Made by a program: the position numbers and the translations under genes
The notes under the pieces: generated by a model
Database searches by the model: none
Seen by the model: only the letters and a program-made list of their open reading frames with translations
What the model was told of the DNA's origin: nothing
Shown: one piece after another, positions 1-35,954 of the stretch
Layout: the number at the start of each line of letters is the position of its first letter
How positions within the stretch are numbered: position 1 is the stretch's first letter
Assembly: GCA_023301795.1 (NCBI GenBank)
Contig: JALZVU010000153.1
Coordinates: 1-35,954 of the forward strand
From: Granulosicoccus sp.
GTDB lineage: Bacteria > Pseudomonadota > Gammaproteobacteria > Granulosicoccales > Granulosicoccaceae
Direction of reading: 5' to 3'
Length of the DNA stretch: 35,954 bases

Positions 1-528
1 CTCAAGCAAAGCTTGCCCGTTCTCCATGTTTTCTGTGTCTTGCATTGGCAGTCCAAGAGACATTGGAGGATGATGCATGAAGATAAAAACTGGGGTGTTA
101 TCGGCTTCGGTAAGCGCTTCAAATAGCCATTCTTGACGGGCTGTACATAGCTCTCCCGCATCCGATCCAATTTTATGTGTGTCCAAGCAGATGATGACGC
201 CGGCAGGCATTGCCAGCTTATACTGAACGAAATCTGGCATGCACGATTTCGGCAAAGAAAGTATTTCTTGGAACAATGTTGGATTGTCATGATTGCCGAC
301 CATAGGAAAGTAAGGAACACTGAGGCTCTCCAGTTTGGCTTGCACACCTTCATAGTTTGAACGTGTGCCGCGATTCACCATATCGCCAGAGATAATGCAC
401 GCCTCAGCATCGGCGTGATGGTTATTGATATGATCTATCGCTGCTTGAAGTCGCACGCGAGGATCGTGTCCTAGCACATCACCTTCTTGCACAAAATGTG
501 GGTCTGACATCCATACTAGTTTAGTCAT
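1..528 (-). CDS. Metallophosphoesterase, GpdQ/CpdA-like (partial, C-terminus off the window)
   Basis: Reading frame open from an ATG at 528 to the left edge, giving the first 176 residues. The binuclear metal-site motifs of the calcineurin-like phosphoesterase family are visible in order: D9-x-H11 (SDPHF), G-D49 (SGDMVNRG), G-N79-H80-D81 (VGNHD) and H152-H153 (MHHPP). This arrangement is typical of class III cyclic-nucleotide or glycerophosphodiester phosphodiesterases of about 260-275 residues, so roughly a third is missing. It would hydrolyse a phosphodiester in the cytoplasm; the substrate cannot be decided. It starts 20 bp after the stop of the EamA permease gene, so the two probably form one transcript, and the permease may move the substrate or product. 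Confidence 0.88.
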   Translation of the reverse strand, partial: MTKLVWMSDPHFVQEGDVLGHDPRVRLQAAIDHINNHHADAEACIISGDMVNRGTRSNYEGVQAKLESLSVPYFPMVGNHDNPTLFQEILSLPKSCMPDFVQYKLAMPAGVIICLDTHKIGSDAGELCTARQEWLFEALTEADNTPVFIFMHHPPMSLGLPMQDTENMENGQALLE

Positions 529-548
529 TTCGACATCCGATTCAGGTA

Positions 549-1403
549 CTAGCTCTTTGATAGGCGCAGAAGAACAGCACCTGAAATTGTGATAAACGTT
601 GAAACAATTTTTCCGATATCAAGTCGCTCCTTGAGAACGGTAACACCGATTAACACTGCGAAGACAATAGAGACCTCGCGTAGAGCGGTGACAAGTGCAA
701 TAGGGGCTTGTGTGAACCCCCAGATGACCAGCCCATAGGCGAGAAATGATGCCGTCCCACCGACCATACCTGACCAGAACACTAGGCGGTCTGATTTAAG
801 TGAGGTTAATGTTTGGGGTCGCATCAGTGCCATCCATAGTGTGAATGCTACTGCATTCCCGATAGCCGCCCAGCTCCAGAACCCCAGCGCACTTGTGGCA
901 ATCCGCGCTCCCATGCCATCTACGAGGGAATAAGCAGCGATAAAAACACCTGTGCAAAGCGCCATCGACACCGCTCGTGGATTGCGGCTTCCATCAGCGC
1001 GTCTGACCAGTGTTAAAGACACAAGGCCGAGCGCGATGACAATAACGCCTGACAGCTCTAGTCGTGTAAACGAAATACCCATAACACTAATAGAGACGAC
1101 TGTGACGATCAGCGGCGCCGACCCACGTGCTATCGGATAAACGAGGGTGAGATCACCTGCACGATAACTGGCTATGAGGAAAAGTTGATAACCCACGTGT
1201 AGAGCAACACCACAAATAATCCATGGCAAAGCAGCCAGATTGATTGGCGGTGCGAGCGGTAATGCCACTAATGCGACAGGCACATGACCAAGTACAACCG
1301 CTAACATGGTGGTATTTTTATCGGTACTTCCCTTGATCAGTGAGTTCCAAATTGCGTGCAGACAAGCAGCCAGCAAAACCGCGATAAAAACGGATGTCGT
1401 CAT
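549..1403 (-). CDS. EamA-family (DMT superfamily) permease
   Basis: 284-residue, very hydrophobic protein with about ten predicted membrane segments in two halves, as in the EamA/DMT exporter family. The N-terminus has the HAIWN motif in helix 1, and the second half begins around residue 148. The ATG at 1403 is preceded by GGAG at good spacing. Upstream (1404-1692) is non-coding and should hold the promoter. The downstream metallophosphoesterase starts 20 bp after this stop, which suggests a two-gene transcript. The substrate is unknown; members export or import amino acids, nucleosides and other small metabolites. Confidence 0.85.
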   Translation of the reverse strand: MTTSVFIAVLLAACLHAIWNSLIKGSTDKNTTMLAVVLGHVPVALVALPLAPPINLAALPWIICGVALHVGYQLFLIASYRAGDLTLVYPIARGSAPLIVTVVSISVMGISFTRLELSGVIVIALGLVSLTLVRRADGSRNPRAVSMALCTGVFIAAYSLVDGMGARIATSALGFWSWAAIGNAVAFTLWMALMRPQTLTSLKSDRLVFWSGMVGGTASFLAYGLVIWGFTQAPIALVTALREVSIVFAVLIGVTVLKERLDIGKIVSTFITISGAVLLRLSKS

Positions 1404-1692
1404 TACATGATCTCCAGACTTTCCGCAGTGCTACATGGGGAATACATATTTTTACGTAGATTGAAGCATATGTGTAACCAAAAGGCTTAGATTTGTTGAA
1501 ATATACGCACGACCATTAATGCGCACATTCTCGTTGCAGTAAAGCCCTAGAAATATGTTGTGCCGATTTTACTCCGTGTAATTTGAATCGTCGTTTTGTA
1601 GGCTTCCCTAAGACAGCTCTTGGCCGAACTGCGACTATCGCTACCGTTCAGATTACGCTATGTGACTGTCAAGTTGGTGCCTGATCTGCAAA

Positions 1693-2310
1693 TCAGGTGT
1701 CAGAGGGGAAAGTACTACTTGATACAGTTTCTACTTCAGCAAGCCAGCTTTGACGCTCAGTTAAATCACTAGCTGCTACCGCACCAAACATCTGGCGGTG
1801 AACACTTTTCGCTCCGCAGTATGGCAAGACGCAGTTTTCCCAAATCAGATGCAAGGGGTCGCCTAAAACCTTTGCTTCTCTTTCTGAAGGTGTGTCCGAA
1901 GTGTTCAGGATGAGAGCCGCTTTTATTGACAGCAACCCGTCGGGTTCTCCTTCAGCAGAGTGAAGCCGATACGCTACCCCTGGAACCAGCACCCGATCTA
2001 GCCAACCAGCTAGAATCGCAGGTGGCTTTCCCCACCAATTCGGATGTGCTATGAGCAATCCATCTGCCACTGCTATCTCTTCACGATGGAGATTGACGAT
2101 TGGATCTTTTGATTTTGAAAGCGCCACTTCGATCGTATTTCCAACTGTGTAGGCTTCATCTGCTTTCAACACCGGATCGAAACCTTCAGCATACAGATCG
2201 TGTATTACTAAATCGTGGCCAGCCAACCTCAACGTCGATACAGCTCGCTCAAACAATGCATGACAAAAGCTGTCGGGTCTAGGGTGCGCTACTATCGCTT
2301 GGATTTTCAT
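1693..2310 (-). CDS. NAD(P)H oxidoreductase, flavodoxin-like quinone reductase family
   Basis: 205 residues. The N-terminal IVAHPRPDSFCHALF matches the FMN/FAD phosphate-binding start of the NQO1/KefF/MdaB family (usual form AHPxxxSF). LIAHPNWWGKPPAILAGWLDRV at about 92-113 matches the family's conserved HPxWW..PA.LKGW.DRV segment near the flavin, followed by PGVAYRL. Such enzymes transfer two electrons from NAD(P)H to quinones or other electrophiles in the cytoplasm. It lies about 65 bp downstream of the GNAT gene on the same strand and may be co-transcribed. The start at 2310 has no strong ribosome binding site. The physiological substrate cannot be inferred. Confidence 0.87.
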   Translation of the reverse strand: MKIQAIVAHPRPDSFCHALFERAVSTLRLAGHDLVIHDLYAEGFDPVLKADEAYTVGNTIEVALSKSKDPIVNLHREEIAVADGLLIAHPNWWGKPPAILAGWLDRVLVPGVAYRLHSAEGEPDGLLSIKAALILNTSDTPSEREAKVLGDPLHLIWENCVLPYCGAKSVHRQMFGAVAASDLTERQSWLAEVETVSSSTFPSDT

Positions 2311-2376
2311 GCCGATATTGTAACTGCTCTTGAGCTCGTCTCAGTGTCTGGATTGGGCTGAATGTACTGGTAATCG

Positions 2377-2817
2377 TTAGCCTAACGGTGAATACTCATA
2401 GCAATTATCCCACTCCTCTTGATGAGTCAAAACAAACCCGTGATTCTTGTAGAAATTATTGGACTCACTAAGCTTTAATGCTCCAAGTCGTATTGGGAGG
2501 CCGGAAGATACCGCAGCCTCCTTAACCCTGCGGATAATCTGTGAACCTGCACCGTTCCCCTGATACTGAGGATGGATATAAAGGTGATCAAGGAACAAGT
2601 GGTCACACTTTGCGATCAACACATAAAACCCGATCAGCCGATCACCGTCAAACATGCAATTCGTATTCTCTGACTCGAAGGTAGAGAGAAAACGCTCTCG
2701 TGCTCGTAATGGATCATACCTACCGACAGCTTGCAGACTATCTTTCATCGCAGCAAGTCGAATACTCACTAATTCCTCCACTAAATTGGGAGTTGCAGGT
2801 GCAATGTCAAAAGCCAT
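2377..2817 (-). CDS. GNAT-family N-acetyltransferase
   Basis: 146 residues, the usual length for a single GNAT domain. The acetyl-CoA pyrophosphate-binding motif A is visible as HLYIHPQYQGNGAGSQII (around residues 77-94), matching the consensus V.P.Y.G.G.G..L. A C-terminal FYKNHGFV segment corresponds to the typical 'FY...GF' motif B. It would transfer an acetyl group from acetyl-CoA to an amine on a small molecule or protein; the acceptor is unknown. Start at the ATG at 2817; no clear Shine-Dalgarno. Codon use and position do not link it to the nitrate operon that ends upstream at 3141. Confidence 0.87.
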   Translation of the reverse strand: MAFDIAPATPNLVEELVSIRLAAMKDSLQAVGRYDPLRARERFLSTFESENTNCMFDGDRLIGFYVLIAKCDHLFLDHLYIHPQYQGNGAGSQIIRRVKEAAVSSGLPIRLGALKLSESNNFYKNHGFVLTHQEEWDNCYEYSPLG

Positions 2818-2929
2818 TCACGGAGCTTATCACTGTGCTTGTGAGTACAACAATAGTGCTGCATCAAAAACTATTCGAAAGGCCGGATTGGGCCGACTAC
2901 CGACTATTCCTGTCACTAATAATAACAAT

Positions 2930-2965
<36 letters not shown>

Positions 2966-3046
2966 AGTCGGGTTGCCGTGATGCCCGCCAGTTGAACGCT
3001 CATGGGTTCACATCCCACAGGCCATGTGCTTACTCGACTGATCTGT

Positions 3047-3076
3047 GTCCCAATCGATCTGTACATCAATTGGGAC
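3047..3076. repeat. Inverted repeat GTCCCAAT / ATTGGGAC
   Basis: Perfect 8-bp arms (3047-3054 and 3069-3076) separated by 14 bp. It could be a regulator site or an RNA hairpin. It lies between the nitrate operon end and the GNAT gene. No T-run follows on either strand, so it is not a classic terminator. Confidence 0.7.
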
Positions 3077-3127
3077 TCGCGGTAACATAAATTTGCTTAG
3101 CGTTCGATAATTCCCTTTCCTACGTTC

Positions 3128-3150
3128 ACCCGCATAATCCTCATGCGGGT
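3128..3150 (-). terminator. Hairpin at the end of the nitrate operon
   Basis: Perfect 8-bp stem ACCCGCAT/ATGCGGGT with a 7-nt loop. The nasA stop codon (3143-3141) lies in the loop. It is the only strong stem at the operon end, but no U-run follows on the minus strand, so it may instead protect the 3' end of the mRNA. Confidence 0.45.
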
Positions 3151-5762
3151 TGAAGTGTATTTGCCAAAATCGATACTAGCTCAGACTTACAAGAACCGCA
3201 GTTTGTCCCAGCTGACAACCGTTCACCGATTTGATCGACGTTGATCAGGCCTTCGCTGACGATGGCACGCTGGATGGTGTTGCGGCCCACGGCATAGCAC
3301 GAACATACAACAGGTCCGGGGTCTTGCCTGTCACCACAGGCCTGGCCAGCCAATGCCCACGGCGCATCGCTTCCAGGAAGGCCTACAAGAAAGTCCCGCA
3401 TCAAGACGACGGGGGATGATGACACGTAGAGTGCGGCAAGCAGGATCTCACCATCAAATAAACCGACTCGGTGCAGGCCACGTTGTGAATCAGACATTTG
3501 CTGAAGTGCAGCGGTTGGCAAGCTGAATAAAGTACGCGCGTAGTTTGCCCAATCAGTTACATCTGTAAGCCCTGCCAACTCACAACGATATCCGGAGGTA
3601 GTTCGAGCGCGGGCCCAATAGTTACACTCGGGTGTGAAGGACTCGGTTGATATGGCAAATCCATACCATGTGGCTGCAAATTTTTTCGCGGCTACTGTGC
3701 AAGCCTTACTCTCTGGTTGACCAGAAACAGGATCCACGATAGGTGCTACTAGTGAGTCAATTCTGGCACTAGGCGCGTTCATCCCAGTCCAGTGAATCGG
3801 GACAAAGAAATCGCCTCGCGATAAATCTGTCGTCTGGTGAAGTCGCAAGATAGCAGTACCTTGCGGGCTATCCAGTTGTACCAAATCACCATGATCCAGC
3901 TTTAGCTTGCTGGCATCTTCAGGGTGCATGCTGACAAACGGTTCAGGCAGATGCGCGGACAAGCGTGGGGAGAGTGCGGTACGTGTCATCGTGTGCCATT
4001 GATCGCGCAGCCTGCCGGTGTTAAGTCTGAAAGGACATTGTTTGGAAACTTCCGCAATCGGTGGACGATGCTCAAGCGGCAACATTTTCGCTTTGCCGTC
4101 AGGATGAAAGAATCCGCCCTCAGCAAAAAATCTGCCTCCACGTTTTGAAGTGGACTGCGGCCAACGAACAGGTTTGAGTTCTTCATAGTCTTGCGCACTT
4201 ATACCCGCCAGATTAGAAATATCAAAATCCTTTCCCAACCCTCCGGCAATTCCTGACAACGCCGCGTGTTCTGCAAAGATTTCAGCAGGGTTTTGCCAGG
4301 CAAAAGCGTCATCCCAGCCCATGCGCCGGGCAACTTCAGCCAGTATCCACCAATCCGGTTTTGCCATTCCCGGTGCGGGCAGGGCAGCGCGTTGGCGACT
4401 AATAGTACGGTCTGAATTGGTAACGGTTCCGCTCTTTTCTGCCCACGCAGTAGCAGGCAGGACGATATCAGCCAGTCGCGCCGTATCGGTATCGGTAGTG
4501 ATGTCGCTGACAACAACAAAAGGACAGCCCGCAATGGCATCCCGAACATTGTTTGCATCGGGTACGCTTACAGTAGGATTGGTGTGAATAATCCATAGTG
4601 CTTTGATTCGCTTGTCCCCGACAGCCTTAAACAGATCGACAGTTTTCAATCCTTGTTTTTCGGGTAACGTAGGCGCGTTCCAGTAATCCTTAACAGCTGC
4701 GCGATGCTCTGAATTTTCTATATCCAGATGACAAGCCAACATGTTGGCAAGCCCACCCACTTCGCGGCCACCCATGGCGTTTACCTGCCCAGTGACTGAT
4801 AAGGGGCCCGAGCCGGGTTTGCCGATCCTACCGGTAGCTAGATGACAATTCAGGATGGCATTAACTTTATCGGTTCCTGAAGAAGACTGGTTTACACCTT
4901 GGCTGAAAATGGTTACAACTTTCTCATTATCAATCCAGAGATTCAGAAATTCTTCCAGTTCCGCGGTAGTTAAACCAGTGAGCTTTGGATCAGAAGCTTG
5001 TGCGGTAGCGATGGCCTCATCCAAGCCATCAACATGCGCTGTTGTATACGCAGAATCTATTTTGCCACGACGTTCGATTTCAGCGAGCAACGCATTGAAC
5101 AGGGCGACATCACTCCCGCTGTCTATAGCCAGGTGCAAAGCACCTTCGCAGGAAGCTGTTCTGCGTGGATCAATGGTGACTATTTTTGTGCCACGTGTTT
5201 CACGGGCAGCCAGTATTCTTTGATAGAGTACTGGGTGACACCAGGCCAGATTCGACCCAACCAACACGATAAGATCGGCAGTGTCGAGGTCTTCATAGCT
5301 GCCAGGCACTGTATCGGTACCGAATGCTCGTTTTTGCCCAGCCACGGTTGACGCCATGCAGAGTCTTGAATTGGTATCTATGTTGGCCGAGCCCATGAAT
5401 CCTTTCATAAGCTTGTTGGCTACGTAATAATCCTCGGTCAGCATTTGCCCCGAGACATAAAACGCTACGGCATCTGGCCCATGCTCTGCGATGACCTTTT
5501 GAAATCGTGTCGCGACGGTGTCCAGTGCCGTGGACCAGTCAACGCTTTTTCCATGCATCATGGGCGTTAACAAGCGTTGTTCGATGCCAACCGTCTCGCC
5601 CAGTGCCGATCCTTTTGAACACAGTTTGCCCCGATTGGCTGGATGATCAGGGTCACCCTTGACCGTGATGCCGTTCTGGCCATCGGGTTCTATGATGACA
5701 CCACAGCCCACACCGCAGTAGGGACATGTGGTGCGAGTCTTGCCGCACGCCGTCATGCTCAT
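3141..5762 (-). CDS. nasA: Assimilatory nitrate reductase catalytic subunit with C-terminal BFD-like [2Fe-2S] domain
   Basis: 873 residues. It reduces nitrate to nitrite in the cytoplasm using a bis-MGD molybdenum centre. The N-terminus carries the [4Fe-4S] ligands C13, C16, C20 and C48 (TCPYCGVGCGV ... GKLCSKG). The molybdopterin oxidoreductase core follows, then the molydopterin-binding beta-barrel domain (about 560-700, including LNTGRLRDQWHTMTRT). The last 56 residues are a BFD-like [2Fe-2S] domain with C820-x-C822 and C855-xx-C858, as in NasA of Klebsiella-type enzymes. Its start overlaps the nirD stop by one base (TGATG), so the two are translationally coupled. It is the last gene of the six-gene nitrate operon. 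No separate NADH-dependent electron-transfer subunit (NasC/NasB) is seen here. A second ATG two codons in (5756) is an alternative start. Confidence 0.96.
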   Translation of the reverse strand: MSMTACGKTRTTCPYCGVGCGVIIEPDGQNGITVKGDPDHPANRGKLCSKGSALGETVGIEQRLLTPMMHGKSVDWSTALDTVATRFQKVIAEHGPDAVAFYVSGQMLTEDYYVANKLMKGFMGSANIDTNSRLCMASTVAGQKRAFGTDTVPGSYEDLDTADLIVLVGSNLAWCHPVLYQRILAARETRGTKIVTIDPRRTASCEGALHLAIDSGSDVALFNALLAEIERRGKIDSAYTTAHVDGLDEAIATAQASDPKLTGLTTAELEEFLNLWIDNEKVVTIFSQGVNQSSSGTDKVNAILNCHLATGRIGKPGSGPLSVTGQVNAMGGREVGGLANMLACHLDIENSEHRAAVKDYWNAPTLPEKQGLKTVDLFKAVGDKRIKALWIIHTNPTVSVPDANNVRDAIAGCPFVVVSDITTDTDTARLADIVLPATAWAEKSGTVTNSDRTISRQRAALPAPGMAKPDWWILAEVARRMGWDDAFAWQNPAEIFAEHAALSGIAGGLGKDFDISNLAGISAQDYEELKPVRWPQSTSKRGGRFFAEGGFFHPDGKAKMLPLEHRPPIAEVSKQCPFRLNTGRLRDQWHTMTRTALSPRLSAHLPEPFVSMHPEDASKLKLDHGDLVQLDSPQGTAILRLHQTTDLSRGDFFVPIHWTGMNAPSARIDSLVAPIVDPVSGQPESKACTVAAKKFAATWYGFAISTESFTPECNYWARARTTSGYRCELAGLTDVTDWANYARTLFSLPTAALQQMSDSQRGLHRVGLFDGEILLAALYVSSSPVVLMRDFLVGLPGSDAPWALAGQACGDRQDPGPVVCSCYAVGRNTIQRAIVSEGLINVDQIGERLSAGTNCGSCKSELVSILANTLQPA

Positions 5763-6091
5763 CAGGCAGCCGATGCGTTAATGGCGTCAAGGTCCAGCAG
5801 CAGGCGATTGTTCTTTATCTTTACAGGGTACGTTTTGATACGTCCAACATCTGCACCTTGAGCTTCGCCTGTTTCCAGTGAAAAAACCCAGTTATGCAAC
5901 GGACAAGTTATCTTGCGATCATGCACGATGCCTTCGGACAGTGGGCCCCCTTTATGCGCGCACTTGTTTGAGGTGGCGAAAACTTCAGTTTCCGTTGTAC
6001 GAAAGATAGCAATGCAGCCTGCGTTGGTTTTGACGATGCGCGAACCACGAATGGGTATGGCCCCTAATTCACCAATATCTGTCCAGCTCAC
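5762..6091 (-). CDS. nirD: Nitrite reductase small subunit, Rieske-like NirD
   Basis: 109 residues, normal for NirD. It is the Rieske-fold partner of NirB in NADH-dependent reduction of nitrite to ammonium. Unusually for NirD, both Rieske cysteine-histidine motifs appear intact: C-A-H (NKCAHKGGPLSEG, around 43-55) and CPLHNW (about 63-68). Many enterobacterial NirD proteins lack these ligands, so this subunit may really bind a [2Fe-2S] cluster. The start ATG overlaps the nirB stop by four bases (ATGA), and its stop overlaps the nasA start by one base. Both are signs of tight translational coupling. Confidence 0.95.
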   Translation of the reverse strand: MSWTDIGELGAIPIRGSRIVKTNAGCIAIFRTTETEVFATSNKCAHKGGPLSEGIVHDRKITCPLHNWVFSLETGEAQGADVGRIKTYPVKIKNNRLLLDLDAINASAA

Positions 6092-8523
6092 GTTACTGCC
6101 TCCATCGTTAGATCTGCAAGGGGTTCATACTGATTTGCTCGGTTACTCACGTGATCAGCCCAAGGGTCTTTCTGATAAACGCTTTGACTGATCGCAAAAT
6201 TATCAAACAGCTCCATACGCCTTTGTGGATCGGAAAGCTCTTCTTTTATCCAGTCCAGTCCGACCTTGGAAACCCATTTGTAAATCCGGTCCAGGTACTT
6301 GCCGTTTTCACGGTAAAGCTGAACGAAGGCGGTCACCCATTCATCCACTTCAGCTTCGGTTGCTACATCAACAAGCGCTTCGGTTTTTTTCAGATCCATG
6401 CCGGCAGCACCTCCCACACTAATCTGATACCCCGAATCGACACAAATGATTCCAATGTCTTTACAAGTGGCCTCGGAACAGTTGCGTGGGCAACCCGACA
6501 CAGCCAGCTTGAGCTTGTGTGGCGTCCATGAGCCCCAGAGCTTCTTCTCAAGCTTGATACCAAGCCCGGTGCTGTCCTGCGTTCCAAAACGGCACCAGTC
6601 CGTTCCCACGCATGTTTTGACCGTCCGTAGCCCTTTGGTGTAAGCATGACCCGATACCATTCCCGCATTGTTCAGGTCTGACCAGATAAGCGGCAGGTCT
6701 TCTTTCTTGATGCCCAGAAGATCGATTCGCTGACCACCAGTGACTTTAACGGTAGCATCGAATCGCTTAGCAGCCGTTGCGATCGCAATGAGTTCGTCCG
6801 CAGTTGTTATGCCACCCCACATGCGAGGCACCACGGAGTATGTGCCATCCTTTTGTATATTGGCGTGGTTACGCTCATTAACAAAACGTGATTGCAGGTC
6901 GTCCTGATACTCCAGAGGCCAGTCAGCCAGCAAATAGTAGTTGATAGCCGGGCGACAGGAAGGACATCCATTGGGCGTCTTCCATGCCAGTTCTTGCCAA
7001 ACGGCGGGCTGGGATTTCAGCTTTTGCGCTTTGATTAGGCGACGAACGTCTTCATGGGTTAGATCGGTACATTTACAGACTGGTTTTTCAGCGCTTACTT
7101 CAAACCGGTCACCCAGACTAACGGCCAGAACCTGCTCGACCAATCCGGTGCAGGTGCCACAAGAGGCTGATGCCTTGGTTTTAGCGCGCACGTCATCGAG
7201 TGTATGTGCACCGGCTTCTATAGCCTGTGTGATATCGCCTTTGCATACGCCGTTGCAGCCACAAATCTCTGCCTCAAGAGGCAATGCTGCAACGGCTGCC
7301 AGCGGGTCCATTTGCGAGGCACTCCCACCTTGAAAAGCGGGCCCGAAAATCAAGGTCTCACGCATCGATTCGATATTTGTACCGTCCTTAATCATGCCAA
7401 AGAACCAGTTACTATCGGCTGTGTCGCCGTACATCACGGCACCAATCAAGCGATCATTTTCTATGACAAGCCGCTTGTAGACACGACGCTTCGGGTCACG
7501 GAAAACAATGTCCTCACGTGCGTCGCCCTCAGCAAAATCTCCGGCACTGAATAGATCACAGCCTGTCACTTTCAGCTTTGTGGAAAGCTCTCGTATTTTA
7601 AAGGAGTCTTCAATGCCCAGCAGCGTATTGGCTAGAACCTTCGCCTGATCATAGAGCGGGGCGACAAGGCCGAAAATGTTTGATTCAAACTCAACGCATT
7701 CTCCCACCGCAAATATGTCAGGGTCAGATGTACGCATCTGATGATCAACCTCAATGGCTCGTCCCACTTTTATTCCAGTTGCTTGGCCGATACTTGCCGC
7801 TGGACGAATGCCAGCAGTCATCAGAACGATATTGGCAGGAATCTCAGTGCCATCTTCAAGGACAACTTTCTCAACTTTGCCGTCGCCTGCGATCTGCTGT
7901 GTATTTGCATTGGTCATGACCGTGATGCCACGCTTTTCAAGATCGGTTTGCAACAGATAACCGGCAGCCTCGTCTAACTGACGATTCATTAAATGTCCGT
8001 CATTATGCAAAACCGTAACTTCCATACCCCGCATACGAAGGCCTGCGGCAGCCTCAAGACCCAGCAAGCCACCACCGATGACAACCGCACAGGCTTCAGC
8101 TTTGGCCGCCGCATCAATCATGGCATTGGTATCTTCAAGATCACGGTAGCCGATAACCCCGGGAAGGTCGTGGCCTGGCACTGGAATGATAAAGGGCGTT
8201 GATCCTGTGGCGATGATCAGCTTGTCATAGCTCACTTCCTCGTTGGCTATGATAACGACCTTTCGATCTCGATCAACCGATGTCACTGTTTTGCCAAAGC
8301 GGGTGGCTATGTTGTGGCTGGCGTACCAGTCATCATCGTGTGTGATGATTTCTTCATAGCTGCGTTCACCAGCCAGTACCGGGGAGAGCATGATGCGGTT
8401 GTAATTGCCACGCGGTTCTGCGTTGATTATCGTGATGTCGAAAGCATCAGGAGACGCTTCAACAATATGTTCCAGCGTACGACCCGAAGCCATACCTGCA
8501 CCAATGATGACTAATTTTTGCAT
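6088..8523 (-). CDS. nirB: Nitrite reductase [NAD(P)H] large subunit NirB
   Basis: 811 residues, close to the family's usual 800-850. It makes the six-electron reduction of nitrite to ammonium with siroheme. Domains in order: FAD-binding GxGxxSG (residues 7-13), NADH-binding GGGLLGLE (150-157), a BFD-like [2Fe-2S] domain with C421, C423, C455 and C458, and a second pair C483-x-C485 / C520-xx-C523. The C-terminal siroheme/[4Fe-4S] half has C638, C644, C678 and C682 (CVGTDWC and SGCPRNC). All expected cofactor ligands are present. The ATG at 8523 is preceded by GGAG. It lies 16 bp after the GAF-protein gene and overlaps nirD by four bases, so it is mid-operon. Confidence 0.97.
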   Translation of the reverse strand: MQKLVIIGAGMASGRTLEHIVEASPDAFDITIINAEPRGNYNRIMLSPVLAGERSYEEIITHDDDWYASHNIATRFGKTVTSVDRDRKVVIIANEEVSYDKLIIATGSTPFIIPVPGHDLPGVIGYRDLEDTNAMIDAAAKAEACAVVIGGGLLGLEAAAGLRMRGMEVTVLHNDGHLMNRQLDEAAGYLLQTDLEKRGITVMTNANTQQIAGDGKVEKVVLEDGTEIPANIVLMTAGIRPAASIGQATGIKVGRAIEVDHQMRTSDPDIFAVGECVEFESNIFGLVAPLYDQAKVLANTLLGIEDSFKIRELSTKLKVTGCDLFSAGDFAEGDAREDIVFRDPKRRVYKRLVIENDRLIGAVMYGDTADSNWFFGMIKDGTNIESMRETLIFGPAFQGGSASQMDPLAAVAALPLEAEICGCNGVCKGDITQAIEAGAHTLDDVRAKTKASASCGTCTGLVEQVLAVSLGDRFEVSAEKPVCKCTDLTHEDVRRLIKAQKLKSQPAVWQELAWKTPNGCPSCRPAINYYLLADWPLEYQDDLQSRFVNERNHANIQKDGTYSVVPRMWGGITTADELIAIATAAKRFDATVKVTGGQRIDLLGIKKEDLPLIWSDLNNAGMVSGHAYTKGLRTVKTCVGTDWCRFGTQDSTGLGIKLEKKLWGSWTPHKLKLAVSGCPRNCSEATCKDIGIICVDSGYQISVGGAAGMDLKKTEALVDVATEAEVDEWVTAFVQLYRENGKYLDRIYKWVSKVGLDWIKEELSDPQRRMELFDNFAISQSVYQKDPWADHVSNRANQYEPLADLTMEAVT

Positions 8524-8539
8524 ACAGTATTACTCCGAG

Positions 8540-9484
8540 TTAGAGGTAGCAGGCGACGATATAGGCCAGATCCGTTTCACGATAGATAGGCAGAGCAAAC
8601 ATGGATTCATAAGCTGCAGGCAGCCCGCTTCCCTCGCGCTGCACATACGGTAGGCCTGTACCCAACACCTGGCCGATTGGGCCTTTCCAGGTGTCGGCCA
8701 TGGGTGGATCGACAGGCGGGTTCTGTTGCGCCCACAGAGCGCCTTCACGCTCACAAAGCCCGTCAATGAGCATCGCTTTGCGGGTTGCGCCTACGCATTC
8801 AGGGCGAGCATCCCAGATCTCGAACCGACGTGCGATCGGGGTATCGGGAGCTGATAGCAGTGTTACAACGCAAGGGTTGTTATCGGGCAAGGGGATAGGC
8901 AGGCCCAGTCCGGTCTTGAAACCAGCAGCAGCTGCATGGCCACTGCGGATAAAAGTGCCAGCGCGTGCGATATCTCGGTTAAGAATAGGTGTGTTCGCGG
9001 CCCAGACAGCGCCCGGTAAGCCTTGGCCAAAGCTGAAACTGATGCCTTTGCTTGCGGCTTCGAATTCGGTAGCACCGCCGAAGAAACCATCCGCCAGAGC
9101 CAGATTGCCGTTGATGCCTTGCCAGATTTCAATGGCACCCTTTTGATCAGTATCAGAGCCACAAAGAATGACCAGAACGGCCTTCAATGTATTCCCAGCA
9201 AACACCGGAATAGCAACAGCACTGGTTAATCCAGCCTCAGCGGCTGCTGCGGCACGCTTGAAATAGGAGCCGTCAAAATGCTTGATTACCACCGGCTTCC
9301 TGCTCTCCCATGCTTTGCCTGGCAAGCCTTCGCCCTTGGAAAAACTCTGGACAATCGAGACTCTGGCAAATGCATCAGCACTCCCATAGTCACCGCCAGC
9401 GTAAACCAGCTTATCGTTCTCTGGCACCCAGATCTCCGCCACTTTTATGAAGGGCTTTGTTACTGGATTGGTCATTACTTCCAT
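8540..9484 (-). CDS. GAF-like repeat protein of the nitrate assimilation operon
   Basis: 314 residues if started at the ATG at 9484, which has AGGA eight bases upstream. The open frame extends to 9598, but that part overlaps the kinase gene and looks non-coding. The protein contains at least two related GAF-like blocks: FSKGEGLPGKAWE...AIPVFAGNTLKAVLVI and FSFGQGLPGAVWA...GLPIPLPDNNPCVVTLL. A weaker third block is at the C-terminus (GTGLPYVQREG...FALPIYRETDLAYIVA). No kinase, cyclase or DNA-binding domain is attached. GAF domains bind small ligands or mediate dimers. Its position between the phosphatase/kinase gene and nirB suggests it senses a nitrogen ligand or is the partner of that enzyme; this is inference. 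No function has been proven from the sequence. Confidence 0.85.
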   Translation of the reverse strand: MEVMTNPVTKPFIKVAEIWVPENDKLVYAGGDYGSADAFARVSIVQSFSKGEGLPGKAWESRKPVVIKHFDGSYFKRAAAAAEAGLTSAVAIPVFAGNTLKAVLVILCGSDTDQKGAIEIWQGINGNLALADGFFGGATEFEAASKGISFSFGQGLPGAVWAANTPILNRDIARAGTFIRSGHAAAAGFKTGLGLPIPLPDNNPCVVTLLSAPDTPIARRFEIWDARPECVGATRKAMLIDGLCEREGALWAQQNPPVDPPMADTWKGPIGQVLGTGLPYVQREGSGLPAAYESMFALPIYRETDLAYIVACYL

Positions 9485-9537
9485 TAATTTTATCCTGAGG
9501 CAGTTAGGTGCCGAAGTTGTATTAGTATTGCTATCAA

Positions 9538-11361
9538 CTAGCTGCTTTTTGACACTACTGAGGCACATAGCAGGACAAATAGCAGTGCTGATATGCATTG
9601 CCAGAATCGCACTGGGTGTCGCTCAGCCAGTGGCATACGACTGGCTTGTCGAGTAGCCTCAGAGCTGGGCTTGCGCAAATCTGCGAGAAACTCAGAATAG
9701 GCAACGTGCCGCAATTCGGGTCGGGTTGCCAATGACTTCTTAAGTGCAAACTCAACCCAGTAGGGTAGGTCAGCTCTTATCTGCGATAAGGGCTTGCTAA
9801 AAAAGGTCGGGGCATGTGCATAGCGTGTTGATGATGTTTGTGCGCTGAGTGTGGGTAGTGATCCTGTCAGGGCCTCATAGGTGATCGCGGCCAGAGCATA
9901 TAAATCGGATTGCCAGTCCGCAATGCCATCATGATTTTCCGGTGCAACGTAACCAATGGCTCCAACGGGCAGATCTTCTGGTAATGATGTTCCTAGCTCT
10001 TCCAACCCATCCACACGTGCGGTGCCAAAATCAATGATGGTGCAATGACCATTGGAATCAACGATGACGTTTTCAGGCTTGAGATCACGATGAACGATTC
10101 CTGAACGGCGCAGAACACGCAAGCCATCGACTATGCTCGATAGTAGAGGCCTGATATCGGTCAATGTGGGCGTGGGATGGTCAATCATCCATTGACGTAA
10201 GGATTCACCAGCAACCCGTTCGGTTAGCGAATACAAGAATGGAGAATCTGCTGATGTCGGTATTCCTTTGGGCAGGCTAGGGTGATCGAAGCTCTCCATC
10301 AGCCAGCACTCGCGAGCAAAGCCTTGTAGATACACAGCATCATCAGTAAAGTTTCTTGACGGTGCCTTCATAACGTATTCACGAGCATCCTTGTCGCGAC
10401 GAACCAGATAAACATGGCTGCGTGTACTCTGATGAAGGGTACCGAGTACCTCCAGATCGTCGATACGCATACCTTTGCTCAATGCAGGAGGGATGATGAC
10501 CGCCAGCGCTCTTCTGCGTATCTCTCCCTCGTCGCGTGGCGGTAGCGATGTAACGCGGGCAAACAAGCACGTGGCATCGTCAAGTTCATCAACGGTGGTT
10601 GATCTGGCTGAGTCCAACACCTGCGCTGAAGCCTTTTCGAGATTGTTATGGCAGTGCGCTAGCGAGCTAGTTAACCATTGCGCCACTTGGGAGATAGGTA
10701 GATTGCCGTGAACACCATCTGTTGTAAGCGCAATCACATCGCCTTCACGAAGATTGGTCTCGAAGTGATCCAGCTCTACTGATCTGTCAGCTCCCAGAGC
10801 TCGAGCAAGCACTTTGCGACCGTTGCTTCTTGAGTGATGATCTCGCGTAAGTGGTTGAGCGTCGTCTTTTCTAATAAGCCAGGCACGACTATCGCCTGCA
10901 TGAAAAACATGCGCAGTGCATGACTTGATAACAATGGCCGTAAACGTGGTCATAAGGCCGTCGCCGTCTGCTTCGCCAGCACGATTAGCGGCATTCTGAG
11001 CAAACAACCATCCATTGAGCGTGTTGACAGTCGCCGCTGCACAATCTCTGACGCTGCGGGTGGATGCTGAGCCAAGATACTCATCGATAAATTCTGTTAC
11101 AGCCAGCTCACTGGCGACACGCGATGTGGTGCTGGATCCTACGCCGTCGGCTATTGCCATGACCACACCCCGATGTTTACGCAGTTCCGGGTCATCGGGC
11201 TGACAGGCTGCGAAGGAATCGCGGTTGGGGCCGTGCGTTCCAGCAAGGCTTGTTCCCCCAAAGAGCACCACAGGTGAATCTACCTGTGCCTCGTTGGAGG
11301 CGAGTTTGGTGGCTGGCATTTCTGGGTGCTCAGCATCGATGTGCGCAAGCGTGCTTACCAT
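9538..11361 (-). CDS. Bifunctional PP2C-type phosphatase / Ser-Thr protein kinase, membrane-anchored
   Basis: About 607 residues. The N-terminal PP2C domain (about 35-275) has GPNRDSF, the metal-binding D-G (IADGVGSS), HAGDSRAWLI and TTDGVHGN. The C-terminal Hanks-type kinase (about 305-560) has a VMK lysine, HRDLKPEN catalytic loop, IDFGTA metal motif and VAPE. The glycine-rich loop is degenerate (LGTLHQSTRSHVYLV, only the first glycine kept). A single hydrophobic C-terminal segment (FWQCISALLFVLLCASVV) anchors it in the membrane. The same fusion sits between nitrate transporter and nirB genes in Pseudomonas (PA1782 locus), so the placement is conserved. The start is uncertain: ATG 11361, with GTG 11364 and TTG 11370 also in frame; none has a strong Shine-Dalgarno. 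Its target proteins are unknown. Confidence 0.92.
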   Translation of the reverse strand: MVSTLAHIDAEHPEMPATKLASNEAQVDSPVVLFGGTSLAGTHGPNRDSFAACQPDDPELRKHRGVVMAIADGVGSSTTSRVASELAVTEFIDEYLGSASTRSVRDCAAATVNTLNGWLFAQNAANRAGEADGDGLMTTFTAIVIKSCTAHVFHAGDSRAWLIRKDDAQPLTRDHHSRSNGRKVLARALGADRSVELDHFETNLREGDVIALTTDGVHGNLPISQVAQWLTSSLAHCHNNLEKASAQVLDSARSTTVDELDDATCLFARVTSLPPRDEGEIRRRALAVIIPPALSKGMRIDDLEVLGTLHQSTRSHVYLVRRDKDAREYVMKAPSRNFTDDAVYLQGFARECWLMESFDHPSLPKGIPTSADSPFLYSLTERVAGESLRQWMIDHPTPTLTDIRPLLSSIVDGLRVLRRSGIVHRDLKPENVIVDSNGHCTIIDFGTARVDGLEELGTSLPEDLPVGAIGYVAPENHDGIADWQSDLYALAAITYEALTGSLPTLSAQTSSTRYAHAPTFFSKPLSQIRADLPYWVEFALKKSLATRPELRHVAYSEFLADLRKPSSEATRQASRMPLAERHPVRFWQCISALLFVLLCASVVSKSS

Positions 11362-11445
11362 CACTTGCAAGCCGCACGTATTCGAGGAGTCGTCATTTTG
11401 ATCTTCACATACTCTGGTTGTTTATTCAAAACTTAAGGCCGTGGG

Positions 11446-11473
11446 GATCGGGCACTGTGGAACGTGCCCGATC
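11446..11473 (-). promoter_or_regulatory. Intercistronic hairpin between transporter and kinase genes
   Basis: Perfect 10-bp stem GATCGGGCAC/GTGCCCGATC with an 8-nt loop, starting 8 bp after the MFS stop codon. No U-run follows in the direction of transcription. It may be an attenuating or mRNA-stabilising stem that separates high transporter expression from the downstream enzymes. Confidence 0.6.
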
Positions 11474-11480
11474 ATGTCTA

Positions 11481-12947
11481 CTAGCTAACAGGGATCAAGG
11501 TGACCTTGCCGTGCTCGTCTACCTCAGCGATTTCGCCGGTAGGCTCATCGAGCATTAACAGAGCACCAAAACCTACTACTGCAGTTCCTGCAATGACGAG
11601 GAAAAATGTGCTGGGAGGTACCATTGAGTAGATAAGCAGGTACACAACCGCACCAACATTTCCATAGGCCCCTGTCATGCCCGCTATCTGACCTGTCTGG
11701 CTTCGCTTGATCAAAGGCACTACTGCAAACACTGCACCTTCACCGGCTTGTACAAAAAATGAGCAAGCCATGACGGCGAGTACCGCCAGTACTAAAGGCC
11801 AGCTAGAATTTACCGTAGACATCAAGAGGTAACCTACCGCCAGACCAGCAGTCAGTATCAACAAGGTTCTTCGGCGCCCATATCGATCAGAGATCCAGCC
11901 TCCACCGGGACGCGACATCAGGTTCATGAAGGCATAGCCTGAAGCGAGCATGCCAGCAAGCACGGGTGTCAGTTCGAACGTATCAGCGAAGAACAATGGC
12001 AACATAGAAACCACAGCCAGCTCAGAGCCGAACGTTGCGAAATAAAGAATACAGAGCACTGCCACTTGCTTGAAACTGAACTGCTGTGCAGTTGGCATTG
12101 TTTCGGTAAACACTTTCTTGTTTACTTTCCAGACTAGTGATAATTCGTAGATGAACAACAGTACCAGTCCGAGGTAGATAAGGTTGGTGCTCATCTGAGA
12201 AATCATGTCAACACGCGCTGGCGATAGGCGCCAGGCTAGTACCGCTAGCGCTATGTACATAGGCACTTTCATGATGATAAGAAAGAAGAAATCATTTTTA
12301 CTTGTGATTTCCATAGCGCCAGACTGCTTTGGCTTGTAATAGGTAGAACCTTTAGGCGTGTCGCTGGTGTTGCTGTAGTAGATAAAGCCCATGACAAAAC
12401 TCATTAGGCCCGTAACCGCAACGGCCCAACGCCAACCATCGTCTCCACCGAATATCAATGCAAGCGTTGGTAGCGTAAAGGCTGCAGCAGCTGATCCGAA
12501 ATTTCCCCAACCACCGTAGATACCTTCGGCGGTGCCCAGCTCATTGTGTGGAAACCACTCACTCACCATACGGATACCAACAACAAAGCCTGCCCCGATA
12601 GCGCCGAGTGCAAAACGTGCGATGGCAAGCTGTGTGTACGTCTCAGCAAAAGCAAAAACAAAGCAGGGAATTGACATGATGATCAACAGTGCTGAATACA
12701 CAAGCCGAGGACCATAGCGATCAGTCAGGCCACCAACAATAACGCGTGCCGGAATTGTCAATGCAACGTTTAACACCAGTAAGGTTGTGATCTGCGCATT
12801 GGTCAGGCCGAAGGTCTCTTTGATCGCCTGCAGCATGGGTGCAAGGTTGAACCAAACGGCAAAGGTGATGAAAAACGCGATCCAGCTAAGATGCAGGATT
12901 TTCATTTTTCCTGTAAAAGCCAACAGGTTAAAGCGTTCGGTTGTCAT
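11481..12947 (-). CDS. MFS nitrate/nitrite transporter (NarK/NasA-NNP family)
   Basis: 488 residues with about twelve membrane segments. It takes up nitrate for assimilation. MFS motif A is visible as GGLTDRYGPR. The two nitrate-signature segments of the nitrate/nitrite porter family are present: ALGAIGAGFVVGIRMVSEWF followed by GGWGNFGSAAAAF, and AGMTGAYGNVGAVVYLL. The arginine in GIRMV corresponds to the substrate-binding arginine of the first half. The ATG at 12947 is preceded by AAGGG at 7 bp. The frame is open 23 codons further upstream, but that extension is poor coding sequence. It is the first gene of the operon and is preceded by a long untranslated region. Confidence 0.95.
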   Translation of the reverse strand: MTTERFNLLAFTGKMKILHLSWIAFFITFAVWFNLAPMLQAIKETFGLTNAQITTLLVLNVALTIPARVIVGGLTDRYGPRLVYSALLIIMSIPCFVFAFAETYTQLAIARFALGAIGAGFVVGIRMVSEWFPHNELGTAEGIYGGWGNFGSAAAAFTLPTLALIFGGDDGWRWAVAVTGLMSFVMGFIYYSNTSDTPKGSTYYKPKQSGAMEITSKNDFFFLIIMKVPMYIALAVLAWRLSPARVDMISQMSTNLIYLGLVLLFIYELSLVWKVNKKVFTETMPTAQQFSFKQVAVLCILYFATFGSELAVVSMLPLFFADTFELTPVLAGMLASGYAFMNLMSRPGGGWISDRYGRRRTLLILTAGLAVGYLLMSTVNSSWPLVLAVLAVMACSFFVQAGEGAVFAVVPLIKRSQTGQIAGMTGAYGNVGAVVYLLIYSMVPPSTFFLVIAGTAVVGFGALLMLDEPTGEIAEVDEHGKVTLIPVS

Positions 12948-13020
12948 TGCGATGCCCTTTTCAGATGATGTGTTGGTACAAATGATGGGCAGGACAGTAG
13001 AGCCAAGGACATACACGTGT

Positions 13021-13038
13021 CTGCTGTTGAATCAGCAG
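13021..13038 (-). promoter_or_regulatory. Leader hairpin upstream of the nitrate transporter gene
   Basis: 6-bp stem CTGCTG/CAGCAG enclosing a 6-nt loop, about 75 nt before the transporter ATG. The size (hexaloop) recalls ANTAR-type targets, but the loop (ATTCAA in RNA sense) lacks the G expected at position four, so that identity is not supported. Confidence 0.45.
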
Positions 13039-13074
13039 CATAGTGCTGCAAAATTCGCATCACAGCGGTTGGAA

Positions 13075-13134
13075 AGGGGTTATTAAATCTGGCAGGCCTT
13101 ATCCAAAGCCACTGAGCGTGGCGAACTAACCCCT
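13075..13134 (-). promoter_or_regulatory. Candidate three-way-junction RNA element in the nitrate operon leader
   Basis: In minus-strand sense an outer 8-bp stem AGGGGTTA/TAACCCCT (13134-13127 with 13082-13075) encloses two smaller stems: GCCAC/GTGGC (13122-13118 with 13112-13108) with a 5-nt loop, and TTTGG/CCAGA with one G-U pair and a 10-nt loop. Perfect outer pairing over 60 nt is suggestive of a folded leader RNA. No known riboswitch class was recognised. Confidence 0.4.
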
Positions 13135-13605
13135 ATGAGGCTTCGAGGTTCTCTTATGAATAAGGTCTGTGACCAATCGTTATGAGAAGTTGACAGACAG
13201 AGGTTCTCTCGTGTTTCGAGGGCTAAGTGGTCTGGTGAACCTTGCCGTCGATTCGTCACATTCATGGACTCATCAGAAATATGGAAAAACTCTCCCGACA
13301 TAAGGTTTGAAACAGGATTGAAATCCTCAAAAAGTATGCGCTGCAGCATATTCTCTGATATCTATCACTTAGTAACAATTGATTACATTGGACATTAAGT
13401 CATTGTATTTGCTAGGCGTTGGTTAGAAGCAAGTAACCTTACATGCATAGATTATGCAAAAAACAATGCACTGCAACAGTTGCAATTTGGCCTGACAATA
13501 GCTAGTCTCATCGATAGCTGCCCCAGCATATCGTCACGTGGTTACCGCACGGAAACTGACCGAAAGAGTCCGGAAATTAGTGGACAGCAGATAAAGGCAA
13601 TACGC

Positions 13606-14616
13606 ATGAATTTGAAACCTACCGCTAACAAGCTCTCAAGCTTGCTTGCCAAACGTCCCGTTAGTGCAGCACAAGGCATCAGCGTGGACTCAACCATGCC
13701 GCCAGGATTTAACCTGTATTCGCGCGAGCGCAGTTATCGTTTGTATATTCCTAAAGGCTATGATGCCAGTAGGCCGTCAGCTTTGCTCGTGGTTCTGCAT
13801 GGCTGTCATCAGACCCATGAAGATATTCAGAAAATAACCGACTTCGATGCTCTGGCTGATAACGCGCAGTGTCTCGTGCTTTACCCGTATGTCACCAGCT
13901 ATGTAGGCTATCGGGCACGCCAGTGCTGGGGCTGGTGGATCAAGGCGCACCGTACACGCGGTCGAGGGGAGGTGGAGGACATCTGGCGCATAGTTAGCCA
14001 AGTTCAGCAAGATTATAACGTCGATTCGTCACGACGTTATATCTGTGGCTTGTCGTCGGGCGCTGCAATGGCCATCAATTGTCTGGTAGCTTATCCGGAC
14101 AAATTTGCAGGGGGTGCTAGTGTTGCAGGCTTGGCTTATGGCGAAACTCCATCGGCTGTTAAAAGCTCAACTTTTTCTATTCCGCGCTACTATTCGCTGC
14201 GTCGATTACGCTCTGTTATGCGTAAAAATCTGGCAGGCCGGGCTCCGCCGAATTTGCTCATCATTCATTCTAGTAGCGATCAGATGGTGTCGGAAAAAGC
14301 CACAAATAATCTTGAGCAAAGCTGGATACGCGTTGCCGATCTCAAATCAAAAAGCCAGCGATGGCAGATTACTGGCAACGCTAACGGCGCCCCTTGGAGC
14401 CTTCACGGTTATGCTTGCCAAGGTCAACAGCGCCTGATGAGATTACGTATCCCAGGCTTTCCACATAGCTGGTTAGGTGGACCTGAAGGACAACACAGTA
14501 GCCCGGAAGGCCCTTGTATTTCAGCGCTTATCTGGTGGTCTTTGAATCTATCCGCGGACGGAGAACGCGACCGGCGTATTCTTCTGGAAAACGAGTTGCT
14601 GCAGCACGCCAGCTGA
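13606..14616 (+). CDS. PHB depolymerase / LpqC-family alpha/beta-hydrolase esterase
   Basis: 336 residues from the ATG at 13606, preceded by AAAGG. The frame is open from 13480, but the extra 42 residues are not protein-like. Residues 60-67 (LLVVLHGC) form the oxyanion-hole strand, the nucleophile is S150 in GLSSG (148-152), the acid is probably D225 (HSSSDQMV) and the base H287 (PGFPHSW). This matches the PHB depolymerase/feruloyl-esterase family that hydrolyses short polyhydroxyalkanoates or other esters. No signal peptide is evident, so it may be cytoplasmic. The last codons and stop form the left copy of a 27-bp direct repeat whose right copy lies at 17227. Divergent from the nitrate operon; no functional link is apparent. 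Confidence 0.88.
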   Translation: MNLKPTANKLSSLLAKRPVSAAQGISVDSTMPPGFNLYSRERSYRLYIPKGYDASRPSALLVVLHGCHQTHEDIQKITDFDALADNAQCLVLYPYVTSYVGYRARQCWGWWIKAHRTRGRGEVEDIWRIVSQVQQDYNVDSSRRYICGLSSGAAMAINCLVAYPDKFAGGASVAGLAYGETPSAVKSSTFSIPRYYSLRRLRSVMRKNLAGRAPPNLLIIHSSSDQMVSEKATNNLEQSWIRVADLKSKSQRWQITGNANGAPWSLHGYACQGQQRLMRLRIPGFPHSWLGGPEGQHSSPEGPCISALIWWSLNLSADGERDRRILLENELLQHAS

Positions 14617-14620
14617 GTCT
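14594..14620. repeat. 27-bp direct repeat, left copy
   Basis: Identical over 27 bases to 17227-17253. It begins AGTTGCTGCAGC and ends CCAGCTGAGTCT. It covers the last six codons and the stop of the esterase gene. Together the two copies bracket the H-NOX/GGDEF-EAL module (2633 bp from copy to copy). Confidence 0.95.
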
Positions 14621-14816
14621 TGATGCCATCATCATCGATACGCAAGCTGCGCGTTATGAGCTATCGCATATTCCAACACAGTACAAAACCGGAACAGCTT
14701 TCAGGGGACTGCTTGGGTAACACCGCCATAACGATTTCAGGCCGCAGGTCGATAATATGAGTACGACGCCAAGTTGCGTCACTCAAATCACGGTTGTAAC
14801 CTAGGGGGGTGGATAG

Positions 14817-15392
14817 ATGTATGGGCTTGTGAATAAGGCAGTCGAAGATCTCGTCATCTCCAGTGCAGGGTTGGAAACATGGCAGCGGGTCAAGGCACAC
14901 GCTGCTCTGGAGAATCTCCAACTACTTGACACCACGAACTACGAGGATGAAATTACCTATAGCCTCGTTCATTCAGCAAGTGCCATTCTGGATATGCCTG
15001 TTGACGTACTACTCCACGCCTTTGGCCGACATTGGGTGCTTTACACAGGGGAAGCGGGTTGGGCAAAATTGTTTTCTGCTGGAGGCGATGACTTTGTCAG
15101 CTTTCTTGAAAATCTTGATGAAATGCACGCCCGAGTTAATATGGCGATGCCAGACGGACGCATGCCGGGTTTCAGCCTGACGGAGAATAACACCGGTTTC
15201 ATGCTTGATTACCACAGCTCACGCCAAGGTTTTGCACCTATGGTGCTTGGTGTTCTGGAGGGCTTGGCAGAACAGTTTGAGGAGGACTGGACTTTCGAAC
15301 ATGTTGATACACGTGAGCAACACGGTCTGGATACATTTCAGCTAATCAGAGAGACGCCTGTGGTCGTCGGCAATCTACGCAATGCATCTTGA
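14817..15392 (+). CDS. H-NOX heme nitric-oxide sensor
   Basis: 191 residues, the length of a stand-alone H-NOX domain. It binds heme b and senses NO in the cytoplasm. The proximal heme ligand is H104 (LDEMHARV), the conserved proline is P117 (MPGF), and the propionate-binding Y-x-S-x-R motif is Y132, S134, R136 (DYHSSR). The residue five after R136, which is the distal tyrosine in O2-binding H-NOX proteins, is P141, so NO-selective binding is expected. The ATG at 14817 follows a G-rich ribosome binding site (AGGGGGG). Its end overlaps the HNOBA-GGDEF-EAL gene by 11 bases. This is the classic pairing with a cyclic-di-GMP enzyme seen in Shewanella and Legionella. Confidence 0.95.
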   Translation: MYGLVNKAVEDLVISSAGLETWQRVKAHAALENLQLLDTTNYEDEITYSLVHSASAILDMPVDVLLHAFGRHWVLYTGEAGWAKLFSAGGDDFVSFLENLDEMHARVNMAMPDGRMPGFSLTENNTGFMLDYHSSRQGFAPMVLGVLEGLAEQFEEDWTFEHVDTREQHGLDTFQLIRETPVVVGNLRNAS

Positions 15393-17172
15393 ACAGGCAG
15401 TTTTCTCGAATTCAGAGCTAAACCGGGTATTCCCATTTCATATTGCCATTTGCAAAAAATCAAGCAATGTCATTGTTGGTGTCGGCGCATCACTGCAAAA
15501 AGTGATCGGAGATTCATGGCATAACAACTCCCTTGATCAGATCTTTGAACTGGCTCGCCCCCGAAATACGGAACTTGATTTGGATGCAATGACTGCATCT
15601 GACAAGACGTTTGTTTTTCACCACAGGTTCAGCCCTTTGTCACTGCGCGGCTTATTTGTCGCGTTGCTCGACAATCAATTTATTTTTATTTGTAGCGTAG
15701 AAGTGATGACCCAAAATACGCTAAAAGAGTTGGGTCTAGGTATTAGTAATTTTGCCAAGAATGATCCCACTCCAGACATTATTATCTTGCACCAGTTTAG
15801 AGATTTGCAGCTACTTGATCAACAGAAACAAATTGAAGAACTAAGAAAGCTTGTTGTTGCTAGGGATACGTTTGATCAATACGCAAACACGGATGCTATG
15901 ACCGGCATAGGTAATCGCCGACACTTTTGGGCTCAGGGCTCAACCATGTTAAATGAAGTTTCTGAGGGTCAAAAAACTACCATATTATTGCTGGATCTGG
16001 ATGGATTCAAAGCTATTAATGATACTTACGGACATGATGTTGGCGATGAGGTTCTGAAGGTTGTGGCAACACGGTGCCAGCAAACGGTATCCGACCATGG
16101 CATTGTTTCTCGCCTCGGTGGAGATGAATTTGTAGCGCTTTTTCGCCTAGACAACTTAAACGCCGTAGGTGCGTTGGTAAGCAGTCTGATGGATGCGATA
16201 TCAGCGCCCATGGTCTGCATGAATAGACATCTTGTCGTCAGGCCCAGTATCGGGGTCTCTAGCCTCGACAACATGCAAAACATGGACGAGGCCATACACT
16301 ACGCTGACCTTGCGATGTATGAAGGGCGAAAAAAATCGAAGGGAACGATAAGTTGGTTTACGCCTGAAATGCAAGCGAATGAGGATCACCGCAAATCATT
16401 ACTGAGCGACATTGCTCAGGGAATACAGAATCGTGACGTTATTCCGTACTTCCAGCCGATTGTCGATATTCGTAAACAATGCGTCTATGGATACGAGGCA
16501 CTGGCGCGGTGGGAGCACCCAATTCATGGTCTGATGTTTCCGGGTGAGTTTATAGAGTTGGCAGCGGAAGCTGGTTGTCTGCATGAGTTGGATTACTGGA
16601 TCCTCGAATCGGCACTTGATCAACTCGCAGTGTGGGACCAACAAGGGAGTAAATTTTCTATTCACGTCAATTTTTGTGGAACGTCAATTCGGCACGGTCT
16701 GGATACAAAAATTATGAAATTGCTTTCAGAGCGACGAATAAAAGCGTCACGCCTGATGCTGGAACTGACTGAAACGACGTTGCTGGAATTTGAAGCGCCT
16801 GAGAAAAAAATACTTGATGACCTAGCAGCTCAAGGTGTGATCATTCAGTTGGATGATTTTGGCACAGGCTACTCCTCACTGACTCATCTGCACAATTTCC
16901 CAGTCAACGGTGTAAAGCTGGATCGCAGTTTCTTACTCAATTATCCAAACAATAAGCGCTGTCTTGCGCTTATTAAATCAGTATTGGGTATGACTCAGCA
17001 TTTGGACATGACGGTGGTGACCGAGGGTATTGAAACTCTTGAGCAGCTACAGTGGATTGAATCCATTGGCTGTCGCTATGGGCAAGGTTACTATTTTGGC
17101 AAACCTGCTCCAGCACAAGAGTGCCTTGTTGCGCTGGAGTCTTGGGTACCCACTCACGAGAAAGCGGCATGA
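15382..17172 (+). CDS. H-NOX-associated cyclic-di-GMP enzyme: HNOBA-GGDEF-EAL
   Basis: 596 residues. The N-terminal part (about 12-160: LNRVFPFHIAICKKSS...LDQIFELARPR) matches the heme-NO-binding-associated (HNOBA) domain that docks to H-NOX. A short helix (RDLQLLDQQKQIEELRKL) leads to the diguanylate cyclase domain with an intact GGDEF (246-250). The inhibitory RxxD site is missing (SDHG at that position). The EAL phosphodiesterase domain has EAL at 372-374, ELTET, DDFGTGYSS (D491, D492) and VTEGIET, so its catalytic residues look complete. Both synthesis and breakdown of c-di-GMP are possible. By analogy with known H-NOX/HaCE pairs, NO-bound H-NOX would shift the balance towards breakdown. 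The start overlaps the H-NOX stop. Confidence 0.94.
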   Translation: MHLEQAVFSNSELNRVFPFHIAICKKSSNVIVGVGASLQKVIGDSWHNNSLDQIFELARPRNTELDLDAMTASDKTFVFHHRFSPLSLRGLFVALLDNQFIFICSVEVMTQNTLKELGLGISNFAKNDPTPDIIILHQFRDLQLLDQQKQIEELRKLVVARDTFDQYANTDAMTGIGNRRHFWAQGSTMLNEVSEGQKTTILLLDLDGFKAINDTYGHDVGDEVLKVVATRCQQTVSDHGIVSRLGGDEFVALFRLDNLNAVGALVSSLMDAISAPMVCMNRHLVVRPSIGVSSLDNMQNMDEAIHYADLAMYEGRKKSKGTISWFTPEMQANEDHRKSLLSDIAQGIQNRDVIPYFQPIVDIRKQCVYGYEALARWEHPIHGLMFPGEFIELAAEAGCLHELDYWILESALDQLAVWDQQGSKFSIHVNFCGTSIRHGLDTKIMKLLSERRIKASRLMLELTETTLLEFEAPEKKILDDLAAQGVIIQLDDFGTGYSSLTHLHNFPVNGVKLDRSFLLNYPNNKRCLALIKSVLGMTQHLDMTVVTEGIETLEQLQWIESIGCRYGQGYYFGKPAPAQECLVALESWVPTHEKAA

Positions 17173-17506
17173 TGAATCGCAGAATAGGCGCCTGAATCGA
17201 TCTTGTTCGGTATTAGAGCGCTTTACAGTTGCTGCAGCACGCCAGCTGAGTCTAGGGACCATCTACAGCCCACACAACGCGCCGCATAACATAACTACGG
17301 CCATGCCAACTCCATTTAGCAGGTAAGTCCTGATGATAATCACAGATGATCTTACATGATTGATGGATGAATAGTGATTCATGATTTGTCGTACATGCCG
17401 ATAGAAGCAATGGTGCAAACGCAATAGAGTATCTCGTCGCTATGACACTCCAACTGTTTCTTTGGTCGCATACTCTGAAGGTGGTATGTAATGCCGTTGT
17501 ACCTCA
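17173..17506 (+). other. Intergenic region with right repeat copy, upstream of CHASE kinase
   Basis: 334 bp without a gene. It contains the right copy of the 27-bp direct repeat and a small stem ATGAAT/ATTCAT around 17367-17382. The kinase promoter should lie here, but no clear -35/-10 pair was found. No rho-independent terminator follows the GGDEF-EAL gene. Confidence 0.6.
17227..17253. repeat. 27-bp direct repeat, right copy
   Basis: Identical over 27 bases to 14594-14620. Here it lies in non-coding DNA downstream of the GGDEF-EAL stop. It still carries the esterase-like codons LLQHAS and stop, with an in-frame TAG 15 bases upstream. This suggests a relic of a second esterase 3' end. Confidence 0.95.
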
Positions 17507-20500
17507 ATGAGCAATTTCGACCATGATCTTAATTCAACTAAAGGCCTGCTCTCTATTCCGATCATAGTGCTCGTTGCTGGGTTAACGACGACTGCCATTG
17601 GCTGGTTTTTCGCAAATAAATTTGTCGCAGAGCATGATGAACAGCGCTTCACAATGGAAGCTAATCATCTTGCCTCTAAAGTGGTGAAACGAATCTCCAG
17701 ATACGAAGACGTTTTGCTTGGTGGTGTCGCACTATTTAGTGCCTCATCTCATGTATCACGAGCAGAGTGGCACGCCTATGTAACCCAGCTGGAGGTGGGC
17801 AAGCGACTACCGGGTATTCAAGGCGTCGGTTTTGCCGAGCAATTTCATTCGGAAGAACTCGTTGCCCACATAGACGCAATGCGTGCAGAAGGCTTTGTGG
17901 ACTACAAGATACGACCCGCAGAACCGCGGAGAGTATACACATCGATTATCTATCTGGAACCGTTTGATTGGCGCAATCGTCGAGCTCTTGGATTCGATAT
18001 GTTTTCAGAGCTCAATCGTCGTCAGGCAATGCAGCGTGCTCGCGATATGGGTGAATTCGCGATGTCTGGTAAGGTTGAATTAGTCCAGGAAACGAACAAT
18101 GACACACAGGCCGGTTTCCTGCTTTATCATCCAGTCTATAAAAATGGGATGATGACATCAACGGTTGCTCAACGGCGTCAGGCCCTGCAAGGTTACGTTT
18201 ATAGCCCATTTCGCGCTAACGATTTAATGCGTGGCATTCTTGACGATGGACTGTCAACTATCAGTTTTAAGGTCTATGACGGCGAATTGAGTGATGATGC
18301 CACTTTGTTGTATGACGGAAATACCGATTTATCAGAGTCCATAACAACTGAGGATAAATCACATTACACATCAACATTGACCGTGGAAGTGGCGGGCCGG
18401 CAATGGACGTTAGAAATATATTCCACGCCTTGGTTTGAAGTCGTTCAAGACAAAATGTTTTCGTACACCATTGTCGGTGCTGGGCTTCTGCTGAGTGTGT
18501 TGATGTGTGTGATAGCGGGGATGTGGATGTCGACCCAACGTCGTGTGGATAGGCGGACATCGGAGCTACGGACCCTGGAACTGATTAATAGCCGTATGTT
18601 GGAAAATCTTGCGGATGGTGTGGTTGCGTGTGATGCGAGTGGTCAGTTGAATTTGTTCAACAAAGTTGCGCGTGACTGGCATGGTATGGATCCAAGCCAA
18701 ATGCCGCAAGAGCAGTGGGCCGATTACTACGATCTATTTCACGGTGATGGCAAAACTCCCTTGCAGCAGCATGAGATCCCTCTTCTCATAGCGCTTAACG
18801 GTGAGCACATCCGTGATATTGAAATGAGTATCGTTGCTAAAGGCGAAGCACCGCGATTCGTGCTTGTCAGTGGTGGACCAATAGAAGGTCCGAAAGGAGA
18901 GACATTGGGCGCAGTTGTGGTGATGCGTGACTTGAGTGAGCGTAAACAGGCCGAAATGGAAGTACAGCGGCAACAGCAATTTTTGCGGCAAGTCATTGAC
19001 TTGAGTCCCCATCTAATCTTTGCCAAAGATCAGCAAGGCCGCTTTGTGTTAGCCAATGAGGCCGTTGCCCAATTTTATGGAACAACGGTGGCGTCGCTTA
19101 TCGGAATGCTGGAGTCAGACTTCAATAACGATAAAGAAGAAATCGAAAGCTTCTCAAAGAAAGAGCAATGGGTTTTATCATTCTGGGAAGATCAAGTAAC
19201 ACCGGAAGAGAAGATTACAGGTGCTAACAGCAAAGAGCTCTGGATGCATACAGTGCGACGACCCATTATGTCGATGAAAGATGACATTGAGCTTGTATTA
19301 GGTATCTCAACGGACATCACAACCCAGCGGCGTTACGCCAAGGATGTCCTAGAACTTAATGCGAATCTTGAGCAACGTGTTGTGGAGCGAACAGCGAGAT
19401 TGCAAGGAGCGAATGCCGAACTTAAGACTTCCAAATTGGAAGCTGAACAGGCGAATCATGCTAAATCCACATTTCTGGCTGCTATGAGTCATGAGATTCG
19501 AACGCCAATGAATGGGATTATCGGTATGGTTGAAGTGCTTGCCCATAGCCGTCTGGATACGGGACAAAAAGATGCAGTACACACGATTCAAAATTCTGCA
19601 TTCGCACTGCTGAGCCTCATTGACAACGTGTTGGACTTCTCCAAGATTGAAGCTGGACGACTGGATCTTGAACACATGCCGGTTACCCTCTTTGAGTTAG
19701 CTCGCGAGACCTGCTCTTCACTGTCCCAGATGGCGCATCACAAGGGCGTTGATCTTACATTATATGTTGATCCTCAGACGCCGCATGAGATCTGGTCTGA
19801 TGCAACACGACTGCGTCAAGTGCTCTACAACCTGATCGGTAATGCCATAAAATTCAGCGGTGGAAGGGAAGATGTACGAGGTCGAGTATCAGTGCTATTA
19901 GCCGCGTCCGAGGTGCAGTTTCCTCATGTTGCCTTGATCGTCAAAGACAACGGCATTGGAATAGAAAGCGATACTGTTACCAGATTGTTTGACTCTTTCA
20001 GCCAAGCGGAAAATTCAACGACACGACGCTATGGCGGCAGCGGACTAGGTCTGGCCATTTGTAAGCGACTAGTCGATTTGATGGATGGAGAGATTCTAGT
20101 TGAGAGTGAGCCAGGCGTTGGGTCGACCTTTACCGTCAAGCTGCCTATTGACGTCAATGCTGAGACCACCATCGGTGATTTACCTTACGTGGAAGATCTG
20201 GATTGTGTGGTGGTGCCCGGCGAATTCGCAAGCTCCACCGACCTGTTTGCCTTGCTTAAGCCAGCTGGTGCTCGTGTGCACGTAGCCAAGACTATCGCGA
20301 AAGCGATTGAATGCGCAAAATCGCTACCGTCAGCGATCATTATCATTCAAGACTTCCGGCGCAATCGTGCGTCTATTCCAAAGTCACGCTTACTTAAAAT
20401 CTCCGAATCGGTCCCCGAAGCTCGTGTATTGCTGTTGACCTGGAACCGGCCTCATCGCAAACAGATGATGGAGATTAACGTTGTGATGCATGACGGTGCG

Positions 20501-21427
20501 GCGTTGGAACAATTGAGCTTCCTGAAAGCTGTTGCCATTGCTGCCGGTCGTCGGTCGCCTGAAGACTTTGTAGATACACACGTACAGGCACTATCGCACG
20601 ATCAAAGACCAGTTGTTAGCATTGCAGATGCTCGCGCACAAGGCCGTTTGATACTGGTAGCCGAAGACGATAGCACCAATCAGAAAGTTATTCTGCGACA
20701 ACTCCAGCTACTGGGCTATGTTGCTGAGGTTGCGGCCGACGGTGTCAAGGCCCTCGATCTATGGCGAAACAACCAGTACGCATTACTGTTAACTGATTTA
20801 CACATGCCAGACATGGATGGCTACGAACTGACAAAAGCCATTCGTGCTGAGGAATCTGCTGGGGTACGTCTACCAATCATTGCTCTCACGGCCAATGCTC
20901 TGAAAGGAGAGGCAATTCGCGCAAAGCAAGCTGGTATGGATGATTACATGACGAAACCTGCTCAGTTGCAGCTGCTAGAAACCAATCTTAGTCACTGGTT
21001 GGGCACACAAGAAAAATTGCTGGAAGCTGCTAACGATGCAAAGCTTCCACTGGAAACTAGTCAGCGAGTACAGCGTATTGATCTGAGCGTTCTGACGGAT
21101 CTTGTCGGTAGCGATGAGGATACGTTGCAAGAATTACTTAAGGACTACTTACACACAGCAAAAGATGTAGCCTGCGAGTTACATGAAACTGCCGTCCCTG
21201 AGGACGCAAGCCGAATCAAGCAATTGGCGCATAAGCTGAAATCCTCATCACGTGCAGTTGGAGCACTCTCATTAGGCGATACATGTGCAGAGCTTGAGAA
21301 CGCATGTAGCGTGTCAGACTATGTAGTAGTCATTGATAAACTAGCCGAGTTTAAGTCGCGATTTGTTGCTGTTGAAGCACAGATTGTTGCGCGACTAAGC
21401 GATCCGGATATCGGTGCGAGACGTTAA
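17507..21427 (+). CDS. Hybrid sensor histidine kinase: CHASE-PAS-PAS-HisKA-HATPase-REC-HPt
   Basis: 1306 residues. Membrane segment 1 is at about 16-38. A periplasmic CHASE domain follows (LPGIQGVGFAE; YLEPFDWRNRRALGFDM), then membrane segment 2 at about 322-345. Two PAS domains (about 360-480 and 490-610) and a coiled linker lead to HisKA with H662 (MSHEIRTPMNG). The HATPase domain has N, G1 (DNGIGI) and G2 (GGSGLGLAI) boxes. A degenerate receiver-like stretch precedes a receiver with phospho-acceptor D1097 (LTDLHMPDMDG), and a C-terminal HPt domain has H1242 (LAHKLKSSSR). The architecture is a full phosphorelay of the BarA/ArcB type with an external ligand sensor; the ligand is unknown. The next gene encodes a receiver protein 64 bp downstream and is the obvious output. 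No strong ribosome binding site precedes the ATG at 17507. Confidence 0.94.
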   Translation: MSNFDHDLNSTKGLLSIPIIVLVAGLTTTAIGWFFANKFVAEHDEQRFTMEANHLASKVVKRISRYEDVLLGGVALFSASSHVSRAEWHAYVTQLEVGKRLPGIQGVGFAEQFHSEELVAHIDAMRAEGFVDYKIRPAEPRRVYTSIIYLEPFDWRNRRALGFDMFSELNRRQAMQRARDMGEFAMSGKVELVQETNNDTQAGFLLYHPVYKNGMMTSTVAQRRQALQGYVYSPFRANDLMRGILDDGLSTISFKVYDGELSDDATLLYDGNTDLSESITTEDKSHYTSTLTVEVAGRQWTLEIYSTPWFEVVQDKMFSYTIVGAGLLLSVLMCVIAGMWMSTQRRVDRRTSELRTLELINSRMLENLADGVVACDASGQLNLFNKVARDWHGMDPSQMPQEQWADYYDLFHGDGKTPLQQHEIPLLIALNGEHIRDIEMSIVAKGEAPRFVLVSGGPIEGPKGETLGAVVVMRDLSERKQAEMEVQRQQQFLRQVIDLSPHLIFAKDQQGRFVLANEAVAQFYGTTVASLIGMLESDFNNDKEEIESFSKKEQWVLSFWEDQVTPEEKITGANSKELWMHTVRRPIMSMKDDIELVLGISTDITTQRRYAKDVLELNANLEQRVVERTARLQGANAELKTSKLEAEQANHAKSTFLAAMSHEIRTPMNGIIGMVEVLAHSRLDTGQKDAVHTIQNSAFALLSLIDNVLDFSKIEAGRLDLEHMPVTLFELARETCSSLSQMAHHKGVDLTLYVDPQTPHEIWSDATRLRQVLYNLIGNAIKFSGGREDVRGRVSVLLAASEVQFPHVALIVKDNGIGIESDTVTRLFDSFSQAENSTTRRYGGSGLGLAICKRLVDLMDGEILVESEPGVGSTFTVKLPIDVNAETTIGDLPYVEDLDCVVVPGEFASSTDLFALLKPAGARVHVAKTIAKAIECAKSLPSAIIIIQDFRRNRASIPKSRLLKISESVPEARVLLLTWNRPHRKQMMEINVVMHDGAALEQLSFLKAVAIAAGRRSPEDFVDTHVQALSHDQRPVVSIADARAQGRLILVAEDDSTNQKVILRQLQLLGYVAEVAADGVKALDLWRNNQYALLLTDLHMPDMDGYELTKAIRAEESAGVRLPIIALTANALKGEAIRAKQAGMDDYMTKPAQLQLLETNLSHWLGTQEKLLEAANDAKLPLETSQRVQRIDLSVLTDLVGSDEDTLQELLKDYLHTAKDVACELHETAVPEDASRIKQLAHKLKSSSRAVGALSLGDTCAELENACSVSDYVVVIDKLAEFKSRFVAVEAQIVARLSDPDIGARR

Positions 21428-21491
21428 TCGAGTGAAAATACAATTGATTGATACTCTTACGCTCACCAAAAAAGATCCATAGGAAATCAGA

Positions 21492-22646
21492 ATGAAAAAT
21501 AAAGTACTTTTTGTAGATGATGACGAGACTTTTCTCAAAATCTACTTGAAGGTATTAGGTGAGCGGTTTGATGTATTAACGGCAAGCAGTGGCGAGATCG
21601 CACTCGGTGTTATCGAAGCTGAGGGACCGTTTTGCGTTGTTGTCTCTGACATGCAAATGCCGGGTATGGATGGTGTTGAGCTACTTGAGAGGCTGAAAAG
21701 CACGGCACCAGATACGGTGCGCATAATGCTGACAGGTGTGTCCGATCAAACTGTTGCTGCAAATGCTGTCAACCAGGGTGAGATATTCCGGTTTCTGGCA
21801 AAACCGCCAAAGCGCGAAATGCTTATTGAAGCGGTAGAGGCTGGTATTCGTCAACACCAACTGATTTGTGCAGAACAGGTGCTGTTAGAGCGAACGCTGA
21901 AGGGCAGTGTGGAGGCATTGGCGCATGTATTGTCTTTGTCCGATCCGCAGATATTTGGCCGAACCGAACGTATAACCGAGCTTATGAAAGCCTGCGCGTG
22001 TGAGCTTGATATTGACGATCACTGGGAATTGGAAACCAGTGCAATGTTGAGCCAGATAGGCTGTATTACATTGCCGCATGAGCTCATCGCGAAAACGATA
22101 AGTAATCGATCTTTGAGTCAATCAGAGCAGGCCATTTACGCGCGTTTCCCTGCAGCAAGCGCAGAACTGATCAGTAGAATTCCAAGGATGGAATCCATTG
22201 CGAACATTATTCGCCATCAGCTTAAACGATACGATGGTGGTGGCCTACAAAGTGCGGAGCTAAAAGGTGAGCAAATCCCCATTGGATCACGCATCCTCAA
22301 GGTTCTGCACGATTTTGTTCGTTTGGAATCAAACGAACGAACAAGTGTAAACACGATATTACAAATGGCAAAGAGCAGTAGTCAATATGATCCGAATGTC
22401 ATTGCTGCATTGACAGCGATAGTTAAACGTGAAAATACAGGAGCGTCGGCTCAAGTTGAGGTGGTTGATGTATCACGGCTCAAAGTCAGCATGATTATCG
22501 CGCAGGAGATCATCCATCTTAAAACCGGCGCTGTACTGGTGGGTAATGGTCAAAAAGTAACTGACACGCTCAGCAAACGATTGTTGAATTTTGCAGAGTC
22601 AAAAATGATCGATGTGATGATACACGTACAGAGGCCACCCTTATGA
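21492..22646 (+). CDS. Response regulator: receiver plus degenerate HD-GYP domain
   Basis: 384 residues; the ATG at 21492 has AGGA eight bases upstream. The receiver domain (1-120) is intact: acidic residues D9-D11, phospho-acceptor D53 (VSDMQMPGMDG) and K104 (LAKPP). The second half resembles HD-GYP c-di-GMP phosphodiesterases of the RpfG type, but the signature residues are lost. The metal-binding HD is replaced in SAMLSQIGCITLPHELI (usual form LHDIGKI), and the HHE...DGxGYP segment reads RHQLKRYDGGGLQ. It is therefore probably a non-catalytic binding or partner domain. In Shewanella and Vibrio a degenerate HD-GYP receiver (HnoD) belongs to the H-NOX signalling network, so proximity to H-NOX is suggestive. 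It probably receives phosphate from the hybrid kinase upstream. Confidence 0.9.
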   Translation: MKNKVLFVDDDETFLKIYLKVLGERFDVLTASSGEIALGVIEAEGPFCVVVSDMQMPGMDGVELLERLKSTAPDTVRIMLTGVSDQTVAANAVNQGEIFRFLAKPPKREMLIEAVEAGIRQHQLICAEQVLLERTLKGSVEALAHVLSLSDPQIFGRTERITELMKACACELDIDDHWELETSAMLSQIGCITLPHELIAKTISNRSLSQSEQAIYARFPAASAELISRIPRMESIANIIRHQLKRYDGGGLQSAELKGEQIPIGSRILKVLHDFVRLESNERTSVNTILQMAKSSSQYDPNVIAALTAIVKRENTGASAQVEVVDVSRLKVSMIIAQEIIHLKTGAVLVGNGQKVTDTLSKRLLNFAESKMIDVMIHVQRPPL

Positions 22647-22679
22647 GCTTGACCCAATTTCGATAGAGGTCTTAGATAA

Positions 22680-22907
22680 ACTCTAAAAATTGGTGATGCT
22701 GTGAATATCGGTCAACGGCTTGAGCAGTTAGGTAAGGAGGTCTATCCCGCTGATACTGATGTCTGGATTCTTATTAGCGGTGAAACAGTAGATAAACTCG
22801 TATCTGAATTTACATCTATCGAGGCAGGTAACTACAAACTCAAAGGTCGTTCTGGAGAGATTGAAGTGCTCAAGCTGATTGGAACGGGAAGCTATAGCCA
22901 ATCATGA
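22680..22907 (+). pseudogene. 5'-truncated relic of a class III adenylate/guanylate cyclase
   Basis: The frame encodes IGDAVNIGQRLEQLGKE, then WILISGETVDKL and YKLKGRSGEIEVLKLIG. This matches the C-terminal third of class III cyclase domains (usual form GDTVN.AARLE..., ISEET, LKGR..P..VY.L). The N-terminal part with the metal-binding aspartates is absent: a stop (TAA, 22677-22679) lies in frame just upstream, and no cyclase-like sequence is seen in the preceding gene. The only in-frame initiation codon is a GTG at 22701, which would give 68 residues. It cannot be catalytic. It follows the degenerate HD-GYP regulator by 34 bp, suggesting deletion of a former cyclase gene. Confidence 0.7.
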
Positions 22908-23323
22908 ATATCTAGAATTGATGATGATTTTTGCTGACGATTAGTTGACGTTCAACGTGTTGTCACGTTTTAACTATTCAGCAATAGGCTCTGTTTTCCA
23001 ATGTGTAACCCATCTGGTTGCAAACGCTCTGAGTGGGCGGCTATCAACTCAATTGTGGTTTAAGCATTAAAAGTGATTGTATTTTTGTACACGTTTGCAG
23101 CATTAAAGTACTGGTTTGATATTTTTGACAAGCGTATGTTTAAGTCGTGCTCGGCGGGAATAGTCATTGTGAATTTTTCTCAGCACTGACACAGCTGACC
23201 GAAAGCACGACAACACTTATCCAAACCAGCAGGCGTGATGCGCCAATTACGCACGTGATGGTATCGGCTGAGTGCTCATTGCCTCTCGCAGGATCGAGGT
23301 GCTGTCACGACTCAGGAGGACCT
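22908..23323 (+). other. Intergenic region upstream of the sugar-binding protein gene
   Basis: About 416 bp, AT-rich between 23040 and 23140. The reading frame of the downstream gene is open from 23147, but the residues before the ATG at 23324 are not protein-like and precede a clear signal peptide. A TTGACA hexamer at 23125-23130 has no good -10 partner at the right distance. No repeats or terminator were recognised. Confidence 0.5.
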
Positions 23324-24646
23324 ATGTTGAAATCTTTTCGAACTACCTTAGCGCCGATCGCGTGTCTTGTTTTTAGCGCGATCTCAGCAACAGCGATGGC
23401 AGAAACGATCACCATCGCAACGGTCGACAACGGCGACATGGTCCGTATGCAGCGACTGACGGAGCACTTCACCAAAGACAATCCAGACGTTACCGTTGAA
23501 TGGGTAACGCTTGATGAGAACACACTGCGTCAACGCGCCACCACCGACATAGCCACAGGCGGTGGCCAGTTCGATGTGGTTACGATCGGTACCTATGAAG
23601 CGTCAATCTGGGCTCAGCGAGACTGGCTGCTACCTTTGGACGATCTGCCGGGTGGATACGATATTGGCGATCTCCTTGAGCCGGTTCGATCCGGGCTTTC
23701 GCATGATGGCGTACTGTATGGCGCGCCGTTCTATGGCGAGTCCTCTTTCACCATGTACCGCACTGACCTGTTCGATACGGCGGGATTGGAAATGCCTGAT
23801 GAGCCCACTTGGGAGTTTATAAAACAAGCAGCAAACACACTGACTGATCGGGACAATGGGATCTCCGGTATCTGTCTAAGAGGCAAACCTGGCTGGGGTG
23901 AGAACATGGCATTGCTCACCTCCATTGCAAACTCCTATGGTGCCAGCTGGTTTGACATGGACTGGCAACCTCAGCTTGACAGTGAAGCTTGGAATAACGC
24001 GCTCACTACCTACTCAGATCTGCTTACGCAAAACGGTCCTGTGGATGCATCACTCATGGGCTATCAGGAAAATCTGGCGCTGTTTCAACAAGGCCAGTGT
24101 GCGATGTGGGTAGATGCAACAGCCGCCGGACAGTTCGTCATAAACGAAGATTCGATGGTGGCAGATTCAGTCGGCTTTGCGATGGCACCTGACAATGGCT
24201 TAGGTAAGCGCGCCAATTGGTTATGGGCCTGGGCGTTGGCTATTCCACAAAATACCGAGCACAAGGAAACTGCCAAGAAGTTCGTCGCCTGGGCAACTTC
24301 GAAAGAGTATCTCGCTCTGGTTGCTGAAACTGATGGCTGGGCCAGCGTACCGCCGGGTACTCGCAAGTCCTTGTATGACAACCCTGAATATCAGAAAGTC
24401 CCATTTGCTGCCATGACGCTTGCCAGCATCGAAGCTGCTGATCCGTCCAAACCGACAGTAGACGACGTGCCTTATACCGGGGTTCAATTCGTGGACCTAC
24501 CCGAATTCACAGGAATTGGCACAGCAGTTGGCCGACAGATCGCAAACGTCCTTGAAGATTCTGCCACCGTGGAGGACGCGCTCAAAAATTCCCAGTGGGT
24601 AACCGAGAAGCAAATGACACGTGTTGAGATGCTAAACAGAGATTAG
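23324..24646 (+). CDS. ABC transporter substrate-binding protein, sugar/polyol type (orphan)
   Basis: 440 residues from the ATG at 23324, which follows a strong AGGAGG. Residues 1-26 are a Sec signal peptide ending ATAMA. The rest has the family-1 extracellular solute-binding fold: FTKDNPDVTVEWVTLDENTLRQR near the start, GGGQFDVVTIGTYE, and YGAPFYGESSFTMYRTDLF at the hinge. It is similar in outline to mannitol/sorbitol (SmoE-like) binding proteins. No permease or ATPase genes of an ABC system follow; the next gene is an NCS1-type permease 91 bp on. It must either work with a transporter encoded elsewhere or serve as a sensor protein. The exact ligand is not predictable. Confidence 0.9.
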   Translation: MLKSFRTTLAPIACLVFSAISATAMAETITIATVDNGDMVRMQRLTEHFTKDNPDVTVEWVTLDENTLRQRATTDIATGGGQFDVVTIGTYEASIWAQRDWLLPLDDLPGGYDIGDLLEPVRSGLSHDGVLYGAPFYGESSFTMYRTDLFDTAGLEMPDEPTWEFIKQAANTLTDRDNGISGICLRGKPGWGENMALLTSIANSYGASWFDMDWQPQLDSEAWNNALTTYSDLLTQNGPVDASLMGYQENLALFQQGQCAMWVDATAAGQFVINEDSMVADSVGFAMAPDNGLGKRANWLWAWALAIPQNTEHKETAKKFVAWATSKEYLALVAETDGWASVPPGTRKSLYDNPEYQKVPFAAMTLASIEAADPSKPTVDDVPYTGVQFVDLPEFTGIGTAVGRQIANVLEDSATVEDALKNSQWVTEKQMTRVEMLNRD

Positions 24647-24737
24647 GGGCAACAAAGTAGGGGACAGGAAATAAGGATTGGTGCGTAGCAAGATGGCTGC
24701 GTACCGAAAAAAAACATCAATCAGGAGAATAAAAACG

Positions 24738-26510
24738 ATGGTAGACACATCAACCGATCCAGGTCGCTCCGTAGCAGATATGGACGACGAATTACTACCC
24801 GTGCCGGGACACAGACTGCACGGGCCAAAACACTTCCTTGGCCTATATGGTGCGGAACACGTCGCGGCTACCGAGTTCGTCATCGGTGCGGCATTTGTGG
24901 CAATGGGTGCTGGTATCAAGGACATCCTGCTGGGACTCCTCATCGGCAACACACTCGCCGCTTTGAGCTTCTGGCTTATCACCGCGCCAATTGCCGTCAA
25001 AACACGACTTAGTCTCTACACCTACATAGAATACAATTTGGGCGATATGACTTCGCGTATTTATAACGGTGCAAACGTGTTGATATTCGCGGCCATATCA
25101 GCGGCCATGATCACAGTGTCGGCGACTGCGGTTCGGGTACTGTTCGATATACCGCCGCAAATCTACCCGTACCCCAGTAACCTTGCATTTGCTGCTATTG
25201 CAGCTTCTGCGAGTGTGATCGCGGTGTTGGTTGCCTATTACGGTTTCAATGTAGTAGCTGAGTTTGCCACCATCTGCACACCTTGGCTGATGGTGATGTT
25301 CACAGCCGGTGGCATGGTGCTGATACCAGCGTTGAATGAAACTCTGACTGGCTACACGACGTTATCAAGTTTCTCTGAATTCGTGAATCTGGCGGGTGCG
25401 ACCGTGTTTACCGGTGTCAACGCTAATGGAGAACCCGGGATAGGCTTGATAGAGGTTATTGGTTTTGCGTGGGCGGCGAACACGTTTGCGCATTTTGGTC
25501 TGGTTGACATGGCGATGCTTCGTTATGCAAGGAAATCAATTTATGGTCTTTGTACTGCTACCGGCATGATGTTTGGTCATTACGTAGCCTGGATTTCTGC
25601 TGCGCTGATGGGAGCTGCAACTGCATCCATGATGAAGTTGAGTATTGCGGTGGTGTCCCCGGGTGATGTTGCTTATTACGCACTTGGCGCTACCGGTTTT
25701 GTCATTGTTATCATCGCAGGGTGGACAACGGCTAATCCGAATCTGTATCGTGCAGGTCTTGCTGCTCAAGCGGTTTTCCCAAAGGTTCCGCGCCAGAAGG
25801 TGACACTTGCCGTCGGGGCTGTTGTTGTAGTAGGAAGCTGCTTTCCATTTATCTACCGTCAAATACTGCCGATTCTTGCCTATGCTGGGCTTGTACTGGT
25901 ACCCATTGGCGGCATTGTATTCGCTGAGCAACATATCTTTCCCAAGCTTGGGCTTAAGAGCAACTGGCACCGTCTGAAAGGTCTTAAGGACAACAAGCCG
26001 GCACTGATTACCTGGGCGATCTGCCTTGTTTTCGGCTTTGGGTTGAATGCCACGGGCCTCTTGTACTTCGTGTATCTGTTTCTGCCGACTTGGGTGGTTG
26101 CCATTGTCTCCTACACCGTGTTGGCGAAGGCTGCTGGCGCTGGTGCTAGCTATCCTGAAGCCGAACAACGGGAGCAGGATTTTGATAGACGCGTTAAAGA
26201 GCATCATGCCAAGTTAGCAGCGACTGAAAATCACGAATATGTGAAGGACACATCGGCTTTGACCCGTGGAATTCGGTCGATCTGGATCGTCATTGGTCTG
26301 GTAATACCTGCCATTCTTGCCTGGCGCGTCCTGTTCAACAGCCCAGATCTGTACGCATACTATGTCAACCGCGAGATGTTCTACAGCGTGACCATCTGGT
26401 GTACAGCCATCTACTTTGTATTCGCATGGTGGGATTTACAACGAGGCAAGGCACTGCAAAAAGCGGATCAGGCTTCTGCTGCCTCTATGCAGGCTACACC
26501 TGCTACCTAG
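24738..26510 (+). CDS. NCS1-family (purine-cytosine permease-like) transporter
   Basis: 590 residues from the ATG at 24738, preceded by AGGAGA at 9 bp. There are about twelve hydrophobic segments plus a hydrophilic stretch near 480-520 (EAEQREQDFDRRVKEHHAK), then two more segments. The N-terminal GLYGAEHVAATEFVIGAAF and later ANPNLYRAGLAAQ are characteristic of NCS1-type nucleobase/cation symporters (usual NxN..R pattern after helix 8). It would import a nucleobase-like or related compound with Na+ or H+. The long C-terminal extension is larger than in CodB (about 420 residues). It lies 91 bp after the solute-binding protein gene and ends at a strong terminator, so the two may be co-transcribed. 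The substrate is unresolved. Confidence 0.87.
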   Translation: MVDTSTDPGRSVADMDDELLPVPGHRLHGPKHFLGLYGAEHVAATEFVIGAAFVAMGAGIKDILLGLLIGNTLAALSFWLITAPIAVKTRLSLYTYIEYNLGDMTSRIYNGANVLIFAAISAAMITVSATAVRVLFDIPPQIYPYPSNLAFAAIAASASVIAVLVAYYGFNVVAEFATICTPWLMVMFTAGGMVLIPALNETLTGYTTLSSFSEFVNLAGATVFTGVNANGEPGIGLIEVIGFAWAANTFAHFGLVDMAMLRYARKSIYGLCTATGMMFGHYVAWISAALMGAATASMMKLSIAVVSPGDVAYYALGATGFVIVIIAGWTTANPNLYRAGLAAQAVFPKVPRQKVTLAVGAVVVVGSCFPFIYRQILPILAYAGLVLVPIGGIVFAEQHIFPKLGLKSNWHRLKGLKDNKPALITWAICLVFGFGLNATGLLYFVYLFLPTWVVAIVSYTVLAKAAGAGASYPEAEQREQDFDRRVKEHHAKLAATENHEYVKDTSALTRGIRSIWIVIGLVIPAILAWRVLFNSPDLYAYYVNREMFYSVTIWCTAIYFVFAWWDLQRGKALQKADQASAASMQATPAT

Positions 26511-26538
26511 TCGGTAGATGGGTAACCATAGAGAACTG

Positions 26539-26572
26539 AGCGATGCGGTAGGGAGGCCGCATCGCTTATTTT
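26539..26572 (+). terminator. Rho-independent terminator after the NCS1 transporter
   Basis: Perfect 10-bp GC-rich stem AGCGATGCGG/CCGCATCGCT with an 8-nt loop, followed by TATTTT. It lies 28 bp after the transporter stop. On the opposite strand it would also shield the convergent small membrane protein gene, though without a good U-run. Confidence 0.9.
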
Positions 26573-26594
26573 CAAACTCAGAACAGTCATGCCA

Positions 26595-26960
26595 CTACTC
26601 TCGTGGCACGAGTTTCCATTGCAGTAAACCGCATGTGCCAACAAAGGCGGCGACGGCAAGAGACCACACAACCCCCCATGTCGTCGTTATCCAAACTCCA
26701 GTCACCAGTAGCACAAGCGTTGATACAACCCAAACGGCATCACCAAGTGAGAAGAAAAGTACTGCCAGATGGTTTGGCTGCTGTTGGAGACTGACCCATA
26801 TGAGTAGTGCAGCATTTATCAGTAGTGCAGCGCCAAGCAGCTGCAATACTAGAACAGGAGGGCTGCCAACCCAACTAGCGGTTGTGGGTGCAGCGAACAC
26901 GAAGAGTGCGCCAAATAGCGCGCACGACATAGCATTGGCCATGAGTACATATTTCAGCAT
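26595..26960 (-). CDS. Small membrane protein, four transmembrane segments, function unknown
   Basis: 121 residues with four hydrophobic helices (about 5-25, 35-57, 66-88 and 92-113) and a positively charged end (QWKLVPRE). The overall pattern resembles small integral membrane proteins of unknown function. No catalytic motif is visible. It is divergent from the MarR-type regulator, with only 57 bp between the two starts, so it is the likely regulatory target. A role in membrane stress or efflux accessory function would be a guess. Confidence 0.75.
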   Translation of the reverse strand: MLKYVLMANAMSCALFGALFVFAAPTTASWVGSPPVLVLQLLGAALLINAALLIWVSLQQQPNHLAVLFFSLGDAVWVVSTLVLLVTGVWITTTWGVVWSLAVAAFVGTCGLLQWKLVPRE

Positions 26961-26988
26961 TGTAGTTCTGTTCGCATCTTGTTAGTCT

Positions 26989-27026
26989 GGTTGACAACAT
27001 AGCGGAGTCTAGTTTTTATGTCAACC
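26989..27026. promoter_or_regulatory. Candidate MarR operator, inverted repeat GGTTGACA / TGTCAACC
   Basis: Perfect 8-bp arms at 26989-26996 and 27019-27026, with a 22-bp spacer. The right arm covers the marR-type start codon region. It is in the 57-bp divergent promoter space shared with the small membrane protein. Binding here would repress both genes. Confidence 0.5.
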
Positions 27027-27491
27027 AAGTTAACAAGGAAATCGCCAACGGCTTCTTATGATTTAGTCGCTAGTCATTCGCTAGCGTTAACGCAGTCGTG
27101 TGAAGATTTTCGCGCAAGAATGGTGAATTGGCTTCTACTTCAACTTGAAGATGATGGTTTTCAAAACCTGACACCCAGTCAGCTCTCTTTCCTGGGATCG
27201 TTGGACTGTGGAGTGAATTACGCTGCACAGCTAGCCCGCGTTCTTGGAATCTCACGTCAGGCGGTGCATAAAACAGTACGGGAATTGGAGCGGGCTGGTT
27301 GGCTTACCACTCGGCCAGACGAGCAATTGGGAAATCAGCGTGTCATCGTATTCACCGACGAGGGAGAACGAATGATGTCGCAGGCACGTTTGCACTTCTT
27401 GAAGCTGGACAGCCAATTAATCAAGATATATGGCAAGAAGACGTTAGATGAATTACAAAAGGTGCTGCAATTTGATCCTCTATCGACGTAG
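27018..27491 (+). CDS. MarR-family transcriptional regulator
   Basis: 157 residues. The winged helix-turn-helix is clear: LARVLGISRQAVHKTVRELERAGWLTTRPDEQLGNQRVIVFTDEGERMM (about 75-123), including the wing with D and R typical of MarR proteins. Helices on both sides form the dimer interface. It probably represses the divergent small membrane protein and itself. The inducing ligand is unknown. The ATG at 27018 is used; the sequence upstream has no strong ribosome binding site, so translation may be weak. Confidence 0.9.
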   Translation: MSTKLTRKSPTASYDLVASHSLALTQSCEDFRARMVNWLLLQLEDDGFQNLTPSQLSFLGSLDCGVNYAAQLARVLGISRQAVHKTVRELERAGWLTTRPDEQLGNQRVIVFTDEGERMMSQARLHFLKLDSQLIKIYGKKTLDELQKVLQFDPLST

Positions 27492-27505
27492 AGGTACGTG
27501 TTTTT
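27477..27505 (+). terminator. Possible terminator between convergent MarR and OmpR-type genes
   Basis: 6-bp stem CCTCTA/TAGAGG with a 6-nt loop; the MarR stop lies in the right arm. TTTTT follows six bases later (27501-27505). The gap to the T-run makes it weak. A second small stem TGAGA/TCTCA (27514-27528) overlaps the stop of the convergent gene. Confidence 0.4.
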
Positions 27506-27525
27506 CATTTAAGTGAGAGGTTTTC

Positions 27526-28272
27526 TCATTTGATGCTTTCAACCTTAAAGGTAAACTGATAGCCAATGCCTCTAACCGTCTTGATGGCTCTGCTCACACC
27601 AAGTGAATTCAGTTTTTTGCGTAGTTTGGCGATTTTGTTGTCGATTGTTCTATCGTTAGGATTCCAGCTGTTACCTTTAACGTGATCCATTATCTGGTCA
27701 CGCGATAATGCTTGCATAGGGTGTCTAACAAGCACTTCAAGTAAATCAAATTCGGCTGTTGTCAATTCACACACATTACCGTCAGGCGCGGTCAGATCAC
27801 GTGTCTGTAGATCCAGTGTGCACTGCGCAAAACAATATTGATTTATACGTTGCTTGTTGTGAACGTCTGCTGGGTCAGTGTTGTGTTTTTCATTAAGTTG
27901 GCCGCGTCTTAACGCAGATTTTACTCGCGCTAGTACTTCCCGAATTTGAAAAGGCTTGGAGATATAGTCGTCTGCACCCATCTCAAGACCAACAATGGTG
28001 TCCACTAGCTCGCCTTTACCGCTTACCATGATAATGGGAACCGTTGAAATCGCTCTGATTTCCCGAGCAACGCTAAGACCGTCTTCACCCTCCAGGTTGA
28101 TGTCCAGTGTTACAAGGTCGATGTCGTTATCTCTGATAGCGTCGATGGTCTGATCTCTATTCTGTGCCTCCACGACCTGATATGAGTCTAATTCGAACGC
28201 ACGGCGCAATAGCATGCGCACCGCGGATTCGTCGTCAACAATCAAGATAGTCTGTTTGATAGTGGTGCCCAT
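27526..28272 (-). CDS. OmpR/PhoB-family response regulator
   Basis: 248 residues. The receiver domain (1-120) has the acidic pair in ILIVDDES, the phospho-acceptor D in LVTLDINLEGEDG (about D56) and the conserved K in YISKPFQ. The C-terminal winged helix (about 150-245) shows the OmpR pattern ELTTAEFDLLEVLVRHP, SRDQIM, DRTIDNKIAKLRKKL and IKTVRGIGYQF. It binds direct repeats of DNA as a dimer. It is divergent from the Crp/Fnr regulator gene across a 425-bp gap that contains a tandem 10-bp repeat. No dedicated kinase gene adjoins it; the nearby FixL-like hybrid is a possible partner. What it regulates is unknown. Confidence 0.93.
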   Translation of the reverse strand: MGTTIKQTILIVDDESAVRMLLRRAFELDSYQVVEAQNRDQTIDAIRDNDIDLVTLDINLEGEDGLSVAREIRAISTVPIIMVSGKGELVDTIVGLEMGADDYISKPFQIREVLARVKSALRRGQLNEKHNTDPADVHNKQRINQYCFAQCTLDLQTRDLTAPDGNVCELTTAEFDLLEVLVRHPMQALSRDQIMDHVKGNSWNPNDRTIDNKIAKLRKKLNSLGVSRAIKTVRGIGYQFTFKVESIK

Positions 28273-28697
28273 TATTGTTAAGGCGCAAGCATAGTAGATG
28301 TCGAGGACCCTTGAGGGTACTTTAACATTGTTAATGCAGGCTAGCCAACGTGGCGCGAGGGCCCGGAAATATAGCGTCGCTGCGTCCGTTATTCTGGATG
28401 TGCATTACAAACAAATGGCAGGCACATACATGCTTGAGTGGCCCTGGCCTTTGCATTCTCGAAGGGGCTTGAATGGGGATGTTCCTGTATTGATGGAGAG
28501 TTATTCCTCGAGGGAATGGCAGTCAGCAGCTTTAAAACTCCTCGAATTCTCGGTATTAAGCGACTGATCTACCCACGTTACAAATAATTACAAATAAACT
28601 CACTTCGAGATATTCCGATCATATTTTGGTGACATTCATCTGTTTACATGACACTCATGTGCTGGACAAACCAGCAAAATCAGAGGTCACAAAGATC
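28273..28697 (+). promoter_or_regulatory. Divergent intergenic region between the two regulator genes
   Basis: 425 bp with no convincing gene. An 89-codon open frame at 28298-28567 has no recognisable protein features and no ribosome binding site. The main feature is the tandem TTACAAATAA repeat at 28578-28597, about 100 bp before the Crp/Fnr start codon. Around it the DNA is AT-rich and probably contains that gene's promoter. Confidence 0.5.
28578..28597 (+). repeat. Tandem 10-bp repeat TTACAAATAA x2
   Basis: Two perfect copies exactly head to tail, 28578-28587 and 28588-28597. A 10-bp period places both on the same face of the helix. OmpR-family regulators typically bind such direct repeats, and an OmpR-family gene lies next door. 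Confidence 0.85.
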
Positions 28698-29423
28698 ATG
28701 CAACTTGTTTCTCAAGCACTTGTAGAACCCGCATCTGCCGTCTCATCATGGTTCCAGTCTGATACGGTTCATACAAGTACGCTGGGCAAGAGTATAAGTA
28801 GCAGTGTCGAGCGACACATTATCGCTCATGAACATCTGTATTTTGAAGGTGAATTGCATTCACGTATCTATCTCGTGATATCGGGTGTTGTCGGTACCTA
28901 CAAGTTACTGGCTGATGGCCGACGTCAAATCTGTTCTTTTGCTTATCCAGGCGATATTCTCGGTGTTGAGTGTACCGAGCGACACTTGAATAATGCCGAG
29001 GCATTCTCGGATACAGTTGTCAGGAGCATCGCCTCCAACGAAATTGATAAGCTGATCATGAATGAACCTGGCTTTGGGCGAGCGCTTTTGCGCATGACAG
29101 CAATCGAGCTGGCTAATACAAGAGAGCAGCTACTGGCTTTGGGACGAAAAACAGCTGCAGAGAAGTTGATTACGTTTTTGTCGGATATCGCATGTAGAAA
29201 CACATCAAAAGGTCAGTCGCTAGTCCAGTTTGAGCTCCCGCTTAAACGTTGTGATATAGCAGACTATCTGGGTTTGACAGTAGAAACTGTCAGCCGCAAT
29301 TTCACTCGATTGAAAGCCTCAGGTGTAATTACACTACTGTCGAGCAACACGATTCTGATAAAAGACGTTAATTTACTCTATGCCATGGCTCATGGAGGCG
29401 AGCACACAGGCCCACACGATTAG
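28698..29423 (+). CDS. Crp/Fnr-family regulator, FixK-like, no N-terminal cysteines
   Basis: 241 residues from the ATG at 28698 (GAGGT upstream). The frame is open from a TTG at 28626, but those 24 residues are not conserved-looking. The cNMP-binding-like beta barrel (about 45-130) includes LYFEGELHSRIYLVISGVVGTYKLL and YPGDILGVE. A dimerisation helix follows, then a C-terminal helix-turn-helix, KRCDIADYLGLTVETVSRNFTRLK. The recognition helix (E-T-V-S-R) is the FNR/FixK type, so it should bind TTGAT-N4-ATCAA boxes. The four-cysteine [4Fe-4S] cluster of FNR is missing, so it cannot sense O2 by that route. It lies 95 bp upstream of the FixL-like kinase gene and near the cbb3 oxidase operon, the classic FixLK setting. 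Confidence 0.91.
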   Translation: MQLVSQALVEPASAVSSWFQSDTVHTSTLGKSISSSVERHIIAHEHLYFEGELHSRIYLVISGVVGTYKLLADGRRQICSFAYPGDILGVECTERHLNNAEAFSDTVVRSIASNEIDKLIMNEPGFGRALLRMTAIELANTREQLLALGRKTAAEKLITFLSDIACRNTSKGQSLVQFELPLKRCDIADYLGLTVETVSRNFTRLKASGVITLLSSNTILIKDVNLLYAMAHGGEHTGPHD

Positions 29424-29463
29424 GACTTTTCGTATCGCTTGGCCCGTATTGTGAGCGTACGCG

Positions 29464-29469
29464 TATAAT
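29464..29469 (+). promoter_or_regulatory. Consensus -10 element TATAAT
   Basis: Perfect -10 hexamer 49 bp before the FixL-like kinase start. The -35 candidate TTGGCC at 29439-29444 is 19 bp away, longer than ideal. It indicates the kinase may be transcribed independently of the Crp/Fnr gene. Confidence 0.4.
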
Positions 29470-29518
29470 GGATGCCACAAACATTCAAAACGCATTCTGC
29501 TGATCAGAGCCTTACCAC

Positions 29519-31432
29519 ATGAATGAAAATAGGTACCTAACGACTAACTATGATGGTACCGGGCATGCTCAGATCCTTGATCAGGTTGGTGTGGCCGTTA
29601 TTACTATAAATTCTGATGGCATAATTCAGGATACAAACCTCTCTTCAGTGGCCATGTTTGGTTTTTCGTCTGAGTCCATGCAAGGCCAGAATGTGTCGAT
29701 GCTCATGCCTGGTCATCATGCAAAAAAACACGATAGCTATCTACACCATCACCTGAGCACTGGTGAAAAACGCATTATCGGTAAGGGGCGCCTCGTAGAG
29801 GGGAAAAGAGCCGACGGCGCTGTATTTCCGATGCATCTGGCCGTTGGACGCATCGAAGTAAACGGCGAGATCTTTTTCAAAGGAATTATTCACGATCTCA
29901 GTGTTCAGGACCAGCTACAGGATCAGGCAACGCGTCTGGGAAAAATTGTTGATGAGTCTGCCAATGAAATATTCGTTTTCAAAACTGACACGTTGAAATT
30001 CACGTTAGCTAATTTTGGAGCAGTGAACAATCTGGGGTTCTCCCTTGCCGAGTTAACACGGATGACCCCTGTGGACATTAAGCCGCAATATAATGAACGC
30101 GCTTTTCGTGAATTTATCGCTCCCTTGATTAGTGGTGAGGTGGAGCGGTTGACACTTCAAACCGTGCATCAGCGTAAAGATGGAAGTGAGTACGATGCCG
30201 ATATAGTGTTGCACCTGTCGGATGCGGTTTCACCCCCAGAATTTGTAGCGATAGTGCAAGACCGTACCGAAAAGAACAATATGTTCAAAGCAATCAGTCA
30301 GGCACAGAAAATGGAGTCCATCGGTCAGCTGACGGGGGGTATAGCTCATGATTTCAACAATCTGCTAACAGTCATTACCGGTAATCTGGAGTTGTTGGAT
30401 ATGTCATTAACAGCCCCTCATCAGCTTGAACTGGTGTCGGAGGCTCTGTCAGCATCAGAGCGTGGTGCTGATCTCACCCACCGCTTATTGTCTGTTGCAA
30501 GACGTAGCCGTCTCTTACCCGAAAAACTGAACCTCAACGATATCGTTGAGGAAATTACTGGTTTGCTAAAACGTACGCTAAGTGATGGTGTATCAATAAA
30601 ATTGCAACTCGCCCCAAACCTATGGGATACAAAGGTGGATCGTTCTCAGATTGATAGTGCACTGATGAATTTTGCGATAAATGCCAGAGATGCAATGTCC
30701 GGACACGGTACGCTCACCATTTCAACTCGAAATGTGAGCCTGTCAGCTCTGAATGCGGAAGCCTTGAACTTGATTGAAGGGAATTTCATCGTGCTGACGG
30801 CGACTGATACAGGTACTGGGATACCTGTGGACAAATTGCTTCACGTTTTTGAACCGTTTTTCACGACAAAATCGACAAGTGGCGGTCACGGGCTTGGGCT
30901 GAGCATGGTGTACGGGTTTGCCCGGCAGTCTGGCGGGACGGTTAACGTTGAAAGTGAAGTAGGGCGCGGGGCAAGCTTCAGCATTTATCTGCCACAAGAT
31001 GGGTCCTTAGAGGAAGTTCCGAATAAAACAGTTGCGTTGGAACCTTCTCAATCTCCAAGGAGATTTACTATTTTCCTTGTCGAAGATGATGACAGCGTGC
31101 GGCGATTGACCACTCGCAGACTTCAACATATGGGACACACGGTGCTGCAAGCGAGTGATGGCAGTGAGGCTGTTTCACTAATGCAAACAGGGATGCTCTT
31201 CGACATACTGATCACCGACATTATCATGCCGGGAAATGTCGATGGGTTGGGTCTTGCAGCTGATGTATATGAAAGAAATCCAAACTTACCAATAATTGTT
31301 TCTACCGGCTTTTCAAGCAAGCTTCTTGAACTAGGTGAGGACGTTCGCAATCGCTATCATATTTTGCACAAACCTTATACCTTGATCGAGCTTGAACAAA
31401 TCCTATCAGAGGCTGCTAAAAAAATGGGTTAG
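29519..31432 (+). CDS. FixL-like heme-PAS hybrid histidine kinase with receiver
   Basis: 637 residues, no membrane segments. The first PAS domain (about 18-130) follows FixL closely. The proximal heme histidine is H71 (AKKHDSYL), the arginine matching FixL R220 is R91 (IIGKGR), and RADGAVFPMHLAVG is present. A second PAS domain (about 140-260) follows. The HisKA domain has H277 (GGIAHDFNNLL), and HATPase boxes are N (NFAINARDAM), DTGTGIP and GHGLGLSMV. The C-terminal receiver has D567 (LITDIIMPG). It is likely an oxygen sensor: O2 on heme inhibits the kinase. FixL itself has no receiver, and no FixJ gene is seen here; the OmpR-type regulator or an unseen protein may complete the relay. A MITE is inserted right at its stop codon. 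Confidence 0.93.
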   Translation: MNENRYLTTNYDGTGHAQILDQVGVAVITINSDGIIQDTNLSSVAMFGFSSESMQGQNVSMLMPGHHAKKHDSYLHHHLSTGEKRIIGKGRLVEGKRADGAVFPMHLAVGRIEVNGEIFFKGIIHDLSVQDQLQDQATRLGKIVDESANEIFVFKTDTLKFTLANFGAVNNLGFSLAELTRMTPVDIKPQYNERAFREFIAPLISGEVERLTLQTVHQRKDGSEYDADIVLHLSDAVSPPEFVAIVQDRTEKNNMFKAISQAQKMESIGQLTGGIAHDFNNLLTVITGNLELLDMSLTAPHQLELVSEALSASERGADLTHRLLSVARRSRLLPEKLNLNDIVEEITGLLKRTLSDGVSIKLQLAPNLWDTKVDRSQIDSALMNFAINARDAMSGHGTLTISTRNVSLSALNAEALNLIEGNFIVLTATDTGTGIPVDKLLHVFEPFFTTKSTSGGHGLGLSMVYGFARQSGGTVNVESEVGRGASFSIYLPQDGSLEEVPNKTVALEPSQSPRRFTIFLVEDDDSVRRLTTRRLQHMGHTVLQASDGSEAVSLMQTGMLFDILITDIIMPGNVDGLGLAADVYERNPNLPIIVSTGFSSKLLELGEDVRNRYHILHKPYTLIELEQILSEAAKKMG

Positions 31433-31436
31433 TGCG

Positions 31437-31555
31437 AATGGCACTGACTTAAGCCCGTCATTCTCGCGCAGGCGGGAATCAATGTCACGATACACATAGA
31501 TTCCCACCTACGTGGGAATGACAATTGGCGAGTTTTCGCTTAAGTAAGTGCCATT
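31437..31555. mobile_element. 119-bp MITE with 18-bp terminal inverted repeats and 10-bp target-site duplication
   Basis: The ends AATGGCACTGACTTAAGC (31437-31454) and GCTTAAGTAAGTGCCATT (31538-31555) are inverted repeats matching at 17 of 18 positions. The interior contains a further long imperfect inverted repeat (GTCATTC..CGCGCAGGCGGGAAT against ATTCCC..CGTGGGAATGAC), so the whole element can fold into one hairpin. The interior motif resembles the widespread proteobacterial GTCATTCCCGCG intergenic repeat. A 10-bp direct repeat GGGTTAGTGC flanks it (31426-31435 and 31557-31566), as expected for transposition. The left copy includes the kinase stop codon. No coding capacity; it must be moved in trans. 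Confidence 0.85.
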
Positions 31556-31617
31556 AGGGTTAGTGCAGATATATTCTGCGCGTTAACGCCTTTCTCCAGT
31601 GCGCTCACTTGTTGGTT

Positions 31618-31800
31618 CTACGCCGAATCTTGCCCGTTTCGAGTAGGAAGATTGGTTACCGGCACGTCATCGTCCATTAGAATTCGCTGTGCTGCACCAT
31701 CAAGATCGTCATATTGTTCGCTGTTAAGTGACCATAGAAATGCGATTAAAGCGATGGTGGCCAACAATAACGAGATAGGTACCAGAAATAGATAGTTCAT
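31618..31800 (-). CDS. ccoS: cbb3-type oxidase assembly protein CcoS
   Basis: 60 residues, typical of CcoS. It has a single N-terminal membrane helix (YLFLVPISLLLATIALIAFLW) followed by the family motif YDDLDGAAQRILMDDD. CcoS is required for heme/copper insertion into the cbb3 oxidase. Its start overlaps the CcoI stop by four bases. It is the last gene of the cco operon. Confidence 0.94.
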   Translation of the reverse strand: MNYLFLVPISLLLATIALIAFLWSLNSEQYDDLDGAAQRILMDDDVPVTNLPTRNGQDSA

Positions 31801-34055
31801 TGCGCCACCCAGGCGTTTGATTTGCCAGATTTTATGGAGCGATTGGGCAAAGAGCGCTCTGGTGACGCAAGACGCAGAGAGTTGCCAATAACAAGCACGG
31901 AAGAAACCGACATGGCGACGGCTGCCAGCAAAGGCGTAACGACGCCTGTTAAGGCCAACGGCATAGCCACAACGTTGTATCCCACGGCAAGCGTCAGGTT
32001 TTGAGCGACAATACGTCGTGAGCGCCGTGCGAGCGCAATTGCATCGGGAATAGCGGTTAAGCGATTACTTAACAATACAAAGTCTGCCAGCTTGCGCGTC
32101 ATGTCTGCGCCTGTTCCCGGCACCATTGATACTGATGCAGCAACAAGAGCGGGGCCGTCATTTATACCATCTCCCACCATTAGCACTTGGCTATCTGCTG
32201 ACTGTCGCAGGTTTATCTGCTCAAGTTTACCGTCGGGTCTGGCAGAGGCCTGAAACTGCGTGATATTCAACGCATCGGCAACCTGACGAACAGGCCCAAT
32301 TGCGTCTCCCGAGAGTATCTCTACACTCAGACCTTGCTGACACAGGCGATTAATACACTCTGGGGCATCTGTGCTCAAGCAATCTTCAAACGTAAAATCT
32401 GCTACGAGACGCCCATTTTTTGTCAACAAGGAGTGACTGAATTTCGCATCAAGATGGTCTTGTTCTATCTCTGCTTCGTTAAGAGCCCAGGTAGCTCTGC
32501 CGAGGCGATACACATCTGCGCCCAGTCTGGCAGAAATGCCGCTGCCAGCCACCTCGGACCATTCCTGCCATGAATATATCGGTTCAGGAAAACACTGTGA
32601 GTGTCTGAAAATAGCTTTGGCATAAGGGTGTTCGGCACCGTTGCAAAGCGATTTGGCCAAGGGCATAGAGTCCTCCTTGCAGAGGCTGGACGCGCTGTGA
32701 AGTTTTACTTGCCCGCTGGTCAAAGTGCCTGTTTTATCAAAGACCACTGCGCCCACCATTCCCAAACGCTCCAGTGCAGCACCATCTTTCATTAAGACAC
32801 CAAACTTGAGTAGCTGGTGTGCCGCTATTACACGCGTTATGGGTACAGCAAGGCCCAACGCACAAGGACAGGTGATGATAAGAACGGTAACACCCACTGT
32901 TACCGCACTATGCAAATCTCCACTGAACCACATCCACACGGTGAATCCTAGCAAGGCCGCCAAGTGCACAAACGGTGTGTAATAACTGACAACGCGATCA
33001 GCCAACTGTTGATAGTGTCCCTTGTGCGCATTCGCGTCTTCGATCATCTGTTCAACCTTGCCAAGAAAAGAGCTTTGTACTGTATCTGTGGCTGTAGCGC
33101 GTAATGTTCCTTCAAGATTCAGGCATCCGGAGAAAAGCACATCACCTTCGCTCACACGAACCGGCACACTCTCGCCACTGACAAGGGACATATCAATAGA
33201 CGAGCTACCCGATATGATTTTGCAGTCAACAGGGATTCGCTCGCCTTTTCGCAATTGCAAAATGTCTCCACCAACAACCTGAGTTACTGGGATTGAAATA
33301 CATTGCTGACTATCGTTTGCGTTTGAAAAAATCATCGCCAGGGCGGGCTGAAGCTGCGCAAGCCCGTCAACGGCGCCGCGTGCCTTGGCACGCATGCGTG
33401 TCTCCAAAGTGCGCCCGATAAGCAGTAGAAAAACCAGCATGATCACAGCGTCGAAGTAGACTTGAGCACCACCCAGCGTTGTGTCGTAGATACTGAGCAG
33501 TGTGGTTAACACGATGCCGACACAGATGGGAACATCCATATTGGTTCGGCCCACTCGCAGCGCCTGCCAGGCTGAAACAAAAAAAAGCCGGCTTGAAAAA
33601 ACCAGCGCTGGCACAACAATCAATGCTGAAAAAAGATGAAAGATGTGGCGAGTGCTCTCATCTGCACCGGACCACACTGACAGGGATAGCATCATGACAT
33701 TGCCGGCTGCAAACCCTGCCACAGCAAGCGCCTTTATGTGTTTCTTCAACACATCCTCAGAAGCTGCTGGTGATGTGCTTTCAGGCACAATCGCCTTAAA
33801 ACCCGCTTGATTAATAACGTTAATCAGGTTCGGGGTGCTCAGAGTTGTGAGCCAACGGATGCGCACACGGCGTGTCGTTAAATTAACGCGCGCATATTCT
33901 ACACCTGGAGTGCTAATCAAGGCGTTTTCTATCGTACTGATGCAACCGGCACAGTGGATATCAGGAACTGCCAGTTCAACCTCTGACAAGGAGGACGTGA
34001 TGTTTCGGGAGATTAGGTCAATGAGCTCCACGTTGCCTGTTTGGGTCTGCATCAT
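31797..34055 (-). CDS. ccoI: Copper-translocating P-type ATPase CcoI/FixI
   Basis: 752 residues. It exports copper across the membrane for cbb3 oxidase maturation. The N-terminal heavy-metal-associated domain has C35-xx-C38 (DIHCAGC). About eight membrane segments carry the CPC copper-binding motif (LIITCPCALGLAVP). Cytoplasmic motifs are VSGES (actuator), FDKTGTLTSG with the phosphorylated aspartate, and VGDGINDGPAL. Two consecutive ATGs (34055, 34052) could start it. It lies 8 bp after the DUF2189-like gene and overlaps ccoS by four bases. The combination with ccoS and ccoP identifies it as CcoI rather than a general copper exporter. The usual ccoG and ccoH genes do not accompany it. Confidence 0.95.
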   Translation of the reverse strand: MMQTQTGNVELIDLISRNITSSLSEVELAVPDIHCAGCISTIENALISTPGVEYARVNLTTRRVRIRWLTTLSTPNLINVINQAGFKAIVPESTSPAASEDVLKKHIKALAVAGFAAGNVMMLSLSVWSGADESTRHIFHLFSALIVVPALVFSSRLFFVSAWQALRVGRTNMDVPICVGIVLTTLLSIYDTTLGGAQVYFDAVIMLVFLLLIGRTLETRMRAKARGAVDGLAQLQPALAMIFSNANDSQQCISIPVTQVVGGDILQLRKGERIPVDCKIISGSSSIDMSLVSGESVPVRVSEGDVLFSGCLNLEGTLRATATDTVQSSFLGKVEQMIEDANAHKGHYQQLADRVVSYYTPFVHLAALLGFTVWMWFSGDLHSAVTVGVTVLIITCPCALGLAVPITRVIAAHQLLKFGVLMKDGAALERLGMVGAVVFDKTGTLTSGQVKLHSASSLCKEDSMPLAKSLCNGAEHPYAKAIFRHSQCFPEPIYSWQEWSEVAGSGISARLGADVYRLGRATWALNEAEIEQDHLDAKFSHSLLTKNGRLVADFTFEDCLSTDAPECINRLCQQGLSVEILSGDAIGPVRQVADALNITQFQASARPDGKLEQINLRQSADSQVLMVGDGINDGPALVAASVSMVPGTGADMTRKLADFVLLSNRLTAIPDAIALARRSRRIVAQNLTLAVGYNVVAMPLALTGVVTPLLAAVAMSVSSVLVIGNSLRLASPERSLPNRSIKSGKSNAWVAQ

Positions 34056-34063
34056 CCGTGCTC

Positions 34064-34906
34064 TCAGGGTGTCGTGTCGCCGTCGACTATTGCAGGCCCG
34101 AATACAGGCACCTTGGTGTCACCTCGAATCGCAATGTACGCGTGCCAGGTGGCATGCCCAAGTACCGGAAATATCACGATCAAACCCAAAAGCCCAGTCA
34201 GCATGCAGATAATAAATGCCGATAATACAATACCGCCCCAGGTCAGCATGACAGGCAGATTGTTCCATACCAGGGTGATGCTGGAGCCCATGGCAGTAAA
34301 TGCATCAATACGCTCGTTTAATAGCATTGGTACTGACATAGCACTGATAGCAAAACCCAACGCCGCAAATAGTGCACCAAACAATGATCCAACAAATAGC
34401 AGGCCCCAGCCTGAAGGTGTCAAAAACAACGAGCCAAGCACCGCTCCAAACCCTGGAAACTGATGAAAACCAAAAAACAAGGCGTAGATCAGCACGGCAG
34501 CGCGCATCCACAGCAGGCTCAGCAATAACAAAATCAAACCAATATAGAATATTTGGTAGGGAGACTTTGATCGAGCAAATAACATGTCGTCCAGACTTAT
34601 CGACTCGCCAGCCATACGGCGTCTGCTTTTCTCATACAACCCCATAGCCAAGGCAGGGCCTAATACCAGAAACGCGCCCATCGCCGGAAAAAGCGCGTAA
34701 TCCGCCCCTATCCAGAATAACCCGCCCACTAGCAGCACTGAGAGCCCAAAGACGAATACGCCGTAGATGACACTTGCACCGAGTTCTTCGTTTGAAAAAT
34801 CGTCCCAACCAGCACGTAGCCACCCATAGGCGTCATCAGACTTCAGATGCCGATTCAGTGAGAGCGCACGCCGTGTTTGTGGCTGAAGAGCGGGCAATGA
34901 ATCCAT
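34064..34906 (-). CDS. DUF2189-like multi-spanning membrane protein of the cco operon
   Basis: 280 residues with about six membrane segments, preceded by a soluble N-terminus (residues 1-38). The pattern AYGWLRAGWDDFSNEELGASVIYGVFVFGLSVLLVGG, and later FPAMGAFLVLGPALAMGLYEKSRR, resembles the DUF2189 family often found near cytochrome c oxidase genes. No catalytic motif is seen. It lies between the small 71-residue protein and ccoI (8 bp gap), so it is probably expressed with the cbb3 oxidase. Its role in assembly or copper or heme delivery is inferred from this position only. Confidence 0.8.
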   Translation of the reverse strand: MDSLPALQPQTRRALSLNRHLKSDDAYGWLRAGWDDFSNEELGASVIYGVFVFGLSVLLVGGLFWIGADYALFPAMGAFLVLGPALAMGLYEKSRRRMAGESISLDDMLFARSKSPYQIFYIGLILLLLSLLWMRAAVLIYALFFGFHQFPGFGAVLGSLFLTPSGWGLLFVGSLFGALFAALGFAISAMSVPMLLNERIDAFTAMGSSITLVWNNLPVMLTWGGIVLSAFIICMLTGLLGLIVIFPVLGHATWHAYIAIRGDTKVPVFGPAIVDGDTTP

Positions 34907-34967
34907 GGTCAGGTTCCTGTTAGGTTCTGCTTAAACTCGGTTCTGCACTTTTCATGAATTGTCCAAA

Positions 34968-35183
34968 CTAGCATGATGATTTTGCAGCCGTAGTCGTAGA
35001 CGAAAGACGCTCACCGACTCGCTCATGGGCGATACAATCAGGTTGAGACTCAAGCGCAACTATTATCAAATCGACACTTGCGTATATAAACAACGCGAAG
35101 AGAAGTGCAGCACCCAGAAGCACCGCAAGCCATGTAGGTGAGCTGGTGACGTGTGATAGACGCTTTGATGTTTGAGCAGCCAT
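34968..35183 (-). CDS. Small single-pass membrane protein of the cco operon, unknown function
   Basis: 71 residues from the ATG at 35183, which overlaps the ccoP stop by one base (TGATG); a TTG one codon upstream is also in frame. One membrane helix at about 18-41 (WLAVLLGAALLFALFIYASVDLIIVAL), then a short polar tail with two cysteines. It occupies the place where ccoG or ccoH often lies, and CcoH/FixH is also a single-pass protein, but no recognisable FixH sequence is present. Co-translation with ccoP suggests a role in oxidase assembly. Confidence 0.7.
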   Translation of the reverse strand: MAAQTSKRLSHVTSSPTWLAVLLGAALLFALFIYASVDLIIVALESQPDCIAHERVGERLSSTTTAAKSSC

Positions 35184-35954
35184 CAATTATCAAACGTTGT
35201 GACATATAGAGCGAGTATCCTGCGCTCATACGGCGCCAGTCGCGATTCCCATGAAGGCATGTGGCCTTGTCTACCGCTCCAGACGCTCTCTATCATCTGG
35301 GCGGTTTGATTGCCGTAAATCCAGTGTCGATCAGTCAGATTTGGCGCACCAATGGCCTGATTACCCTTCAGGTCTTGACCATGACAGGCAGCGCACACAG
35401 TGCCGTATATTTTGGCACCCGCTGCTAGACGTGCTTTGGTATTGGTTTCCACAGATATCGGTAATTTGGCGTTATCACGCACAAAGCCGATGACATTTTC
35501 AATAGCCGCCTTGTCCAGTGCTCCCATGACACCGAACGCAGGCATGATGGCAACGCGTGTCTGCGCGTGGTCGCTATTGATTCCTACACGCAAGGTTTTA
35601 GCGATACTTGCCGGGTCATCACCCCACAGCCATGCCTCATCGATAAGACTAGGATAGTTGAGATTACCTGTACCGTTGCGGCCGTGGCACATCGCGCAGT
35701 TGTCATCGAACAATCTGGCTCCACTAGCCTGAACTTTGGCCATAAGTTCGTCGTCATAAAGAATGTCGTCGAAATCTGTATTCTCGAACCGATCGGTCCA
35801 CAGCTCTTTTTTCAAGGTATCCGCATGAGCGATCTTGTCGGCCAACATGGCACGCTCGTCCACACCGAGCTGTCCTGGAAAGAAGCGATCTACCAGCGGC
35901 CATGACGGCATCAAATACCAGTAGCCAATAGAAAAAATAAAGGTTCCGATCAAA
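35183..35954 (-). CDS. ccoP: cbb3-type cytochrome c oxidase diheme subunit CcoP (partial, N-terminus off the window)
   Basis: The frame is open to the right edge, giving about 257 residues. It begins inside the N-terminal membrane region (GTFIFSIGYWYLMPSWPLV, as in CcoP). Two c-type heme motifs follow, CAMCHG and CAACHG, each with a downstream methionine ligand region (e.g. VAIMPAFG and GHMPSW). CcoP feeds electrons from periplasmic cytochrome c to the catalytic subunit CcoN. Upstream ccoN/O/Q should lie just beyond the window edge. The stop overlaps the next small gene by one base. Confidence 0.95.
   Translation of the reverse strand, partial: LIGTFIFSIGYWYLMPSWPLVDRFFPGQLGVDERAMLADKIAHADTLKKELWTDRFENTDFDDILYDDELMAKVQASGARLFDDNCAMCHGRNGTGNLNYPSLIDEAWLWGDDPASIAKTLRVGINSDHAQTRVAIMPAFGVMGALDKAAIENVIGFVRDNAKLPISVETNTKARLAAGAKIYGTVCAACHGQDLKGNQAIGAPNLTDRHWIYGNQTAQMIESVWSGRQGHMPSWESRLAPYERRILALYVTTFDN

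Follow-up and report, generated by a model that had tools for sequence, protein, structure and literature searches.

The described systems that come closest to the locus considered here couple NO sensing to c-di-GMP enzymes or to receiver proteins with a degenerate HD-GYP domain. In the HnoX-HnoK-HnoB-HnoD system of Shewanella and Vibrio, HnoD is reported to be an inhibitor of the phosphodiesterase HnoB (excerpts of PMC8846402). The same excerpts describe an H-NOX gene in Shewanella woodyi that adjoins the gene for a GGDEF-EAL enzyme (SwDGC), which is reportedly switched by H-NOX. For enzymes of this kind we use the term HaCE, short for H-NOX-associated c-di-GMP enzyme, a name that appears in excerpts of PMC12329717. 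In the NosP-NosK-NosR system of Burkholderia pseudomallei, a protein composed of a REC domain and a degenerate HD-GYP domain is placed under an NO-sensing system (excerpts of PMC12570481).

Layout of the locus and its two gene pairs

The window analyzed here is a stretch of 35,954 nucleotides from Granulosicoccus sp. (contig JALZVU010000153.1). ORF calls and Pfam searches, in which all domains scored above curated cut-offs, bore out the four-gene content of the original prediction, with the following features.

14817..15392, + strand: H-NOX (haem NO-binding) protein, 191 aa (PF07700, 137 bits)
15382..17172, + strand: HaCE-type enzyme, 596 aa, with HNOBA (aa 1-155), GGDEF (168-319) and EAL (343-575) domains, from Pfam and catalytic motifs
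17173..17506, no strand: gap of 334 nt between the H-NOX/HaCE pair and the kinase
17507..21427, + strand: hybrid histidine kinase, 1306 aa, with CHASE, two PAS, HisKA, HATPase, REC and HPt domains, from Pfam and phosphorelay motifs
17750..18313, + strand: CHASE domain of the kinase, aa 82-269 (PF03924, 220 bits)
20651..20983, + strand: REC domain of the kinase, aa 1049-1159 (PF00072, 87 bits)
21131..21310, + strand: HPt domain of the kinase, aa 1209-1268 (PF01627, 37 bits)
21428..21491, no strand: gap of 64 nt between the kinase and receiver genes, both on the same strand
21492..22646, + strand: REC-pseudo-HD-GYP protein, 384 aa, with REC (aa 5-116), HD_5 (142-303) and a C-terminal extension, from Pfam

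The H-NOX and HaCE ORFs overlap by 11 nt, and the block end originally given (22907) lies 261 nt beyond the last ORF. The 334-nt gap is without a promoter-like or terminator-like site in our scans, in which the number of sites was not above that of shuffled sequences. The GC content of the window is lowest, at 43%, around the REC-pseudo-HD-GYP gene.

H-NOX/HaCE pairs and CHASE kinases are already known kinds. The H-NOX protein carries the HNOB domain, and its proximal His104 and, at 132, its YxSxR motif line up with those of H-NOX proteins of known structure, such that haem and NO binding are predicted. The protein is the single H-NOX of the genome and groups with HaCE-linked H-NOX proteins (tree support 88/92); with H-NOX proteins linked to HNOBA-kinases it forms one clade (100/100). 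The adjoining enzyme has HNOBA, GGDEF and EAL domains (51, 121 and 212 bits), and its GGDEF and EAL motifs were seen by eye; switching of its activity by NO-H-NOX is predicted. The arrangement is like that of S. woodyi H-NOX/SwDGC, a likeness drawn from the published description rather than from sequence, except that a CHASE kinase/REC-pseudo-HD-GYP pair follows in the window.

The kinase scores 220 (CHASE), 67 (HisKA), 103 (HATPase_c), 87 (Response_reg) and 37 bits (Hpt) and has PAS matches, and by eye it shows every phosphorelay motif, from the H-box and the N and G boxes to the Asp of the REC domain and the His of HPt. Its domain order (CHASE-PAS-PAS-HisKA-HATPase-REC-HPt) is that of other CHASE hybrid kinases of the genus, with which it shares 40-47% identity over the N-terminal half; one of these, at locus L210, is without PAS domains. 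In the kinase tree it forms a very long branch of unsure placement. Its neighbors differ from those of its congeners, which adjoin either a single-domain REC gene (6 of the 10 other loci) or FIST, GGDEF-EAL and DUF3080 genes that precede the kinase (the remaining 4), whereas neither a single-domain REC gene nor a FIST unit adjoins the window kinase.

A catalytically dead receiver and its clade

The original prediction held that the HD-GYP domain of the receiver protein (Response_reg, 70 bits; HD_5, 123 bits) had lost its metal-binding residues, and the alignment agrees. The first His is replaced by R, the HD dyad by SQ, HP by FP, HH by QL, GYP by GLQ, and the late Asp by His. Judged from these residues, the protein is catalytically dead. 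The REC Asp is kept, and the HD-GYP fold is present in an AlphaFold model (mean pLDDT 88). A fold search matched REC and HD-GYP folds, which informs on fold alone and not on function, and sequence searches against solved structures gave matches mainly to the receiver domain.

Like the HnoX-HnoK-HnoB-HnoD system, the window encodes an H-NOX protein and a REC protein with a degenerate HD-GYP domain in one region, but it lacks HnoK and HnoB, the H-NOX-linked kinase and the REC-EAL protein that are encoded alongside HnoD. The window receiver also lacks the coiled linker, and it scores 249.4 bits on the HnoD/NosR model NF053512, for which the cut-off is 400. In contrast, all five scanned HnoD-like proteins of the window's own family pass, with 485.6-522.7 bits (the sixth, from locus L143, was outside the scan). 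The six HnoD-like rows group together in the tree (100/99), and the window receiver lies beyond a 100/99 split. Score and separate clade thus rule out HnoD orthology, and the analogy with HnoD originally proposed for this protein does not survive them; the clade placement corrects what is a tempting label. NosR shares the combination of REC and degenerate HD-GYP domains with the window receiver, but it has the motif HG-GTP and a FIST sensor, NosP, and the window protein falls below the NosR cut-off.

The protein instead belongs to a clade of 44 sequences spanning several phyla, in which the HD dyad is kept in none (0/44) and the REC Asp is kept in all 20 rows checked. A REC-HDOD gene adjoins in 33 of the 43 other members, usually together with one type of kinase. 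Note that the 43 are not independent cases, for they include near-copies (L037/L043, L218/L219, L275/L276 and L285/L288), and that HDOD matches were weak at three loci: L035, which lies at a contig edge; L283, where the match is split; and L293, where 22 bits were reached but Pfam confirmed the domain at 56 bits. Of 80 loci kept from a scan of named genomes, 7 joined the clade, while the outgroup was made up of 3 others and a second gene at L036; the remaining loci, mostly receiver-domain-only matches, were dropped. The window receiver differs from its relatives in adjoining a CHASE hybrid kinase rather than REC-HDOD or the usual kinase. In a limited literature search, we found no published description of this receiver family, nor of the kinase/REC-HDOD/REC-pseudo-HD-GYP arrangement, in the titles, abstracts and excerpts covered.

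Conservation of the gene order

No second locus with the four-gene order was found among 48 genomes of the family, a class sample of 369 or a phylum sample of 398. Thresholds were strict (receiver, 1e-55 in the class sample and 1e-60 in the phylum sample, which was searched with the receiver only; in the class sample also HNOBA, 1e-8, and CHASE, 1e-40). The H-NOX/HaCE pair recurs in four other loci without the CHASE kinase/REC-HD-GYP unit. Three of these have enough downstream DNA to judge (3.8-7.7 kb), and none carries a kinase or REC-HD-GYP gene there; the fourth, L118, extends only 911 nt past HaCE. A CHASE kinase within 3.5 kb of the REC-pseudo-HD-GYP gene occurs in 0 of 43 relatives, and H-NOX, FIST or REC-HD-GYP genes occur at none of the 20 class-level CHASE loci fetched (of 33 new places). 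The CHASE kinase/REC-pseudo-HD-GYP pairing is also absent from the 10 other CHASE loci of the genus, one of which is cut off downstream. Co-conservation of the two gene pairs, which the original prediction had offered as its own check, is therefore absent from the loci compared. A limited literature search found no paper joining "CHASE domain" and "H-NOX".

As originally stated, the window has no H-NOX-linked kinase. However, an HNOBA-domain kinase is encoded elsewhere in the same genome, on contig C208, where it is followed by a REC-HDOD gene, with no H-NOX or REC-HD-GYP gene adjoining. This kinase forms a clade (100/100) with those that lie close to REC-pseudo-HD-GYP genes in other genomes, and this placement was the sole yield of a DHp comparison of the kinases.

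Candidate signaling partners of the dead receiver

We favor, with a probability of about 0.5, a reading in which the window holds two adjoining signaling units and the dead receiver is the output of the CHASE phosphorelay. In the first unit, NO would bind H-NOX and toggle the HaCE GGDEF-EAL enzyme between c-di-GMP synthesis and degradation, by analogy with S. woodyi H-NOX/SwDGC. In the second, the CHASE hybrid kinase would relay phosphate from His to Asp to His (HPt) and on to the REC domain encoded by the next gene, as adjacency and intact motifs suggest. Because the HD-GYP domain is catalytically dead, the output of this scaffold would have to be binding and not hydrolysis, and phosphorylation of the receiver would alter how tightly it holds an enzyme or effector of c-di-GMP signaling. 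A receiver from a clade whose genes usually sit beside REC-HDOD and a different type of kinase would thus have been recruited here to a CHASE kinase. The same-strand spacing of 64 nt and the intact phosphorelay motifs argue for this reading, as do the H-NOX/HaCE pairs that stand elsewhere without the second unit, the split from HnoD and the uniform loss of the HD dyad. Two REC-pseudo-HD-GYP genes of another subclade (L295 and L298) lie directly 3′ of large HisKA-type kinases. Moreover, since a separate REC gene adjoins the group A CHASE kinases in 6/6 loci and is lacking beside the window kinase, the REC-pseudo-HD-GYP gene may fill that place. Counting against the two-unit reading are the absence of this pairing from all relatives and genus loci compared, the different kinase usual in the clade, one of which the genome itself carries on C208, and the C208 REC-HDOD protein, whose receiver is the closest to that of the window within the genome.

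These last observations raise the alternative, which we consider unlikely, that the window H-NOX serves HaCE in cis and the C208 HNOBA-kinase in trans, and that this kinase phosphorylates both REC-HDOD and the window receiver, leaving the CHASE kinase as a bystander or second input. The C208 pair has no H-NOX or REC-HD-GYP gene of its own, an H-NOX gene lies directly 5′ of the kinase in three of the six HNOBA-kinase/REC-HDOD loci of the family, and the only H-NOX of the genome, which shares a clade with HNOBA-kinase-linked H-NOX proteins, is in the window. Within the genome, the window and C208 receivers are mutual best non-HDOD receiver matches, at 44.4 and 44.9 bits, but the margins over the next scores, 40.0 and 42.1 bits respectively, are small. 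Receiver alpha-1 "specificity" residues of the window protein depart from the clade pattern, as do those at L284, which has the usual kinase. At L293, H-NOX, kinase, REC-HDOD and REC-pseudo-HD-GYP genes form a single run, but its kinase has PAS rather than HNOBA and its H-NOX is outside the window H-NOX clade. Also, two genomes (G005 and G001, 90% and 84% complete) have the HNOBA-kinase and no H-NOX, such that the kinase may not need H-NOX, and none of the 5 other genomes of the family that encode the kinase carries a REC-pseudo-HD-GYP gene. An extension in which the CHASE phosphorelay adds an external ligand, so that a single dead receiver would combine NO with an outside signal, independently of HnoD, strikes us as improbable.

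We give similarly little credence to the single pathway originally proposed, in which the pseudo-HD-GYP protein, once phosphorylated, would bind HaCE and tune its EAL activity, merging NO with the CHASE ligand. Adjacency on one strand favors it, as do the 4/10 genus loci with FIST, GGDEF-EAL and DUF3080 genes before the CHASE kinase, in which a different putative NO sensor, together with a bifunctional enzyme of c-di-GMP turnover, takes the same position. These loci argue that the association of CHASE kinases with NO/c-di-GMP genes may be genuine, which also weighs against two separate units, but they are without a REC-HD-GYP gene. The 334-nt gap splitting the pairs, the lack of a second example among the loci examined, a receiver that is not of the HnoD type, and the abundance of GGDEF-EAL genes in this genome (45 first-look candidates) all tell against one pathway. 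Less probable still is a chance neighborhood, in which the receiver gene would have moved here out of a kinase/REC-HDOD operon and be unconnected with the CHASE kinase or H-NOX. The missing REC-HDOD neighbor, the local GC minimum and the unique gene order fit this view, but the gene is co-oriented with the kinase at close spacing, pairings with hybrid kinases are known from L295 and L298, and the intact REC Asp and fold indicate that it is under selection. The plain possibility that two inputs converge at c-di-GMP stands, and the FIST loci speak in favor of a link to NO. On the two-unit reading, both units may feed c-di-GMP, and a physical meeting on the HaCE enzyme is putative.

The dead-receiver family is a more interesting find than the four-gene block. 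Its HD-GYP site is dead in 44/44 members, its fold and phosphorylation site are kept (the Asp in the 20 checked), and its genes lie mostly beside REC-HDOD, which points to phosphorylation-driven pseudo-enzyme signaling as a recurrent design. The choice of kinase in this window, once settled, would show whether such receivers are able to switch from an NO-type kinase to one that responds to an external ligand.

The four-gene block and its H-NOX/enzyme pair

Four genes lie in one orientation in the block that the original prediction treated as a single unit:

14817-15392, + strand, H-NOX
15382-17172, + strand, HNOBA-GGDEF-EAL enzyme (HNOBA is the H-NOX-partner domain)
17507-21427, + strand, CHASE-PAS-PAS-HisKA-HATPase-REC-HPt kinase
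21492-22646, + strand, REC-HD-GYP protein

The H-NOX and enzyme genes overlap by 11 nt, and spacers of 334 nt and 64 nt separate the enzyme gene from the CHASE kinase gene and the latter from the REC-HD-GYP gene, respectively. No promoter-like or terminator-like sites were reported in these two gaps, and scans of this kind yielded no excess over shuffled sequences.

The H-NOX protein carries the proximal histidine and the YxSxR motif, and its partner enzyme retains both GGDEF and EAL motifs. H-NOX was found in 25 of 48 family genomes, with a single representative in the window's genome. Equivalent gene pairs occur at three other loci of the family (L118, L119, and L125) and at one class-level locus (L224), and no kinase or REC-HD-GYP gene was observed beside them, with the limit that L118 has just 911 nt downstream and is not judgeable there. 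By using an H-NOX tree, we recovered a group linked to H-NOX-associated c-di-GMP enzymes (HaCE; support 88/92) and another linked to HNOBA-kinases (95/88), which together are split from HnoK-linked and lone H-NOX proteins (100/100). The window's pair is of the known H-NOX/HaCE kind, of which S. woodyi H-NOX/SwDGC (PMC8846402) is an example. The window's family also has four H-NOX loci (L121, L134, L137, and L143) resembling the HnoK/HnoD system of Shewanella and Vibrio, and the last three include an HnoB-like REC-EAL gene.

On the opposite strand, positions 3141-13016 encode a molybdopterin oxidoreductase, a NirB-like nitrite reductase, a GAF protein, a PP2C/protein-kinase fusion, and an MFS transporter, a cluster next to the NO sensor that probably serves nitrate assimilation. 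Downstream, a 610-aa ORF (24678-26510) with zero Pfam matches at 1e-6 stands behind an extracellular solute-binding protein gene. It is followed at 26518-35953 by genes for a Crp/Fnr-like regulator, a PAS hybrid kinase, an OmpR-type regulator, a metal P-type ATPase, and a cbb3-type cytochrome c, which form a low-oxygen respiration context.

A clade of degenerate REC-HD-GYP receivers

The REC-HD-GYP protein has SQ in place of the HD dyad, FP in place of HP, and QL in place of HH, which bears out the predicted degeneracy of its HD-GYP domain. However, the accompanying comparison with HnoD, the degenerate HD-GYP receiver of Shewanella and Vibrio, had to be abandoned. The protein scores 249.4 bits against the HnoD/NosR model NF053512 (cut-off 400), and all five HnoD-like proteins scanned from the window's family score 485.6 to 522.7 bits. 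Moreover, a receiver tree of 54 rows sets the window's protein and 43 others off, with 100/99 support, from the HnoD-like rows and the canonical ones. Within that clade, the window's protein is closest to L211/L212, L214, and L035, a placement with weaker support (98/76, 90/69, and 86/83). The HD dyad is kept in none of the 44 clade members and in three of the six HnoD-like rows. No NCBIfam model matched the window's receiver at cut-off among the best 25 of 65.

Members of this clade occur in 11 of 369 genomes of a class sample and 24 of 398 genomes of a phylum sample, both counts including the window's genome. Named genomes assigned to Planctomycetota, Nitrospinota, Acidobacteriota, Thermodesulfobacteriota, and Eiseniibacteriota supplied further relatives. 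An AlphaFold model of the window's receiver (mean pLDDT 88.1) matches HD-GYP structures, with alignments to 9rbz (Z 21.0, 196 aligned residues, 4.2 A), 3tm8 (Z 20.3, 160, 2.2 A), and 4r8z (Z 19.8, 190, 3.0 A).

The 43 relatives keep a characteristic company. A same-strand REC-HDOD gene adjoins 33 of them, one type of kinase lies at most 3.5 kb away in 34, and both are present in 31; the REC-HDOD assignment was confirmed by Pfam in all four genes scanned, plus L293. At two loci (L295 and L298), large HisKA-type kinases instead lie immediately upstream of the receiver gene. Neither CHASE nor FIST was found near any of the 43, and H-NOX was near one. At that locus (L293:6248-10451, in a single-contig genome), H-NOX, PAS-kinase, REC-HDOD, and degenerate receiver genes form a single run, with H-NOX directly joined to the receiver module. 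We found no description of this kinase/REC-HDOD/receiver family in the literature searched.

Candidate kinases for the degenerate receiver

Adjacency favors the CHASE phosphorelay as the phosphate donor to the degenerate receiver, a reading to which we assign a probability of about 0.5. Among ten kinases of the same type elsewhere in the genus, six adjoin a single-domain REC gene and four are preceded on one strand by FIST, GGDEF-EAL, and DUF3080 genes. The window's kinase belongs to neither group and sits on a long branch. The four FIST runs (L169/L301, L170/L302, L299, and L300; FIST identified via Pfam in two loci and via phmmer in the other two) come from four genomes and may represent a NosP-type equivalent of the four-gene block. 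At class level, 20 of 33 new CHASE places were examined, and no H-NOX, FIST, or REC-HD-GYP gene was found in these loci; an HDOD protein is encoded 1.2 kb from the CHASE kinase in one of them, L337.

Another contig of the same genome (L208:3435-6109) offers a different, though unlikely, kinase for the receiver, one in line with the habit of the receiver family: a 489-aa HNOBA-kinase with a 402-aa REC-HDOD protein, beside which neither H-NOX nor REC-HD-GYP was found. The core of this kinase nests among kinases near degenerate receivers (100/100), apart from HnoK. Each receiver is also the other's best match by a small margin, at 44.4 bits (runner-up 40.0) for the window's protein among the genome's receivers and 44.9 bits (runner-up 42.1) for the REC-HDOD protein among non-HDOD receivers. 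The window's bacterial family has six such HNOBA-kinases, five followed by REC-HDOD and the sixth at a locus that is cut off. H-NOX directly precedes three (L115-L117) but not this one or those at L273 and L274, and was not found in two genomes (G005 and G001) though the HNOBA-kinase is present.

Somewhat less probable still is the single pathway originally proposed, in which all four genes would merge NO and a CHASE ligand at the level of c-di-GMP. The FIST loci of the genus lend it some support, but the arrangement was not conserved at the other loci examined and the receiver is not HnoD. We consider a chance neighborhood the least likely of these explanations. The four-gene arrangement itself is a novel variation on known kinds of system.
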